Source: Lysinibacillus xylanilyticus (GTDB lineage: Bacteria > Bacillota > Bacilli > Bacillales_A > Planococcaceae). From it: 64,000 nucleotides of DNA. Location of the stretch: positions 1 through 64,000 of the forward strand of contig NZ_MDDN01000015.1 in assembly GCF_001708185.1 (NCBI RefSeq), read 5' to 3'. Positions 1-64,000 of the stretch are shown here, piece after piece; positions within the stretch are counted from its first letter, which is position 1, and the number at the start of each line of letters is the position of its first letter. Under the pieces are notes generated by a model. The model did no database searches. It saw only the letters and a list, made by a program, of their open reading frames with translations, and was not told where the DNA came from. Position numbers and translations under genes: made by a program.

Positions 1-23
1 GAATAAGTTCTTGAAAGTTGCAT
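1..23 (-). CDS. possible 5' end of a gene running off the left edge
   Basis: On the minus strand an ATG at 23-21 follows an AAGGTG sequence at 31-26, and the frame stays open to the edge, reading M-Q-L-S-R-T-Y. The spacing between AAGGTG and ATG is short (2 nt). A TATAGT hexamer lies further upstream. Only seven codons are visible, so no product can be named; this may not be a gene. Confidence 0.25.
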
Positions 24-163
24 TTCACCTTATTACACACGGCATATTGTACGATTATGAGTCCGCACTACCAGCTCTGAAATCGTAACCAAGTTTATAT
101 TTACTATAACACACCGACCTTTCGAAAAAAAGAAAATCGTAAGGTCTTTTAGTCGTGCGAAAA

Positions 164-207
164 TTTAGTTGTAGTTGGGAGGGGTACCCCTCCCAGCTAC
201 AACTAAA
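164..207. repeat. 44-nt near-perfect palindrome
   Basis: Arms 164-184 and 187-207 (21 nt each) pair with a single G-T mismatch around a 2-nt TA centre; the core is GGGAGGGG-TA-CCCCTCCC. No T-tract follows directly, so it is not a typical intrinsic terminator. It could be a cruciform, a protein-binding dyad or a small fold-back repeat. Bases 24-163 around it show no gene. Confidence 0.6.
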
Positions 208-332
208 TCAAAAAACAAAAGAAATTAAAGAATTACACTTGACTGGAGGTAAGAAATGAGGCTGTTACATTATTAGTTCATCACCATTATATCGCTATAA
301 AATATATAGAAAATAACTCTACCTGGTTAGAA

Positions 333-602
333 TTGCAGGTTGAAAAAGATTGCATCAAAGTAAGTGAATTGGAATGTGAAATAGGACCTTCATGGAATAG
401 CCTTATTTGCACAGAGGAAAAATACTTTAAAGGTGCTAAATTTGGATCCTTTCATGATATTACGATTTTAAAAGAACAGTTTGAGAATGAAGTGAAGGAA
501 AAGACTCAAATGTTTATTGAAGAAATAAAGTGTATGAATCCAATGATAATAGAATCGAAATTTTTTAAGCGTATTTTTTATTATTCCGCTAAGATGCTTT
601 AG
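333..602 (+). CDS. unrecognised small protein, probably a gene fragment
   Basis: The frame has been open since 243, with no good ribosome binding site or ATG; the TTG at 333 is only a formal start. The product (89 aa from 333) is charged, has a C-terminal F-F-K-R-I-F-Y-Y stretch and shows no known motif. The sequence upstream of 333 (after the stop at 240) still reads like protein, including an H-H-H-Y stretch. This suggests a 5'-truncated gene rather than a complete one. It lies just downstream of the palindrome at 164-207. Confidence 0.3.
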   Translation: MQVEKDCIKVSELECEIGPSWNSLICTEEKYFKGAKFGSFHDITILKEQFENEVKEKTQMFIEEIKCMNPMIIESKFFKRIFYYSAKML

Positions 603-620
603 TCGAGTAACCAAAAGAAA

Positions 621-664
621 GGGGTATATCAAAAGCCATTTTACAATGACTTCTGATATACCCC
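621..664 (-). terminator. intrinsic terminator for the 677-1840 gene
   Basis: Perfect 11-bp arms, 621-631 (GGGGTATATCA) and 654-664. Read on the minus strand the hairpin is followed by a T-rich stretch. It lies 12 bp beyond the stop codon of the secreted repeat protein gene. Confidence 0.7.
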
Positions 665-676
665 AAATACCATTAC

Positions 677-1840
677 TTATTGAGCAAGATATTCTTGGCC
701 GTTAATTGTTACTTTAGAAGCGGAGATTAGCGTGTCTTTATTTGCTTCAAAATATGGGTCTAAAATTTTGTAAAATGCTTCCCATTTTTCTTGAGCTTTT
801 TCAAAATCCCCTTTTTTATCAAGAGCTAATGCTTCTTCATAAAGTGGTTTTAATTGCTTTTTATCCGCTTCATTGACTTCAAATTCGAAGTCAGACATGT
901 ATTCTTCAAATGGTACTGGTTTGATGAACTCGCTAATAATTTGATCGAATTCACCCCATAGTTTTTCAGACAACTCCGTATTTTCCTCTTTATCTGCTTT
1001 TAGAATATTTTCATAGATCGTTTTTAGTTTGGCTAAAGTTTCGGTAGGGATATCTAATTCCCAGCCTTCCATGAACTCTTCAAAAGTTTGTGGTGGATAT
1101 AGTACATCTAAATATGGTTGGAGAATTTTATAAAATTCATCCATTTTTTCAGTAGCTTTTACTTCATCACCGTTTTTATAAAGCTTTATCCATTCTGCAT
1201 AAATAGCTTTAAGCTGTGTAATATCGTTTTCTTTAATAACGATATTGTTCTCTTTAAACCCGAAATCTTCTATATACTCTTCAAAAGTTTGAGGCTGCCA
1301 ATTAGCCAAAATATAAGGTTTTGCAATTTTATACATTTCTTCGTGAATTTTTTCTATTTCTTCATATTTCTTTTCGATTTCTTCATCAGTCGCCTCTTTT
1401 CCTATTTCAGCGGACACTTCTTTTTCTAACTTCTTGATGTCATTAAACATTTTTTCTAATTTTGTTAAATCTTCTTTAGTTACTTCTTTAGGCAATTCTT
1501 TTTTAAAAACTTCAAACGTATAGAAGTCTGAATAACTCTCTACAACACTACCTTCTACAGAAATTTCCTGTCCTTCTACTAAGTTCATTTTTTCTAGCTG
1601 TTCGGCAGAAAATTTATAGAAACTGATAAAGTAATTTTTACCATCATTTCCTTTAAGGTTCATTCCATCGCCGTAGATGTCTTTAATTTTTCCTGTAATT
1701 TTGTGTTCAAGTTGAACAGTAATACTACTACTATCTGTTGTTTTTACTTCTTCAGCTCCTGCTGAAAGTGGTGTCAGAACAGCCATTCCTAATGTTAGTG
1801 CAGATGCAAGCATCCAAGTTCTTTTAATCGGTTTATTCAT
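677..1840 (-). CDS. secreted protein with four helical repeats (unknown function)
   Basis: A 387-aa exported protein. The N-terminus MNKPIKRTWMLASALTLG...SAGAEE is a clear Sec signal peptide with AxA-like cleavage near residue 29. Residues ~40-110 look like a small beta domain (ITGKIKDIYGDGM, then GQEISVEGSVV), possibly an OB-fold. After this come four degenerate ~60-residue helical repeats. Each has a tyrosine/leucine pattern L..Y followed by Y.IL.PY, and the repeats are joined by QTFEEY, QTFEEF and VPFEEYM hinges (residues ~170-310). The C-terminus is VTINGQEYLAQ. It is strongly acidic. The start has an AGGAG site 8 nt upstream. No catalytic motif is visible; a surface binding or spacer role is possible but is inference. 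It appears monocistronic with its own terminator. Confidence 0.75.
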   Translation of the reverse strand: MNKPIKRTWMLASALTLGMAVLTPLSAGAEEVKTTDSSSITVQLEHKITGKIKDIYGDGMNLKGNDGKNYFISFYKFSAEQLEKMNLVEGQEISVEGSVVESYSDFYTFEVFKKELPKEVTKEDLTKLEKMFNDIKKLEKEVSAEIGKEATDEEIEKKYEEIEKIHEEMYKIAKPYILANWQPQTFEEYIEDFGFKENNIVIKENDITQLKAIYAEWIKLYKNGDEVKATEKMDEFYKILQPYLDVLYPPQTFEEFMEGWELDIPTETLAKLKTIYENILKADKEENTELSEKLWGEFDQIISEFIKPVPFEEYMSDFEFEVNEADKKQLKPLYEEALALDKKGDFEKAQEKWEAFYKILDPYFEANKDTLISASKVTINGQEYLAQ

Positions 1841-2108
1841 ATTTATTTCTCCTTTTATTTTTATAATTGGTTGTTACCAATAATTAGACGATTTACCATT
1901 TGAAAAAGTTCAACGTTTTAGAAAAAAAGTTGAAAAATAAAAAAGGTGAGTGGATGAAAAGACATATTTTATGATTGGTGCTTTAATAGTTGTAGAACAA
2001 AAAAGCTTAAGCATTCTAATTTAAGTACAGACTTCATCATTAAGTCTGAGACATGACGAAATTCAGGCATTCATTGTAGAGACTTTATATTTGACAGGTG
2101 GTGTGAAC

Positions 2109-2297
2109 ATGGGAGTCGCTGAAGTATTAACAATTGTCTTGGTAGTGTTAAAGCTTACAGGTGTTATTGCATGGTCTTGGTGGTTAGTGCTATTACCAGC
2201 AATCATTTCTTTCAGTATTTACCTATTAATTTTCGTGATAAAGCTAATAACGGTCATAATTGCTGCGGTAGCCGTGAAAAAACGTAAAGAGGTGTAG
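2109..2297 (+). CDS. small two-helix membrane protein (Tmemb_185A / Fragile-X-F-like)
   Basis: I place the start at the ATG at 2109, preceded by AGGTGGTG, rather than the upstream TTG. The 62-aa product has two hydrophobic helices around a conserved-looking I-A-W-S-W-W-L-V-L-L-P segment, ending in KKRKEV. This pattern is typical of the small transmembrane Fragile-X-F-associated family seen in Bacillus and its phages; no biochemical role is known. It sits 20 bp before the HAD gene and may be co-transcribed with it. Confidence 0.65.
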   Translation: MGVAEVLTIVLVVLKLTGVIAWSWWLVLLPAIISFSIYLLIFVIKLITVIIAAVAVKKRKEV

Positions 2298-2316
2298 TGA
2301 AAGGGGATCAAGGACA

Positions 2317-2982
2317 TTGATTAAAGCGGTAATATTTGATTTAGATGGAACATTGTTAGATCGTGATCGTTCTGTACGTGTATTCATTGACCAACAGTAC
2401 GAGCGATTAAAGCCACATCTGTCACATATTTTAAAGGAGACGTATGTTCATCGCTTTATTGAGTTAGATAATGGAGGTTACGTATGGAAAGACACAGTTT
2501 ATAAGCAAATGGTTGAAGAATTTTCTATTGAGCTTTCTCCAGAAGCATTGTTAGAAGATTATTTACAACAATTTAAACATCACAGTGTTCCATTTGAAAA
2601 CTTGCATAGTATGTTACACAATTTGAAAAAGCAAGGCTTCAAACTTGGCATTATTACAAATGGTTATGGGCAATTTCAATTAGACAATATACGGGCATTA
2701 GGGATTGAAGATCATTTTGACGTGATTCTTATTTCTGAATGGGAAGACATCAAAAAGCCGAATGCTGAAATATTTCATCGAGCACTATCCAAACTAGGGG
2801 TGTCAGCAAACGAAAGTATGTACATAGGGGATCATCCTTTCAATGATGTGGAAGCGGCTAAAAAAGTAGGAATGGTGGCTATTTGGAAAAGAAATGATGG
2901 ATGGCAAAGTGTTGAAGCGGATTACATCATTGATCATTTAATAGAAATTCAAGACTATATTAAATCATTGAATGGATGTTAA
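2317..2982 (+). CDS. HAD family hydrolase (subfamily IA phosphatase)
   Basis: A 221-aa cytoplasmic haloacid-dehalogenase-superfamily enzyme, most likely a phosphomonoesterase of unknown substrate. Motif I is DLDGTLLD (residues 8-15), with Asp8 as nucleophile. Motif II is the Thr in IITNGYG (about residue 115). Motif III is the Lys in IKKPNAEIF, and motif IV is GDHPFNDV. The long helical cap between motifs I and II fits subfamily IA. The TTG start follows AAAGGGG. Length and motif order are normal. The substrate cannot be told from sequence. Confidence 0.85.
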   Translation: MIKAVIFDLDGTLLDRDRSVRVFIDQQYERLKPHLSHILKETYVHRFIELDNGGYVWKDTVYKQMVEEFSIELSPEALLEDYLQQFKHHSVPFENLHSMLHNLKKQGFKLGIITNGYGQFQLDNIRALGIEDHFDVILISEWEDIKKPNAEIFHRALSKLGVSANESMYIGDHPFNDVEAAKKVGMVAIWKRNDGWQSVEADYIIDHLIEIQDYIKSLNGC

Positions 2983-3170
2983 ACGTGGAACATAAACAGA
3001 ATGAGGAAATGAGTATTGAAGAATTGAAAGCGGTGTTCTTTAAAATGCAGAAGGGTTTGAAACCTAAAATATCCAACAGGAGCAGACGGTGCCATCGTGT
3101 TTCGGCGGGCGCAGACATAGCCTCGCAGAGCCCGTGCCAAATGCAATTTGGATTTAGAAGTATAATATGA
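2976..3170 (+). pseudogene. small open frame disrupted by repeat DNA
   Basis: This frame overlaps the end of the HAD gene. The first ~27 residues (with S-I-E-E-L-K-A-V-F-F-K-M-Q-K-G) look protein-like. The rest translates a fragment of the Bacillaceae long repeat (GGGCG/GCAGAGCC region, about 3098-3140) and then the edge of the miniature element at 3173. Probably the 5' remnant of a gene; weak evidence. Confidence 0.25.
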
Positions 3171-3172
3171 AA

Positions 3173-3372
3173 TCAGGCGTGTTGATTAGGGAAAAGTAGG
3201 TTTATTATTGAGCGATAAAAGGATTTTTTGTTGCGATTTTGCTAATACTTCACATTTTAACTGATTGTAGCGTAGGGCTACTCGACTCCCGCAGGAAAGC
3301 GAGTAACCCGTAGCGGAAATCAGAGCATTTAATTAATCAGTGTGGATAAAAGTGGTTAATCAACACGCTTGA
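3173..3372. mobile_element. 200-bp MITE-like element with TIRs and 7-bp target duplication
   Basis: Ends 3173-3188 (tcaggcgtgttgatta) and 3357-3372 are inverted repeats matching at 15 of 16 positions. The flanks carry a perfect 7-bp direct repeat TATGAAA (3166-3172 and 3373-3379), as expected for transposition. The interior has no ORF but has a hairpin GGGCTACTCG...CGAGTAACCC. It lies directly upstream of the potassium channel gene. Partial relatives of its end and hairpin occur at 37132-37193, and the end alone near 49858. It is probably non-autonomous; the mobilising transposase is unknown. Confidence 0.75.
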
Positions 3373-3418
3373 TATGAAATATTGACTAGTAAACTATTTG
3401 ATATAGGCGGTAGATTTA

Positions 3419-4114
3419 GTGAAAAAGCTTGTAATTACATATGAAATTTTTATGATTGTTTTAATCCTTATCTCAGTAGTCCTGGCACTCATGTTTGATA
3501 AACGATTTGTGATTTTTCAACAAACTATTTGGCTCATCTTCGTAGTGGATTACATTGTTCGTTTTGCACGAGCAGAAAATAAGTGGCACTATGTTAAGAA
3601 ACATCCTTTAGAGTTAGTAGCTTTAATCCCTTTCGATTCCCTTTTAAGAGCAGCTAGACTCGTCCGTATATTTAAAGTTCTTCAATTGCTTGGCATTAGT
3701 TCACGTTATTTAAAACCTTTTTATGCGGTGTTAAGAACGAATGGATTAGACACAGCTTTTAAGTTTGGTGTCGCCATGTTATTTCTCATACCAATACCAA
3801 TTGCTATAGTTGAACCCGCGATTGAAACCTACGCTGAGGCGTTGTGGTGGGGTTTGATTACAATTACTACTGTTGGCTACGGAGATATTGCGCCTGTTAC
3901 CGTATTAGGTCGATTAATGGCTGCTGTATTACTAATGGTAGGGATTGGGATTGTCGGTATATTCACATCTGCAATGACTAATTATTTTAGTAATAAACCT
4001 AAAGATTCTCGAGATAAGCAAGTTTTGAAAGTAATTCAGTCAATTGATGAGATTGAAGACATAACAAAAGAGGATATTGAGTTTATCCAGTTATTCTTGA
4101 AAAGGAAATTATGA
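3419..4114 (+). CDS. voltage-gated-type potassium channel
   Basis: A 231-aa integral membrane protein. The selectivity filter is TVGYGD at residues 151-156, between a pore helix (WWGLITIT) and a final transmembrane helix (LMAAVLLMVGIGIVGIF). The N-terminal half has several hydrophobic helices and an arginine-rich S4-like stretch (LLRAARLVRIFKVLQLL, residues ~77-93). This places it in the Kv/ion-transport family with a shortened voltage-sensor region. It conducts K+ across the cytoplasmic membrane; there is no RCK domain, only a ~45-aa charged C-tail. The GTG start has a modest GGCGG site. The miniature element ends only 46 bp upstream, so it may supply or disrupt the promoter. Confidence 0.85.
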   Translation: MKKLVITYEIFMIVLILISVVLALMFDKRFVIFQQTIWLIFVVDYIVRFARAENKWHYVKKHPLELVALIPFDSLLRAARLVRIFKVLQLLGISSRYLKPFYAVLRTNGLDTAFKFGVAMLFLIPIPIAIVEPAIETYAEALWWGLITITTVGYGDIAPVTVLGRLMAAVLLMVGIGIVGIFTSAMTNYFSNKPKDSRDKQVLKVIQSIDEIEDITKEDIEFIQLFLKRKL

Positions 4115-4408
4115 CTATATGCAAATGAGTTAGCCATCTGAAGCGCCTACTCTTTATTTAACAGAGGTTTGTTTTCAGAAATCCATTAATTCACCTTTTA
4201 ACGTTTTTTGGGTCACCTGGTTGTATGCTTATTTTAATAATATGTATCATTGTCTTTTTTCTTCTTAAAGATTACTTTGGAATGTGAAAAACGATTTGTT
4301 ATATGTACATAGACTTTAGTTAGAAATTAAAAAAGAAACAAGAATCAGTATGCAGTATTATACATGCTGCATCTGATGATCTAGCCGAAAAACACTCTCG
4401 AATCAACC

Positions 4409-4957
4409 ATGTATAAAATTCTGTATACACAATAATTCAGTTTCGTTCTTAATTGTACCTATATCATATTCCGTACTATTTTCGTCTTTGGAAAAATATG
4501 TTTCTGTCAATGAAGGATTATTTAATTTGGATACAACAAGTGCTGTTAAAGATGGCGTTAGTTTAGAGCTATTAGAAGGTCAGTAAAGATATTTCGATTC
4601 TCTAAATTTAGAAATCACTAATTTAGATTCTAATTCAGATATTTACCTAATAATTTATCTTTATTTGCTAATTGTAATGGAGTAACAACAAGCTCAACAA
4701 CAAATTGGTGGGGGAAAAGTAGGAAACTTAATTCATGTGATGCTAATAAATTTGCAGCTGATTTAGCTAGTGTAGCAGTAGGTGGTGGTAGTGCTGCTCT
4801 TTTAGCAGTTTGGGTTCCAGGAATGGGATGGGCAAGTATAATTGCAGCAGGATATGCTGGTCTATTTTCATCACGTGTTTATGCAAACAATTCATATAGT
4901 ACTGGAGTAATATGTAATCTTACTTGGGCAATGATTTTTGATGTGGAACCACAATAA
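4409..4957 (+). pseudogene. broken secreted small protein, bacteriocin-like
   Basis: No intact ORF, but the reading frame is followable. A hydrophobic signal-like stretch (SFLIVPISYSVLFSS) is followed by YVSVNEGLFNLDTTSAVKDG up to an in-frame TAA near 4585. After a frameshift near 4650 the frame continues with LFANCNGVTTSSTTNWWG and a glycine/alanine-rich hydrophobic segment (AVGGGSAALLAVWVPGMG). It ends ICNLTWAMIFDVEPQ. Two cysteines and the N-W-W-G motif resemble exported Bacillus peptides of unknown or antimicrobial-like type. At least one stop and one frameshift make it a pseudogene. Bases 4115-4408 show no gene. Confidence 0.6.
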
Positions 4958-4972
4958 AAAATAGCAAAATAA

Positions 4973-5019
4973 AAAATACTGTATATAATCTCCTTTTTAA
5001 GATAATATACAGTATTTTT
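4973..5019 (+). terminator. bidirectional-looking intrinsic terminator
   Basis: Arms 4973-4987 (aaaaatactgtatat) and 5005-5019 pair perfectly over 15 bp with A-runs and T-runs on the two sides. It lies 15 bp after the broken bacteriocin-like gene. Confidence 0.7.
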
Positions 5020-5164
5020 ATATAGCGCTACTTAATATACTAGGGATAATTATTTTTGTTTTAATACTAAATCACCTCTTTATGGAATTAAGTTTTCTGA
5101 TTGATCTTTACATCGTAAGATAAACTTCGTAATTAACAATTTATTAGTACTAGATTGTTAATTA

Positions 5165-5557
5165 CTAAACTCTTTTAGAATAAAGAATCATTGTTCCTGG
5201 AATAGTCAGGGCCATGATACAAAATAGAACACTAAGTGCTTGTGTCGAGCTAAGCGTTAAAGGTCCTAAGGAACTTGTTAGTAAAAAAAGAACGCTGATC
5301 GTACCGAATAAAACGAAATAATTAACTGTCATTGCTTTTCCAATAATTTCTTTTGCACGTTCATCCTTAGGGAAAATATGTGGTGAAAGGTATGCTAGCA
5401 TTAGCTGATTTAACCCCAAAGCTAGGAGTATAATATAATTAGGAAATTCTCCCTTGAATATAGCCTCATAATTTAAAAAAATCCCCATTCCAGTTGCAAA
5501 AAGTCCAGAAGTTAAAAATGATATTTGATTTTTCTTTGCATCAGACATAAAGTTCAT
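5165..5557 (-). CDS. four-helix membrane protein paired with an XRE repressor
   Basis: A ~130-aa protein with four hydrophobic segments and few charges, of unrecognised function. Its ATG overlaps the stop of the upstream regulator gene (ATGA at 5557-5554), so the two are translationally coupled. An alternative ATG at 5548 (residue 4) has better spacing from the GGAGG site. Gene pairs of a Cro-like repressor plus a small multi-spanning membrane protein are common in Bacillus; the membrane partner is often annotated DUF2178-like, but I cannot confirm that here. Confidence 0.7.
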   Translation of the reverse strand: MNFMSDAKKNQISFLTSGLFATGMGIFLNYEAIFKGEFPNYIILLALGLNQLMLAYLSPHIFPKDERAKEIIGKAMTVNYFVLFGTISVLFLLTSSLGPLTLSSTQALSVLFCIMALTIPGTMILYSKRV

Positions 5558-5751
5558 TCCTCCTGATAAATAAATATCTCTTCAATTCTACAATTAAATA
5601 TACGAGCTAGTTCAAATGCTAATATGATAGATGGGTTGTAGCGTTCTTTTTCGAGTGAAATAATTGTTTGTCTTGATACATTAAGTAGTTCAGCCAATTT
5701 ATCTTGAGTTAAATCATGCTTAGCGCGTAAATTCTTTATATTATTCTTCAA
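5554..5751 (-). CDS. XRE/Cro family transcriptional regulator
   Basis: A 65-aa single-domain DNA-binding protein. The helix-turn-helix is in residues ~10-40: L-T-Q-D-K-L-A-E-L-L-N-V-S-R-Q-T-I-I-S-L-E, followed by RYNPSIILAFELARIF and IEEIFIYQEE. This is the YgzD/Cro-type family. The TTG start lies 7 nt after GGAGGG. A palindromic array directly upstream (5767-5807) is the likely autoregulatory operator. First gene of a two-gene operon. Confidence 0.88.
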   Translation of the reverse strand: MKNNIKNLRAKHDLTQDKLAELLNVSRQTIISLEKERYNPSIILAFELARIFNCRIEEIFIYQEE

Positions 5752-5766
5752 ACTTTGCCCTCCAGA

Positions 5767-5807
5767 AAGTAAAGTAAACTTAACTTTACGTAAAGCTTAC
5801 TTTACTT
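5767..5807. promoter_or_regulatory. candidate operator: nested GTAAA/TTTAC palindromes
   Basis: The XRE operon promoter region holds an outer inverted repeat (5767-5780 aagtaaagtaaact and 5794-5807) and a central perfect palindrome CTTTACGTAAAG (5784-5795). Four TTTAC/GTAAA half-sites within 41 bp, 16 bp from the repressor start codon, suggest cooperative binding and autorepression. Inference from sequence only. Confidence 0.6.
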
Positions 5808-6247
5808 TTTGGAGGTCGTCAAGTACAAAAAGCACTCAAGAATCCATCTATCATAGATGAATTTTAGAAACATTAAAAAGTACAATCTTCGTCATTTTCA
5901 TACCATTCCCGATCATGGGGTCCCGTCAGATTAATACGGATAACGTTACAGAAATATACACGATTTTATGCAAAGTGAAGAACAAACCAAACAAGTAAAA
6001 ATACTGCTACATCAACCGTTTACGCCACCTGTATAAAAGACGTATAAACAATGTTCATAAGAAAATCCACGAAACGTTGATTTAACAACATTTGTGGATT
6101 TTTGGTGTATGTCCAAACTTGCGTTTGGGAACGTTTTTTAGTTTTATTTTTTATACTTTATACAATGGTAAAAATCAGTTTATAGAGCTTGGGGTTTCTA
6201 ACTAATTCCACCATTTTCATGTGTGATAATTTTATTCTCTACAAAAA
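5808..6247. other. gene-free stretch with hairpins
   Basis: No convincing gene. It holds a hairpin at 6062-6103 (aaaatccac...gtggattttt, terminator-like) and a half copy of the TTTGGGAACGTT repeat near 6124-6135. Short open frames here lack ribosome binding sites. Confidence 0.5.
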
Positions 6248-6251
6248 AAAT

Positions 6252-6283
6252 AAATCCACGAGTCCATAACTCGTGGATTTTTT
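6252..6283. terminator. intrinsic terminator
   Basis: Arms 6252-6262 (aaatccacgag) and 6270-6280 with T-run to 6283 and an A-run on the other side. On the minus strand it follows the coding remnant ending at 6288. Confidence 0.7.
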
Positions 6284-6287
6284 ACTC

Positions 6288-6470
6288 TTATCGAGAGTAA
6301 GCTACGAACGCAATATACGAATTCTTTGTAACCATCTGTCCCGATTGCGAATTACTATTACTATCTGTATAAGGCATTTGAGTAAATCGTGTTTCCACCC
6401 TCGCTCCACCTGAAGATGGAGCGATGTTTGAAATGTTACCAAGATTTGATTTGGGAACGTTTAATTTATA
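6288..6470 (-). pseudogene. C-terminal coding remnant, unrecognised
   Basis: On the minus strand a frame ending at TAA (6290-6288) reads NISNIAPSSGGARVETRF, then T-Q-M-P-Y-T-D-S-N-S-N and a C-terminus NSYIAFVAYSR. It has no start codon or ribosome binding site and runs into the 3' end of the alpha/beta hydrolase gene. The composition looks like the end of an exported or phage-type beta protein. A hairpin (cgctcca...tggagcg, about 6402-6423) is embedded. Likely a truncated gene with its terminator at 6252-6283. Confidence 0.4.
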
Positions 6471-6472
6471 TA

Positions 6473-7333
6473 TTATACATACTTGAGTGTCTTAGTAGTT
6501 TCTTTAACAAAATCCATAAATGCTTTCTCTTCTTCAACAAATGGATTGTGATTCGATTGTTCGAAGATTGTTAATTCAGACGTAGGAATGAGGTCAGTAA
6601 TTTCATGACTAAATTCAATCGGACACTGTGCATCATATTTTCCGCCAAATACATAAGTATCCACTTGAATTGTTGGAAGGTCTTTTCGTAAATCCAATGA
6701 TTTTACTGCCACTTTTCTAAAATAGTCCAAAGCTTTACCAATTGTGCGACCACTACTTGGCAATGTAAGTGCATGCTTTAATTTTTCCTCACTTACAAAG
6801 GACATCATTGCCCATTCAAAAGATAATTTACTTCGTTCTTCTTGTATTGTATTTGGATTATTCAATGCTTCCATAATTTCAATCATTCGATTGAAATTCG
6901 TATTTTCAGGACAGTAAACACTATTTGGATGACTTGCGTAAGCTTTACTTGCTGCACTGCAACCACAGATACATTTTGTTAGAGATTGTTGCTTTAATAC
7001 AGCATATTGCAATGCAAGCATGCCACCTGTTGAATGCCCTGCAAAAGCCCATTTAGGAATATGTAATTCTTCACGAATCGCTTCTAAATCTAAAATAATT
7101 TCTTCTAAATTCATCTGTTCATCCGTTTCAATGACAGATGAATTGCCTGCACCTCGGACATTAATTAAAAATACTTGATAATGTTCTGTGAATGGATTAG
7201 CAAACCAATTGCCTTTTTCATTAAAAGCCATGTAATAGTGTGTAATAGCAAGTGGCTCGCCATTTCCCCTTACAAAATATTCGAAAGTTCCTCTTGGTGT
7301 TTCAATTAATTTTTGTTCCCACATATTTGACAC
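6473..7333 (-). CDS. alpha/beta hydrolase (proline-iminopeptidase-like)
   Basis: A 286-aa cytoplasmic alpha/beta-fold hydrolase. The oxyanion region is INVRGAGNSS (about residue 53). The nucleophile elbow is GHSTGG at about residues 98-103. The acid is in FGGKYDAQCP (about residue 230) and the catalytic His in SNHNPF (about 261). The cap is moderate in length. This order and the N-RG-GNS motif fit the peptidase S33/haloalkane-dehalogenase-like group; the true substrate is unknown. The start is GTG at 7333 or, more likely, ATG at 7324. Several small TTTGGGAACG repeats surround the gene. Confidence 0.85.
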   Translation of the reverse strand: MSNMWEQKLIETPRGTFEYFVRGNGEPLAITHYYMAFNEKGNWFANPFTEHYQVFLINVRGAGNSSVIETDEQMNLEEIILDLEAIREELHIPKWAFAGHSTGGMLALQYAVLKQQSLTKCICGCSAASKAYASHPNSVYCPENTNFNRMIEIMEALNNPNTIQEERSKLSFEWAMMSFVSEEKLKHALTLPSSGRTIGKALDYFRKVAVKSLDLRKDLPTIQVDTYVFGGKYDAQCPIEFSHEITDLIPTSELTIFEQSNHNPFVEEEKAFMDFVKETTKTLKYV

Positions 7334-7405
7334 ATCCTATTTTCTATAATTTGTAATATTCTAACAAATACAATTATACTCTTTTGGATTGCTCAATAGG
7401 AAAAG

Positions 7406-7439
7406 AAACATTCCCAAAACGTCACCTTTGGGTACATTT
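7406..7439. repeat. small palindromic repeat (AACGTTCCCAAA family)
   Basis: Arms AAACATTCCCAAA (7406-7418) and TTTGGGTACATTT (7427-7439). Other members, complete or half, occur near 6124, 7539-7550, 8111-8142, 8522-8591, 58371-58400, 58729-58758 and 59546-59573. All are intergenic. They form a dispersed hairpin family, sometimes acting as terminators. Confidence 0.6.
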
Positions 7440-7618
7440 CTTTGTAGAGTCACCAAAGTCTCATTAGGGAACATAACAATCATTAGCAGCCAAAATAACC
7501 CCTCATTCAATTGAATGGGGGGTATTCCCTAACTTCCATTTGGGAACGTTATTTAGGTTTATTTTGCATATCTTATAAATCATTAATGTACTTATGTCGT
7601 AGTGAATTTAAAGTCATA

Positions 7619-8047
7619 TTATATATCACTTGTATATTTTTCTGGTAATAGCTCCATTACGTTACATTTTACTAATTCACCTTTGTAAGAAATAATTACA
7701 TTGATATCTTTTCCATAATCACTTATTAATTCACGACACATTCCACAAGGAGCTACTACCCAGCATTTTTCAATATCTTCGTGTGGATGTGGATGAGCGA
7801 CAGCTACAATCGTTTCAAACTCGTGGTCACCCTCTGATATCGACTTTCCAATAGCCATTGCTTCACCACATACCGTTATTCTGCCTACATTCGCTTCAAC
7901 GTGTACAGCTGAAAATATGTTTCCCGAAGTTGTTCTAATAGCCGACCCGATGTGATGACGTCCATATCTATAATTTTTCTCTATTACTTTTTCTGCTTCT
8001 TTAATCAATTCATAATCTTTATTTTCTAAAGGCTTAACTTTCAACAT
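7619..8047 (-). CDS. cytidine/blasticidin-S-type deaminase
   Basis: A 142-aa zinc-dependent nucleoside deaminase. The zinc site is in VCGEAMA (about residues 80-86; the Cys ligand and proton-shuttle Glu) and PCGMCRE (about residues 110-116; two Cys ligands), the HAE/CAE-PCxxC arrangement of the family. The HVEANVGRITVCGEA segment resembles blasticidin-S deaminases more than housekeeping Cdd, so it may deaminate cytosine nucleosides or a nucleoside antibiotic. ATG with a GGGAGGGAG site. Single gene between palindromic repeats; normal length (family about 130-140 aa). Confidence 0.85.
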   Translation of the reverse strand: MLKVKPLENKDYELIKEAEKVIEKNYRYGRHHIGSAIRTTSGNIFSAVHVEANVGRITVCGEAMAIGKSISEGDHEFETIVAVAHPHPHEDIEKCWVVAPCGMCRELISDYGKDINVIISYKGELVKCNVMELLPEKYTSDI

Positions 8048-8110
8048 AAAATCTCCCTCCCAATATAATTAATTATACAATATTTGGTAGGTTATATCTT
8101 ATGATTAAAA

Positions 8111-8142
8111 AAACCTTCCCAAAGCGAGGTTTGGGAAGGTTT
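8111..8142. terminator. palindromic repeat acting as terminator
   Basis: Perfect arms AAACCTTCCCAAA (8111-8123) and TTTGGGAAGGTTT (8130-8142) with an A-run to the left, so a T-run follows on the minus strand. It lies between the 8172-8447 gene and the deaminase gene. Member of the family described at 7406. Confidence 0.6.
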
Positions 8143-8171
8143 GAAGTGCTTGTTGCACTAAACATCCATTT

Positions 8172-8447
8172 CTAAATTTCGGTTCTTTTTGAAAGTTTCT
8201 TTTTAATAACAAAGTAAGTTACTACACCTAAGCAAATGTATATAATCAACATATAACTTCCCAATAACATTGAGTCCTTAAATCCAGTGGTTAGCGAATA
8301 TATACTTAGTAATATATAGATTGTTAAAAATACATATCCCTTCTTTCTACTTTTCACAAAGACGGAAGTAAAAATAGCCAATATTAAACTGACAGATATT
8401 AAATGACTTAAAATGAGCATTATATACATCAAAATATTAAACTCCAT
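8172..8447 (-). CDS. small three-helix membrane protein, unknown
   Basis: A 91-aa very hydrophobic protein with three transmembrane segments (LMYIMLILSHLISVSLILAI, then a second after KSRKKG, and a third ending VTYFVIKKK). Basic loops and a C-terminal KKKLSKRTEI suggest the C-terminus is cytoplasmic. The ATG has a GGGGG site. I do not recognise a family. Flanked on both sides by small palindromic repeats. Confidence 0.6.
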   Translation of the reverse strand: MEFNILMYIMLILSHLISVSLILAIFTSVFVKSRKKGYVFLTIYILLSIYSLTTGFKDSMLLGSYMLIIYICLGVVTYFVIKKKLSKRTEI

Positions 8448-8610
8448 TAATTATCCCCCAATCATCTACAAATAAAAGCAATTCCCTATTTTCAGCAAAC
8501 CTGCTGCGTTAATTGGATTATAACCTTCCCAAACCCTCGTTTTGAAAGCTTTCCTTGTAAGGTCACCTAAGTCTTATTTGGGACCGTTTTTAAGTATATA
8601 TGTGTATATT

Positions 8611-9201
8611 TTATTCGACAATTTTTGCTTGGCTATTTAATTTAGAAGAGCGAATAAAATTTACTGTGTACTTTACTAAAAATATGCTTAATACTCCGCC
8701 TGAAATATTAAATAACAAATAGATAATATCTGTATAAGTAAAGCTACTTATAGTAAAACCAGTCCACCCAAGTAAAAGACGAGCTAAATCCATCACTAAA
8801 CAGCTTAAAATGACCATTGAAATGGCTTTCTTATTACTTTTTAAATTGAATAAAAGGAATAAATAAATGCCTAATGGTACAAATAAAATGACGTTATAAA
8901 CCATAGCTGAGTAGCTCCACATAGAAATCTTAAAGTTCATTGTATCGAATATTCCAAACCAATCATTCGTTGAAATAAAAGTTCTACTATTATCTGATGA
9001 ATTTTGAGGAAGTGTAAATCCACCAAATTTAATTTGAATAAGGCTGATTAAGTAAAAAATAAAGCTATACAGAATAACTCGTTTCTTATTGCTTTTTTCT
9101 GCTTTTCTAAAATAATCAAGAAAGATATCAATAAAAATATATACCAGCAAAATTAAGAATGCTACGGGAACAATATTGTAAAGAATATATGTTGAATCCA
9201 C
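8611..9201 (-). CDS. VanZ-like family membrane protein
   Basis: I place the start at the GTG at 9201, 6 nt after GGGAGGGG. The longer frame to 9240 has no binding site. The 196-aa product has about five transmembrane helices. The region YNVILFVPLGIYLFLL and the later ARLLLG...DIIYLLFNISGG...LGxD-like pattern match the VanZ family, membrane proteins linked to low-level teicoplanin resistance or used as general small membrane domains. A function in resistance is not shown here. Single gene; a degenerate repeat (8522-8591) follows. Confidence 0.75.
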   Translation of the reverse strand: MDSTYILYNIVPVAFLILLVYIFIDIFLDYFRKAEKSNKKRVILYSFIFYLISLIQIKFGGFTLPQNSSDNSRTFISTNDWFGIFDTMNFKISMWSYSAMVYNVILFVPLGIYLFLLFNLKSNKKAISMVILSCLVMDLARLLLGWTGFTISSFTYTDIIYLLFNISGGVLSIFLVKYTVNFIRSSKLNSQAKIVE

Positions 9202-9329
9202 ATTTAACCCCTCCCACCGTTTATAATATTTTATAGCCACTATTAATTTTACTTAATTTACCACCATAAAACAAATTAATTCATTATATTAATCAAAGTA
9301 CAAAACAAGTTACCAAAGAATGGATTTGA

Positions 9330-9932
9330 TCCATCGCTTCCCTTACATCTGCAATAGATGCTTATCATGTTCGCTCAGAATACCATAGTCTGCCGCGCGA
9401 CCCATTTGAAAAAGAAGAGTCCGAACGTGCTGAGAACGAATTAGAGAATGGTTCAAAAGAAGATGAAAAAGAAAAATTTGTATCGACGGTGGATACGAGG
9501 GGCATGGGGTGGTAAATTCCTACTTTTTCCAATAGGATTGATGAATGGAAAAGTGGAGATGAACCCTTCGTTGGCAATCTAGTAGAAGAAGTGATTCAAC
9601 AGATGGCGCACCAAAAGATTATCGCTGAAATGAAAGAAGGTTCTATTATGATTACGCCAGAAAGAATCGACATTTTATTACAGATGGTAGAAGAAAACAA
9701 AGATAAATATGAACGTCATGAAACGTATATAGATATATTAAAACGTTGGAAAAAGGGTGATTTTTCAATAGTTGAACATGATCATAATGTTTTGATGCGT
9801 ATGCAAGGGGGGAAACGGCCTGAAGGTGCAGCGATAGGTATTGCTTCAGAAGAACAAGAGAAAGACTATATATTCCAAGTCTTCGCTAAAGAGGTAGATG
9901 AAGTTTTTGGAACGACAGAAAAACGGAATTAA
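9330..9932 (+). pseudogene. DUF6241-type protein gene with in-frame stop and lost N-terminus
   Basis: One continuous frame from 9330 to 9932 carries a single TAA at 9513-9515. Before it comes LPRDPFEKEESERAENELE up to DTRGMGW; after it IPTFSNRIDEWKSGDEPF, then VIQQMAHQKI, ITPERIDILL and AIGIASEEQE. This content matches DUF6241 proteins, which have an N-terminal membrane anchor. That anchor is missing here: a stop at 9327-9329 precedes the frame. The 113-aa frame from GTG 9591 has no ribosome binding site, so the gene is dead. The lesion may be AAA to TAA. Confidence 0.65.
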
Positions 9933-10030
9933 CTTATGTTATTTTGCTATTTGAAGTTTTTGTTAAATCATCAATGTATACAATGCAGAATAAATAGTCC
10001 GAGAATACATCAAAAAAACATCTGTTGCCC

Positions 10031-10112
10031 CAAGCGGCTCATCGGGCGACCCCAGGAAGCTTTGCTCTATGCGAAAGCGAACCGACAGCACTTGGTCGGA
10101 ACGGAAATCAAC
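10031..10112. repeat. partial Bacillaceae long inverted repeat
   Basis: It shares caagcggctcatcgg, cccaggaagct, tgcgaaagcga and ggaacggaaatcaac with the complete copy at 35688-35853, but the left part is missing. The small open frame across it (9936-10130) is not a gene. Confidence 0.7.
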
Positions 10113-10170
10113 CCCCGCGTTTTGCCATAGAGTCATACTTTATTTAATAAGACACCCCAATTGAACATGA

Positions 10171-10204
10171 AAAACAGCTGATAAACATATTTCAGCTGTT
10201 TTTT
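10171..10204 (+). terminator. intrinsic terminator
   Basis: aaaacagctg (10171-10180) pairs with cagctgtttt (10193-10202) and a T-run continues. It separates the DUF6241 remnant and repeat from the LOG gene. Confidence 0.6.
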
Positions 10205-10282
10205 GAGTATGTAAGATAGTAAAGCATTTTTATTAAAACCAATACAATATCTTATAATTTCAAGCTACTTTAACCAATTTAA

Positions 10283-10861
10283 TCATTTACTAGTTTGATA
10301 TGTTTTAACTGCAGGAGGGACATATGCAGCACATTGATCCAAAAGCGCTGTAACGTCTTCATCGACAAGCAATGCGTTACGATATTGGGGTTGTAAAAAT
10401 TGTTCGCCTTGCATATGGTCAAATAACCCAATAAGTAAATCGTAATAATGATTAATATTTAAAAGACCACATGGCTTTTGCAGAAGGCCAATTTGATTCC
10501 ATGTGAATACTTCGAAAAATTCTTCTAACGTACCAGGTCCACCCGGTAAAGCGATAAAGCCATCAGCTAGTTCCATCATTTTGCTTTTGCGTTCATGCAT
10601 TGAATTAACGACAATAAGCTCTGTTAAATGTTTATGTGAAATTTCTCGTTCCTCTAGCAAAGTAGGGATCACGCCAATCACTTTACCGCCTTCACGAAGA
10701 ACTGTGTCTGCAACTGTACCCATCACACCTACACTAGCTCCACCATAAATTAAGGTAATATTACGTTTAGCTAATTCTTTTCCTAGAAGAATAGCCCCTT
10801 CTTTATATGCCTCAGAAGCACCGATGCTCGATCCGCAAAACACTGCAATACTATTCATCAT
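10283..10861 (-). CDS. LOG family protein (nucleoside 5'-monophosphate phosphoribohydrolase)
   Basis: A 192-aa cytoplasmic enzyme of the TIGR00730/LOG family, which hydrolyses nucleoside or cytokinin 5'-monophosphates to base and ribose 5-phosphate. The diagnostic motif PGGPGTLEEFFEVFTW lies at about residues 106-121, and a Rossmann-like GGASVGVMG lies at about residues 40-48. Length is normal; closest in type to Bacillus YvdD. The start is the ATG at 10861 or 10858, with GGAGG just upstream. It is divergent from the MazG gene, with a shared ~75-bp promoter region. Confidence 0.88.
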   Translation of the reverse strand: MMNSIAVFCGSSIGASEAYKEGAILLGKELAKRNITLIYGGASVGVMGTVADTVLREGGKVIGVIPTLLEEREISHKHLTELIVVNSMHERKSKMMELADGFIALPGGPGTLEEFFEVFTWNQIGLLQKPCGLLNINHYYDLLIGLFDHMQGEQFLQPQYRNALLVDEDVTALLDQCAAYVPPAVKTYQTSK

Positions 10862-10935
10862 CTTTCCTCCATAACTAATTATTTTCTTATATAGTATAAT
10901 TTAATTTTAAAAGGAAAGAAATGGAGGAAGATGAA

Positions 10936-11253
10936 ATGGAATTAAATGAATTTCAAAAATGGGTGAAAGATTACTATGATACACGTGGTTGGTCTGATTT
11001 AAGTATATTTACGCGTATAGGCTTTCTTGCTGAAGAAACAGGGGAAGTCGCAAGAGCTATACGAGCATTAGAAATTGGGAGAGATCGACCAGATGAAAAG
11101 GTTAATTCTTATGAAGAAAATAAGCAAGAATTAGTAGAGGAGCTGGGAGACGTTCTAGGGAATATTATTGTGATAGCCAATAAATATGATATTTCACTTG
11201 AAGAAATTTTCACAGCTCATCAGGAAAAGCTAATGGCTCGTTATAAAGCGTAA
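10936..11253 (+). CDS. MazG-like nucleotide pyrophosphohydrolase
   Basis: I use the ATG at 10936, which follows GGAGGAAG at optimal spacing; the upstream ATG at 10921 is possible. The 105-aa all-alpha protein has the metal-binding EExxE...ExxD pattern: FLAEETGEVARAIR (about residue 33) and ELVEELGDVLGNI (about residue 72). This family cleaves (d)NTPs to monophosphates, for house-cleaning of modified nucleotides. It is followed by a GNAT gene 25 bp downstream, probably one operon. Confidence 0.85.
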   Translation: MELNEFQKWVKDYYDTRGWSDLSIFTRIGFLAEETGEVARAIRALEIGRDRPDEKVNSYEENKQELVEELGDVLGNIIVIANKYDISLEEIFTAHQEKLMARYKA

Positions 11254-11278
11254 AAATCTGTATAGAAAGGGGATTCAT

Positions 11279-11722
11279 ATGGATTATCAAATTGAGGTTT
11301 TATTAGAAAATCACGATGACTTTACTACGTTTTTAAATACAAAGTTAAAAGAGTACAATGACGAACATTCACCGTATCATAAAGAAAGTAGACAAAAAGG
11401 TTCTGTACGTCCTTTAAACTTAATCGTCACAGATCACCAACAACAATGGATTGGTGGTATCACTGCTGAGGTTTATTGGGGATGGGTGGAAATCAACAAG
11501 TTTTGGTTTACTAAAGAATACCGTGGAAAAGGAATTGGTGGACAGCTACTAGCGAAAGCTGAAGAAACAGCTAAGCAAATGGGAGCTACAAAGGCACTGT
11601 TAACTACATATGAATTTCAAGCACGTACGTTTTATGAAGTGAGGGGCTACCAGGTTGTAGGAGAAATAAAAGATTATCCTCCAGGAAGTAGCTATTACAC
11701 AATGATAAAACATTTAGTTTAA
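11279..11722 (+). CDS. GNAT family N-acetyltransferase
   Basis: A 147-aa acetyl-CoA dependent acyltransferase. The CoA pyrophosphate-binding motif A is EYRGKGIGGQLLAKAEE (about residues 80-96), and the end motif is FYEVRGYQVVGEIKDYP. The substrate is unknown. An AAAGGGG site precedes the ATG. It likely shares a transcript with the MazG gene and ends at a hairpin (11729-11767). Confidence 0.85.
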   Translation: MDYQIEVLLENHDDFTTFLNTKLKEYNDEHSPYHKESRQKGSVRPLNLIVTDHQQQWIGGITAEVYWGWVEINKFWFTKEYRGKGIGGQLLAKAEETAKQMGATKALLTTYEFQARTFYEVRGYQVVGEIKDYPPGSSYYTMIKHLV

Positions 11723-11728
11723 GGGTAA

Positions 11729-11767
11729 AGGGCTGTCACATTCTTTCGTTATGACAGCCTTCTGTTT
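11729..11767. terminator. convergent bidirectional terminator
   Basis: agggctgtca (11729-11738) pairs with tgacagcct (11752-11760), followed by T-rich sequence. It sits between two convergent genes. Confidence 0.75.
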
Positions 11768-11769
11768 TA

Positions 11770-12234
11770 TTAATTTATATCTCCTAAATAGATGGGCGTT
11801 GCTTGACCGCTATCATACTGCTGGAGATACTTTTTTAATTCTTTTGGGTAAAGTCGATAATTAGATAAATCCTCAATCGTTACCCATTCTAGTCCTATTT
11901 GATGACTATCAGGATTTGTTGGCTGAAAGTTCGTGTCATTTCCCTGTGATAACTGACAAACAAAATAAAATTCCGCTTGATGAGCATCAAAATCGAAAGC
12001 TGCATGCTCATGATTTTTCCCAATATATTCCCGAATGAACAGTAGATCTCCGATTTCAACCGAGCAACCAATCTCTTCGATACATTCTCTTTTTAAAGCA
12101 GTGTGAAAAGTTTCTCCATGTTCCTGACCACCTCCAGGAAAAAGATAAAAGTAGCCTTCAGTGTCTTTATTTTTTGTCAGTAAAATTTTATTTTCTTCTA
12201 CAATTACAGCTTTAATGGAATTCCTAATATGCAT
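11770..12234 (-). CDS. NUDIX hydrolase
   Basis: A 154-aa pyrophosphohydrolase. The Nudix box GGGQEHGETF...ALKRECIEEIG spans about residues 34-56 and matches Gx5Ex7REUxEExGU. The N-terminus (VIVEENKILLTKNKDTEGYF) and a tryptophan-containing GLEWVTIEDLSNYRLYP are family-typical. The substrate is not predictable. ATG with AGGAGAG upstream. Convergent with the GNAT gene. Confidence 0.88.
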   Translation of the reverse strand: MHIRNSIKAVIVEENKILLTKNKDTEGYFYLFPGGGQEHGETFHTALKRECIEEIGCSVEIGDLLFIREYIGKNHEHAAFDFDAHQAEFYFVCQLSQGNDTNFQPTNPDSHQIGLEWVTIEDLSNYRLYPKELKKYLQQYDSGQATPIYLGDIN

Positions 12235-12335
12235 GTATATCTCTCCTAAATTAGATTATGTAATGAAAATATATGGCTTAAAGATGACTAAAAAAACGCC
12301 CGAATGTCAAACTTATAGAAAAGGGGAGATTTAGT

Positions 12336-12842
12336 GTGTACTCTATGTCAAATTTTAAATTACTCGTTGAAAAGCAGGCTGAAATTGATACTATTTATCA
12401 AAATTGCGATACATTAATACAAAATAATGTAACGCCAAAATTAGATGCTGAAGTCAATACATTTCTTGATAGTATAAATAAAAAATTAACAGAACAAGGT
12501 TTTACAATAACTGTAACATCTACGGGACTAATTGCCAATTATAATGAAGCTGTTATTAATGTTGATAAGTCTTCGAAAAATCTAGAAGAATGTTTTTTCA
12601 TTAATTTAAATAATTACGTGGAGGATCAAGTTTCCATTAAGCTCGACATTTCGGATTCAATGCTGCCGAAAATATCTAATAATCTTGATGGCTATTCTGA
12701 TATGATCGAGCAAATGACCGATACGTTGAAACAAGCAAAAAGTCTCGAAAAAGCCTGTACTTCACCAAAGTTTATTTATAAAACCAAAAATAATATCGTG
12801 TTAAATTCTGCGGACGAGGCCGTCAATTACTATTTTCAGTAA
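12336..12842 (+). CDS. unrecognised 168-aa helical protein
   Basis: Acidic, mostly helical, with no signal peptide and no recognised motif. The GTG at 12336 lies 7 nt after AAGGGGAG; an ATG at 12345 is also possible. The middle (IEQMTDTLKQAKSLEKACTS) is coiled-coil-like, and the C-terminus NSADEAVNYYFQ is typical of small Bacillus cytoplasmic proteins. A truncated Bacillaceae repeat follows immediately. No function is proposed. Confidence 0.6.
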   Translation: MYSMSNFKLLVEKQAEIDTIYQNCDTLIQNNVTPKLDAEVNTFLDSINKKLTEQGFTITVTSTGLIANYNEAVINVDKSSKNLEECFFINLNNYVEDQVSIKLDISDSMLPKISNNLDGYSDMIEQMTDTLKQAKSLEKACTSPKFIYKTKNNIVLNSADEAVNYYFQ

Positions 12843-12862
12843 AAAGGAAGCGCTAATGATTA

Positions 12863-12938
12863 TTTGGATTGGAGGCTGGGCGACTACCTTGGGTTCATTT
12901 GACACCTAAGGAAAGCGGTCAGCCAGAACGGAAATCAA
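12863..12938. repeat. internally deleted Bacillaceae long inverted repeat
   Basis: It has the left end ttggattggaggctgggcg and the right end cagccagaacggaaatcaa of the element at 35688-35853, with the middle reduced to about 35 bp. Confidence 0.65.
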
Positions 12939-13045
12939 TCTCACGTTTTGGTATTGAGTAAAAATTTTCTGGAAATTCCACTTGAATAGAATAATCGATA
13001 CATATAAAATGGAAACAAATGTTCTTTTGAGGAGGAATAAATAAA

Positions 13046-13909
13046 TTGAATACATATAATCCATTACAGTTAGTGTTATTTGATGCAAATGATATTCCAG
13101 GATTAATAGCCCTTTCTGACTCTGTCGGGTGGGATTACGATGAATTCGAAATAACAACGGTTATGTTGTCAGGTAAAATATTTGGTCACAAAAATGCTGA
13201 GGGAAAAATTGTATCAAGTGCGGCCATTACTACATATGAAAGAAATTTAGCTTCAATTGGCATGGTCATAGTTCATGAGAATTATAGAGGACTCGGTCTA
13301 GGTAAATTAGCTACTCAAAAATGTATCGACAGTGTTTCAGAACATACAGCAATTATGCTCGTTGCGACCAAAGATGGTGAGCCTTTATATAAGAAAATGG
13401 GCTTTACCACTGTAGACTATATTCATAAACATCTTGCCGACAATTATAGTAGGGCAAAAAACTTTGCTTCTCACGAGTGGTCACTTGAAGATTTTCAAGA
13501 GCCTGATTTTGCTGCCATCGTTAATCTGGATGCAGCAGCCTTTGGAGATCAAAGAAGTAATTTCCTAAAGAACAGAATTCAACAATCACAGCGTTGTATC
13601 GTTGTGAAAGACCATCAGGCAAATATTATAGGCTTTGGCATGTCTATTGCAGGGCCAATCAATCTAATTTTAGGTCCTATTGTGGCGCCAGATTCACAAA
13701 CGGCTACCTATATTTTAGATGCTTTAGCGAAAGACCATCATGGAAAATTAAGAATGGATGTACCATCTGGACATGCTGAATTCACTAAATTTTTAGAGCA
13801 AAGTGGCTTTAAAAAGGCAAATATACCTCCAGTTATGATTCTTCATGCTGAAAAAATGCCAGCAAGAAATAATACGCTATTCGCCATAGCAGCGCAAATC
13901 TTTGGCTAA
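13046..13909 (+). CDS. double-domain GNAT acetyltransferase (Acetyltransf_18 C-terminus)
   Basis: A 287-aa protein. Residues 1-140 form a GNAT fold with motif A in VHENYRGLGLGKLATQKCI (about residues 76-94). Residues ~150-287 form a second, degenerate GNAT-like domain (IGFGMSIAGPINLILGPIVA, then GFKKANIPPVMILHAEKMP) matching the Acetyltransf_18 type. The TTG start is 10 nt after GGAGGA. The first domain keeps the CoA-binding motif and should be active; the substrate is unknown. It stands alone between a repeat and a second, broken GNAT gene. Confidence 0.82.
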   Translation: MNTYNPLQLVLFDANDIPGLIALSDSVGWDYDEFEITTVMLSGKIFGHKNAEGKIVSSAAITTYERNLASIGMVIVHENYRGLGLGKLATQKCIDSVSEHTAIMLVATKDGEPLYKKMGFTTVDYIHKHLADNYSRAKNFASHEWSLEDFQEPDFAAIVNLDAAAFGDQRSNFLKNRIQQSQRCIVVKDHQANIIGFGMSIAGPINLILGPIVAPDSQTATYILDALAKDHHGKLRMDVPSGHAEFTKFLEQSGFKKANIPPVMILHAEKMPARNNTLFAIAAQIFG

Positions 13910-13916
13910 AACCCTA

Positions 13917-13950
13917 TGAGGGCATCATTCTATTGGATGTGCTCTTTTTT
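13917..13950 (+). terminator. intrinsic terminator
   Basis: gagggcatc and gatgtgctc pair with minor mismatches, followed by seven Ts. It lies 8 bp after the GNAT stop codon. Confidence 0.6.
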
Positions 13951-14010
13951 TATTTTTTAAAGGGTTTTAATGGAAATATAGAGAAATAGAAAGTAAAGGG
14001 GGAGAATTGA

Positions 14011-14531
14011 ATGTTTCCTAATTTAGAGACAGAAAGACTTATTTTAAGAGAGCTTACACAGGATGATGCAGAGAGCATTTTTATTATGGACAAGAGCCAT
14101 TCCTAGAAATACAGCAAGCGGAAAATCTAGTAAAATTATTTTCAAAGAACTTTGCTGAAAAAAGAGGAATAAGATGGGGAATTGAAAGAAAAGGAACGAA
14201 TGATATAATCGGAACAATTGGCTTTAACGCTTGGTCACCTCTATATAAACGAGCAGAAATCGGTTATGAAATTCATCCTGATTATTGGAGAAAAGGATAT
14301 ACGTTAGAAGCGGTTACCGAAATTGTAACTTATGGCTTTGAGCACATGGGACTGACTCGTATAGGGGCTGTTGTCTTTATAGAAAATGAAGCCTCAAATA
14401 AATTACTAACTAAAATTGGTTTTCAAAAGGAAGGGATTCTGAGAGATTATATGTATCAAAATGGTCAAGCGCACGATACTTTTGTCTATTCATTTTTACA
14501 AAGAGATATGGAAGGTGCATTTTCTCGATAA
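14011..14531 (+). pseudogene. RimJ-type GNAT acetyltransferase, frameshifted
   Basis: The gene starts well (GGGGGAGAATTGA then ATG) and reads MFPNLETERLILRELTQDD, then A-E-S-I-F, before losing frame near 14085. A different frame continues with YGQEPFLEIQQAENLV, RGIRWGIERKGTNDIIG, then YEIHPDYWRKGYTLEA and GFQKEGILRDY. A short deletion of about 10 codons plus a frameshift explains the break. The family acetylates ribosomal-protein N-termini or antibiotics. The 61-aa frame from 14346 is only its tail. Confidence 0.75.
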
Positions 14532-14683
14532 TAAATCCTACGGAAATATATTCTTGTATAGCTTTAAATTGGATAATAGATGCTAACTAAGACCCGGTTT
14601 TGTATTTGCTTTTTTCGGTTATAGTACTAGTAAAAGCATGTATTTTATAGTGGTGAAAAAGTAAAATGTAAGGGGCTTTGAGT

Positions 14684-14917
14684 ATGGAAATACACTATAG
14701 TACAGCTTATTTTGAAAAGTTGGATTTACTAGAAATTCTATATGCAAGGCAGGCAGCGTTAAAAGAAGCTATACCAATGGACAATCTCAGCAAAAGTCAA
14801 TTGGAGCGCTTTGAACAAATGGAAGCGGCAATTTCTAAGTTAAATCAGGAAATTCGAATTCTTGAGCTAAACATTATCCAATCCGTAGATACTGCTGAAA
14901 ATGAGGAAGAAAAATGA
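14684..14917 (+). CDS. small coiled-coil protein, unknown
   Basis: A 77-aa protein; the ATG at 14684 is 9 nt after AAGGGG. It is nearly all helical: YFEKLDLLEILYARQAALKE, then LSKSQLERFEQMEAAISKLN, then EIRILELNI, with an acidic tail. It has heptad-like leucine spacing and no membrane segment. Its terminator follows at 14931. Confidence 0.6.
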   Translation: MEIHYSTAYFEKLDLLEILYARQAALKEAIPMDNLSKSQLERFEQMEAAISKLNQEIRILELNIIQSVDTAENEEEK

Positions 14918-14930
14918 ATTTAATAAGATT

Positions 14931-14968
14931 AACTCATGCAAAAATAATTAATTGCATGAGTTTTTTTG
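14931..14968 (+). terminator. intrinsic terminator
   Basis: aactcatgca (14931-14940) pairs with tgcatgagtt (14953-14962), then a run of Ts. Confidence 0.85.
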
Positions 14969-15347
14969 TTAAGAATTTATGTACTTATTCTATTACACAT
15001 TCAAAAACGATAGAAAACTCGGTGGGAAAATCGGAATGAAACCGTTTTTATTATCTATTTTTTGAACAATATGGATTCAATTGATCTCTATTTAAACACC
15101 TTTAAAACAGCATTCTAAGTAGTATAATTAGTAAAGTTTTCGTTTTATTTGAGGAGAAATAAATGATTTTATTGTATCTAAATATAAGTTCTAGGTCTAA
15201 GTGCCTGTAAAAAAATAATAATAACGGGGTAGCTTTTATGTCTAATCCTTTATTCTTATATAAAAGTAGTTTTTTCGCTTAATTAAAACAAGCTTTTTAA
15301 GCTTTAATAATTATTGTTAGGTGTTATTAGTAGTGTTAGAGTAAATA
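14969..15347. other. intergenic stretch without a supported gene
   Basis: Two very short frames (ATG 15163, 15 aa, after GAGGAG; ATG 15238, 14 aa) have start signals but are too short to support. Otherwise AT-rich with no recognised element. Confidence 0.4.
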
Positions 15348-15402
15348 AAGAATTAAAACCGTCTTTTCCTTCTGCACAAAGGGAAAGACGGTTTTAATTC
15401 TT
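15348..15402. repeat. 55-nt inverted repeat upstream of the M60 protease gene
   Basis: Arms 15348-15369 and 15381-15402 are near-perfect inverted repeats (aagaattaaaaccgtctt). No strong T-run follows on the plus strand. It may be a terminator of upstream transcription or a stem-loop in the protease leader, 70 bp before the protease start. Confidence 0.65.
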
Positions 15403-15471
15403 GTCATTCTATCACTGGTAGCTTTTGCTTCATCGACGTTAAAAAAATCTTGTGATATAAGGAGAACTTAT

Positions 15472-24394: not shown

Positions 24395-24832
24395 TTATAA
24401 TCCAAGCATATTTTTAAGGACTGGCACATACTGTCTTGATACAACAGCCCGTTCCCCATTATCAAGTACCGCTTCAAATCGGCCACTTATGGACGGATTA
24501 ATAGAAGAAATTTTGGCTATGTTCAAAATTGTTGATTTGGATGCACGAAAACAGTTCTTTCCCTGTAATAATTCCTCAAGCTCATAAAGCTTTTGTTTTA
24601 CCTCAAAAACGTTTTCCTTGCAGTAAAGAAAAACCTTTCCATCAACTGCCTCGAAATAATAGATAGCACTAAGCTTAATACGGTGAACTCTATCATTTTG
24701 ATAGCCGAGTACAATGAGGTTTTCAGTTTTCAGCCTATTTACGATTTCGTATATTTCGTCATTCACTTCATGACATCTGATGAGGATTTCTTCTTTCATT
24801 TCTTTGCTTATTTCTTCTATTCTAATTTTCAT
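24395..24832 (-). CDS. LytTR-family DNA-binding regulator
   Basis: A 145-aa cytoplasmic protein. Residues ~45-145 form a LytTR domain: IKLSAIYYFEAVDGKVFLYC, NCFRASKSTILNIAKI, GRFEAVLDNGERAVVSRQYV. There is no receiver domain, so it is the stand-alone type paired with DUF3021 membrane proteins. First gene of the operon; the pair probably controls nearby or its own transcription. GGTGAT precedes the ATG. Confidence 0.88.
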   Translation of the reverse strand: MKIRIEEISKEMKEEILIRCHEVNDEIYEIVNRLKTENLIVLGYQNDRVHRIKLSAIYYFEAVDGKVFLYCKENVFEVKQKLYELEELLQGKNCFRASKSTILNIAKISSINPSISGRFEAVLDNGERAVVSRQYVPVLKNMLGL

Positions 24833-25320
24833 ATTATCACCTGCGAAAATTCAAATTATTTCAGGTCGACTAAGGGTTTTTGTTTTTCATTGTTTTCAAG
24901 TGTTGGCGCGTTGATTAGTACAATCGGATCGGGATAATACTTCCATCCTTCAGACTACTTTATTATAACACTCCATATACAGTTCTATTTTACATTTTAT
25001 TTGATTATTGGGATTTATACTAGATATTAGCCAGAGGAGAAAAGGCAGCGGTACAGGAAAAGTGTAGTGCAGCTTATAACAATGTTAAAGTCAAACGGTT
25101 AGAGAACTTGTTTGGGCAAAAAGGAATCATGGTTGTGTAAATCGATTCTCATAATAATTTCTGATCTTACTTGACTAACAAAGATAGCAGTTGACAATAC
25201 AAGGTAGAATACTGACAAGGGGGAGTGTTGAGCAAAAGCTGAGAACATAAGTGAAATGAATTCTACAAATAAGGCTCATCACCAAAAGATGTGGGTGACA
25301 TTGTTAAGAAGTTGTTTTGT
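24833..25320. other. gene-free stretch
   Basis: No supported gene. A short segment near 24913 (gcgcgttgattagtac) resembles the end of the 3173 miniature element, but no partner end is visible. Short protein-like frames around 25080-25140 lack starts. Confidence 0.4.
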
Positions 25321-25326
25321 ATATAA

Positions 25327-25410
25327 GTTGATTGTAGTGGAGGCTGGGCTACTTCCTTGGGGATCACAGATGAGACCTTGTAGCGAGAGAGTAGGGGAAC
25401 GGCCTCACTC
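25327..25410. repeat. left part of a Bacillaceae long inverted repeat
   Basis: gttgattgtagtggaggctgg and ggatcacagatgagacc match the complete element at 35688-35853; the right half is absent or degenerate. Confidence 0.65.
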
Positions 25411-25629
25411 ATTCCTCGAGTTTGTCTTAAGAAAAGCAGCCTGCATTTGATGATGTAAAATCGCATGAAATTCCGTACCATAAAGATTTCTTGTCTTTAC
25501 CGCACTCGTTAAGATTCTCGAAAAAAATGGATGGTCACTACCATTGTGCTTCCGTGTTTTCATTTTTCTTTTAAAAAGCAAAAAAACAACGAAAATTATC
25601 ATAAGTAACTGAAAACACAAAAAAGCCAA
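25405..25629 (-). CDS. doubtful small protein with one membrane helix
   Basis: A 74-aa frame with an N-terminal hydrophobic helix (FLCFQLLMIIFVVFLLF) then basic sequence. Its 3' end runs into the repeat at 25327-25410, so the native C-terminus may be lost. No convincing ribosome binding site. Treat as possible remnant. Confidence 0.25.
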   Translation of the reverse strand: MAFLCFQLLMIIFVVFLLFKRKMKTRKHNGSDHPFFSRILTSAVKTRNLYGTEFHAILHHQMQAAFLKTNSRNE

Positions 25630-25660
25630 AACCGCTTTATGAATGGGTTGTGGCTTTTTA
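25621..25660. terminator. intrinsic terminator
   Basis: aaaaagccaaaacc (25621-25634) pairs with ggttgtggcttttt (25647-25660). On the minus strand it follows the fatty-acid-hydroxylase gene at some distance. Confidence 0.65.
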
Positions 25661-25805
25661 TGTTTATTTAAAGTTTATAAATATCGTCCCTGTGTTCCCG
25701 CACATTCTTATACTTCACGGAACAGATTTCTTCTAACATGCAAAAGTTCATTCGACATTTCTCAGGGAGTGACAGTGGATTATTTGTTATAATTCTATTT
25801 TCTGG

Positions 25806-26420
25806 TCAACCACGTTTCTCTAGATTTTTAGCAGTTTTACTTTGGTCAACATCCTTTTGGTTTTTAAAGGTACCCATGAGAAAATCATAGGCAGGATTCG
25901 TAACACCATACCAGTAATTTTCATTTTTGAAATGATGCCATAAATGAACCTTTTTCATCCAACGCCCCCATGGAGATATTGGCTGTATGGGGCGATGGGC
26001 GATATAATGCTTCCACTCATAAAATAATAAAAAGAGCATGATGCCTGCAATAAATGCGTTTGTCATGATAAAGCTAGATGAAAGAAAATAAAAAATGGCT
26101 GCTACAATTACAATGTTTGGCACACTATACCATAAGGGTAAAAATAATAAATGTAATTCATTCGGACTTGAATGGTGGTCATAATGTAAGCGTTTAAGCA
26201 TTTTTAACAAAAAAGCATTCTTTGGTGGTTTCAGATGAAAAAGAAACCTGTGTGTAACATACTCAGCTAAGGAATACATAATCATGCCCAGAATAAAAGC
26301 ACCCAAAATTCCGAAAGAGGTTAAATGTAGAATCATATAACCAAAGCTAATGAGGAATAGACAGCTCATGATTAATATATCAGGGTAGGAAAAATATTCT
26401 TTCATATATTTCATTTTCAT
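25806..26420 (-). CDS. fatty acid hydroxylase / sterol desaturase family protein
   Basis: A 204-aa membrane protein of the di-iron FA-hydroxylase superfamily. Histidine clusters are EYVTHRFLFH (about residue 50), RLHYDHHSSP (about 75), KHYIAHR (about 136) and KVHLWHHF (about 158), the expected HxxxxH, HxxHH, HxxxH, HxxHH pattern. It has about four hydrophobic segments. The reaction is oxygen-dependent hydroxylation of a fatty acyl chain. It is 21 bp downstream of the FadR-like gene, so the two form an operon. Start after GGAGGCG. Confidence 0.85.
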   Translation of the reverse strand: MKMKYMKEYFSYPDILIMSCLFLISFGYMILHLTSFGILGAFILGMIMYSLAEYVTHRFLFHLKPPKNAFLLKMLKRLHYDHHSSPNELHLLFLPLWYSVPNIVIVAAIFYFLSSSFIMTNAFIAGIMLFLLFYEWKHYIAHRPIQPISPWGRWMKKVHLWHHFKNENYWYGVTNPAYDFLMGTFKNQKDVDQSKTAKNLEKRG

Positions 26421-26441
26421 TGATCACGCCTCCAGCATTTT

Positions 26442-27125
26442 TTATTTTTTTCTATCTTTCCAAAGAGCCAAGCTTTTCGCCATTGTTGTCGTAGATAACC
26501 TTTCCGCCTCCATTGCATCTCCCTTTAATGCAGCTTTTAATAACTCGTGGTAATAGTTGAAGGACAACTCACGATGATCTTTTACAGAAAAAAATCTCTT
26601 CGCCATATCTATATAAATGGAATCGAAGCTATTCAAAATAAGTAGAAAGATTGGATTGGCAGCCAGACCAGCACACCTTTTTTGCAAATCCCAATCAAAT
26701 GCTGCGTAGCTTTCTGCACAATCTTCAAGCTGCTCTAGATTGGCAAGGAGAGCAACCACTTTCGGTTGATTAAACGTAACAGCATCACGAATATAAGTCG
26801 GAGTCAAAGAACTTCTTAATTCTAATAAGTACATGACGAATTCATCTGTAATGGTATGATGATTCTCAACAATATTAACAAGTGTCGATAGATTCCCATT
26901 GCGCCAATAATCATTTACAATCGCAGGCATTCCTTTTCTCCCTGTTATCCATCCACTCTTTCCTAAACGTTGAAGTGCCTCTCGAATAGTTGGTCGACCA
27001 ACCCCAAATTCTTTTGCAAGCTCTCTTTCCGGCGGTAAAGTACTTCCTATAGAATAAACACCAGCCAATATAGATCTAATTAATTCATTCTCAATTTTAT
27101 CTGAGGAGCGTTCTTTTTCTTTCAA
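26442..27125 (-). CDS. FadR-type GntR family regulator
   Basis: I start at TTG 27125, preceded by AAGGGGAAGAGG; the frame extends to TTG 27158 without a site. The ~227-aa protein has an N-terminal GntR winged helix (STLPPERELAKEFGVGRPTI, REALQRLGKSGWI) and an all-helical C-terminal domain with FadR-like features (NIVENHHTITDEFVMYLLEL, AFDWDLQKRCAGLAANPIF). E. coli-type FadR senses acyl-CoA. Its operon partner being a fatty-acid hydroxylase supports a lipid-responsive role. Two candidate operators lie just upstream. Confidence 0.85.
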   Translation of the reverse strand: MKEKERSSDKIENELIRSILAGVYSIGSTLPPERELAKEFGVGRPTIREALQRLGKSGWITGRKGMPAIVNDYWRNGNLSTLVNIVENHHTITDEFVMYLLELRSSLTPTYIRDAVTFNQPKVVALLANLEQLEDCAESYAAFDWDLQKRCAGLAANPIFLLILNSFDSIYIDMAKRFFSVKDHRELSFNYYHELLKAALKGDAMEAERLSTTTMAKSLALWKDRKK

Positions 27126-27147
27126 ATCCTCTTCCCCTTTGTTTTTT

Positions 27148-27180
27148 TGGTAATACAAATTAAAGACAGTGGTAATACCA
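27148..27180. promoter_or_regulatory. candidate FadR/GntR operators
   Basis: TGGTAATACCA (27170-27180) is a near-palindrome of the GntR TGGTnnnACCA type, and a second half-matching TGGTAATAC lies at 27148-27156. Both are upstream of the TTG start chosen for the regulator, consistent with autoregulation of the regulator-hydroxylase operon. Confidence 0.55.
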
Positions 27181-27262
27181 AAAAGTATATATCAAGTTTG
27201 AATTTTCTGTCAATGGAATGTGACGAAATTTTATTAGAGAAGCAACGATCCAATTAGATCTA

Positions 27263-27445
27263 ATGGTTTCCCTAAGATTATGGAACCTTACACAAGACAA
27301 TTCGACGAATATTGAAAGAAAACGAATCAGAGAATTACTAGAAATTATTGAGAAAGAATTTGATTTAGACTACAAAATTAAGGTGAAGGTCATACCAAGA
27401 AGCGGCGTGAAAATTGCGGACCGCATCTTCATCAATCAAGATTAA
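27263..27445 (+). pseudogene. unidentified coding fragment
   Basis: A 60-aa frame (LLEIIEKEFDLDYKIKVKVI then PRSGVKIADRIF) is protein-like, but no start signal is visible. The flanks (27181-27262 and 27446-27792) hold no other supported gene. Probably a remnant. Confidence 0.3.
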
Positions 27446-27792
27446 GAGTTTCATTAGCCTGCGTTCCATGAAGAAGATGTTGAGAAGGGCATCTGTTAGG
27501 CATACGAAATAAAGCGGGAGTTTTTAGCAAACAGAACCGTTATTCCTTGTTGCCTAGGTGGTGAGAGGAAATAGTAATGAAAATTCAATTTCTGGAGATA
27601 GTTTGAGCCCAAAACCTTGCAGATGGTTTTTCACGAAGTGTGGGAGTGATGGAACTATGTAGAAAATGCGGATTTCGCAAAAGGTTTGGAAAATAGATAG
27701 GCAAATGGCTAGGATATAGTAAGTTAGATTGAGCAATGCCTCATTTAGATATAACGAGGTAAACCTGATCAAAAGTAAGTGCGTTTTTTAAA

Positions 27793-27827
27793 AACAGGCA
27801 CATTCGCTTCATGCGAACGTGCCTGTT
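27793..27827 (-). terminator. intrinsic terminator of the MFS gene
   Basis: aacaggcacattcgc and gcgaacgtgcctgtt pair around ttcat, followed by a T-run on the minus strand. It lies 57 bp after the MFS stop. Confidence 0.8.
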
Positions 27828-27883
27828 GGATTTGTATTTCTACTAAAGTATATGTTGCATTTGTATAATTGCTCATTTCATTT

Positions 27884-29074
27884 TTAGGCTGATTTCTTTT
27901 GTTTTTGGTCTAAAAGATGACAAAAGAAAGTTAGTAGACTTGCACAGACTGCAACGATTCCACCGACCCATGTTACATTCATCAAATTCCCTTGATGGTA
28001 TACAATTCCGCCTAATGCAGAACCAAAAGCGATGCCTACATTGCTTGCCACTGGCATAAGTGAAGCCGCGAGTCCTGTAGCATTTGGCTGATAAATTCCA
28101 GCGAGGTCTATTAAATATAGCTGAGTAGATGTTGTTAAGAGGATGGCCATTAACGACATGAAGCCAATGTTTACCAGTCCTAAAATAAAGTGATTTGTTG
28201 TCCAAAATAAACTTGTCAGAACAACTGCCTGCACGAGAAAAACAAACCGAAGGCGACCGATTGGATTGTGGCTGGCAATTTTACCGGCAAGGATGTTGCT
28301 GAAAATCGAGATAAACCCGTAAGCAAATAAGATTAAACTAATTGAATGATCGGGTGCTCCCATTCCCTTTAAGATAGGAACAAGGTAAGTAAAGACGGCA
28401 TAAGTTGCGCCAAATCCGAGAGCAGGAATGAAAAAAGCCATCAAAATTCGTGGCTTGGTCATTAAAGAAAACTGATCCCGTATCGAGCTGCGTTCTTGGC
28501 TGAGACCATTAGGTAAGACAAAAAAGGATGCCAAAAACGCCAATCCTCCTAGGAAAGTGGTTAACATGAAAGTGGCATTCCAGCCGTACCGTTCGGCGAT
28601 GACAATACCAATTGGCACTCCAACGACATTTGCAAGTGTGAAACCACCAAAAACGAATGATATCGCAAGTCCGCGTTTTTTAATTGGCATGGTTTCACTT
28701 GCAACAATCATAGCTAGAGAGATTAATACTCCTGTTACAATCGCTGTCATAATCCGAAGTACAAGGAGCATGAAGTAGCTCGTCGAAATGACGCACAAAG
28801 CATTCAAGACGATGAAAGATCCTATCAAAAACAACATCCATTTACGCTTTGGTAAATGACTTGTTGCTGACATCACTAGGGGTGTGGCGATGGCAAACGT
28901 AATGGCAAACGCAGAGACGAGTGTGCCTGCCTTTGCATTTGTCATATGAAGACTCGAAGAAATATCTGTTAAAATTCCGACAATAACAAATTCGCTTGTC
29001 CCGAGTACAAATGTTAATAAAGAGAGTGTTAAAATGAGCAACCAATGTCGCTTGGTTAATTTTGTGGGGTGCAT
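27884..29074 (-). CDS. MFS transporter, DHA1 drug/arabinose-efflux type
   Basis: A 396-aa protein with twelve predicted helices, typical of the DHA1 family. The N-terminus LTLSLLTFVLGTSEFVIVGI is the signature of YdhP/AraJ/Cmr-like exporters. Motif A is degenerate (SATSHLPKRKWMLFL, residues ~70-84), and the helix V G-rich motif is VFGGFTLANVVGVPIG. A drug/proton antiport role is likely; the substrate is unknown. AAAGAGG precedes the ATG. Single gene, divergent from the DUF2268 gene. Confidence 0.85.
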   Translation of the reverse strand: MHPTKLTKRHWLLILTLSLLTFVLGTSEFVIVGILTDISSSLHMTNAKAGTLVSAFAITFAIATPLVMSATSHLPKRKWMLFLIGSFIVLNALCVISTSYFMLLVLRIMTAIVTGVLISLAMIVASETMPIKKRGLAISFVFGGFTLANVVGVPIGIVIAERYGWNATFMLTTFLGGLAFLASFFVLPNGLSQERSSIRDQFSLMTKPRILMAFFIPALGFGATYAVFTYLVPILKGMGAPDHSISLILFAYGFISIFSNILAGKIASHNPIGRLRFVFLVQAVVLTSLFWTTNHFILGLVNIGFMSLMAILLTTSTQLYLIDLAGIYQPNATGLAASLMPVASNVGIAFGSALGGIVYHQGNLMNVTWVGGIVAVCASLLTFFCHLLDQKQKKSA

Positions 29075-29350
29075 AAATACCTCTTTTCTTAGATGTATGT
29101 AAATGTGTCACAGAGTAAATACACAACCTGAACATCATACCACAAAATTTTTAGCGAGAAAAACCCTTTCTTAATCAATAGAACACCACAATCGACAAGG
29201 CTGTAGAGTAAGAAGAAGACTATTAAAGTATGCATATTTTTGTTGAATGATTAAGAAACGGACTAAGTACATGGAATGCAATAGTAAACATTAAAAGCTT
29301 TACATTGACGTTGCGTAAAGGATTAAGCTTTTAGAAAAGGGGGCGATAAC

Positions 29351-30259
29351 GTGGGAAAAGTAAGGATCAATTTAATCAATAGCTTGGATTTCTATGAAAA
29401 GTGTTTACTAGGAAATGTTAATGAGAATTCATTCCGTTATGACTTGATGCAACCAATGAAAACAATATGGGATTATTTAAATGTACCGTTAAAAGCAACA
29501 CAACCTAATGGATACGATGTTGTTATGGCATCAGAGATGTTAGGGATTTGGACGCCTAGAAAATCTATTCAACAAGTTGAAGATAATCTACCAGAGCTTG
29601 TAGAATCTAGAATTTTTGATGAATATCAGGAAGTGATTTCAAAAGGAATGGATGCATTTGAAAAGATCGGTTATTCTATTCCACTAGAAAAAATCGACAT
29701 AACTATTCTTTTAGGGGATGAAGATAGTCAAGAAATGAAAGTAAATAAAGGATATTCAGGTTTTGGTGGAATACCGGGATATATTTTGCTAATGGCTGTT
29801 CCTAATGATTTTAATAAGAAACGATTAAAATCCGCTTTAGCTCACGAGTTTAATCATAATGTTCGTTTTACATTTGAACCATTTAATCATGGTGACGTGA
29901 CTGTAGAAGAATATATAGTATTGGAAGGTTTAGCTGAATGTTTTGCTGAAGAAATGTATGGGAAAGAATTGATTGGACCTTGGATTGAAGATTTTGATCA
30001 AGAAGAGATGGCGTACTCAATCGAAGTGATAAAAGAAGGACGAAAGACGAAAGGTTTTGGGGAAGTATCAGCTTATATGTTTGGTGATGAGGTTGCTAAG
30101 AGAAAGGGGTATAGTCCAGTTGGTTTATCAGGGAATGCAGGTTATACTATTGGTTACCATTTGATTAAGAAATACTTAGCTAACAGTAACAAGAGCATTG
30201 CCGAAGCGACACTGACTCCTACTGAAGAAATAGTGAGCGTCTCTAAATTTTTCGATTAA
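29351..30259 (+). CDS. DUF2268 zinc-metalloprotease-like protein (YjaZ-type)
   Basis: A 302-aa cytoplasmic protein. The gluzincin-like site is HEFNH at residues 165-169, with a following glutamate in EGLAE (E192 or E196) as probable third zinc ligand. The N-terminus contains a helical DUF2268 prefix. This family is predicted to have protease activity and is often linked to heat-shock proteins. GTG start after AAAAGGGGGCG. A dyad CTTTAC...GTAAAG (29299-29321) with TTGACG (29305) lies upstream and could be a regulator site. Monocistronic with a terminator. Confidence 0.82.
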   Translation: MGKVRINLINSLDFYEKCLLGNVNENSFRYDLMQPMKTIWDYLNVPLKATQPNGYDVVMASEMLGIWTPRKSIQQVEDNLPELVESRIFDEYQEVISKGMDAFEKIGYSIPLEKIDITILLGDEDSQEMKVNKGYSGFGGIPGYILLMAVPNDFNKKRLKSALAHEFNHNVRFTFEPFNHGDVTVEEYIVLEGLAECFAEEMYGKELIGPWIEDFDQEEMAYSIEVIKEGRKTKGFGEVSAYMFGDEVAKRKGYSPVGLSGNAGYTIGYHLIKKYLANSNKSIAEATLTPTEEIVSVSKFFD

Positions 30260-30342
30260 CCTCACTTACAACTGATCGGTAGGGCAACAACGGATTTATA
30301 AATAATCAAAATTTATTACTAAACTACACCTAATAATCAATC

Positions 30343-30379
30343 AAACTATTTCTCAATGAAAACGAGAAATAGTTTTTTT
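30343..30379 (+). terminator. intrinsic terminator
   Basis: aaactatttctc (30343-30354) and gagaaatagttt (30364-30375) with a following T-run. Confidence 0.85.
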
Positions 30380-30502
30380 ATGTGAAAAATGGTTTTTATG
30401 TTGTTTTACTTTGTTTATATGTTTATTTTTACAACTTGTTAATAAAAGTACAACATCTGATTAATAATTTGGCTTTACAATGTGAAACAGGAGGTGACAT
30501 GA

Positions 30503-31369
30503 ATGCAAATAAAATTTTCAAAGGCTGCGTTCTTTTTATTACCGGTTGGAATACCTCTTATACTCTTTTGGATCATTCCGAATTTGTTTAGTTTAGGTAT
30601 TAGTTTTACAGACTGGGATTTCATGACAAATGATTTTCATTTTGTTGGTTTAGATAACTATTTCAATTTGTTTACCCAGGCATCATTTAAGCAGGCATTG
30701 CTAAACACTCTTTATTTTGGATTTGGGACAGTTATTCCAACAACTGTATTAGGATTAGGTTTTGCTCTGTTCTTTAGAAAAAATTTCAAAGGCTCTGCCA
30801 TTTATAAATTGATGATTTTTTCACCATGGGTAACACCAACAGTAGCTGTATCGATTGTATGGTCACTTCTATATGAACCGGAACTAGGTGTTATCAATAA
30901 GCTGTTAGGTTTAGTAGGAATACCTGGTTTGGAATGGCTTAAGAGCAGTGAAACCGCAATGCTAGCAGTTATTATTGTAACGGTTTGGAAACTAGTTGGA
31001 TGGACAATGATTTTCTATATTGGTGCATTAGAGAAAGTACCTGATAGCTTATATGAAGCGGCGAGTATCGATGGAGCAAATGCATGGCAAAAGTTTCGAC
31101 ATGTCACACTCCCAATGGTTTCACCAACAACTTTTTTCTTAATTGTTGTGAATACGATTGTATCGCTGCAAGCATACGATCAAATTAAAATCTTAACACA
31201 AGGTGGGCCGAGTGGTTCGACAAGAACATTACTCTATTTATTCTTTGAACAAGCATTTGAACAATTTGATATGGGATCAGCGACAGCCATCGCATTTATC
31301 ATATTAATCATTACAATCCTACTATCGTTTTTAAACAAGATAATAGGTGACAAGTGGGTGAATTATTAA
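30503..31369 (+). CDS. ABC sugar/glycerol-phosphate transporter permease (MalF/UgpA type)
   Basis: A 288-aa inner-membrane permease with six helices. The ATPase-docking EAA loop is EAASIDGANAWQKFRHVTLP (about residues 188-207). The N-terminal ALLPxxL-like start and YxxLF region (FVGLDNYFNLFTQ) are typical of carbohydrate CUT1 permeases. GGAGGTGAC lies 8 nt before the ATG at 30503; the ATG four bases earlier is out of frame. First gene of the import operon. Confidence 0.88.
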   Translation: MQIKFSKAAFFLLPVGIPLILFWIIPNLFSLGISFTDWDFMTNDFHFVGLDNYFNLFTQASFKQALLNTLYFGFGTVIPTTVLGLGFALFFRKNFKGSAIYKLMIFSPWVTPTVAVSIVWSLLYEPELGVINKLLGLVGIPGLEWLKSSETAMLAVIIVTVWKLVGWTMIFYIGALEKVPDSLYEAASIDGANAWQKFRHVTLPMVSPTTFFLIVVNTIVSLQAYDQIKILTQGGPSGSTRTLLYLFFEQAFEQFDMGSATAIAFIILIITILLSFLNKIIGDKWVNY

Positions 31370-31372
31370 GAC

Positions 31373-32200
31373 ATGAGTAATCGAAAAAAGACGCCATTGA
31401 TTTTCAAGCATCTCTTTTTAGCTGTATCAAGTATCTTGTTTGTCTTTCCTTTTATATGGATGATCCTTAGTTCGTTTAAAACATCCAGTGAAGTACTACA
31501 AGGTAGTTTTTGGCCAAAAGAATTCCATTGGGAAAATTATTCTGAAGTATTAGAAATCATTCCTTTTCACACGTATATCTTTAACAGTTTCTATACTTCT
31601 TTGCTGATTACAATCTATGTTCTTATTTCGTCAGCGCTCTTTGCTTATATGTTGGCATTTTATAAATTTAAAGGGAAAGAATTAACGTTTGGCGTTGTCA
31701 TGGCAACATATATGATTCCAGGTGCTGTATCGTATGTTCCTGTTTATGTGATGTTAGCAAAAATGGGAATTCTTAATACCCATTTCGGATATATTATTTC
31801 TTTAGCAGTTAGTGTATTTGGGATTTTTTATTTAAGACAAGCGTTCCTTAAAGTTGGTTATGAAATTGTAGAAGCAGCCAAAATTGATGGAGCTAGTGAT
31901 TGGAAAATCCTTTGGAAGATTGTCTTTCCGGTGACACGTTCATCATTTGTAACACTAGGTTTAGTGACATTTATAGAAAACTATAATAACTATATTTGGC
32001 CAGCGTTAGTATTAAAAGATAACGATAAAAAATTAATCACAAATGGGATTGCTGATTATTTCATTAATAGCTCATTAGGTAGGGATTGGTCACACATTAT
32101 GGTTGCAAGTACAATCGCTACAGTCCCACTTTTACTTGTATTTTTAGTATTGCAAAAATGGTTCCTCTCAGGTGTTTCTGATTCTGGAATAAAAGGTTAA
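31373..32200 (+). CDS. ABC sugar/glycerol-phosphate transporter permease (MalG/UgpE type)
   Basis: A 275-aa partner permease, six helices, CUT1 family. The N-terminus has FPFIWMILSSFKTSSE, and the EAA loop is EAAKIDGASDWKILWKIVFP (about residues 164-183). The ATG starts 3 bp after the upstream permease gene's stop codon, so the two are translationally coupled. The two permeases form the membrane channel of the importer. Confidence 0.88.
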   Translation: MSNRKKTPLIFKHLFLAVSSILFVFPFIWMILSSFKTSSEVLQGSFWPKEFHWENYSEVLEIIPFHTYIFNSFYTSLLITIYVLISSALFAYMLAFYKFKGKELTFGVVMATYMIPGAVSYVPVYVMLAKMGILNTHFGYIISLAVSVFGIFYLRQAFLKVGYEIVEAAKIDGASDWKILWKIVFPVTRSSFVTLGLVTFIENYNNYIWPALVLKDNDKKLITNGIADYFINSSLGRDWSHIMVASTIATVPLLLVFLVLQKWFLSGVSDSGIKG

Positions 32201-32222
32201 CTAATTTTAAAGGAGGCATTTC

Positions 32223-33578
32223 ATGATGAAGAAATTATTAACGCTTTTTATGGTTGTATCATTATTTGTTAGTGTACTAGCAGGATGTTCTGGAGGAGAA
32301 GGAAATACAGTTAAGGTAACGAAAGAAGGGGAAAAAATCGTTGTCCCATTTATTAACGGAGTTGGGGGGTCCCTTGCGGATCGTTTAGATAAGATTGTGA
32401 TGGAATTCAATGAAAGTCAGGACAAGTACGTTGTAAAAACGACAAAAGCAGGCAACTACGATGAGTCTTATCAAAAGCTTCAAAGTGGATTTGCGGCAAA
32501 CAATCAAGAAGCCATAGCTTTACTAGGTTCAGACGTTATTCAAAACTACATTAACAAAGATTTAGTTGTCCCAATCGATCCATTTATCAATAATGATAAA
32601 GAATTGAAAATAGAGAATTATGGTAAAGGTTTTGTTAGTCAAGCAACAGTAGATGGGAAAATATATGGAATTCCTCTATATGGTACAACTCAAATACTTT
32701 ATTATAATAAAAAAGTATTAGAGGAAAATGGCTTTACTACGGATGACTTAAAGACATGGGAAGGGCTTGAGAAGGTAGCTGAAAAAGTATCAAAACGTGA
32801 TGAAAATGGCAACGTTCAATATGCAGGGTGGATGCCAATTTGGGGTACGACAAATTTAATTGATTCGGTTCGAAGTGCTGGAGGAAATGTATTAAGTGAA
32901 GACGGAACAAAAGTTTTAATTAACGATGAAACATGGGTAAAGGTATGGGAGAAATACCGTAAGTGGCTTCATGAAGATAAAATCATGAACATTCATACAG
33001 GTGGTACTGGATGGGAATATTGGGATAACACAATTATTGATTTTGTTGAAGGTAAAACGTTAGGATATACAGGTTCATCTGGTGACCAAGGATTTGTCTA
33101 CAAATCGTTAGGTGAGGGGATGGATGAGGCGGAAAGACTGGCTACGTTTGGAGCCGTTCCGCAACCAGGCTGGGGTGATCATAAGCCAGCACCGAAATTA
33201 GAAGCATATTTTTTCACATTAACTAGAAATATTGATCCAGAAGTAGCACAAGGTGCATATGAGTTTATGAAATTTGCGACAACTACTGAAAAAACAGCTG
33301 AATGGTCAATGGAAACAGGCTATATCCCTGTTCAAAATAATGTCACTGATTATAAGCCTTATGCAGAATTCGTAAAAAAACAACCACAGGCGTTAGTTCC
33401 GTTAGAGCAAGCGAATGAATATGGCGTTTCACCATTTATTGATCCAACAGGCGGAAAAATCTATGATGCACTAGATATAGCGAAAGATAAAGTAGAAATC
33501 GAAGGGATCTCTGCTAAGGAAGCATTAGATGAAGCAGCAACAATTGCCCAGCAAGAATTAGACAAAGTAAATAAATAA
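32223..33578 (+). CDS. ABC transporter substrate-binding lipoprotein (UgpB-like)
   Basis: A 451-aa lipoprotein. The signal peptide ends in the lipobox VLAGC (Cys21 or Cys22). The mature part begins with GVGGSLADRLDKIVMEFNES and GNYDESYQKLQSGFA, similar to glycerol-3-phosphate binding proteins (UgpB), with YGIPLYGTTQILYYNKK and tryptophan-rich ligand-loop segments. Being longer than typical maltose binders supports the UgpB-type. AAAGGAGG site. It captures the ligand outside the membrane and delivers it to the two permeases. The ligand is not proven. Confidence 0.85.
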   Translation: MMKKLLTLFMVVSLFVSVLAGCSGGEGNTVKVTKEGEKIVVPFINGVGGSLADRLDKIVMEFNESQDKYVVKTTKAGNYDESYQKLQSGFAANNQEAIALLGSDVIQNYINKDLVVPIDPFINNDKELKIENYGKGFVSQATVDGKIYGIPLYGTTQILYYNKKVLEENGFTTDDLKTWEGLEKVAEKVSKRDENGNVQYAGWMPIWGTTNLIDSVRSAGGNVLSEDGTKVLINDETWVKVWEKYRKWLHEDKIMNIHTGGTGWEYWDNTIIDFVEGKTLGYTGSSGDQGFVYKSLGEGMDEAERLATFGAVPQPGWGDHKPAPKLEAYFFTLTRNIDPEVAQGAYEFMKFATTTEKTAEWSMETGYIPVQNNVTDYKPYAEFVKKQPQALVPLEQANEYGVSPFIDPTGGKIYDALDIAKDKVEIEGISAKEALDEAATIAQQELDKVNK

Positions 33579-33587
33579 AACTTTTCG

Positions 33588-33611
33588 AAGAGAAATGGTG
33601 GTGCTTCTCTT
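33588..33611 (+). terminator. weak intra-operon hairpin
   Basis: aagagaa and ttctctt pair around ten bases after the binding-protein gene, followed by only four Ts. It may partly attenuate transcription so that the binding protein is made in excess. Confidence 0.45.
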
Positions 33612-33686
33612 TTGAATGGAAGAAGTACCTTTATTGTCTTACAGTTAGAACAAAATAATAGGTTTTAAGTTAGAGGAGGCAAAAAA

Positions 33687-34397
33687 ATGAAAAAAGGAAT
33701 CATCTTCGATAAGGATGGCACATTAATACAGCTCGATTCGGTTTGGTATAAAATCGTTGATTGTGTACTTCATGACGTCTTTCAAAAGTATCCGAATGAA
33801 AAGAACAAACGAAATGAATACTTGCAAATTATTGGAATGGACAATAATGATTTTGAGAGTACGAGCTTACTAGCTAGTCAAACGAATTCCTTTATTGCAG
33901 CGGCATGGTATTCAATAGTAGAAGAAAAAAAGAATGTGAAAAAAGGGGAATTTATACATGATGTGTGTGCGTCATTCAAAAAGCATTCAACATCAGATGA
34001 CCTCGTATTTACAGAAGTACAAGGTGCACAAGAAACACTAAAATATTTAAAAGATCATGCGTATATTATCGGTATTGTGACAGCAGATGATATTGATGCA
34101 GCTGTTCATTCACTTAAAATGACTAAGCTTTACGAGTATATAGATTTTTTAAGTGCTGATGATGGAATCAACAAACCTAAACCTTATAGTGATTGTTATC
34201 ATAAGTTCAAAGATAAATTTCTACTGAATGATGAAGAAGTTTTAATGGTAGGTGACACATTAACTGACATTCGATTTGCACGAAATAGTAATATTGAAGT
34301 TGCAGGAGTTCTTTCTGGTGCATGTAGGAAGGAAGATCTTGAAGGAAAAGCGGATTATATTATAGATAGTGTTAAAGATATTCAAAAGATTTTATAG
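33687..34397 (+). CDS. HAD family phosphatase in the import operon
   Basis: A 236-aa HAD hydrolase. Motif I is IFDKDGTLIQLD (nucleophile Asp8), motif II is the Thr in GIVTADD, motif III is the Lys in INKPKP, and motif IV is VGDTLTDIRFA. The DKDGT variant and cap length fit phosphoglycolate-phosphatase-like enzymes. Placement between the binding-protein gene and the TIM-barrel gene suggests it dephosphorylates the imported or isomerised sugar phosphate; that is inference. GAGGAGG site. Confidence 0.85.
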   Translation: MKKGIIFDKDGTLIQLDSVWYKIVDCVLHDVFQKYPNEKNKRNEYLQIIGMDNNDFESTSLLASQTNSFIAAAWYSIVEEKKNVKKGEFIHDVCASFKKHSTSDDLVFTEVQGAQETLKYLKDHAYIIGIVTADDIDAAVHSLKMTKLYEYIDFLSADDGINKPKPYSDCYHKFKDKFLLNDEEVLMVGDTLTDIRFARNSNIEVAGVLSGACRKEDLEGKADYIIDSVKDIQKIL

Positions 34398-34656
34398 CAC
34401 ATTGTTATTAAACGAGAGAGGTCAAGCCAACTAAAAACAATGACTATTTTAACTTCTTTCAGCTAATGGTTTTGTAGCGAAAGCAAAGGTCAGCTACAGA
34501 AGTCTCTTAACTCAATAAAAAACAGGTAAAAAAGCCAGATAATGGGCTGAAGCTAAATTTTCTAGGAAGACAGTAAAATATTAAGGGGTTATAAGTGCTC
34601 TTAGTAAATGTTATTGTCTGATATTCAAAAATTTTATTACACAGAAGGTGAAACGG

Positions 34657-35619
34657 ATGAAATTAGGCTTAGAAACAGAAACCTATCACTTACTTTTTCA
34701 AAATGGTCACATGGATATTTTTGATTTTATTAGAACAACAGCAGAACATGGATTAGATGGCGTCATGATTAATGTCATTGCTTATCCTGGCGATAAATAT
34801 TTGCATCCTAAGTGGGGAGCTCTTGGTGGCGCTGAACCGGATCATTTGCAGAAGGTACGTCAGGAAATCGAAAAATATGGATTATACGCTGAGATTGACG
34901 CAAGAGGAACAGAACCTGACCATTTATCAGAGGTTATCGAAGTAGCACATAAAATTGGGGCAGATGTGATTCGGACGTATTGCTGTCCAGGGAAATATGA
35001 TAAAGAATTACTAGATCAAGCACCGAATAATATAAAAAAAATTGTGCCACTTCTAAAAAAATATCGAATTAAACTTGCCGTTGAAAACCACGAGGAAGAA
35101 ATAGCTGATGAAATCATACAAATTGTCAATGAGGTAAACAGCTATTGGGTAGGCGCTCATTGTGATTTTGGAAATTCAATGATGGCATGGGAAGACCCTG
35201 TGGAAGCAGCAAGAAAGCTCGCTCCATATACGTATACAACCCACTTTAAAGATCATATTATCATCGAAGCAAAAGATGGTTATAAAGTGTGCGGTGTTCC
35301 AGCAGGGCAAGGGAATATTGATTTAGATGAAATCTTTAAAATTATGGTGGAGCATTCTCCGTTAACAAGAATTAATATTGAAATGTGCTATCCTTATGTA
35401 GCTCAGTTTAAAAGGGAAAAAGGTACAGGAGGGGTTTTTGAAGTAGGCGAAGGTGCGTTCAAAGTAGAGGATCCTCCATTTGATCGAAATGTTATCGAGC
35501 CAGAAAATTATTACTATCCTGCTGAAGAACATTTAGAAGAGCTGATCGAAAAACAAATTCAAGGTGCTGAACAATCGATTAAACATGCAATAGCGCTTAG
35601 AGATAAGTATTGTAGATAA
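34657..35619 (+). CDS. sugar phosphate isomerase/epimerase (TIM barrel)
   Basis: I start at ATG 34657, after AGAAGGTG; GTG 34648 is in frame. The 320-aa protein belongs to the xylose-isomerase-like AP-endonuclease-2 family. Candidate metal ligands are the Glu in AVENHEEE, the His/Asp in GAHCDFGNSM, the His in TTHFKDH and the Glu in INIEMCYPY. It would isomerise, epimerise or dehydrate a sugar or sugar acid in the cytoplasm. A 250-bp gap separates it from the HAD gene, and the Bacillaceae repeat lies downstream. Confidence 0.82.
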   Translation: MKLGLETETYHLLFQNGHMDIFDFIRTTAEHGLDGVMINVIAYPGDKYLHPKWGALGGAEPDHLQKVRQEIEKYGLYAEIDARGTEPDHLSEVIEVAHKIGADVIRTYCCPGKYDKELLDQAPNNIKKIVPLLKKYRIKLAVENHEEEIADEIIQIVNEVNSYWVGAHCDFGNSMMAWEDPVEAARKLAPYTYTTHFKDHIIIEAKDGYKVCGVPAGQGNIDLDEIFKIMVEHSPLTRINIEMCYPYVAQFKREKGTGGVFEVGEGAFKVEDPPFDRNVIEPENYYYPAEEHLEELIEKQIQGAEQSIKHAIALRDKYCR

Positions 35620-35687
35620 CGTCAATTTTTAATCTCATCACCAAAAATTAGGAATTATATTTGTTAAAACATATGCAATGTCTATAA

Positions 35688-35853
35688 GTTGATTGGAGTG
35701 GAGGCTGGGCGACTCCTTGGGGATCAGCGTCACAGATGAGACCCTGCAGCGAGCAACGCGAGTGAAGCGGCTCATCGGACGCCCCCAGGAAGCTCTGCTC
35801 TGCGCGAAAGCGAAGCGTCAGCGGCAAAGCGCCCAGCCGGAACGGAAATCAAC
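35688..35853. repeat. complete Bacillaceae long inverted repeat (166 bp)
   Basis: The left end gttgattggagtggaggc is an imperfect inverted repeat of the right end (gcccagccggaacggaaatc, then aac), with a GC-rich interior able to fold (agtgaagcggctcatcgg). It is inserted inside the ABC operon, between the isomerase gene and the ATPase gene. Deleted or partial copies occur at about 3098-3140, 10031-10112, 12863-12938 and 25327-25410. The 64-aa frame across it is not a gene. Confidence 0.8.
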
Positions 35854-35908
35854 CCAACATTATGGTAATGAGCTAATCTTCACTTGAAAATCACAATATT
35901 AGGAGGCA

Positions 35909-37012
35909 ATGATGGCTCAGCTATTATTCGAACATATTTATAAAAAATATGATAATGATACAACAATCGTAAAAGATTTTAACCTAGAAGTGCAGGATGG
36001 AGAATTTATCGTTTTTGTAGGACCTTCAGGTTGTGGGAAATCGACGACTTTACGTATGATTGCAGGTCTTGAAGAGATTACAGATGGAAACTTTTATATT
36101 GATGGACAGCGGATGAATGATGTTGCACCTAAAGATCGAGATATCGCAATGGTTTTCCAAAATTACGCTCTTTATCCACATATGACGGTTTTCGAAAATA
36201 TGGCATTCGGTTTAAAACTTAGAAAGTATAGCAAAAAAGAGATTGAAGAACGTGTAAAACATGCAGCGGAAATCCTTGGGCTTGAAGAATATTTGGAGAG
36301 AAAGCCAAAAGCTCTTTCAGGTGGACAACGGCAGCGTGTGGCATTAGGACGTGCGATTGTTCGGAATGCAAAAGTTTTTTTAATGGATGAGCCGTTGTCA
36401 AACTTAGATGCAAAGCTTCGTGTTCAAATGCGTGCCGAAATTTCAAAATTACACCACCAATTGCAAACAACAACGATCTATGTTACGCACGATCAAATCG
36501 AAGCGATGACGATGGCTTCACGTATTGTTGTGTTAAAGGACGGCATCATCCAACAAGTGGGTACACCTAAAGAAGTTTATGATAGACCAGCGAACGTATT
36601 TGTAGGAGGTTTTATTGGCTCTCCTGGAATGAATTTTTTCAAAGGAACATTAACGGAAAGTGCTTTTATTGTGGGAGATTGGAAGCTTCAGGTGCCAGAA
36701 GAGAAGCTAGAGTGCTTTAAAAATAACGGGTATATGAATAAAGAAATCATCTTAGGTATACGACCAGAAGACTTCTCTGTTAGTCAAACATCTGAAGACT
36801 TACCACATCAAACGAAGGTAACAGTCCATATTGAAGTGGCAGAATTAATGGGTTCGGAAACATATCTCTATTCGAATCATGATGGTCAATCTTTCGTTGC
36901 ACGTGTTGACTCCTCAACCGATGTGCAAAGCCAATCAAAGATGGACCTTATGTTGAATATGGAGAAAGCTCATTATTTTGATGCTCAAACTGAAAAAAGA
37001 ATTATTTTATAA
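35909..37012 (+). CDS. ABC sugar transporter ATPase (UgpC/MsmX type)
   Basis: A 367-aa ATPase. Walker A is GPSGCGKST (residues ~38-46), the Q-loop is in VFQNYALYPHMTV, the signature is LSGGQRQRVALGRA, Walker B is VFLMDEPLSNLD, and the switch His is in YVTHDQIEAM. The C-terminal TOBE/OB region (ILGIRPEDFSV) is typical of CUT1 ATPases. It powers the permease pair encoded upstream. GGAGGC site; the gene follows the 166-bp repeat and may still be co-transcribed. Confidence 0.9.
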   Translation: MMAQLLFEHIYKKYDNDTTIVKDFNLEVQDGEFIVFVGPSGCGKSTTLRMIAGLEEITDGNFYIDGQRMNDVAPKDRDIAMVFQNYALYPHMTVFENMAFGLKLRKYSKKEIEERVKHAAEILGLEEYLERKPKALSGGQRQRVALGRAIVRNAKVFLMDEPLSNLDAKLRVQMRAEISKLHHQLQTTTIYVTHDQIEAMTMASRIVVLKDGIIQQVGTPKEVYDRPANVFVGGFIGSPGMNFFKGTLTESAFIVGDWKLQVPEEKLECFKNNGYMNKEIILGIRPEDFSVSQTSEDLPHQTKVTVHIEVAELMGSETYLYSNHDGQSFVARVDSSTDVQSQSKMDLMLNMEKAHYFDAQTEKRIIL

Positions 37013-37048
37013 ATCATCATTATTGAAGTAGCTTTCTATATAAGATAT

Positions 37049-37084
37049 AAAAAGAGATTTAGCTTAAGACCTAAATCTCTTTTT
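37049..37084 (+). terminator. operon terminator
   Basis: aaaaagagattta (37049-37061) and taaatctcttttt (37072-37084), perfect arms after the ATPase gene. Confidence 0.85.
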
Positions 37085-37131
37085 GCTTTATCAAATACTA
37101 CTTTATTACTTTTGCGCATAATCAGGTGTGT

Positions 37132-37193
37132 TGATTAACTATTTTTATCGATCGTGAAACTCGGATTTCCGTTACGGGCTACTCGCTTTCCTA
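37132..37193. repeat. truncated copy of the 3173-type miniature element
   Basis: tcaggtgtgttgatta (37132-37147) matches the element's terminal repeat. The following ggatttccgttacgggct and actcgctttcc are the reverse complement of the element's internal hairpin arm. The other end is absent. Confidence 0.55.
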
Positions 37194-37313
37194 ATGCTTC
37201 GGGAACTCCTTGGACACGATTGAATGTATCAGTTTGCGAATGGCAGAACGAACATAATCTTGTAAAGTAAATTCACTAATACCAATAGTTGCTGCCATCT
37301 CCTGTGAATTATC
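37191..37313 (-). pseudogene. LuxR-type helix-turn-helix remnant
   Basis: The minus-strand frame reads NSQEMAATIGISEFTLQDYV then RSAIRKLIHSIVSKEFP. This is the DNA-recognition part of a LuxR/GerE helix-turn-helix. A stop precedes it and no start exists. It lies between the miniature-element fragment and the MerR gene. Confidence 0.5.
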
Positions 37314-38141
37314 CTAACAATCAACAGTTTCGTTATTTTCTATAAATATTTGAATTTGACAACTATAAGATTCTGTATTAAAGAAATCGTTATATAACTC
37401 TACTTCAATGAAGCTTCTTACTGTTAACTTATTCTCTTTTACAAATTTAATTATTTTATTTCTACGCTCCTCTTCATTTTTTTTACTATAAGCTATCGTT
37501 AAGTACTTTCCTTTTGGTAATGTTTTTATATTTTGTTCAGCTTCTAAAGCAGCATCTCCTTGAAGTCTACTAAAAACATACATTGGTATTACATTCGACT
37601 CTGCATTAACGTTGTAGAGGATCCCTCTTTCAAGTGACATTTTTCCGCCTTTATCTTGAATGCTCTTCTCTAAGTCTGAATAATATAGTAACTCCTGTAA
37701 ACTTCCTACTTCTTTACACGGTGCTACAACTACAGAACGCTGTTCAAAGAACTGAATAGATATGTCATCATTAATTAAAATATCTTTAGAAGTCTCTACC
37801 TTTATATTTAAACGATCAATGGTTTTGATGACTTCCTGTATTTTCTTTATTTGTTCTTCAGCTTCATATTTTTTTAATTGTAAAAATGCCAGTAATTCAT
37901 CAGTATTACAGTTCTTAAAAATTTCTTGAAGTTCGACAATGCTTGTTTTTAATTCTCTACAGCTTTTTATTATATCTATATGAATAAATTGATCTATAGA
38001 ATAATATCTATAGCCTGTTGTTTCATCAATATATTTTGGAATAAGAATCCCCATTTTATGATAATAGCGTAAAGCTTTTATTGTAATGTCCTTCATTTTC
38101 GAAACTTCCCCAATAGAAAATAAGTGTTGCACCATCATCAC
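37314..38141 (-). CDS. MerR family multidrug-type regulator with GyrI-like domain
   Basis: A 275-aa protein. The N-terminal MerR winged helix is FSIGEVSKMKDITIKALRYY then HKMGILIPKYIDETTGYRYY (residues ~7-47), followed by a coiled-coil dimer helix (EEQIKKIQEVIKTIDRL). The C-terminal effector-binding domain is GyrI/BmrR-like (SVVVAPCKEV, then LPKGKYLTIAYSKK). Such regulators activate an exporter or modifying gene on drug binding. It is divergent from a GNAT gene, and a promoter with the MerR-type 19-bp spacer lies between them. Start among three consecutive ATGs after AAGGAAG. Confidence 0.88.
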   Translation of the reverse strand: MMMVQHLFSIGEVSKMKDITIKALRYYHKMGILIPKYIDETTGYRYYSIDQFIHIDIIKSCRELKTSIVELQEIFKNCNTDELLAFLQLKKYEAEEQIKKIQEVIKTIDRLNIKVETSKDILINDDISIQFFEQRSVVVAPCKEVGSLQELLYYSDLEKSIQDKGGKMSLERGILYNVNAESNVIPMYVFSRLQGDAALEAEQNIKTLPKGKYLTIAYSKKNEEERRNKIIKFVKENKLTVRSFIEVELYNDFFNTESYSCQIQIFIENNETVDC

Positions 38142-38168
38142 TTCCTTATATTTTTTCTTACTGAATCG

Positions 38169-38199
38169 TTGACTCTCCTCTTAGGGGAGACCTTATGAT
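38169..38199 (+). promoter_or_regulatory. MerR-type promoter with 19-bp spacer
   Basis: -35 TTGACT (38169-38174) and -10 TATGAT (38194-38199) are separated by 19 bp. This is the over-long spacing that MerR activators correct. A dyad ctctcc-tctta-ggggag sits within the spacer. It points toward the GNAT gene at 38263 and lies 28 bp from the MerR start. Confidence 0.75.
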
Positions 38200-38262
38200 C
38201 ATTATAGGGCATTTGCAAGAAATACTAAATGAATTTACTTATATAACAGGGAGTTTTTAAAT

Positions 38263-38892
38263 ATGGAAAAAGTAATATACAGAAGTCTAGTTAAAGAAGA
38301 TTATGAAGCGGTTAAAGAATTGATTGGTGAAGCATTTGGTTTCAATGAATTTATTAAGGATAAGAAATTTTTAGATTCAGTATTAAACATCTACTTACAC
38401 GGTTGCATTTTAGAAAGCTCATTTAGCAAAGTAGCAGAAAAAGACAATAAGGTTATTGGTATTATTTTGGGCCATGCGAAAAAGGACAAAAACCGTTTAA
38501 AAAAAGCCCATAATATTTTCAGTTTTGCCTATTCCATAATAAAAGTCCTCTTAACTAATAAGGAAAATAAAAAATTTATGAAAGAGTATGGAAAGGTTCA
38601 AAAGGCATATAAAGAACTGATACACGGAAAAGAAGATGATTTTCAAGGTTGTATAGAATTATTTATTGTATCGGGGGAATCTAGAGGTCTTGGGGTTGGT
38701 AAGGCTCTAATGAATGATTTGTTTAATTATACGCAAAGTATGGATGTGAAATCTTTATATTTATATACAGATAATAGATGTAACTATGGATATTATGACA
38801 GTCAAAACTTCGATCGTATAGGTGAAAAAGAAATTCAATTTGATTCAACAAAGGAAAAACTTAACGTGTTTATATATGGTTATGATTTTTAA
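38263..38892 (+). CDS. GNAT family N-acetyltransferase under MerR control
   Basis: A 209-aa acetyltransferase. Motif A is VSGESRGLGVGKALMNDLF (about residues 143-161). A long helical insertion (KAHNIFSFAYSIIKVLLTNK, residues ~80-125) precedes it. The late LYTDNRCNYGYYDSQNF segment is family-typical. The MerR-type promoter upstream suggests inducible detoxification of a small molecule such as an antibiotic; the substrate is unknown. AGGGAG site. Confidence 0.85.
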   Translation: MEKVIYRSLVKEDYEAVKELIGEAFGFNEFIKDKKFLDSVLNIYLHGCILESSFSKVAEKDNKVIGIILGHAKKDKNRLKKAHNIFSFAYSIIKVLLTNKENKKFMKEYGKVQKAYKELIHGKEDDFQGCIELFIVSGESRGLGVGKALMNDLFNYTQSMDVKSLYLYTDNRCNYGYYDSQNFDRIGEKEIQFDSTKEKLNVFIYGYDF

Positions 38893-38940
38893 TTAATAGC
38901 GATAAGGAGCTGGACAATTCGCTGCCAACACCTATAGAAC

Positions 38941-38977
38941 CAAGCGCACACCGTATGACAGGTGTGCGCTTGTTTTT
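38941..38977 (+). terminator. intrinsic terminator
   Basis: caagcgcacacc (38941-38952) and ggtgtgcgcttg (38961-38972) perfect arms and a T-run. Bases 38978-39338 beyond it show no gene, only AT-rich leader of the next gene. Confidence 0.88.
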
Positions 38978-39338
38978 GCTTAAAATGAACAACAAACACA
39001 TACGATACAAGATTATGAATTCCAATTTTTCACGGACAAGGATGAATAATTTGCATTGAGGACAATTAATAGGTTTTTAGTACAGATCATGAATAGCCGT
39101 TTATCCTTGATTTTTTAATCAAAATCAAGTTTTGTTAATAATTGACCGAAAAAGATATAGGAACAATTGCTACAAATGATTCATAAATTGCCCCCTAGAA
39201 ATCGAACACCAAACCAACCTCCCACTGTCCGATAAAAACTTCAGGTAGAGAAAACGTTCATACATTGTTTTTCTTATTTGATACTGGTATAATTTTGGAA
39301 ATTTCATATAAAAGAATAGTTACATCGGGGGGGCCAAT

Positions 39339-41021
39339 TTGCTTAAAAGAAAAATCTGGTGCAAAATTTTATGCTCCATGTTTGTGTTAATGATCTTGAT
39401 TTCAATTTCATTTAACAGAACAGGTGACGATGAGTATAAAATATATGAACCTAGCGAGAGGGTTTCTCTAGCGTTACCGAATTCCACACAATTACATTTG
39501 GAAGCCAATGGTTTACTACTGCAAAAAACAACAAGTTCGTATAAAACGTATATTCGTTCAATGGATCAAACAACGGTCTTTAATTTATTTGAAGATGGAG
39601 AAAACATGGGCTCCATCAAGGTTACTGTTCGAGAAATCGATAATGGGGATTTTTTCATTTTCACTCAATTACAAAACAAAAGCAGTAAAGGGTGTAGTGC
39701 TACAATCTCATACCCTATCAGCGGAAATGTACGGTATGATTTGATAGATTTCGAACGACAGGAAATTCAACATGAGCACGATAATGTATCTGGCGTAGAT
39801 CCAACCACTTATCCTATTGGTCTGTTAAAAATAAAGGAACACGAACACGAAAACGAAAACCTAGTTACTAATATGATGATAAGCCGAAACTATGTATCGA
39901 AAGAACGGATTAAAAAGTATGAAAACGGAGACAAGAGTGTGGTCCGGGAATTGACGAGTGAAAATAAGTCCTTGGAATTAATTAAAGATTATAAAGGCCT
40001 TACTGTCACTCTTCCACTTCACGCAGTAGGAAATGATTTATCTGAAAACTGGATGCTAGTTTCACAAGAGCCTCTGTTTAAAAAAGAACAAGCTCTCGAT
40101 GAATGGATTAGTCAAAGTACCAAACATTACAAAGAAACTAACAAATGGTATACAGACGAAGGGCCTTATACAAAACTCCCGTGGTCGATTGAACCTGAAA
40201 CAAAGTTAGGATATGGGAGAAACCTAGTGAGGGTCCAAGATAGAAAAGCATTAAATTACTATGAAACTACACAGGAGCGATACTTCTACGATTTGCTATT
40301 AAATTCTGTTGCTAACTTATTTATTTTTCAAGGAGATAAAAAAGGGTTATGGGAAACGGAATATACGAGTACGTGGTTGAAAAAGGATTACGGAATCAAT
40401 GCTCCTTATATCGATACTAGGCATAACGAAAAAATCGCGTTATTCCTAAAAGAAGCTGGGGACATGCTTGACATCAAAGAACTTAAAAACTCAACCATCA
40501 TCTATGCGGATTTCTTGGTCAATCAGGCGGAAAATGGAAACAAAATTGAAGTTCCCAAAGGTGGTTACCTTGTGACCGATTATTATTCTCCTCTGCAGAC
40601 AAAGAAGACACATGTATCCTTAAACCACGCTTTAGGAGAAATGAATTTCTTACTAGAAACCTATCAACAAACAAAAGAAGAATCCTATTTAGACGTAGCC
40701 AGAAATATGAGACGGGGCGTTGAAAACATCGGAGAAAAATGGTTACGAGAGAATGGGGATGTGTGGTATCAAGTAAATGGTGATTTCACATTTGAAGGAA
40801 CGGATTATCCTCTCTTGACCTTAGAAGATTTACTGAAGTCTCAACAATCATGGGAGGCAGTTGGAGAAAAACGAAGTGAAATATTTGATCGTCTCATTCG
40901 TTCGAAGGCACAATATCTTGTGGAAAGCAAACAGGAAATTCTTCGACCGGTAGCGAATTCTCTCATCAACCAAGGATTTGGAGATATCATTGAAGGATAC
41001 AATCATATTCCTAAGTTCTAA
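39339..41021 (+). CDS. membrane-anchored D-glucuronyl C5-epimerase-like protein
   Basis: A 560-aa protein with an N-terminal signal-anchor (ILCSMFVLMILISISFN, residues 8-24), a beta-rich N-terminal region, and a C-terminal alpha-helical toroid-like half (YFYDLLLNSVANLFIFQGDK, THVSLNHALGEMNFLLETYQ, ARNMRRGVENIGEKWL). The C-terminal half resembles the D-glucuronyl C5-epimerase C-terminal domain family, suggesting action on uronic-acid polysaccharides outside the cell. I am unsure of the exact reaction. TTG start after GGGGGGG. The last ~110 bp of the gene and the 18 bp after it are duplicated at 50991-51120. Confidence 0.65.
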   Translation: MLKRKIWCKILCSMFVLMILISISFNRTGDDEYKIYEPSERVSLALPNSTQLHLEANGLLLQKTTSSYKTYIRSMDQTTVFNLFEDGENMGSIKVTVREIDNGDFFIFTQLQNKSSKGCSATISYPISGNVRYDLIDFERQEIQHEHDNVSGVDPTTYPIGLLKIKEHEHENENLVTNMMISRNYVSKERIKKYENGDKSVVRELTSENKSLELIKDYKGLTVTLPLHAVGNDLSENWMLVSQEPLFKKEQALDEWISQSTKHYKETNKWYTDEGPYTKLPWSIEPETKLGYGRNLVRVQDRKALNYYETTQERYFYDLLLNSVANLFIFQGDKKGLWETEYTSTWLKKDYGINAPYIDTRHNEKIALFLKEAGDMLDIKELKNSTIIYADFLVNQAENGNKIEVPKGGYLVTDYYSPLQTKKTHVSLNHALGEMNFLLETYQQTKEESYLDVARNMRRGVENIGEKWLRENGDVWYQVNGDFTFEGTDYPLLTLEDLLKSQQSWEAVGEKRSEIFDRLIRSKAQYLVESKQEILRPVANSLINQGFGDIIEGYNHIPKF

Positions 41022-41039
41022 TAAACCTCATTATGTAAA
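40910..41039 (+). repeat. left direct repeat bounding the asb block (130 bp)
   Basis: The end of the epimerase-like gene plus 18 bp downstream, from acaatatcttg to cctcattatgtaaa. It matches 50991-51120 at 126 of 130 positions by my alignment. Homology stops abruptly on both sides. Confidence 0.88.
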
Positions 41040-41092
41040 GATGGCAAATAAAGGTTGTTCTTACTCTATAGATGAGCGTGAATGATCGTGGA

Positions 41093-41284
41093 GATTGTCT
41101 TTGGGTACTAGGATTCGCGCTAATCTCCAACAATATTTATAGTTTGCTTATCCCTCTAAGTTTATTCTTAGTATTTGTTTTTGATTATATTCCAAAGTCT
41201 GATGATTACTTATAAAACAAGTACGGAGAACAATTTACAATATATAAACAGGAAACTAAAAAACTAATTCCTTTCGTTTGGTAA
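41093..41284 (+). pseudogene. isoprenylcysteine carboxyl methyltransferase-like fragment
   Basis: The frame reads ALISNNIYSLLIPLSLFLVF, VFDYIPKSDDYL, an in-frame TAA, then NKYGEQFTIYKQETKKLIPF and V-W-stop. The NN-Y-SLLI helix and KYGEQF-YK-TKKLIPF ending match the C-terminus of ICMT/PEMT-like membrane methyltransferases. Only the 3' part remains, with one nonsense change. Confidence 0.5.
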
Positions 41285-41314
41285 ATAGTAATAAATTATG
41301 AAAACGAAGTATTC

Positions 41315-41345
41315 AAGATCACCTATTGTAGGGTGATCTTTTTTA
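41315..41345 (+). terminator. intrinsic terminator
   Basis: aagatcaccta (41315-41325) and tagggtgatctt (41329-41340) with a T-run. Confidence 0.85.
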
Positions 41346-41362
41346 ACTCATAAACCCCAAAA

Positions 41363-42219
41363 ATGGCGTTAACCATCACCAGCAATGTAGGATCGCTAGC
41401 AACTTCTGTGAATGAGTGGCTAGAAACCTTATCAACCCATGTACAGCAGTATTCAGCTGCCGTTATTCATCTGGAGCTTTCGCAATATTTCTCGTTCACA
41501 GGTGATCCCACTCTCTATCTGAAAGACATTGAAAAATACGTTACTCACTGGCAGTCGCCGCATCCATCGCAGGAGAAGGTCTGGCAGGGAGTAGCCGATA
41601 ACTCCTATATGCTGAATGGGGAACATTTAACATAGAGAGAACGTACGGTAATCCAACTAAAGCAAATTCGGAAATTCAGCTAGCACAGTCTATTCCCCTA
41701 ACATCTGGGAAGCTGCAGTCCAAATGGCGGAAGGAGCTCTACATATGGTTGCTGGCGATTCTGTCCGCAGCCATTTTTCTTACCGTCTATGTCAATACCT
41801 CCAGTGTTGGAGGTGCTCGGCTTCCTTATTCCTTCTATGTTTATCATTGTGTGGAATCTGATTATCGGTCCTAAAAAAACTCCCGTCATCGGATGGGAGC
41901 GGCCACTACCTTGAATAGGAACAGTACCCCCTCTAATGCTGTGCTAAGAATTGGGTATTTCGATGGGTATTCACCTATTAGGACGGATGGTACAGAAATG
42001 GGCCTTTAGGAGGATAAAACATTACCGGATCTTATTCCCTGGCTGCAAATCGTGCAAGCGAAGGTGCTTTCATCTCAGGATGTTGAGCTCAAGATTTCTA
42101 CTAAAATACCACCAGTCTCTACATTTCAACTTCAGTTGAAGCTGGATGAACAGATGGTAACTAAAGATACCGTATCAGCGATTAATGCCATTGTGTTGGC
42201 TCATAAAATGTCCGTGTAA
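41363..42219 (+). pseudogene. decayed multi-fragment coding region, higher GC than neighbours
   Basis: Several protein-like pieces in different frames. First, 41363-41635 (WLETLSTHVQQYSAAVIHLE, SHWQSPHPSQEKV-type). Second, 41640-41873 with one membrane helix (SKWRKELYIWLLAILSAAIF then LTVYVNTSSVGG). Third, about 41990-42219, a C-terminal piece (LPDLIPWLQIVQAKVL, STKIPPVSTFQLQLKLDEQM, AINAIVLAHKMSV). The base composition is visibly more GC-rich, suggesting foreign origin (for example Paenibacillus-like). No family recognised; probably one to three dead genes. Confidence 0.45.
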
Positions 42220-42335
42220 CTGCAATCACTTCTAGTTCAACCAGAAAGCCATTCTTACGGTAATTGCACAGCCGTGATAATATAAATTATTTTTGTATTA
42301 GCTGAGTAAATATTCATTATAAAACGTCAAACAAG

Positions 42336-42362
42336 GTTCACATAAATGATGTGAACTTTTTT
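42336..42362 (+). terminator. intrinsic terminator
   Basis: gttcacat (42336-42343) and atgtgaac (42349-42356) followed by Ts. It insulates the asb promoter from upstream reading. Confidence 0.75.
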
Positions 42363-42552
42363 GATGTTTTCTAGTTCTGCATAATATTTTGTCGTCACAC
42401 CGTACCTTATATCAATTATCGTGCGCATGTGATACAAGAAACGAAATATTCTTCTACATTTTTAGCTAATTCGATGGTTTATATTGCTATATAGGTCTTT
42501 AGACAGTTGAGTCATTTCCAACTTTCCTATACTATGTAAAAGTAATTGAAAG

Positions 42553-42567
42553 TGATAATCATTATCA
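42553..42567. promoter_or_regulatory. Fur box 1 of the asb operon
   Basis: TGATAATCATTATCA, a perfect 7-1-7 Fur box, 152 bp before the asbA start. It predicts repression of petrobactin synthesis when iron is sufficient. Confidence 0.9.
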
Positions 42568-42649
42568 ATTGCTTTCGGTAACACATTTGTGCCCGTTCAC
42601 TTTTATCATCAGTCTTTCTATAAGAGAGACTAATTTTTTTTGCAGTGAG

Positions 42650-42664
42650 TGATAATCATTATCA
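42650..42664. promoter_or_regulatory. Fur box 2 of the asb operon
   Basis: A second perfect TGATAATCATTATCA, 41 bp before the asbA start. The formal GTG start at 42645 overlaps this site, one reason not to use it. Confidence 0.9.
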
Positions 42665-42704
42665 TTTTATAGGGAGAAGACTTTGTGAAAGGATGATTAA
42701 TTAC

Positions 42705-44528
42705 ATGCAACAGATAGCTAAACAGATTGCAGAAAATGCAACGTTTCAGGCGTTTATGAATTGTTATATACGAGAGGTAAGTAGCGGACATTGGGTCAGA
42801 AAGGAGGAGTGGATAAAAGAACAGCGACTATCTATCCTGATTACAGAGGCACATATGTTAGAGATTAAGTTGCCGATCCAAAACACACGTTTTGCATTTG
42901 GCATGGAATACAAATCTCTTGTTGGAAGACATATATTTGGTGTCTCGTTGAAGTATTGTACGAAACAAAAACAATGGCTTGTCGAAGATAAATTAACGAT
43001 ACTCATCATGCTCATTCAGGAATTACATTTTATGGCTAAGGCGGATGGATGTCTTGGGATTTCTTCCCATTTTGATGAACTCATTCTTCGCATAATAGAG
43101 AGCTATCAAACGATGGCAAATTATATTGAAAAGAGTTTGGAAGGTAAGAAACAAAATGGAGCTAACTGTACGTTTATTGAAGCTGAGCAGTCTCTCTTAC
43201 TTGGACATTGGCTTCATCCGACACCGAAAAGCAGACAAGGGATGGCAGATTGGCAACAAACGAGTTTTGCTCCAGAGTTACAAGGCTCTTTCCAACTTCA
43301 CTATTTTTGTGTCGACCGTAAAATTGTGAAAGAGTCTTCTGAGTTAGAAAAAAGTGCAAGTGAACTCATTACTCAGTCTTTAACAAAATCACAACCTGAT
43401 TTTGTTATGTCAGAGAAGCATTGCCTCATTCCGATGCACCCGCTTCAAGCACAGTGGCTTTTACAGCAACAGTATGTAAAAGAAGCGATTGCTGAAGGGT
43501 TGATAAAATACGAAGGTGCGCTTGGGGCATTTTATACAGCAACCTCTTCAATTAGAACGGTATATAGCTCAAATGAAGAAATGATGTATAAGTTTTCAAT
43601 TCCTGTAAAGATAACGAATTCATTGAGGGTAAATAGAACTCATGAACTAAAAGCTGGAATTGTTATGGCTCGGTTAATGAATAAGATTGATTTCTTACAG
43701 AACCATCCATCTTTCCGGATGATTGATGATCCAGCCTATATGACTGTAGAGTTCCCAAATCAGACGGAGTCAGGGTTTGAGGTTATTTTTCGCTCAAACG
43801 TATTTCCTAAAGGGCATGATGAAGGAATATGCATGATCGCTACTCTTGTGCAAGAGCCCTTGCCAAACGAAAAATCAAAACTGTGTCAGCTCATTATGAA
43901 AATCTCTCAATCAGAATTCCGCTCAATAGAGAGTGTAAGTTTAGACTGGTTTAAAGACTATTGGAAATGTGCTATTGAATCATTATTAAGATTATACGAT
44001 GAGCATGGGGTAGCTCTCGAAGCACACCAGCAAAATAGTCTGTTAAACATTTCTTCTGGTTATCCAACTATTTATTTTTATCGTGATAACCAAGGTTATT
44101 ACTTATCAAAAACATATAAAGAAGTACTTCTTTCAATAGAGCCTTCTTTACATGAAACAGAAGAGCTATTTTACGAAGATACCCTTATTCATGATAGATT
44201 TACATATTATTTGTTTATGAATCAACTGTTTCCCGTTATATCTCGATTCGGAGCAGATCAGCTAATCGATGAAAAAATTCTTTTGAAGTGGTCTATCGAT
44301 CAACTGCACTTATTAGAAAAAGAATTTACAGGTTTCGGGAAGACATTTGTTTGTAACATTCTAAAACAAGAAGAGCTTGCGTTCAAAGCAAATTTATTAA
44401 CAAGGTTTCATGATGTAGATGAACTAGAAGCCGAACTAGAACAAGCAGTATACACGAAAATTCCAAATCCGTTTGTTCTTCAACATAAGGAGGCAGAATA
44501 TGCAGCAGCTACAGCCTTTAGCTTCTAA
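42705..44528 (+). CDS. asbA: petrobactin synthase AsbA (NIS siderophore synthetase)
   Basis: A 607-aa NRPS-independent siderophore synthetase of the IucA/IucC family. AsbA condenses spermidine with citrate in petrobactin assembly. I start at ATG 42705 so that MQQIAKQIAENATFQAF matches the known N-terminus of AsbA; ATG 42693 is also in frame. Family hallmarks visible are LGHWLHPTPKSRQG (ATP/citrate region), LIPMHPLQAQWLL, ATSSIRTVYSS, KITNSLRVNRTHELKAG and the C-terminal FhuF-like part with EAHQQNSLLN. First gene of a tight six-gene operon behind two Fur boxes; overlaps asbB by 29 bp. Confidence 0.93.
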   Translation: MQQIAKQIAENATFQAFMNCYIREVSSGHWVRKEEWIKEQRLSILITEAHMLEIKLPIQNTRFAFGMEYKSLVGRHIFGVSLKYCTKQKQWLVEDKLTILIMLIQELHFMAKADGCLGISSHFDELILRIIESYQTMANYIEKSLEGKKQNGANCTFIEAEQSLLLGHWLHPTPKSRQGMADWQQTSFAPELQGSFQLHYFCVDRKIVKESSELEKSASELITQSLTKSQPDFVMSEKHCLIPMHPLQAQWLLQQQYVKEAIAEGLIKYEGALGAFYTATSSIRTVYSSNEEMMYKFSIPVKITNSLRVNRTHELKAGIVMARLMNKIDFLQNHPSFRMIDDPAYMTVEFPNQTESGFEVIFRSNVFPKGHDEGICMIATLVQEPLPNEKSKLCQLIMKISQSEFRSIESVSLDWFKDYWKCAIESLLRLYDEHGVALEAHQQNSLLNISSGYPTIYFYRDNQGYYLSKTYKEVLLSIEPSLHETEELFYEDTLIHDRFTYYLFMNQLFPVISRFGADQLIDEKILLKWSIDQLHLLEKEFTGFGKTFVCNILKQEELAFKANLLTRFHDVDELEAELEQAVYTKIPNPFVLQHKEAEYAAATAFSF

Positions 44529-46254
44529 ACAAGAAGAGCTACGTGTAAGGCGGCAGCTTGTAGAAGCAATGATTTTTGAAGGACTAATTAAATATGAAGA
44601 AACACGTCTAGATAAAGGGATTTCAATTTTTACTCTTGGTGGTCAGAAGTGCACATATCGTTGTGAAGGAAGAAAAATGGCATTTGATCGCATCCGAATA
44701 CAGGGAGATAGTATTTTTTTAGTAGGAAAAGATGGAACGTTATTAGAAGCAACGCTTGAGGATCTAGTAGATGAATTACTTTCGACTCGTAATGACAAAG
44801 ATCGGTTACTGAAAGAACTTCATTTGACGAGTAAGCTTTGTGAATGGAATGATCGACATCTCCCAATGCCGATGTCGAGAAGAATTTCGAGCTATGAAGA
44901 ATTAGAATCAGAAATTACTGAAGGACATCCATATCACCCTTGTTTTAAATCCAGAACCGGTTTTACGATCGACGACCATAAAGACTATGGCCCTGAGGCA
45001 AAGCAATCTTTTACCCTTCAATGGGTTGCAGTGAGAAGAAGCTACGTACGAATTTCTGTTCTTGAAGAGGAAGAGAACTTTTGGAAAAGAGAGCTAGGGC
45101 ATTTGCTGTGGGAAGACCTTCTTGCAACGCTTGCGGTATTCGATGGAACATTTGAAGAATATACGTTCTTACCGGTTCATCCTTGGCAATGGCATAACAT
45201 GAAGCAAGAACTAGCTGGATTAATGGAGCAAAAAGATCTAATACCTCTAAATGTGAAAGGAGATTACTATAGGGCAACCCAATCAGTGCGAACATTATGG
45301 AATTTTTCAAATCCAAAAAAGGCGCAATTAAAATGCTCGATGAATATGGTGAATACTTCTTCATTACGAAAGTTACATTCTCATGCTGTTTGTGCAGCTC
45401 CTCATATTTCAGCATGGCTTAAACGGGTGATTCAATTAGACGACTATTTACATAATGAAGCGTCTCTTATTGTACTGGAAGAATATGCAGGGATTATTTT
45501 TGAACCGAATGTAAAAAAGCATAGCAGCAAACTAGAAGGTCAGCTTGGCTCCATATGGCGAGAAAGTGTGCGCTCGTATATGAAGGATGAAGAGGAAGCG
45601 GTACCGTTTACGGTACTAATGATGATGGAGGAAGATGGGCGTCCATTTATTGATGATTGGCTTTCCCGATATGGAACGAAGGAGTGGGTAAAATGCTTGA
45701 TCGAAGTGAGTGTTATTCCTGTGTGGCACTTGCTTGTCGCTCACGGTATTGCTGTTGAGGCACATGCGCAAAATATGATTTTATTACATCAAAATGGCTG
45801 GCCAACTCGAGTTGTACTGAGGGATTTCCATGACAGTATTGAATATATGGAAGAATTCATTGCAGACAGAAGCCTCGTTCCAGACTTTGAAACGATACAC
45901 GAATGTTTTAAAGATGCACCTGTCGATCATTATTATTGGATGTCTTCTGTAGAGGCTTTACGAGAGTTAGCTATGGATACACTATTCGTGTTTCATTTAA
46001 GTGAACTATCTTATTTGCTAGAAGAGCAGTATGGATTTGCAGAAACGCGTTTTTGGAGTCTAGTTAAGAACGGAATACAGAAGCACTTTGAACGTTTTCC
46101 ATCATTATGCTCAAGAAATGAACAGCTTCAGCATACTAGCACACATATTTATGTTGAATCTTTGCTAACAAAGAAAGTTCAAAATCAAGAAGAAGGTAAT
46201 TTTCGACATATTGTCAACAATACGTTGGCGCAAGCGGATGAAAAGGGGAAATGA
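44500..46254 (+). CDS. asbB: petrobactin synthase AsbB (NIS siderophore synthetase)
   Basis: The start is ATG 44500 after AAGGAGG (frame open further up). The 584-aa IucA/IucC-family enzyme is the second NIS synthetase, joining further spermidine and 3,4-dihydroxybenzoyl-spermidine units to the citrate backbone. Visible motifs are GHPYHPCFKSRTGFTIDDH (ATP site), FLPVHPWQWHNM, ATQSVRTLWNFSNPKKAQLK, NMVNTSSLRKLHSH, GIAVEAHAQNMILL and VLRDFHDSIEYM. All family motifs are intact. Its TGA overlaps the asbC ATG. Confidence 0.93.
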   Translation: MQQLQPLASKQEELRVRRQLVEAMIFEGLIKYEETRLDKGISIFTLGGQKCTYRCEGRKMAFDRIRIQGDSIFLVGKDGTLLEATLEDLVDELLSTRNDKDRLLKELHLTSKLCEWNDRHLPMPMSRRISSYEELESEITEGHPYHPCFKSRTGFTIDDHKDYGPEAKQSFTLQWVAVRRSYVRISVLEEEENFWKRELGHLLWEDLLATLAVFDGTFEEYTFLPVHPWQWHNMKQELAGLMEQKDLIPLNVKGDYYRATQSVRTLWNFSNPKKAQLKCSMNMVNTSSLRKLHSHAVCAAPHISAWLKRVIQLDDYLHNEASLIVLEEYAGIIFEPNVKKHSSKLEGQLGSIWRESVRSYMKDEEEAVPFTVLMMMEEDGRPFIDDWLSRYGTKEWVKCLIEVSVIPVWHLLVAHGIAVEAHAQNMILLHQNGWPTRVVLRDFHDSIEYMEEFIADRSLVPDFETIHECFKDAPVDHYYWMSSVEALRELAMDTLFVFHLSELSYLLEEQYGFAETRFWSLVKNGIQKHFERFPSLCSRNEQLQHTSTHIYVESLLTKKVQNQEEGNFRHIVNNTLAQADEKGK

Positions 46255-47489
46255 TGATGTTTTATGTCAATGATCAATTTTATACAGTAGAAGATATCGA
46301 GAAGCAATTTGAAATATATGAAAGCTTACCTCATCTAAGGGAGTGTAACAATCGCAGGCTAGCTATTTGTACGGATGATACTTTCCAATATATAGCTCTT
46401 TGTTTATACATTCGCGAAAAAGGTGGATCAGTTGTCCCAATCCATCCTGCGACGCCAAAAGAGGGATCTGTACGGCTTGCTTCTTCAGCAGGTAGTCATC
46501 TTTTGTTGTTCCAATCAATTGATTCTTTCATTGAACTATTCAATCATTCCAATAACCAAGAAGGAGTATTAGTTCAAATGAGCTCAGGTACAACAGGAGC
46601 TCCGAAATGTATAGAACGAACGTGGAGCTCAGTAGAAGAAGAGATTGAAAGCTATGTGAAGACGTTACCTGTTGATTCCTTGACAAATTCTGTTGTCGCT
46701 TGTCCGGTTACTCATTCTTATGGATTCATTTGTGGTGTCCTTGCTTGCATAAGAAGAGGAGCAAAGCCAGTTATTATTACGAACAGTAATCCTAAATATA
46801 TTTTGAAAAAGCTAAAAGAATATCCTAAACACATACTCTATGGGGCTCCAGCATTACTTTATACACTAAGTCGATTATTACCTAAAGAACAACATTTTGA
46901 TCGTGTGATGACGTCAGGAACTGTGATGCCACATAGCTGGTTGACATCGTTAAGAGAGAAATCTAACCAAGTATTACAGCAGTATGGATGCTCTGAATCA
47001 GGGTGTGTTGCAATTCACCCTAATGTGGAAGATCCGAAAGAAATGGGTTATCCCCTTCCTCATGTAAAGGTAACAGCTGGTAACAAACAAACACCGAGCG
47101 AAATTATCATTGAATCGTCTACACAAACGATTTATACGAAAGATCTTGGTTATATAGAAGATAATGTTCTTTCTTTTCTTGCAAGAATAGATGACACGAT
47201 TAATGTAGCGGGCTTGAATGTGTATCCGCAAGAAGTTGAAACCGTGTTAATGGATGAGCCAAGAATAGTCGAAGTAGTCGTATATAAGAAACAAGACCAC
47301 TTATCAGGAGAGCGAGTATGCGCACAATATGTGTCTAGTGAACCGGTCGATAATATGGAACTTAGAGAATGGTGCCGGAAATTTCTCGCGCCACACCAAA
47401 TTCCGATGGAGTTTGTGTTTGTTCATGAAATTGAAAAGCTGCCTAACGGAAAAGTAAGTAGAAAAAAACTTGGAGGCATACCAGTATGA
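46251..47489 (+). CDS. asbC: 3,4-dihydroxybenzoate-AMP ligase AsbC
   Basis: A 412-aa adenylating enzyme of the AMP-binding family. It activates 3,4-dihydroxybenzoate and loads it on the AsbD carrier. The phosphate-binding loop is MSSGTTGAPKCIERTW (residues ~110-125). Later come QQYGCSESGCVAIHP, the D in YTKDLGYIEDN, and the C-terminal catalytic Lys in LPNGKVSRKKL. It is shorter than 2,3-DHB ligases, as known for AsbC. Three ATGs overlap at the start (46251, 46254, 46257) after AAAAGGGG. ATGA overlaps both upstream and downstream. Confidence 0.92.
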   Translation: MMMFYVNDQFYTVEDIEKQFEIYESLPHLRECNNRRLAICTDDTFQYIALCLYIREKGGSVVPIHPATPKEGSVRLASSAGSHLLLFQSIDSFIELFNHSNNQEGVLVQMSSGTTGAPKCIERTWSSVEEEIESYVKTLPVDSLTNSVVACPVTHSYGFICGVLACIRRGAKPVIITNSNPKYILKKLKEYPKHILYGAPALLYTLSRLLPKEQHFDRVMTSGTVMPHSWLTSLREKSNQVLQQYGCSESGCVAIHPNVEDPKEMGYPLPHVKVTAGNKQTPSEIIIESSTQTIYTKDLGYIEDNVLSFLARIDDTINVAGLNVYPQEVETVLMDEPRIVEVVVYKKQDHLSGERVCAQYVSSEPVDNMELREWCRKFLAPHQIPMEFVFVHEIEKLPNGKVSRKKLGGIPV

Positions 47490-47743
47490 CGCGTCAACAA
47501 TTGATCAAGAGCATCTATGATATTATGGAAAATTCATTAGAGTTGCAGACATTGTCCTCTTTTAATGAAGATGCCCGATTAAATGAGGATTTGTATATGG
47601 ATTCAATTATGGTCCTTCAACTGATTCTTCATATAGAGTTGGATCTTGGCATTTCCATTCCCGATGAGGTTCTCGTTCCAAAAGATTTCAAAACAGTAGG
47701 AACACTAGCAAGCTTTTTAGAAAAACAGCAAAAGGTAGAATAA
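47486..47743 (+). CDS. asbD: aryl carrier protein AsbD
   Basis: An 85-aa acyl-carrier-protein fold. The phosphopantetheine attachment serine is S40 in LYMDSIMVLQL (DSxxxxxL). The short helical bundle ends TVGTLASFLEKQQKVE. It carries the 3,4-dihydroxybenzoyl thioester from AsbC to AsbE. ATGA overlap with asbC. It needs a phosphopantetheinyl transferase from elsewhere in the genome; none is in this window. Confidence 0.92.
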   Translation: MTRQQLIKSIYDIMENSLELQTLSSFNEDARLNEDLYMDSIMVLQLILHIELDLGISIPDEVLVPKDFKTVGTLASFLEKQQKVE

Positions 47744-47756
47744 TCGGAGGCTAAAA

Positions 47757-48728
47757 ATGATAAAAGTTCATTGTTTTGTAAGCTGTGTTTGTGAGGTTAT
47801 TAAGAAAACGAAAGGCGTCGATCATAGGCCCTACTATTTTGGCGTATGGGACGCAGACTTTGATGTGCTTGATAACGGAGTGCTAGCATACCACTCTGAT
47901 CAAATTGATCATCATTTCTTTCAAACATGGTATGAAATGCTCTATGGAATCAAGCTTTACAAATGGTATGACGAAAAGCAATCAAAACAAGAAAATATAA
48001 ACAAACTGCTAGGATTATTAGAGAATAAATCTCCACATCAACATGTGATGGTGATGCTGGATTTATCGATGCTTCCAGAGCGAGAGAATAAATTTCATCA
48101 ACGTCCATTCCCTCATTATGTGATGCTAGAATCGACAGAAAATGAAGAAGAATGGTTTATGTATGACCCTGATTTTCGCTGGGAAGGGATTTTACCGAAG
48201 GAGAGAATTTTAGCTGCAATTCAAGAGCCAACTGTCGAAGGTGGTTATTACTTTGATGCAAAGACGATTATTCCTCCAACTACAGAGACGGTTGAAGCAT
48301 ATTTTAATACATGTATAAAGCTTCATTGTAATCCGTTGACAGATGCAATTACCGAAATTATTAAAGAGTATATCGAAGGAAAAAAAGAAAGGATGAAAAA
48401 ACTTCCGACTGCATTAAAACAATTGCCGGTTATAGCGATTAGAAAGTATGCATATGAGCATGCGTTTGCATTTTTTTGGGAAGCGCTTGGCCGCGAAGAG
48501 GAAGGCTTTGACACATGGTGTGATGAAATTGAGCGTCTAGTGAATGGCTATACAACGATTCAGTATCGAGCGATGAAGCTTGCGCTAACGGAAAATTTGT
48601 TATTAGCGGAAGATATTTTTGTGAAGTTAGAAGAACAAAATCTCCTTGAGTTCAAGATTAAGCAAGGATTACAAGAATGCTTTCATGCATGGTTAACATT
48701 ACAGCACAAGAAAGAGGTTATAGTATGA
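47757..48728 (+). CDS. asbE: petrobactin 3,4-dihydroxybenzoyl transferase AsbE
   Basis: A 323-aa protein that transfers 3,4-dihydroxybenzoate from AsbD to spermidine. The N-terminal part resembles a BtrH-like papain-type fold: CFVSCVCEVIK, PHYVMLESTENEEEWFMYDP and YYFGVWDADFDV. Cys and His residues are available (Cys6/Cys10 region; His in FPHYVML). The C-terminal half is helical. GGAGGC site 13 bp after asbD; overlaps asbF by 4 bp. Confidence 0.9.
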   Translation: MIKVHCFVSCVCEVIKKTKGVDHRPYYFGVWDADFDVLDNGVLAYHSDQIDHHFFQTWYEMLYGIKLYKWYDEKQSKQENINKLLGLLENKSPHQHVMVMLDLSMLPERENKFHQRPFPHYVMLESTENEEEWFMYDPDFRWEGILPKERILAAIQEPTVEGGYYFDAKTIIPPTTETVEAYFNTCIKLHCNPLTDAITEIIKEYIEGKKERMKKLPTALKQLPVIAIRKYAYEHAFAFFWEALGREEEGFDTWCDEIERLVNGYTTIQYRAMKLALTENLLLAEDIFVKLEEQNLLEFKIKQGLQECFHAWLTLQHKKEVIV

Positions 48729-49549
48729 AACTATCTATCTGTACAATCTCGTTTCGGCACCATCTCCACTCGATTGACCAATTAGCCCAATTTGCAAAAA
48801 CGCAAGGTTTTCAAGGAATCGAGCTCTGGGGTGTTCATGCAAAGAACTTGGCAGATGAACTTCATTATGGAGCAGATTGGCTAAGCTCCTACGGTTTGGA
48901 AACAAGCATGCTTAGTGATTATTTGCCATTAGAAGCACCAGTTTCTGTGATGATGGCTGAAACAGAGAGGTTATCTTCACTTGCAAGGCGTTGGGGAACA
49001 AATAAGATTCGTACATTTGTAGGAAAGAAGGGCAGCTCAGACACGAGTACAAAAGAAAGGGAAGAACTTATTTTTAGACTTAGTATGCTCTGTGATTATC
49101 TTGAGTCAAAAGGACAATATTTGCTTGTTGAAACTCATCCGAACACATTGACAGATAATCTTCCTTCAACAATGCAGTTACTCGAAGAAATGAATCACTC
49201 AAGCCTACGAGTGAATTTTGACGTTTTACATATATGGGAATCAGGGATGGACCCTATTGTCGCCATGAAGCAACTTCGTCCATATATCTCTCATTTTCAC
49301 TTTAAAAATATTGCCTCACGTGCACAACTTGGTGTTTTTGCTCCAAACAATGTTTATGCTGCAGCAGGGTCTAGAGAAGGGATGGTTCCATTGTTTGAAG
49401 GTGCAGTTGATTATGGTGAATTCCTAGCAGAAGTAGATTCAAACATGGAGGTAGATGCGTCATTGGAATGGTTTGGAGCCAATGTGAAGAGTGTATTAGC
49501 AAAAGATGTTCAGGAGGTTAAGAAGGCAGTGCAGTTGGTGCAAATATAA
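48725..49549 (+). CDS. asbF: 3-dehydroshikimate dehydratase AsbF
   Basis: The start is ATG 48725 (ATGA overlap with asbE). The 274-aa TIM-barrel enzyme converts 3-dehydroshikimate to 3,4-dihydroxybenzoate, the catechol precursor of petrobactin. Metal-site features are QGIELWGVHAKN, LLVETHPNTLTDN (Glu), LRVNFDVLHIWE (Asp/His), ISHFHFKNI (His) and the final Glu in VDASLEWFGAN. Length matches known AsbF (about 280 aa). Completes the pathway: AsbF supplies the precursor, AsbC/D/E make 3,4-DHB-spermidine, AsbA/B assemble petrobactin. Confidence 0.93.
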   Translation: MKLSICTISFRHHLHSIDQLAQFAKTQGFQGIELWGVHAKNLADELHYGADWLSSYGLETSMLSDYLPLEAPVSVMMAETERLSSLARRWGTNKIRTFVGKKGSSDTSTKEREELIFRLSMLCDYLESKGQYLLVETHPNTLTDNLPSTMQLLEEMNHSSLRVNFDVLHIWESGMDPIVAMKQLRPYISHFHFKNIASRAQLGVFAPNNVYAAAGSREGMVPLFEGAVDYGEFLAEVDSNMEVDASLEWFGANVKSVLAKDVQEVKKAVQLVQI

Positions 49550-49550
49550 T

Positions 49551-49706
49551 ATGAAGGGAGATAAAAAACTAGTAAGTAAACCAGCGAACATAGTTGAGAT
49601 TTCTAAAAACAAAGCACAAGAAATTTTCAACCAAGTAGAGGCAGGTACATTAACGATAGAGGAAGGAATAAAACAACTTAGTGAAGCTCTTGGAATTAAG
49701 TGTTAA
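49551..49706 (+). CDS. 51-aa protein directly after asbF, unknown
   Basis: ATG 49551 starts one base after the asbF stop. The product is KPANIVEISKNKAQEIF followed by NQVEAGTLTIEEGIKQLSEA and LGIKC, a charged two-helix protein with a C-terminal Cys. The binding site is weak, so translation would depend on coupling to asbF. A degraded echo of its N-terminus (VSKPA...) follows at about 49720-49762. Not part of the classical asbABCDEF set. Function unknown. Confidence 0.5.
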   Translation: MKGDKKLVSKPANIVEISKNKAQEIFNQVEAGTLTIEEGIKQLSEALGIKC

Positions 49707-49856
49707 AAATATAGTGAGTAGTTCAGTAAGCAAACCAGCGGTATTTAAAGAGAAGGTATAAGCTATTTAACTAGCACGAATAGGTACACTCGGGAGCAAT
49801 AAGCCAATTTGATGGAGATCAGAATAAGAAGTAAAAAAACAAACTTAAATAAAATA

Positions 49857-49873
49857 CCACGCGTGTTGATTAT
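49857..49873. repeat. isolated terminal end of the 3173-type miniature element
   Basis: cacgcgtgttgattatc resembles the 16-bp TIR of the element at 3173, here 30 bp before the IS left end. No second end is found, so the rest has been lost. Confidence 0.4.
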
Positions 49874-49902
49874 CTAGTTTCTTCCAATAAAAATTAAATA
49901 AA

Positions 49903-50990
49903 AAGAGAGATTCTCATGTAAAATGTTAGTTACGACACAAACAATTACGAAATGAGGAATCTCTCTTGAACAAGAATAACACGATTTTTACGCTCATTCA
50001 AAACTTTCTTTCAGAGGCAGAATGGCAATCAATCTTAAGGAATTCGGTTATGTAGAAACAGCACGAAAATGTGCGGTTCCTATACTCATTTCTTATTTAA
50101 TTGGTGCTGCAAAGAACGAGTGGAAAAGTTTACGCCACGCAGCGGATGTGGGTCCAAGTAACGGTCTTGTTTCGGTGAATCATTCATCGCTTTCTAAATA
50201 TTTAAAGGCACTCGATTACGGCATCATCAAACGTATTTTTGAAGTGATTGTCAGGAAACTCAATTGTGCAGCTCGTCGTCAGTTGAAGATGCCGAAAACG
50301 TTATTAGCCGTTGATTCAACTACAATTACAGTAGGCAAAACACGTTTACCTTGGGCTGTATATCACGGCGAACATTCAGGTATCAAATTACATGTTAGTT
50401 TTACTAATGAAACTTCGATGCCCTTAAAAGTTGTAGAAACAACCGGTTTAAAACATGATGGTCCCATTGGAGAATTCCTTGAAGATAAAAGGTTTATCCT
50501 CGTTTGTGACCGTACCTACTTTTCTATTGATATTACCTGAAAGAACATCAACATTTCGTGTTGCGTTTAAAAGACAATGTGCAATTAAATCGCAAAAAAT
50601 CGCTCCAAGGTAGTCGTACCAACGATTCCAATGTGACAGCTGATTTTACTTGCACGCTTGGAACATCACAAAAACAAACGAAAAAGCGCCATCGTGTCGT
50701 TCAATTCATGGATCATGAGGGCAAAGTAATACGAGTCGTGACAAGTTTAAAGGATATCATCGCTGAAGAAATTGCCAACATGTATAAGTCGCGTTGGGCG
50801 ATTGAAAGCTTTTTTTCGTTGGATTAAGCAAAATTTGAACGTACCTGTACTATTCGGTACAACGAAAAATGCCGTATTCAATCAGCTATTCGCAGCCCTT
50901 ATTGCCTATGTTTGTTTGAAATTTCTTCATACACAAGGAATGAAGAAGAATAATACCAAACCCTTATCATTCGTAGGTTTTACACGGATG
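49903..50990 (+). mobile_element. dead IS4-family element, right end truncated
   Basis: The left end is near 49903 (agagagattctcatg), partly repeated inverted at gaggaatctctct (49955). The transposase begins at TTG 49967 and is broken at three places: a frameshift near 50035, a deletion/stop at 50540, and a one-base insertion near 50817. Pieces show the DDE residues: LAVDSTTITVGK, VCDRTYF and YKSRWAIESFF, where Y-2-R-3-E is the IS4 signature, followed by RWIKQNLNVPVLFGTT in the next frame. The coding end and right terminal repeat are missing; the sequence joins the epimerase repeat at 50991. Not capable of transposition by itself. Confidence 0.85.
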
Positions 50991-51120
50991 ACAATATCTT
51001 GTGGAAACCAAGCAGGAAATTCTTCGACCGGTAGCGAATTCTCTCATCAACCAAGGATTTGGGGATATCATTGAAGGATACAATAATATTCCTAAGTTCT
51101 AATAAACCTCATTATGTAAA
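50991..51120 (+). repeat. right direct repeat bounding the asb block (130 bp)
   Basis: A second copy of the epimerase 3' end (see 40910-41039), with four mismatches. It is followed 19 bp later by the 51140 gene. This copy is probably the original right flank of an ancestral epimerase-to-51140-gene neighbourhood, or the product of a recombination. Confidence 0.88.
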
Positions 51121-51139
51121 TAAATTAGGAGGTAATACG

Positions 51140-51751
51140 ATGAGTAAATGGCTAAGAGGTTGGAGCATATTCATTTTTTCAATTGGAGGAATAGTGATAT
51201 TACTAATATTCGGGACTGTCTTTTCATTATTTAATTATAAGGCATCGTTGATACCAGATGAAAAAGAGGAGGAAAAGGTAATTTCACAAGCAGAACAATA
51301 TATACAAAAGAAATATCCAACTATGAAATACGAAATTTCCCATGTCCTTCATGATAGTGATGATCAATACCCTGATTTTGAATATGCTGCAATGATTTTA
51401 AATACAGAAACACAAAAAACGTTCAAGGTTTATGAAAATAAAAATACGAAACAAATAGAAGACGATATAACAATTCAAGAAGAAGCAAAATTCATAGAAC
51501 AATTAAGACCAAAAGTTCATAGTTATATAACTAAAACATTTGGGGAACCGGAAAGTATTTCATTTACGCCTACATATCATACAAGAGGTACACCTACGCT
51601 TATTATTAGGTTAAATAACAAAAAAGAAGAAGTAAACGAAGAAATGTTTCAATCTTTTATTGATTATTTACAGCATGAATTGAATGTTGAACATGCATAT
51701 GTAAATTTTTTGTATGATAATGAAACTGAAGGATGGAGTACGGAATTTTAA
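51140..51751 (+). CDS. membrane-anchored protein, unknown (203 aa)
   Basis: The start is ATG 51140 after AGGAGG. One N-terminal helix (WSIFIFSIGGIVILLIFGTV, residues 8-27) anchors an extracytoplasmic alpha/beta domain (EKVISQAEQYIQKKYPTMKY, DFEYAAMILNTETQKTFKVY, TPTLIIRLNNKKEEV). It resembles PepSY-like or YfjD-type Bacillus exported proteins, but I cannot name a family. First gene right of the asb block. Confidence 0.65.
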   Translation: MSKWLRGWSIFIFSIGGIVILLIFGTVFSLFNYKASLIPDEKEEEKVISQAEQYIQKKYPTMKYEISHVLHDSDDQYPDFEYAAMILNTETQKTFKVYENKNTKQIEDDITIQEEAKFIEQLRPKVHSYITKTFGEPESISFTPTYHTRGTPTLIIRLNNKKEEVNEEMFQSFIDYLQHELNVEHAYVNFLYDNETEGWSTEF

Positions 51752-51808
51752 ATAAAGCAAAATATAGCAGAATGAATGTGGATTATTAAAAGAAAGGAAC
51801 AAAGTACA

Positions 51809-52152
51809 ATGAATATTGAGTGCACGCGATATCGAGTGAAACAAAATAAAACAGAAAAAGTAATGAGTGGTTGGCTTTCCTGAATGAAAATATGGAAGAT
51901 GTACTAGTTACCCTTGAAGGCGAGAAAATGTACGTTGAAACGATTTTTCGAGAAATTTTAGATGGAGAAGAATATTTGTATTGGTATGTTGTTCAAGGGA
52001 CAGGCGGAATTGATGTCGATGAATCAGAACATTGGATTGATAAAAAACACATTGAATACTGGGATGAATGTATTGATAAAAGCTTTAAACCTGTAGCTTT
52101 ACAAACTGAGGTAGTGATGATTCCTGAAAAAGTACGAAATTCTATGAAGTAA
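51809..52152 (+). pseudogene. DUF6176 protein gene with one-base deletion
   Basis: ATG 51809 (after AAAGGAAC) reads MNIECTRYRVKQNKTEKV, then the frame breaks near 51865. The next frame continues WLAFLNENMEDVLVTLEGEK, MYVETIFREILDGEEYLYWY, DESEHWIDKKHIEYWDECID. Restoring one G (GTA-GAT-GAG-TGG) would give a complete DUF6176 protein of ~114 aa. Either a young pseudogene or a sequencing error. Confidence 0.75.
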
Positions 52153-52202
52153 GCACTTTTTAAACAATATTGAGATGTTTAGACAACTCATATTTTTTAT
52201 TC

Positions 52203-52280
52203 AACTCCCATAAAAGAACTTAATCATCTTTCATTTTCTGTGGTGAAGTGCTAATTTTTGCACTTCATGGATGGCTAGTG
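52203..52280 (+). repeat. CR repeat copy 1
   Basis: Aactccc...ggatggct. Stem A is (A)TAAAAGA...TCTTTCAT with one mismatch to the consensus. Stem B is GAAGTGC...GCACTTC around TAATTTTT. A terminator-like hairpin gagatgtttagacaactc (about 52171-52188) precedes it, after the DUF6176 gene. The other copies are at 52819, 54189, 59803, 61111 and 62981, with a partial at 62572. Confidence 0.85.
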
Positions 52281-52365
52281 GGGCTTTACTTCAATATGGT
52301 CCACTATTTTTCACCAATCCCTAAATCTATTATAGAAACGAAGGAAGACGTAAAATCAAAAAAAT

Positions 52366-52488
52366 GCTGGGACATAACTGACCCAAATCATAAAAAGCGT
52401 GAGAAATCAATTTTAGAGACGTTGATTTTTCACGCTTTTTAATATGAAATTTTTAAATTTTGCTTTGGAAATATACTTATGTCCTAGC
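52366..52488. repeat. 123-bp fold-back element (second GGGACATAA copy)
   Basis: Ends gctgggacataa (52366-52377) and ttatgtcctagc (52477-52488) are inverted. The central stem is aaaaagcgtgagaaatcaa with ttgatttttcacgctttt. Same design and length as 23776-23897. Confidence 0.75.
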
Positions 52489-52492
52489 GTCC

Positions 52493-52600
52493 TTATTTTT
52501 TTCTCAACAGTGTATCCCCAAGAGGGATTCCAATTATAACAACCAAAACCGTTAGAATTACCAGGGCTTGAAAAATAAAATACGCAACTTGATCGAACAT
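52493..52600 (-). CDS. 35-aa single-helix membrane peptide
   Basis: Minus-strand ATG 52600, preceded by AAGGAGAGATAGG. The peptide is MFDQVAYFIFQALVILTVL, then VVIIGIPLGDTLLRKK. One hydrophobic helix with a basic end. The strong start signal and clean codons support a real gene despite its size. It begins just outside the fold-back element. It could be a toxin-like or regulatory small membrane peptide; unproven. Confidence 0.5.
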   Translation of the reverse strand: MFDQVAYFIFQALVILTVLVVIIGIPLGDTLLRKK

Positions 52601-52675
52601 CCTATCTCTCCTTCTTTTCTTAATAATTCCTACCTCATATTCCGTAATTATCCAACTCCTAGTGAAGAGTCAAAT

Positions 52676-52717
52676 TAAACTAATAAAGCCCAAAATCATT
52701 TGTACTTTATTAGTTTA
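52676..52717. terminator. intrinsic terminator-like hairpin
   Basis: taaactaataaag (52676-52688) and ctttattagttta (52705-52717), perfect arms. Confidence 0.65.
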
Positions 52718-52818
52718 GTTTATTTCATTACAACGTATGTATGCAGTCGTCACTTTTTATATTTTGTGATCTTCAACAATAGCGCGCGATTGTTTAATAA
52801 GCTTCGCTGTTCTTCTTA

Positions 52819-52897
52819 AACTCCCATGAAAGAACTTAATCATTTTTCATTTTCTGTGGTGAAGTGCTGATTTTTGCACTTCATGGATGGCTAACGG
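52819..52897 (+). repeat. CR repeat copy 2
   Basis: Stem A is ATGAAAGA with TTTTTCAT (one G-T wobble). Stem B is GAAGTGC with GCACTTC. It ends ggatggctaacgg and leads directly into the first of two duplicated gene pairs. Confidence 0.88.
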
Positions 52898-52941
52898 TGC
52901 AGTTATTGAAATATCATAGGTGTATCAAGAGGGGAATAAAT

Positions 52942-53217
52942 GTGACAAATACTCCGGTATTCCGTTTGGATTGAAGCTGAACAGTGGGAACAGTTATGGA
53001 ATGAAGATGATGATAATACTGACGTTGTCGTAAGGTTTGAGGGTGGTTCCGAATGGAGGGCAACCTTCTTTATTTATCAAAACATTTTTAGCATGGCAAA
53101 GAAAAATGAGGAAACTGGAGAATGTTTAAGAGGTAGTTATTTTTGGGCAAGTGAAATGATTTTGGTGAGGAAAATTACTCGGATTGATATTGAAGTGGTT
53201 ATAAAAAACTTGAGATA
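52942..53217 (+). pseudogene. frameshifted copy of the 54346 gene
   Basis: GTG 52942 after AGAGGGG, then a one-base insertion (tccggtattccg instead of tccgtattccg) breaks the frame within eight codons. The rest is almost identical to 54346-54620 (EQLWNEDDDNTDVVVRFE onwards) until aaaaacttg near 53211, where it joins the SUKH remnant. Confidence 0.8.
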
Positions 53218-53370
53218 GTAGTAAGTTTTAATGAACCAGCTGCTAAAACTGATAAATGATGGGAATAACGTTTCCCAATAGTTTTAAGGAATTATTGCTC
53301 ATACATAATGGGCAACGAAATGAATATTCAGAGCAACGATTCGAGTACGTAGGAGTCGTAGGCAATTATG
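53212..53370 (+). pseudogene. SUKH-family remnant (copy of the 54772 gene)
   Basis: The sequence gagatagtag...ttttaatgaaccagctgc and gttacgtttcccaatag-type parts match 54825-54950, with a deletion of about 25 bp. The fusion point to the previous pseudogene shows that the block [54346-type gene, SUKH gene] was duplicated and then internally deleted. Confidence 0.75.
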
Positions 53371-53442
53371 ATTTATAGGTTAATTGAAGAAGGAAATAAT
53401 GAATGGTTAGAGAAATCAATTTTATACGAGGAGGAAAGGTTA

Positions 53443-53700
53443 ATGAGTAAAAGTTTACAACCTTTTTCTATTGTGTTCTTGGGAATATGTATTGTTTTAA
53501 GTTCATGGTTAATTTCCCAATCTTTAATAACCAATCATATAGATATTGAAAAGACTGATAACGAACAAAATAGATATGATTTTATCACAATAGCATCCGA
53601 TTACTTTATCATTTTTGATAAACAAAAAGGGGAGTATTGGATGAAAATCGGTTCTTCTGATTGGGAAAAACAGCAATCTTTTTCTAATCCAACAGAATAG
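53443..53700 (+). CDS. small membrane-anchored protein, unknown
   Basis: The start is ATG 53443 after GAGGAGGAAAGG. The 85-aa product has a helix (FSIVFLGICIVLSSWLI, residues 8-24), then an exported segment (YDFITIASDYFIIFDKQKGE, YWMKIGSSDWEKQQSF). It resembles small Bacillus proteins of unknown role that occur beside toxin-immunity-like genes. Followed by a BL repeat with a terminator. Confidence 0.6.
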   Translation: MSKSLQPFSIVFLGICIVLSSWLISQSLITNHIDIEKTDNEQNRYDFITIASDYFIIFDKQKGEYWMKIGSSDWEKQQSFSNPTE

Positions 53701-53721
53701 CTTCTTCTGATGTTAGCTTTT

Positions 53722-53805
53722 TCAACTAACGAGTGCTTTACTTGAAGAACAATGAGTTGCATATGCAGCTCTTTTTTTCTTTATTGAACGGAGCAGGATA
53801 GTTGT
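53722..53805 (+). repeat. BL repeat (bcr-like) with embedded terminator
   Basis: aactaacgagtgctttacttg, then a hairpin gagttgcatatgcagctc with T-run (about 53752-53780), then ttattgaacggagcagg. Same modular order as copies at 57087, 61183 and 63823. The right palindrome is degenerate and runs into gtgcgaaatg. Confidence 0.6.
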
Positions 53806-54108
53806 GCGAAATGTTCCTAGCTCAAATGGAGAATGGTCACATTACTCTGGTAAAGCTAGGCAGTTCCTTCGAAGAATCAAATGAAGAGGTAACGCTCAGA
53901 AGGGTTCTCTCTTAGTCGAATAGCACTGAATTTAGTAAGAATGAAAGTGTTATAAGCTCGGCGAAAAGGCGTGAGAATTTACCGTAACAGTTCGGCTGAC
54001 GAAAGCCTACCCGCGGGGGTGGTGTAAATCATGATGCTTGAGTTGAATGAATATGGTGAGAATGCGAATAAACCTAAAAGAAAGGGTTAAGCTGACGAAC
54101 TTCTGAAT
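53804..54108 (+). mobile_element. possible group II intron 5' fragment
   Basis: From GTGCGAAATG onward the DNA is non-coding, GC-richer and full of short pairings (ggcgaaaaggcgtgag, gttcggctgacgaaagcc, acccgcgggggtggtg, aaaagaaagggttaagctgac). This is reminiscent of domain I of bacterial group II introns, which begin GTGYG. No reverse transcriptase or domain V is seen, so at most a deleted remnant. A tiny related junction (gtgcgaaatggtcc) occurs near 57623. Confidence 0.35.
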
Positions 54109-54180
54109 GTACGGGTCTATAACTGCGATACAGAGGAAATTATCCTTGAAAACGAAAATGTAACGTTGATATTAGAGTAA
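54109..54180 (+). pseudogene. 3' end of a lost gene
   Basis: The frame VRVYNCDTEEIILENENVTL then I-L-E-stop is protein-like but has no start. It sits between the non-coding fragment and CR copy 3, 9 bp before the repeat, the usual position of a cassette gene's end. Confidence 0.4.
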
Positions 54181-54188
54181 ACTTTATT

Positions 54189-54267
54189 AAACTCCCATGA
54201 AAGAACTTAATCATCTTTCATTTTCTGTGGTGTAACGTTGATTTTACGCGACATGGATGGCTAACGG
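54189..54267 (+). repeat. CR repeat copy 3
   Basis: Stem A is intact (ATGAAAGA/TCTTTCAT). Stem B is degenerate (GTAACGT...ACGCGAC). It continues ggatggctaacggggtgc and the tttacttgaagatcattgag segment. Confidence 0.85.
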
Positions 54268-54345
54268 GGTGCTTTACTTGAAGATCATTGAGCAAACTGT
54301 GCAGGTTAGTGAAATATCATAGGTGTATCAATAGTGGGAATTAAT

Positions 54346-54663
54346 GTGACAAATATTCCGTATTCCGTTTGGATTGAAGCTGAACAGTGGGAACAGTTAT
54401 GGAATGAAGATGATGATAATACTGACGTGGTCGTAAGGTTTGAGGATGGTTCCGAGTGGATGGCAACCTTCTTTACTTATCAAAATATTTTTAGCATGGC
54501 AAAGAAAAATGAGGAAACAGGAGAATGTTTAAGAGGTAGTTATTTTTGGGCAAGTGAAATGATTTTGGTGAGGAAAATCACTCGAATTGATATTGAAGTG
54601 GTTATAAAAAACTTGTTAGTTGATGGTACTTTTGAAAGTGTATTTAAGTTATGTGAAGATTAG
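54346..54663 (+). CDS. immunity-like protein of an unnamed family
   Basis: GTG 54346 is the better start (the duplicate at 52942 has AGAGGGG at this spacing). The 105-aa acidic protein has WIEAEQWEQLWNEDDDNTDV, VRFEDGSEWMATFFTYQNIF, TGECLRGSYFWASEMILV and IEVVIKNLLVDGTFESVF. Proteins of this type occur next to SUKH genes in Bacilli and are probably antitoxins/immunity proteins; that role is inferred from context only. Followed at 109 bp by a SUKH gene. Confidence 0.65.
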   Translation: MTNIPYSVWIEAEQWEQLWNEDDDNTDVVVRFEDGSEWMATFFTYQNIFSMAKKNEETGECLRGSYFWASEMILVRKITRIDIEVVIKNLLVDGTFESVFKLCED

Positions 54664-54771
54664 CTTGTTGTACAAACGGTGCAGATTAGTGAAAGAAGGC
54701 GTTTCTTATAATTGATGTAAAATCAAAGTTTTTGTATGGCTTTAATTTTGTTAAGTAAGGGGAGTTATGAT

Positions 54772-55029
54772 GTGAAGAAGCTTTGGAGTAAATTCGAGAA
54801 ATGGCTGGAATTAAATTGTCAAGAGATAGTAGACAGTTTTAATGAACCAGCTGCTAAAGCTGAAATTACAAAGGCTGAACAGAAGATGGGAGTTACGTTT
54901 CCCAATAGTTTGAAGGAATTATTGCTCATACATAACGGGCAACGAAATGAATGGGGAGAGCTATATGCTTCTTATGATAAAAGGAGTATTTTGTTTGTTT
55001 TGGATCTAAGAAGGTATATAACGATGTAA
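54772..55029 (+). CDS. SMI1/KNR4 (SUKH) family protein, C-terminally short
   Basis: The start is GTG 54772 after AAGGGGAG. The 85-aa product has KLWSKFEKWLELNCQEIVDS, EITKAEQKMGVTFPNSLKEL and LLIHNGQRNEWGEL, the SUKH core that binds and neutralises polymorphic toxins. Full SUKH domains are ~130 aa or more. Here the frame ends soon after L-Y-A-S-Y-D-K in an atypical tail (SILFVLDLRRYITM), so the gene is probably truncated by a frameshift or deletion. No toxin gene is adjacent: an orphan immunity gene. Confidence 0.72.
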   Translation: MKKLWSKFEKWLELNCQEIVDSFNEPAAKAEITKAEQKMGVTFPNSLKELLLIHNGQRNEWGELYASYDKRSILFVLDLRRYITM

Positions 55030-55075
55030 TTACTCCATCCTAAATAGGCACATTATTCATAGGATGGTGGTAATT

Positions 55076-56530
55076 TTGAAGTTCTTAAAAATAATCACTT
55101 GTTTTTTGATAGTTATTTTTTTAGTTATTGTAAATTTGATTGGTCATGAAGGAATCGCTTCAGATCGTGAAATTACGCTAAAAGAGGCCATCCAACTTGG
55201 ATTAGATAGGGCGAAAAAATGGGATGAAAATGCATATTTAGTAATGTTAACAAGTGTTGATGAAGACATGGGAGGAACAAGGGGAGCAACAGGGAAACGA
55301 TATAAATGGACTTTGAGTTTTGAGACTACAAGTACCGATAAACAATTATTTATATTTATTTCAAAAGGAGAAATAAGTGGAATTCATGAGGGGAAGGGAC
55401 CTAGTTCTGGAGCAATAAAATTAGATGATATTAATTTTGACAGTCCTTATTTATTGAAAATCGCAAAGGAAAAATATGATTTACAAAAAGGGGTGGATTG
55501 GGCGACAGGATATCATTTTACACTTGATAGTATCGATGGTACGCCCATTCTAAAAGTGTTTGGAAATGATCGAGATAGCCGTTTTACTTCAATTTCATTC
55601 AATGCCCAAAATGGAGATGTGGTTAGTGCTAATCATAAATTACCATACGGTGGAGGATTAATATCCAAACGTATTGGCACCGAAAACCTAACAAAAAAAG
55701 GGATGGCGATTATGGGGGTTATCGCTGGAAACAACAATTTAGTGGTTTGGGGAGACAAAAAGCCAACACAATTTAGTACAACCAAGCAACCTTTTATTGA
55801 ATGGAGCCATAACAATGGAGAAACATGGACAGAACTCCATGCTAATAATTATGTAACACACGCGTGGTTTGATATGAACGATCAATTATATGTAGCTACG
55901 GAAAAAGAATTATGGGCAGGTACTACATCAAAAAGTAAAGGTACGAAAATCCTTTCATTAGACCAATCAATCGAGAAAATCGATTATTCAACCAACAACC
56001 ATGTAGCTGTGCTATCAAATGGAAAAGTTTATTGTACGACCAATCAAGGAGAGAGATGGGAACAAGCTATAGTACCTAAACCATTATATGTGGTTCAAAT
56101 CTCGGATAATGGTGACTTGGTAGGACTCACAGAAGAAAGGAAGATTCTTCAAAAGACCAATGACGAGTGGACCGAGATAACTATGCCGAATAGTAATGAT
56201 GAACCTCTAGATTTGAAAGTGATTAATAATAGACTAATTATTACGACACAAAGTGGAATTTGGATCCGAGATCTTCAAGAGGGAAATTGGAGAAAAATTA
56301 AAGTTGATGAAGAGGTAGTTAAATTCATTAAAAAAGGAAAGAAATTATTCGGATACACACATAGAGGTGAAGCTATTTATTCCATCAACACGAAAGACGA
56401 AAGAAAACCTGAAAAAGTGTTTGATGCGGTGGATTTCGTCGTTTTGGATGTCGATATCATGGGAGATACGTTATGGATTGCAACTATACCAAATTATTCG
56501 TGGGAAGAAATGGAGATACCGCAGACATGA
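55076..56530 (+). CDS. exported PepSY-like/beta-propeller protein with Asp-box repeats
   Basis: The start is TTG 55076 (after GGATGGTGG) or ATG 55064. The ~484-aa product has a signal/anchor helix (IITCFLIVIFLVIVNLIGHE). An N-terminal domain, ITLKEAIQLGLDRAKKW to GDVVSANHKLPYG (residues ~30-200), resembles PepSY-type domains. The C-terminal ~280 residues form a propeller-like array with sialidase-type Asp-boxes (SHNNGETWTEL, CTTNQGERWEQA) and WTEITMP/WRKIKV repeats. Function unknown; likely a cell-surface binding protein. It is the largest intact gene of the 51-64 kb region. Confidence 0.65.
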   Translation: MKFLKIITCFLIVIFLVIVNLIGHEGIASDREITLKEAIQLGLDRAKKWDENAYLVMLTSVDEDMGGTRGATGKRYKWTLSFETTSTDKQLFIFISKGEISGIHEGKGPSSGAIKLDDINFDSPYLLKIAKEKYDLQKGVDWATGYHFTLDSIDGTPILKVFGNDRDSRFTSISFNAQNGDVVSANHKLPYGGGLISKRIGTENLTKKGMAIMGVIAGNNNLVVWGDKKPTQFSTTKQPFIEWSHNNGETWTELHANNYVTHAWFDMNDQLYVATEKELWAGTTSKSKGTKILSLDQSIEKIDYSTNNHVAVLSNGKVYCTTNQGERWEQAIVPKPLYVVQISDNGDLVGLTEERKILQKTNDEWTEITMPNSNDEPLDLKVINNRLIITTQSGIWIRDLQEGNWRKIKVDEEVVKFIKKGKKLFGYTHRGEAIYSINTKDERKPEKVFDAVDFVVLDVDIMGDTLWIATIPNYSWEEMEIPQT

Positions 56531-56574
56531 TAAAAATTTGAAGTGTATATCCATGAAAAAGATGTATTGTGAAA

Positions 56575-56660
56575 CACTTAAGCTAACGAGGGTTTTACTT
56601 CAATAAGGAGTAGAGCATTTTTCGTTTGACTAACTGGGCAGTATAGTTCAATAAGAATAA
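56575..56660 (+). repeat. BL repeat (bcr-like)
   Basis: gctaacgagggttttacttc, aataaggagtagagcattttt, then gactaactgggcagtatag and ttcaataag. No strong terminator hairpin in this copy. It fills the gap between the propeller gene and the DUF2750 gene. Confidence 0.55.
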
Positions 56661-56702
56661 TTAAATGATATTGTTGAAGTATTAATTAAAGGGAGAAGTA
56701 AA

Positions 56703-57068
56703 ATGTCATTTGATTTAACAATAAATTCTAAAAGAAGATATGAAAAATTTATCGAAAGAGTTTCGAAGAGTAAATTGGTTTGGGGTTTGACGAATGAAAA
56801 AGGTTGGTGTGTATGTGAATCAAATGAATATGAAGACACTGATGTAATGCCATTTTGGTCAGATGAAGCGTATGCACGCCAATGTGCGATAGAGGGTTGG
56901 TCAAATTATCATCCAACTCCCATACCATTAGAAGAATTTATGAATAGCTGGCTTTATGGAATGAATGAAGATGGTTTATTAGTAGGCGTTAACTGGAATG
57001 CAAAGTTAATTGGCTTAGAAATAGAACCTGCTGAATTATTTAGTGAAATAGAACGTAAGATCAGTTAG
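56703..57068 (+). CDS. DUF2750 family protein
   Basis: A 121-aa cytoplasmic protein. Visible features are YEKFIERVSKSKLVWGLTNE, VMPFWSDEAYARQCAIEGWS, TPIPLEEFMNSWLYGMNEDG and VGVNWNAKLIGLEIEPAELF, the DUF2750 pattern. This family is grouped with bacterial immunity or antitoxin-like proteins in polymorphic toxin loci. AAAGGGAG lies before the ATG. Single-gene unit flanked by repeats on both sides. Confidence 0.82.
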   Translation: MSFDLTINSKRRYEKFIERVSKSKLVWGLTNEKGWCVCESNEYEDTDVMPFWSDEAYARQCAIEGWSNYHPTPIPLEEFMNSWLYGMNEDGLLVGVNWNAKLIGLEIEPAELFSEIERKIS

Positions 57069-57086
57069 AAATAATTGTTCCATATG

Positions 57087-57175
57087 CAACAGGGTGCTTT
57101 ACTTGAAGAATATTGAGCTGTTTAGACAGCTCACTTTTTCATTGTGCTAACGGTGCAAGTGACTTGAAGAAGGTA
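57087..57175 (+). repeat. BL repeat with embedded terminator
   Basis: cagggtgctttacttgaag, hairpin gagctgtttagacagctc with T-run (about 57117-57140), then gctaacggtgcaagtgac. The hairpin arms match those at 61212-61233. Confidence 0.65.
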
Positions 57176-57233
57176 AACAGGTTTATTACGTGAAATTATG
57201 TCTTATACAAGACGGCTTTAGGGTGTGATTAAA

Positions 57234-57581
57234 ATGGATTGTAGACTTTTGGAAATATTTGTTGGGTGGGAAGATAAGTTAGGTGATGACGAGTGGTATT
57301 TTAGTAATTCTTTCGAATCAATTTACAAAGGAATGTCTTCAGAAGAAGCCTTTAACTACATTCCGAATGTGATTGAGGTGTTATTTAAATTGGACGATGA
57401 CTATTTGATATGGGAAACCCTTCACTTTTTAATGCAACTGTATAGTATTGCGGATACCACACAGATACATCCATTCCTCGAAAGAAATTGGTCTCCATTA
57501 AAACAACATCTTATGATATATGAAGAATCTTATGCTAGTCCATTTAAAGAACTAACGAGACAGCTAAGAATAAAAGAATGA
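57234..57581 (+). CDS. immunity-type protein, unnamed family
   Basis: The start is ATG 57234 (AGGGTG upstream). The 115-aa, mainly helical acidic protein has LEIFVGWEDKLGDDEWYFSN, SSEEAFNYIPNVIEVLFKLD, YLIWETLHFLMQLYSIADTT and PFKELTRQLRIKE. HEAT-like helices of this kind are common in bacterial immunity proteins. No partner toxin is visible. Function inferred from form and context only. Confidence 0.6.
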   Translation: MDCRLLEIFVGWEDKLGDDEWYFSNSFESIYKGMSSEEAFNYIPNVIEVLFKLDDDYLIWETLHFLMQLYSIADTTQIHPFLERNWSPLKQHLMIYEESYASPFKELTRQLRIKE

Positions 57582-57599
57582 GATTCCGTTCCAACCTTG

Positions 57600-57680
57600 T
57601 TTAACTAACGGTGCAGTATAGCTGTGCGAAATGGTCCGATAAGGAGTAGAGCCTTTTTCTATTTAAACTAAATGCGCAGT
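57600..57680 (+). repeat. BL repeat (bcr-like)
   Basis: actaacggtgcagtatagc, gtgcgaaatggtccgataag, gagtagagcctttttc, actaaatgcgcagtttaag. It shares the aaggagtagagc module with the copy at 56575. Confidence 0.55.
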
Positions 57681-57872
57681 TTAAGTGAATTAGGAAAAAA
57701 TTACATATATATAATAAAGCAATACATTGTTAAGATTTGATAGGGCAAGTATTCTATGAAGAATTTAGAACGAAGGCGTTTCTCAATAAATGAAGACGTT
57801 TTATTACTAACCAAACAGTTTAATAGAAGAAGGATAATTGAAATTGAAAAATAAGGGAAATGTTTTGATTTT

Positions 57873-58112
57873 ATGTGGGGATGGGGAGAGATTCTTTCAG
57901 GTTCTATTGCAATAATTATATTGATATATGGAATCTTTTACTCGAAGGAATACCACGATAAGTATAGAAAAGGGCCGATTTCGGGAGGTGGGACTTTATT
58001 AGGTGAGCTATTTGCTGCTGTTTTACAATTTAGTCCCTACTATGTTCAGAAAGTATTCTTTATTTTATCAGGAATTTTTATATTGGTTTGTATTTATATA
58101 TCGAAAATGTAA
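57873..58112 (+). CDS. small two-helix membrane protein
   Basis: A 79-aa protein with helices IAIIILIYGIFYSKEY and KVFFILSGIFILVCIYISKM around a glycine-rich loop (KGPISGGGTLLGEL). Weak start signal (AAGGGAAA 15 nt upstream). Unknown function; similar small proteins occur in Bacillus accessory regions. Confidence 0.5.
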   Translation: MWGWGEILSGSIAIIILIYGIFYSKEYHDKYRKGPISGGGTLLGELFAAVLQFSPYYVQKVFFILSGIFILVCIYISKM

Positions 58113-58182
58113 GAATAAATGATTCTGTAATTAGAAGTAAAAATGAATTATAAATAAATCTTGAGTTATTTGGAGTTAGAAA

Positions 58183-58327
58183 ATGAAAAAAATAAAGAAA
58201 GCAACAGGACGGCTTTTTTAAAGAGATGGTAGGAGAGCTTATCAGTTCAATCTTAATTGAAGTGGCTTGGAACATTTTAATGTTTATTCCCAAAATGATT
58301 ATTCGTTTAATAAAGAACATCTGGTGA
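58183..58327 (+). pseudogene. 47-aa membrane peptide gene broken in a T-run
   Basis: ATG 58183 (after GGAGTTAG) reads MKKIKKATGR, then a T7 run shifts frame. The next frame gives FFKEMVGELISSILIEVAWN then ILMFIPKMIIRLIKNIW and stop. Changing the T-run by one base would give one continuous ~47-aa peptide. It could be a phase-variable homopolymer or an error. Confidence 0.55.
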
Positions 58328-58370
58328 ATTAGTTACTGTTGGGGATTTAAGATAATAAGAAATTTGGAAA

Positions 58371-58400
58371 TCTTCCCAAACCACACGCTTTGGGACATTT
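58371..58400. repeat. small palindromic repeat (TCCCAAA/TTTGGGA)
   Basis: tcttcccaaa and tttgggacattt arms; same family as at 7406 and 8111. Two further members follow at 58729-58758 and 59546-59573. Confidence 0.55.
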
Positions 58401-58482
58401 TTAAATTAACGAACGAGTGAAAAAACTATATTCCATTTAAATGATATAATGGAGAAAATAGGTGGTCTAAAGGGGAATGATT

Positions 58483-58668
58483 ATGGAAAGTTTATATTTA
58501 ATAATCGTTATACTTTTAATAGTTTTATTCTTTATTTCCTTTGCTCTTTTTATTAGACGATTAATAATAAATTCTTCAATTAAAGCTAATAATTTGAGTG
58601 ATTTAGAGGAAAAGATGGATAGGCTAATTGAGCAGAACGAAAAGCTTCTTTTGTTATTAAAAAAATAG
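58483..58668 (+). CDS. small membrane protein with coiled coil
   Basis: The start is ATG 58483 (AAAGGGG 8 nt upstream). The 61-aa product has one helix (YLIIVILLIVLFFISFALFI) followed by a charged coiled-coil (NLSDLEEKMDRLIEQNEKLL). Function unknown. This layout is common in small Bacillus membrane proteins. Confidence 0.6.
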   Translation: MESLYLIIVILLIVLFFISFALFIRRLIINSSIKANNLSDLEEKMDRLIEQNEKLLLLLKK

Positions 58669-58763
58669 TTAAATTAGAATTAGTAAGGTGAAAAATAATT
58701 TTTTTAGTTATACAAATACATACAAAAAAACGTTCTCAAACGCAAGCTTGGTAACATTTCAAA

Positions 58764-58803
58764 CAGCGACAAACTCTGTTAAATCAGTGTTTGTCGCTGT
58801 TTT
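58764..58803 (+). terminator. intrinsic terminator
   Basis: cagcgacaaac (58764-58774) pairs with gtttgtcgctg (58789-58799), then a T-run. Bases 58806-58990 beyond it show no gene. Confidence 0.8.
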
Positions 58804-58990
58804 TTATAGAAAATAACACTCTGAGACGCTGCGAAAAATAATTTTAAAGAAGACTGTTCGATCCACTTGTTCTGAATGGCGATAACATATAAAAGAATCT
58901 CAATGAAATGTACCCAAAGGACGCTTGGGATCTATCCGTACTTCAAGTGTTGCCATAGTTTAGTTAAACAGATTGAAACCGTACAATCTT

Positions 58991-59419
58991 TTACTTTTTC
59001 TTTATGAAAATTTGCAAATGTGGTGGAAGTTCAAATGTTTCCAGGTGCTTAAAATTTTTAAGCTTACTTTCATTTGGAGCTATTGAAAATGTTAGTTGGT
59101 CTCTACCTACTGGGTTATGTGCACCCAAAACTGGAGTGACTTCGAGGGTTACTGAAAACTGAAAAGCGTCATCAATTCTTTCCATATTTAAAATTTTTAT
59201 TTGATACGGATACACCAAAGGACTTTCCGTAAGATAATCGGAATAGTAATTAGAAACTGCTTCTTGGATGTTTGGTAATAGTAGTGAAAAAAACATGTCC
59301 ATTATGTGTTCTTCTTTAGATTCTTTAACAGGCTGATAATAATCTGATTCAGCATAAGTTAATGTTGTAGATATTAGAAATAGCAGTAAAAAAGAAGGAG
59401 TTATAATTTTTTTCTTCAC
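58991..59419 (-). CDS. exported DUF3888 protein
   Basis: A 142-aa protein with a signal peptide (PSFLLLFLISTTLTYAES) and the DUF3888 core: MDMFFSLLLPNIQEAVSNYY, VYPYQIKILNMER, LEVTPVLGAHNPVGRDQLTF. DUF3888 proteins are secreted and of unknown function, often in multiple copies in Bacillus. GTG start after AAAAGGAAGTGG. The only minus-strand intact gene between 52.6 and 61.7 kb. Confidence 0.8.
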   Translation of the reverse strand: MKKKIITPSFLLLFLISTTLTYAESDYYQPVKESKEEHIMDMFFSLLLPNIQEAVSNYYSDYLTESPLVYPYQIKILNMERIDDAFQFSVTLEVTPVLGAHNPVGRDQLTFSIAPNESKLKNFKHLETFELPPHLQIFIKKK

Positions 59420-59802
59420 TTTTCCACTTCCTTTTTAATGTTTATTTTGTACGTAAAAGATTTACTTATGTCAGTCAAATATTTCATTACAACATGTATT
59501 AATTAAAATCAAAGTTTGTATAATTAATACAGCTTATAATAAAATAACGTTCCCAAATGCAAGTTTTGGGACGAAACAAAACACTTAAAACGTTGTCATA
59601 CCAATGTATTAAGTGTTTTTCTGTATTTCATTCTTATATACCTTTTTATGCACTATCGTTTGAACTTAGATACAACAAAGCTTTCAATGCTGTTCAAAAG
59701 AAATTGCACTGAATCAGATTTTTAATAAAAACTTGCCTATACAGCGGATTCCTTGACGTTATAGAACAACCTTTTCTTTTAACATAGCCTTTTTCTTTAT
59801 TC

Positions 59803-59881
59803 AACTCCCATGAAAGAACTTAATCATCTTTCATTTTTTGTGGTGAAGTGCTGATTTTGGTACTTCATGGATGGCTAACGG
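59803..59881 (+). repeat. CR repeat copy 4
   Basis: Stem A intact; stem B is GAAGTGC with GTACTTC (one G-T wobble). Ends ggatggctaacgg. Lies about 147 bp before the PadR start. Confidence 0.88.
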
Positions 59882-60027
59882 GGTCAATAGCGCTGTAATT
59901 GGGTAGTTTTTTTCTTGTGAAGCTATCGCCGCAGGTTAATGAAACAGGAAATAATGATCTTTATAAATTTATACCTTGTATTATAGAGTACCATGTATTA
60001 TATTTTGTATATAGGGAGGTGCAAATT

Positions 60028-60360
60028 TTGGAAATTAACAAAGAGGTTCTTAAAGGGCATATAGATACTCTGATTTTATCCCTATTACACAAAAAAGATA
60101 TGTATGGGTATGAGCTGGCTAAGTTTGTTAGAGATAGAAGTGAGGAACAGTTCGAAATAAAAGAAGGTACACTCTATCTCTCTTTGAAAAGATTAGAAAA
60201 AAACGCTTGGGTTGAATCATACTGGGGAGATGAACAAGGACCAGGGGGAAGAAGAAAATATTATAAACTTACCCCACTTGGAAAAGAGTGTTTCGAAGAA
60301 AAGCGTTCAGAGTGGCGTTTTGTAAAAAAAATAATGGATTCTTTTTTAGAGGGGGAGTAG
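60028..60360 (+). CDS. PadR family transcriptional regulator
   Basis: The start is TTG 60028 after GGGAGGTG; the frame from 59899 adds an unlikely 43-aa extension. The 110-aa winged-helix protein has ILSLLHKKDMYGYELAKFV, the recognition region FEIKEGTLYLSLKRLEKNAW and wing GPGGRRKYYKLTPLGKECF. It represses a neighbouring membrane protein gene in most Bacillus cases. Followed at 3 bp by the permease-prefix gene. Confidence 0.88.
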   Translation: MEINKEVLKGHIDTLILSLLHKKDMYGYELAKFVRDRSEEQFEIKEGTLYLSLKRLEKNAWVESYWGDEQGPGGRRKYYKLTPLGKECFEEKRSEWRFVKKIMDSFLEGE

Positions 60361-60363
60361 AAA

Positions 60364-61110
60364 TTGAAACAAATTGATGCTTTTATAGATTCCGTTTATC
60401 AAAAATTCGATGGCAATAAAGACGAGATAAAAGAATTAAAAGTAGAAATGAAGAACCATTTAATTGAAGCTGTACACGAATTAAAATTAGAAGGTAAGTC
60501 AGAAACGGAAGCAGTTAGGATTGCAATTGAACGTTTCGGTGGAGAAAAAGAAATCCGTACAGTGATTGGTCAATTATTTGTCATGCAAAAGCAATTTACA
60601 AGGTGGCTCCTTTATTTTGCAATATTTTTTCTTGCTTTGAGCCTTCTTACTTTTGGTATCATTATGTCAATTGAAAAAAGCAATCAGAATGAACGGCATA
60701 AAATAAATAATGATATATCTATAATTTTAAGCGATGTTAGTAGTGTCATTTCAAAGGATAAGCAAGATAAAATTCAGTCTTTAATTCAAAGCACGAATCA
60801 GGTTTCAAAAGTTGAGGTTTTCAATATAAAAAATAAAATAGACATATTTAATTATATTGATACAGCTAAACCTGAGTTTCAGTACGAAAGGGAAATATGG
60901 GCACCCGAAATTAGATTTATTGACCTATACCGAGAAGGTAATGGGGATGATAAGTGGTTTATCTATATTACTTATAGGAGTATTGATAATTTAGCTGTTT
61001 TATCACTATTATTGGGTATCGCTTTCTCTCTTCCTTTATTTTCAATATGGGGAATTATAAAGGTTTATCAAAAAAGGAGCTTAATATTTAAATCTTTAAA
61101 GTCCTTGTAG
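60364..61110 (+). CDS. permease-prefix-domain membrane protein partner of PadR
   Basis: A 248-aa protein, TTG start after GAGGGGGAG. The N-terminal ~75 residues (KDEIKELKVEMKNHLIEAVH, GKSETEAVRIAIERFGGEKE) are the helical permease-prefix domain 1. Two transmembrane helices follow (WLLYFAIFFLALSLLTFGII and LAVLSLLLGIAFSLPLFSIW) with an exported loop between. PadR plus this protein forms a two-gene unit, possibly sensing envelope state. CR copy 5 starts at the very next base after its stop codon. Confidence 0.8.
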   Translation: MKQIDAFIDSVYQKFDGNKDEIKELKVEMKNHLIEAVHELKLEGKSETEAVRIAIERFGGEKEIRTVIGQLFVMQKQFTRWLLYFAIFFLALSLLTFGIIMSIEKSNQNERHKINNDISIILSDVSSVISKDKQDKIQSLIQSTNQVSKVEVFNIKNKIDIFNYIDTAKPEFQYEREIWAPEIRFIDLYREGNGDDKWFIYITYRSIDNLAVLSLLLGIAFSLPLFSIWGIIKVYQKRSLIFKSLKSL

Positions 61111-61189
61111 AACTCCCATGAAAGAACTTAATCATCTTTCATTTTCTGTGATGTAGCGCTGGTTTTTGCGCTACACTGATGGCTAACGG
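61111..61189 (+). repeat. CR repeat copy 5
   Basis: It starts one base after the stop codon of the preceding gene. Stem A is intact. Stem B is GTAGCGC with GCGCTAC: both the second and fifth base pairs are swapped relative to copies 1 and 2, with pairing kept. Confidence 0.9.
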
Positions 61190-61290
61190 GGTGCTTTACT
61201 TGAAGATCAGTGAGCTGTTTAGACAGCTCACTTTTCTCATTGTGCTAACGGCGCAAGTTAGTTCAATAAGAGTAGAGTATTTTTATGTCA
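61183..61290 (+). repeat. BL repeat with terminator, joined to CR copy 5
   Basis: ctaacggggtgctttacttg, hairpin gtgagctg-tttaga-cagctcac (61212-61233) with Ts, then gctaacggcgcaagttag, ttcaataag and gtagagtattttt. It shows that CR and BL modules are contiguous in a full unit. Confidence 0.7.
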
Positions 61291-61313
61291 CATTTGACAC
61301 AAAAAGCGTAAAA

Positions 61314-61342
61314 AAGAGCATCTAAATTCGATGCTCTAATAA
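61314..61342. terminator. intrinsic terminator
   Basis: agagcatc and gatgctct arms around taaattc. Confidence 0.65.
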
Positions 61343-61400
61343 AACCAGCACATTTATTTAATATTCGTATCTCGGAACAACAGACAAATTAAGAGTTGAC

Positions 61401-61689
61401 CTATAAATTAGGAACAACTCTATTTTTTACGAAAAAAAGAACATACCATATGATAACGCAAGTATTGAGTCTTTTCATGCGACATAAAAAAAGAGTTTTC
61501 TTCTGGGGAATTGGTGTTCGTCCGATATTTTTCCAAGCATTTACTGCTCCTGAAAAATAATATGTAACTGGTAAAAAAGTAATTGTACTTAGAAGCATGT
61601 AAACCCAAGAGCGCTTAACTATTGCAAATATTAAAATTAGAATTGAGTCAAAAAATGAAGCACTTCAAAAGTAATAGCATTCCTTCCAT
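61401..61689 (-). pseudogene. broken small membrane protein gene
   Basis: Minus-strand ATG 61689 (after CAGGAGG) reads MEGMLLLLKCFIF, then stops. The shifted frame continues DSILILIFAIVKRSWVYMLL, STITFLPVTYYFSGAVNAW and KNIGRTPI. A one-base change in a T-run (cattttttga) explains the break. The last 30 codons may contain a second shift. The original product was likely a ~90-aa two-helix membrane protein. Confidence 0.5.
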
Positions 61690-61788
61690 CACGTTTCCTC
61701 CTGAAAAGACCCGAATCTCATTAATTAAGTGAGTTCCAGTCTTTTTTGTAGCTTTGAAACTAAGCCGTACTTCAGTAAATCGAATTTT

Positions 61789-62232
61789 TTATTCTATATT
61801 CAAATCGAAAACATAAGTTGATTTTCCTTCATTCCATTTTGCAACAACTTCGTAAATATAATATCCTTTTTCCGTTGGAAGGGTTATTTCGTTATTTTGA
61901 ATTTCAAAATTATCAATTGTACCATTTTCATTCTCCTGATATACAATTATTGAAGATGGGTTTTGATCAATTTCAATTTTTATTTTGTCTCCTTTTTCAA
62001 CAGTTAATGTTTCAAATTCTTCTGCTAAGCCATATGTATCGGATGGACTAATTTTTCGAGCTTCAAAGTCATCATCTTTCCATTCGAATTCGCCAATCAT
62101 CATCGGGTAACCTTCATGATCTACAATAACTTTTCCCTCTGGTTGTCCAACAGAATCGGACTGTGATGAAGGTATTCCGTTACAACCAGCTATAATCATC
62201 ACAATGAACATTAAATATAACAAATTTTTCAT
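61789..62232 (-). CDS. small lipoprotein, unknown
   Basis: The start is ATG 62232 (AGGAGGATATTCA upstream). The 147-aa product has lipobox MIIAGCNG (Cys near residue 17). The mature domain has EGYPMMIGEFEWKDDDFEAR, EEFETLTVEKGDKIKIEIDQ and EKGYYIYEVVAKWNEGKSTY, a small beta-sandwich pattern seen in Bacillus surface lipoproteins. No catalytic motif. Isolated on the minus strand. Confidence 0.7.
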   Translation of the reverse strand: MKNLLYLMFIVMIIAGCNGIPSSQSDSVGQPEGKVIVDHEGYPMMIGEFEWKDDDFEARKISPSDTYGLAEEFETLTVEKGDKIKIEIDQNPSSIIVYQENENGTIDNFEIQNNEITLPTEKGYYIYEVVAKWNEGKSTYVFDLNIE

Positions 62233-62412
62233 TGAATATCCTCCTCTTAATATCAATTATTTTATAATAAATACTTATTTTAACATATTTTTATTATTTT
62301 ATACAAAGGCATTCAATATTACCATAATTAGTGTTGTGGTTAATCTACAACCAAGGAGTAACCTAAAGACATAAGCAGGAGCAAAGACATCTGGATACTG
62401 TTCTTTTTAGAA

Positions 62413-62622
62413 ATGCCTGACGCATCTGTAAATAGTAGAAAAAAGTTATTGTTTAATGAGATAGAAGGATTAAATTATCTAACTTTTGATGGAAATATTC
62501 TTCGTCCCTATCCTGATATAGATATTAATTACCATTCGGATGTTAGTCCTGATAGGCAAGTTTATTTCATTGCGCTACATGGATGGCTAACAGGGCAGTT
62601 TTGTTCAAAAAATGATATTTGA
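62413..62622 (+). pseudogene. gene fragment fused to the tail of a CR repeat
   Basis: The frame SRKKLLFNEIEGLNYLTFDG, NILRPYPDIDINYHSDVS and PDRQVYFI is protein-like. From 62572 the DNA is the right half of a CR repeat (gcgctacatggatggctaac), so the frame's last ~17 codons are repeat sequence. A deletion has joined a coding fragment to a CR remnant. Confidence 0.5.
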
Positions 62623-62633
62623 AGTTGTTACAC

Positions 62634-62969
62634 AATGATTGGTGAAGAAGGACGCTTAGGTTTTATCTACGATGATGCACCGAAGTTGTTAGATTTTATC
62701 CTGATAAAGTCCAAAAGTACATGTGGCATTTTTGGGGAAATGAAGATGAGTTGATTGGTCACTATGAAGTTTTAGAAACTCATGAAAACAGTAATGAGGA
62801 AATAATAATTGTACCAAAAGGAGAAATTTCTTTACTTAGCCCTAATAATGGTGCAGATAATCACTATCCAACAAATATGACACTCCCTAAAAGTGGAATG
62901 AGGAAGTTAGATGCTTATATTGGAGATAGACTATTTGGAAGTGTTTATATAAAAGTTCATAAGGAATAA
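62634..62969 (+). pseudogene. DUF4871-like protein, N-terminus lost and frameshifted
   Basis: MIGEEGRLGFIYDDAP (62634) breaks frame near 62680. The next frame continues VVRFYPDKVQKYMWHFWGNE, EIIIVPKGEISLLSPNNGAD, YPTNMTLPKSGMRKLDAYIG, DRLFGSVYIKVHKE. The WHFWG and LPxxGxxRLDAYIG patterns fit DUF4871 surface proteins. The signal peptide is missing. The stop is 11 bp before CR copy 6. Confidence 0.55.
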
Positions 62970-62980
62970 ATGACTTATTG

Positions 62981-63060
62981 AACTCCCATGAAAGAACTTA
63001 ATCATCTTTCATTTTTCTATGGTGTAGCGCTGATTTTTGCGCTACATGGATGGCTAAAGG
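62981..63060 (+). repeat. CR repeat copy 6
   Basis: Stem A intact; stem B GTAGCGC/GCGCTAC as in copy 5; one extra T after stem A. Ends ggatggctaaagg and continues gcagtttagttcaataa. Confidence 0.88.
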
Positions 63061-63220
63061 GGCAGTTTAGTTCAATAAAATAAGTAGAATGTTATATTTT
63101 GTTAAATGATATAATGTATGTATTACCTTAGGGGGGATTGTTTACACGTGGATTTTTAAAACAGTAAGTGACCAAGTTCAAAAATAGACAACAAAAAAGT
63201 AGCATAAAAGCTATTCTTAT

Positions 63221-63315
63221 TAAGCTAACGGAGTGCTTTAGCAGAACAAGGTGCTGCCTTTAGGGTAGCCTTTTCTTATTGAACTAAAGCTGCAGTTTAG
63301 TGGAAGAAAAATAAT
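63221..63315 (+). repeat. BL repeat with compensatory palindrome
   Basis: gctaacggagtgctttagc, hairpin aaggtgctgcc...ggtagcctt with Ts, then ttattgaactaaa-gctgcag-tttagt. The palindrome here is ACTAAA/TTTAGT rather than ACTAAC/GTTAGT, so pairing is kept. Confidence 0.65.
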
Positions 63316-63333
63316 TGTATAGGGGGAGAGAAT

Positions 63334-63825
63334 TTGAAGAAGAAACATTGGGTTCCTATTCTAATTTTAGCATTAATATTTGGTGGTGTTTATACCTTTG
63401 TACTATTTAATCCACCTTTGGAAATAGGTACGCTTGGTACTGCTGTTGGTAATAAATCAGTTGTTATTGGAATTGGTAATAAAGGCTTTCGTGAAGTGAA
63501 ACTATTAGAAGTATCAGTAAATAATAATGAAAAGCCATCAAAAACAAAAGTACAAGTTAGTAATGCTTTACAAGGTTTCATCATAACGGATGATTATAAT
63601 AATAATAATGAGTCAAAAAAATATGGTTTTAAGGATATAGAGGATGTATCAATTAAGCCAGACACATCTCCTTCTGCTACCTATAAAAAATTAGATGATG
63701 GCACTGCTTCTAAGAAGGATGAAATCTATGGGATTAGTGTTTTTCATAGTGAAGAAATCAATCAAGTTATTATAAAATATAGCTATTTTGGGATTTCATT
63801 TAATAAAACTGTGTTGTTAAACTAA
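63334..63825 (+). CDS. membrane-anchored protein, unknown
   Basis: A 163-aa protein; TTG start after GGGGGAGAG. One helix (WVPILILALIFGGVYTFVLF, residues 6-25) anchors an exported beta-type domain (EIGTLGTAVGNKSVVIGIGN, KGFREVKLLEVSVNNNEKPS, IIKYSYFGISFNKTVLLN). It resembles Bacillus accessory-region proteins with a single beta-sandwich. No known function. Its stop codon lies within the start of a BL repeat (aaactaacgg). Confidence 0.65.
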   Translation: MKKKHWVPILILALIFGGVYTFVLFNPPLEIGTLGTAVGNKSVVIGIGNKGFREVKLLEVSVNNNEKPSKTKVQVSNALQGFIITDDYNNNNESKKYGFKDIEDVSIKPDTSPSATYKKLDDGTASKKDEIYGISVFHSEEINQVIIKYSYFGISFNKTVLLN

Positions 63826-63910
63826 CGGATACTTACTTGAAGATCATTGAGTTGCATATGCAGCTCTTTTTTTATTGAACTAACGTTGCAGGTTAGTTCA
63901 ATAAGAATTC
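63823..63910 (+). repeat. BL repeat with terminator and 13-bp perfect palindrome
   Basis: aactaacggatacttacttg, hairpin gagttgcatatgcagctc with T-run (63849-63873), then ttattgaactaac (63872-63884), gttgcag, gttagttcaataa (63892-63904). The arms are perfect over 13 bp. Best-preserved BL right end in the window. The last 90 bases of the window hold nothing I can support. Confidence 0.75.
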
Positions 63911-64000
63911 AAGTTAATCATAGCCTTTAGAAGAGAATTGTTGGGATATTATGCTAAACTGAAGAAAATGATTTAAGGGCTGATTCAATTAATGGATATT

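Follow-up and report, generated by a model that had tools for sequence, protein, structure and literature searches.

A dispersed ~70-bp repeat of Lysinibacillus is very probably a miniature IS110-family element mobilised in trans

The window analysed here, the whole 64,000-nt stretch of Lysinibacillus xylanilyticus DNA, carries a short structured repeat, CR, towards its right-hand side. A repeat search of the window returned six near-full copies, all on the + strand, which begin at 52193, 52809, 54180, 59793, 61101 and 62972 when some flank is included. These agree with the initial annotation, which had placed six repeats in one orientation at 52203, 52819, 54189, 59803, 61111 and 62981. The half copy that it reported near 62572 is also real, occupying 62570–62595 with its target bases. 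The repeat length of ~79 bp had been overestimated, as ~9 bp (AACT plus AACGG) belong to the target, leaving an insert of ~70 bp. CR inserts are gene-less and 64–72 bp long, mostly 69–70 bp. The copies in the window are as follows.

52207..52276, +, insert of CR copy 1 (CCCATA..GGATGGCT), with a one-base difference at the donor end (CTCCCATA)
52823..52892, +, CR copy 2
54194..54262, +, CR copy 3, two mismatches in stem B
59807..59876, +, CR copy 4, G-U wobble in stem B
61115..61184, +, CR copy 5, stem B GTAGCGC/GCGCTAC, AACT target half directly after a stop codon
62985..63055, +, CR copy 6, stem B GTAGCGC/GCGCTAC
62571..62588, +, truncated CR, reduced to its right 18 nt (TGCGCTACATGGATGGCT)

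The start of copy 5 does follow immediately on a stop codon, that of ORF 60364..61110. The description of all copies as intergenic holds for ORFs of at least 80 aa, which all six avoid, but smaller frames touch two of the repeats: a 64-aa ORF (52248..52442) begins within copy 1 and a 69-aa ORF (62413..62622) spans the half copy. Genome-wide there are 26 CR matches at E≤1e-3 (best 5.5e-34), numbers that exclude a chance origin, and they lie on several contigs and on both strands. Most sit between genes, 22 of the 26 being clear of ORFs of at least 80 aa, but the remaining four overlap one. CR is also widespread in the genus, with matches at E≤1e-12 in 18 of 32 Lysinibacillus genomes; copy numbers per genome are lower bounds in the richest of these, the two counts having scored no more than 15 and 28 candidates per genome.

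Ends and insertion point were defined from 71 near-full copies (BLAST start ≤6, end ≥74; one duplicate, L022, already removed), of which 69 are distinct in sequence. The left end is exactly CTCCCATG in 56 and the right end GGATGGCT in 53 of the 71, and the flanks carry AACT in 62, CT in 68 and AACGG in 56. The target is a dispersed hairpin, H, found mainly between genes; CR is inserted between its AACT and its AACGG, and only the CT core is repeated. The two ends are not inverted repeats of each other, and there is no target duplication beyond CT. Filled and empty H, as well as a module (T) built on H halves, are found in the window.

62975..62984, +, left half of target hairpin H at copy 6 (TTATTGAACT), included in the flank statistics
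63056..63081, +, right half of target hairpin H at copy 6 (AAAGGGGCAGTTTAGTTCAATAA..)
63869..63907, +, empty target hairpin H (TTATTGAACTAACGTTGCAGGTTAGTTCAATAA)
63271..63312, +, variant of H, empty
61232..61274, +, empty H following the terminator-like module of copy 5
56618..56660, +, variant of H, empty; an apparent group II intron (by eye) ends inside the corresponding hairpin of the relative G006
57596..57621, +, H followed by an apparent group II intron 5' end (GTGCGAAATGG; start by eye)
53733..53789, +, T module: half H, terminator-like hairpin (GAGTTGCATATGCAGCTC plus T run; by eye), half of the next H
61188..61254, +, T module behind CR copy 5

H resembles the REP-type extragenic palindromes targeted by IS110/IS1111 elements in being dispersed and hit by IS110 elements. 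It differs from them in sequence and host group and in its occupants, which are at least three IS110 clades (the CR parent described below and two more, by eye), CR and pieces of group II introns. Pairing of the target halves across CR had been a candidate for a selected outer stem; it was rejected as no better than that of randomly paired halves (294 of 2,000 permutations were as good), and so is not copy-specific.

Empty counterparts were found for only four of 110 CR insertions in the sequence compared; two of these are supported by repeats only and one is paralogous within the same genome. The remaining case is a precise, orthologous empty site with long flanks on both sides: the own-genome copy at C48:5566-5646 is missing from G024, where the left 404 nt (96.8% identical) and right 129 nt (96.9%) meet with a gap of 0 at the junction TTGAACT^AACGTG. 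At a second site, in G025, an empty H adjoins 444 nt of right flank with 96.8% identity, this match being to the right flank only. These data bear on whether CR is a dead IS110 deletion relic, copied only with the DNA around it by segmental duplication or horizontal transfer. Duplicated or shared segments do carry CR, as where copies 2 and 3 each precede a 256-bp repeat (96% identical), and the genome has no intact transposase of the parent family. However, 71 insertions share the same ends with different flanks or core, a precise empty site exists and CR occurs in 18 of 32 species, all of which make such a relic very unlikely.

CR had been described as two stem-loops, A and B, kept paired by compensatory changes. 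Minimum-energy folds gave both stem-loops in five of the six window copies, copy 1 folding differently (z -1.4 to -4.3). Across the 71 copies the compensatory changes in stem B are substantiated, with two-sided changes at five of its eight pairs; the wobble-paired stem B of copy 4 and the degeneracy of copy 3 are likewise borne out. Over the whole structure, 55 cells held two-sided changes against 20.4 in shuffled alignments, and the covariation score was 0.166 against 0.097, with none of 500 shuffles as high on either measure; the score fell to ≤0.041 after sliding. Measures counting pairs or types were weaker (43 and 35 of 500 shuffles equally high). By parsimony on a tree of the remaining columns, one stem B pair switched on both sides seven times (67 of 71 copies, the four without a U-A or A-U pair being left out). 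Covariation does not extend to stem A, in which none of eight pairs shows two-sided changes and which is missing from the consensus fold. The original argument that covariation means selection of the folded form is plausible for stem B only. Stem B pairing could also be kept by palindrome correction through template switching, or by exchange with autonomous elements.

The covariation and double switches of stem B would fit an alternative in which CR works as RNA, through its stems, in 3'-UTRs or between genes (as an attenuator, a stability element or a small RNA) and has been spread passively; the ORFs upstream of the 26 own-genome copies also run in the CR direction in 18 of 24 scorable cases. 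Downstream orientation is mixed (15 of 24), stem A has no two-sided changes, one copy is missing from a precise orthologous empty site, and CR has the ends and the insertion point of an IS110 element whose guide stretches correspond to each. We therefore regard an RNA element as very unlikely; the orientation bias could be explained by the position of the target hairpins.

Intact partner elements in related species point to the origin of CR. In L126 (3397-4986, genome G022), a gene for a 415-aa transposase lies between a CR-type left and a CR-type right end at the same target. The protein contains the DEDD_Tnp_IS110 (PF01548, 2.7e-40) and Transposase_20 (PF02371, 1.1e-19) domains, aligns by sequence with the solved IS621 (chain 8wt6) and ISCro4 transposases and, judged by eye from the alignment, keeps the DEDD residues of IS110-type transposases as set out in excerpts of PMC11208158. 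A second partner occurs at two places in G024; L141, like L126, is an intact element that combines CR ends with an IS110 gene. The full parent is 1.6 kb long, with a ~230-nt non-coding region upstream of the transposase gene. Parent and CR have the same left end, CTCCCATGAAA, and agree over their final ~48 nt (TTTCATTNTCTGTG-stem B-ATGGATGGCT); CR is without the transposase gene, and almost none of the non-coding region is left in it. Stem A is the parent's subterminal inverted repeat, and stem B is a structured part of the parent's IS110 end.

The parent's non-coding region holds stretches matching both the target and the element itself. At constant places, the guide stretch CCGTTAG matches the target and a weaker match is made to AACT, and a single identified donor stretch matches the element's own end (CATGGGAG). 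In seven homologous elements, whose p values are consequently not independent, the donor stretch corresponds to the own element end in every case (8–9 nt, p 0–0.0045 each, four sequence versions). Target stretch T matches over 7–8 nt, at a constant place, in six of the seven (p 0.004–0.017). Target stretch B is above chance in two of the seven, the Radiobacillus element described below and A6 (6 nt, p 0.04). Its match is misplaced in A3, while A1, A2 and A4 show just 4 matching nt, as many as shuffled sequence gives (p 0.41–0.67). In the Alicyclobacillus element A7, neither T (p 0.13) nor B (p 0.98) exceeds chance. A Radiobacillus element with a different target has both stretches changed accordingly (T, CCCGCAG, 7/9; B, GAGACTCCT, 9/9, p 0.0045), a single natural case of guide and target changing together. 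Judged from these matches, the region appears to be laid out like the bridge RNAs (seekRNAs) of IS110 elements.

The partner gene also bears on derivation of CR from an IStron (a group I intron plus IS), an IS200/IS605 element or a group II intron. Long relatives of CR have a structured non-coding region, and a group II intron fragment, the sole Rfam match in the window at gathering scores and lying elsewhere in it than CR, is near the same hairpins. Against this, six relatives gave no Rfam match at gathering scores, a 701-nt core matched no intron family even at E 5, group B IStrons have GG in front of their insertion point and CGG as their last bases (according to excerpts of PMC4227781), and the partner gene is that of an IS110. 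We consider an intron or IStron origin exceedingly improbable. The group I intron idea, which came from a long relative on a Peribacillus plasmid, was rejected on the Rfam results and on those IStron end rules; IS200/IS605 and REP-transposase ideas were set aside when an IS110 gene turned up within the element.

We conclude that CR is very probably a miniature, non-autonomous IS110-family element moved in trans by an IS110 recombinase and its bridge RNA, the movement being inferred. Of three options offered initially, the structured mobile repeat stands, a cassette site in the integron sense is unsupported and a 3'-UTR RNA is without direct support. CR would have arisen when a single internal deletion brought together the left ATGAAA and the internal TTTCAT of the parent's subterminal inverted repeat, a junction that yields stem A. 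Where an autonomous IS110 is present, its recombinase and bridge RNA would pair with the CR ends as donor, excise CR as a small circle with the junction GGATGG-CT-CCCATG (GGATGGCTCCCATG) and insert it at another H. The distribution of the two forms fits such a derivative: a close autonomous transposase (E≤1e-150) occurs in three of the 32 genus genomes, all three among the 18 with CR, so that CR is in more genomes than its IS110 source and 15 carry it without one. IS110 genes of other kinds are common, PF01548 being present in 27 of 41 genomes searched. The L. xylanilyticus genome itself holds no intact transposase of the parent family; as its sole IS110 remnant is one decayed fragment (an 87-codon frame with one stop, of another clade by eye), its CR copies are probably immobile now.

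Excerpts of PMC11208160, PMC11208158 and PMC11187229 show what the parent has in common with IS110 elements of the IS621/ISEc21 type: both have a DEDD plus Tnp recombinase, an upstream non-coding region, matches to each strand of the target about a dinucleotide core together with a donor stretch, no duplication beyond the core, and palindromic repeats as targets. In ISEc21, as in the CR parent, the bottom-strand match lies 5' of the top-strand match. CR differs from IS621 and ISEc21 in having no recombinase and no guide stretches, and in its length of ~70 bp rather than ~1.6 kb. It has engineered counterparts. Mini-IS made from IS110/IS1111 ends (ISEc11, ISEc21) move in trans experimentally (excerpts of PMC11187229), as does a 22-bp IS621 donor with its bridge RNA in trans (excerpts of PMC11208160); in these, as proposed for CR, only the ends have to be in cis, and recombinase and RNA come in trans. 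Those are laboratory constructs, whereas CR would be natural and multiplied across species.

CR also has features of a MITE: the ends of an autonomous element, no transposase gene, small size and many copies (71 near-full insertions). Like the bacterial MITEs MITEPsy1 (PMC3189936), MITEPye1 (PMC11578231) and QMITE1/2 (PMC5896051), all consulted as excerpts, it is short, gene-less, multicopy and often intergenic, and it shares with the first two a relationship to a fuller element's ends. The inverted repeats at the very ends and the target duplications of classical MITEs, which those excerpts describe, are absent from CR, which has subterminal inverted repeats, a duplication confined to CT and a target chosen by a guide RNA. 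QMITE2, by its excerpted description, is a target of IS1111 and not a derivative of it, unlike CR. The initial remark that no named family is known for CR holds in Rfam, which gave no match to it at gathering scores, and in the literature searched. No earlier IS110-derived miniature was found in those open-access papers on IS110/IS1111, MITEs and bridge RNA/seekRNA that were read, nor any report of Lysinibacillus MITEs in the open-access literature searched. As read from sequence, CR would be a kind of miniature hitch-hiker of RNA-guided transposons for which we found no earlier description. More miniature IS110s may exist unnoticed, since the features that normally give MITEs away, terminal inverted repeats and target duplications, are missing from them.

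Programmable DNA-writing tools are being developed from bridge-RNA recombinases. A donor of ~70 bp that has multiplied in nature, apparently mobilised in trans, would show which end sequences have been sufficient in evolution, and the CR set provides 71 sampled donor ends and target sites to set against a known guide. Conservation of stem B pairing without guide stretches raises the question of whether the end hairpin is important at the DNA level.

Accessory islands chosen for holding CR were compared with one another. Homology between them breaks at the CR, H and T repeats more often than expected: 58 of 254 distinct end points fall in these repeats, which make up 2.3% of bases and 7.0% of intergenic bases (end points within 60 nt of a stretch end and near-duplicates having been removed). 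The same breakpoints could arise by homologous recombination between repeats or by transfer with other elements. They are also what an integron-type (attC-like) cassette site between accessory genes might leave, and the window copies do lie between such genes in a single orientation. Yet elsewhere in the genome copies lie on further contigs and on either strand, the attC core pattern is not visible by eye, the boundaries are explained by IS110 ends and guides, and no precise CR-gene-CR excision was found in 62 CR pairs, the single hit being an imperfect match within the same locus; we judge an integron-type site highly improbable. For CR as a miniature IS110 element, a further role is possible but doubtful; the excess of breakpoints speaks for it, and the lack of precise excision among the 62 pairs, the choice of islands and the other sources of breakpoints speak against it. 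The left end of one copy and the right end of its neighbour would together remake a perfect donor junction, and so CR pairs could carry the genes between them from H to H. CR would then be a natural minimal donor whose pairs may carry accessory genes as RNA-guided cassettes, H and CR forming a distributed, RNA-addressed system of island shuffling. CR was absent from all of 50,697 phage records and lies on three IMG/VR contigs, one of them perhaps chromosomal.

The initial annotation had described six repeats in the window, all of which were recovered by a repeat search. They belong to a family of short two-stem repeats (CR) occurring 26 times in the 4.76-Mb, 48-contig genome containing the window, spread over seven contigs and found on either strand. 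Exact matches to the CR core in GTDB species genomes fall in 19 stretches, 18 from Lysinibacillus and one from Paenibacillus. CR matches occur in 26 of 61 genomes (own included) and three of 30 genera; of the 32 genomes of the genus, 18 carry CR at E<=1e-12, giving at least 169 matches together. Some of these may be ends of full elements, and the counts are lower bounds in the richest genomes, as no more than 28 candidates were scored in any one. CR or its right two thirds is also found on plasmids of Cytobacillus and Peribacillus (7 of 72,556 plasmid records); none was found in phage records. Alignment of 71 distinct near-full insertions gave the layout AACT, about 70 nt (64–72) and AACGG, the insert being 70 nt in 39 copies and 69 nt in 21.

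The origin of CR is suggested by its longer relatives. One Cytobacillus plasmid carries the right two thirds of CR as the terminus of an element whose IS110-type gene is broken and lies on the other strand. An intact parent sharing both CR ends is present in Lysinibacillus genome G022.

L126 3397-4986: intact IS110-family parent element, lying in TTATTCAA-CT ... CT-AACGGGTGC

The left end of this element is CT-CCCATGAAAATAAAATC; then come a minus-strand gene for a 415-aa transposase (PF01548, 2.7e-40; PF02371, 1.1e-19), a gene-free region of about 230 nt and the right end ATTTTCATCTTCTGTGGTG-stem B-ATGGATGG-CT. The autonomous element recurs in G024 (two intact copies and one broken) and G008 (one). 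From these comparisons CR appears to be the parent element minus its middle, and stem A would be the parent's left ATGAAA brought up to an internal TTTCAT; by eye, the two motifs could pair in the parent too. Moreover, the donor sequence of the Lysinibacillus parents is present in CR (CTCCCATG in 56 of 71 copies, GGATGGCT in 53), and the parents' target flanks it (AACT in 62, AACGG in 56). Earlier work has described IS110 elements, bridge RNAs and MITEs. No miniature with IS110 ends was found in the part of the open literature read on IS110, IS1111, MITEs, bridge RNA and seekRNA, and IS110 occurs zero times by term search in the available text of a 2024 review of prokaryotic MITEs (PMC10969869). 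QMITE2 of Coxiella is, in the available part of its description, a target of IS1111 and not a derivative (PMC5896051).

The landing site of CR is a dispersed hairpin of about 35 nt, H (TTATTGAACTAACGNNGCAGTTTAGTTCAATAAG), found between accessory genes. At <=3 mismatches H has 27 matches in the own genome, equal to 25 places (two matched on both strands), and its reversed control pattern has none. Features associated with H are as follows.

Window 56618-56660, 57596-57621, 61232-61274, 63271-63312, 63869-63907: H
Window 53733-53789, 57092-57156, 61188-61254, 63833-63889: T modules (by eye)
Window 53856-54050: group II intron fragment (RF02004, 105.6 bits), near one H
L126 2-547 and downstream, L129, L130, L131, L132, L133, L134: other IS110 clades at H or CR (by eye)

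Empty sites support insertion into H. CR is absent from the G024 site orthologous to the own-genome copy at C48:5566-5646; there the gap is zero and the junction reads TTGAACT^AACGTG, between a left flank of 404 nt that is 96.8% identical and a right flank of 129 nt at 96.9%. A search of 110 insertions gave three further cases. One is at a paralogous position in G010, where the left flank is 98.2% identical over 330 nt and the right one 81.7% over 60 nt; the other two have support from repeat sequence only. The own-genome copy at C5:84507 corresponds to an empty H in G025, matched over 444 nt on the right (96.8%) and by H only on the left. At C34:334780 of the own genome (L008), compared with five relatives (L159, L161, L163, L164 and L165), CR is joined to AAACT, and in the relatives the upstream flank continues to H or an H variant about 60 nt onward; an adjacent deletion may therefore have accompanied or followed insertion, a tentative reading because the right side matches for about 11 nt only.

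Elements of two other IS110 clades terminate, as judged by eye, within or next to H or CR (..TTATAATACGA|ACGGGTGC; GCAGCATTCCTG..), and one non-coding region contains CGAACGG (by eye). Hence several guide RNAs may aim at H. Group II introns also start (GTGCGAAA) or end in the 3' arm of other H copies (L044, L072, L197 near 10503 and L205 near 14450; by eye). A T module runs from half of one H through a terminator-like hairpin and its T run to half of the next H, and modules seem by eye to have been swapped between H sites.

Available parts of two studies describe laboratory constructs in which IS110-type ends are served in trans: an ISEc21 mini-IS with 29-bp and 16-bp ends moved when transposase and seekRNA were supplied (PMC11187229), and an IS621 donor of 22 bp underwent recombination when bridge RNA was given in trans (PMC11208160). 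In these constructs the ends alone suffice in cis, so the mechanism leads one to expect that CR can be moved in trans; by this analogy, we infer that CR moved in trans. The own genome contains no close autonomous source: its sole PF01548 match is to an interrupted fragment that by eye belongs to a different clade. Moreover, 15 of the 18 CR-bearing genomes of the genus are without a close autonomous transposase. More distantly related IS110 genes occur widely, in 27 of the 41 genomes searched for them.

In IS110-type elements, RNA from the upstream non-coding region is described as having matches to each target strand on the two sides of the insertion point; in ISEc21 the one to the bottom strand lies 5' of the one to the top strand (PMC11187229, in part), and IS621 RNA has an additional loop for the donor end (PMC11208160, in part). 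We looked for such stretches in seven parents and relatives, which are not independent because they are homologous. A donor stretch of 8–9 nt, the element's end plus core, is present in all seven, in four versions (CATGGGAG, CATGGTAG, CAGGGTAG and CAGGATAG); none of them yielded the second, short donor guide. The top target stretch matches over 7–8 nt in six, constantly at element nt 114–123, and over 5 nt only in the Alicyclobacillus element (p 0.13). The bottom target stretch matches 9/9 in the Radiobacillus element, 6 nt in the Paenibacillus element (p 0.04) and only 4 nt (AACT) in three elements; it is misplaced in the Cytobacillus copy and absent in the Alicyclobacillus element. The Radiobacillus target is CCCGC-AG-GAGTCTC in place of CCGTT-AG-TTNAA, and both target stretches are changed to fit it. 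This co-change of guide and target, one natural case, is the strongest single evidence.

The compensatory changes reported for CR in the initial annotation are confirmed for stem B and absent from stem A. Stem A (ATGAAAGA/TCTTTCAT) is nearly invariant over the 71 insertions and absent from the consensus-fold prediction. Stem B varies with pairing retained (91.4% of cells paired), with two-sided changes at five of eight pairs. For the structure as a whole, the covariation score is above all 500 shuffles, whereas the number of pairs changed on both sides is above only 457 of 500. On a tree built from the remaining columns (67 copies), which ignores recombination between copies, parsimony gives seven switches from U-A to A-U at one stem B pair, against 16 or more with shuffled labels. 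Stem B folds in all three parents folded and by eye keeps its position in other relatives with different sequences, among them GCCCC/GGGGC in Paenibacillus and GCAGCGC/GCGCTGC in Peribacillus. The bridge RNA of IS621 is described in the available text as having a 5' stem-loop of conserved structure and diverse sequence among orthologues (PMC11208158). Whether stem B is its counterpart is uncertain: here about 50 nt separate stem B from the target loop. CR lacks the guide stretches, and so pairing of stem B in CR requires another reason, for which a DNA-level role, imperfect-palindrome correction in replication and exchange with parents are candidates.

Finally, we compared accessory islands from seven genomes (607 kb; L074-L089, L188-L207 and window 48001-64000), chosen for holding CR. 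CR, H and T repeats cover 2.3% of bases and contain 58 of 254 distinct end points of homology between islands; by crude ORF calls they hold 58 of 196 intergenic end points, with 7.0% expected (p 2.5e-21). Homologous recombination, IS110 action or both are candidate causes. Among 62 pairs, precise excision of whole CR-gene-CR units was not seen, save one imperfect match within the same locus. A duplicated gene segment in the window (52902-53212 and 54305-54615; 256 bp 96% identical) lies directly behind a CR in each case, its second copy with an extra T-module piece at CTAACG, and the adjoining pair at 53258 and 54885 resemble SMI1/KNR4-type immunity genes by eye. The transposase gene at 50022-51074 is broken into three ORFs and by eye resembles the IS4 group.
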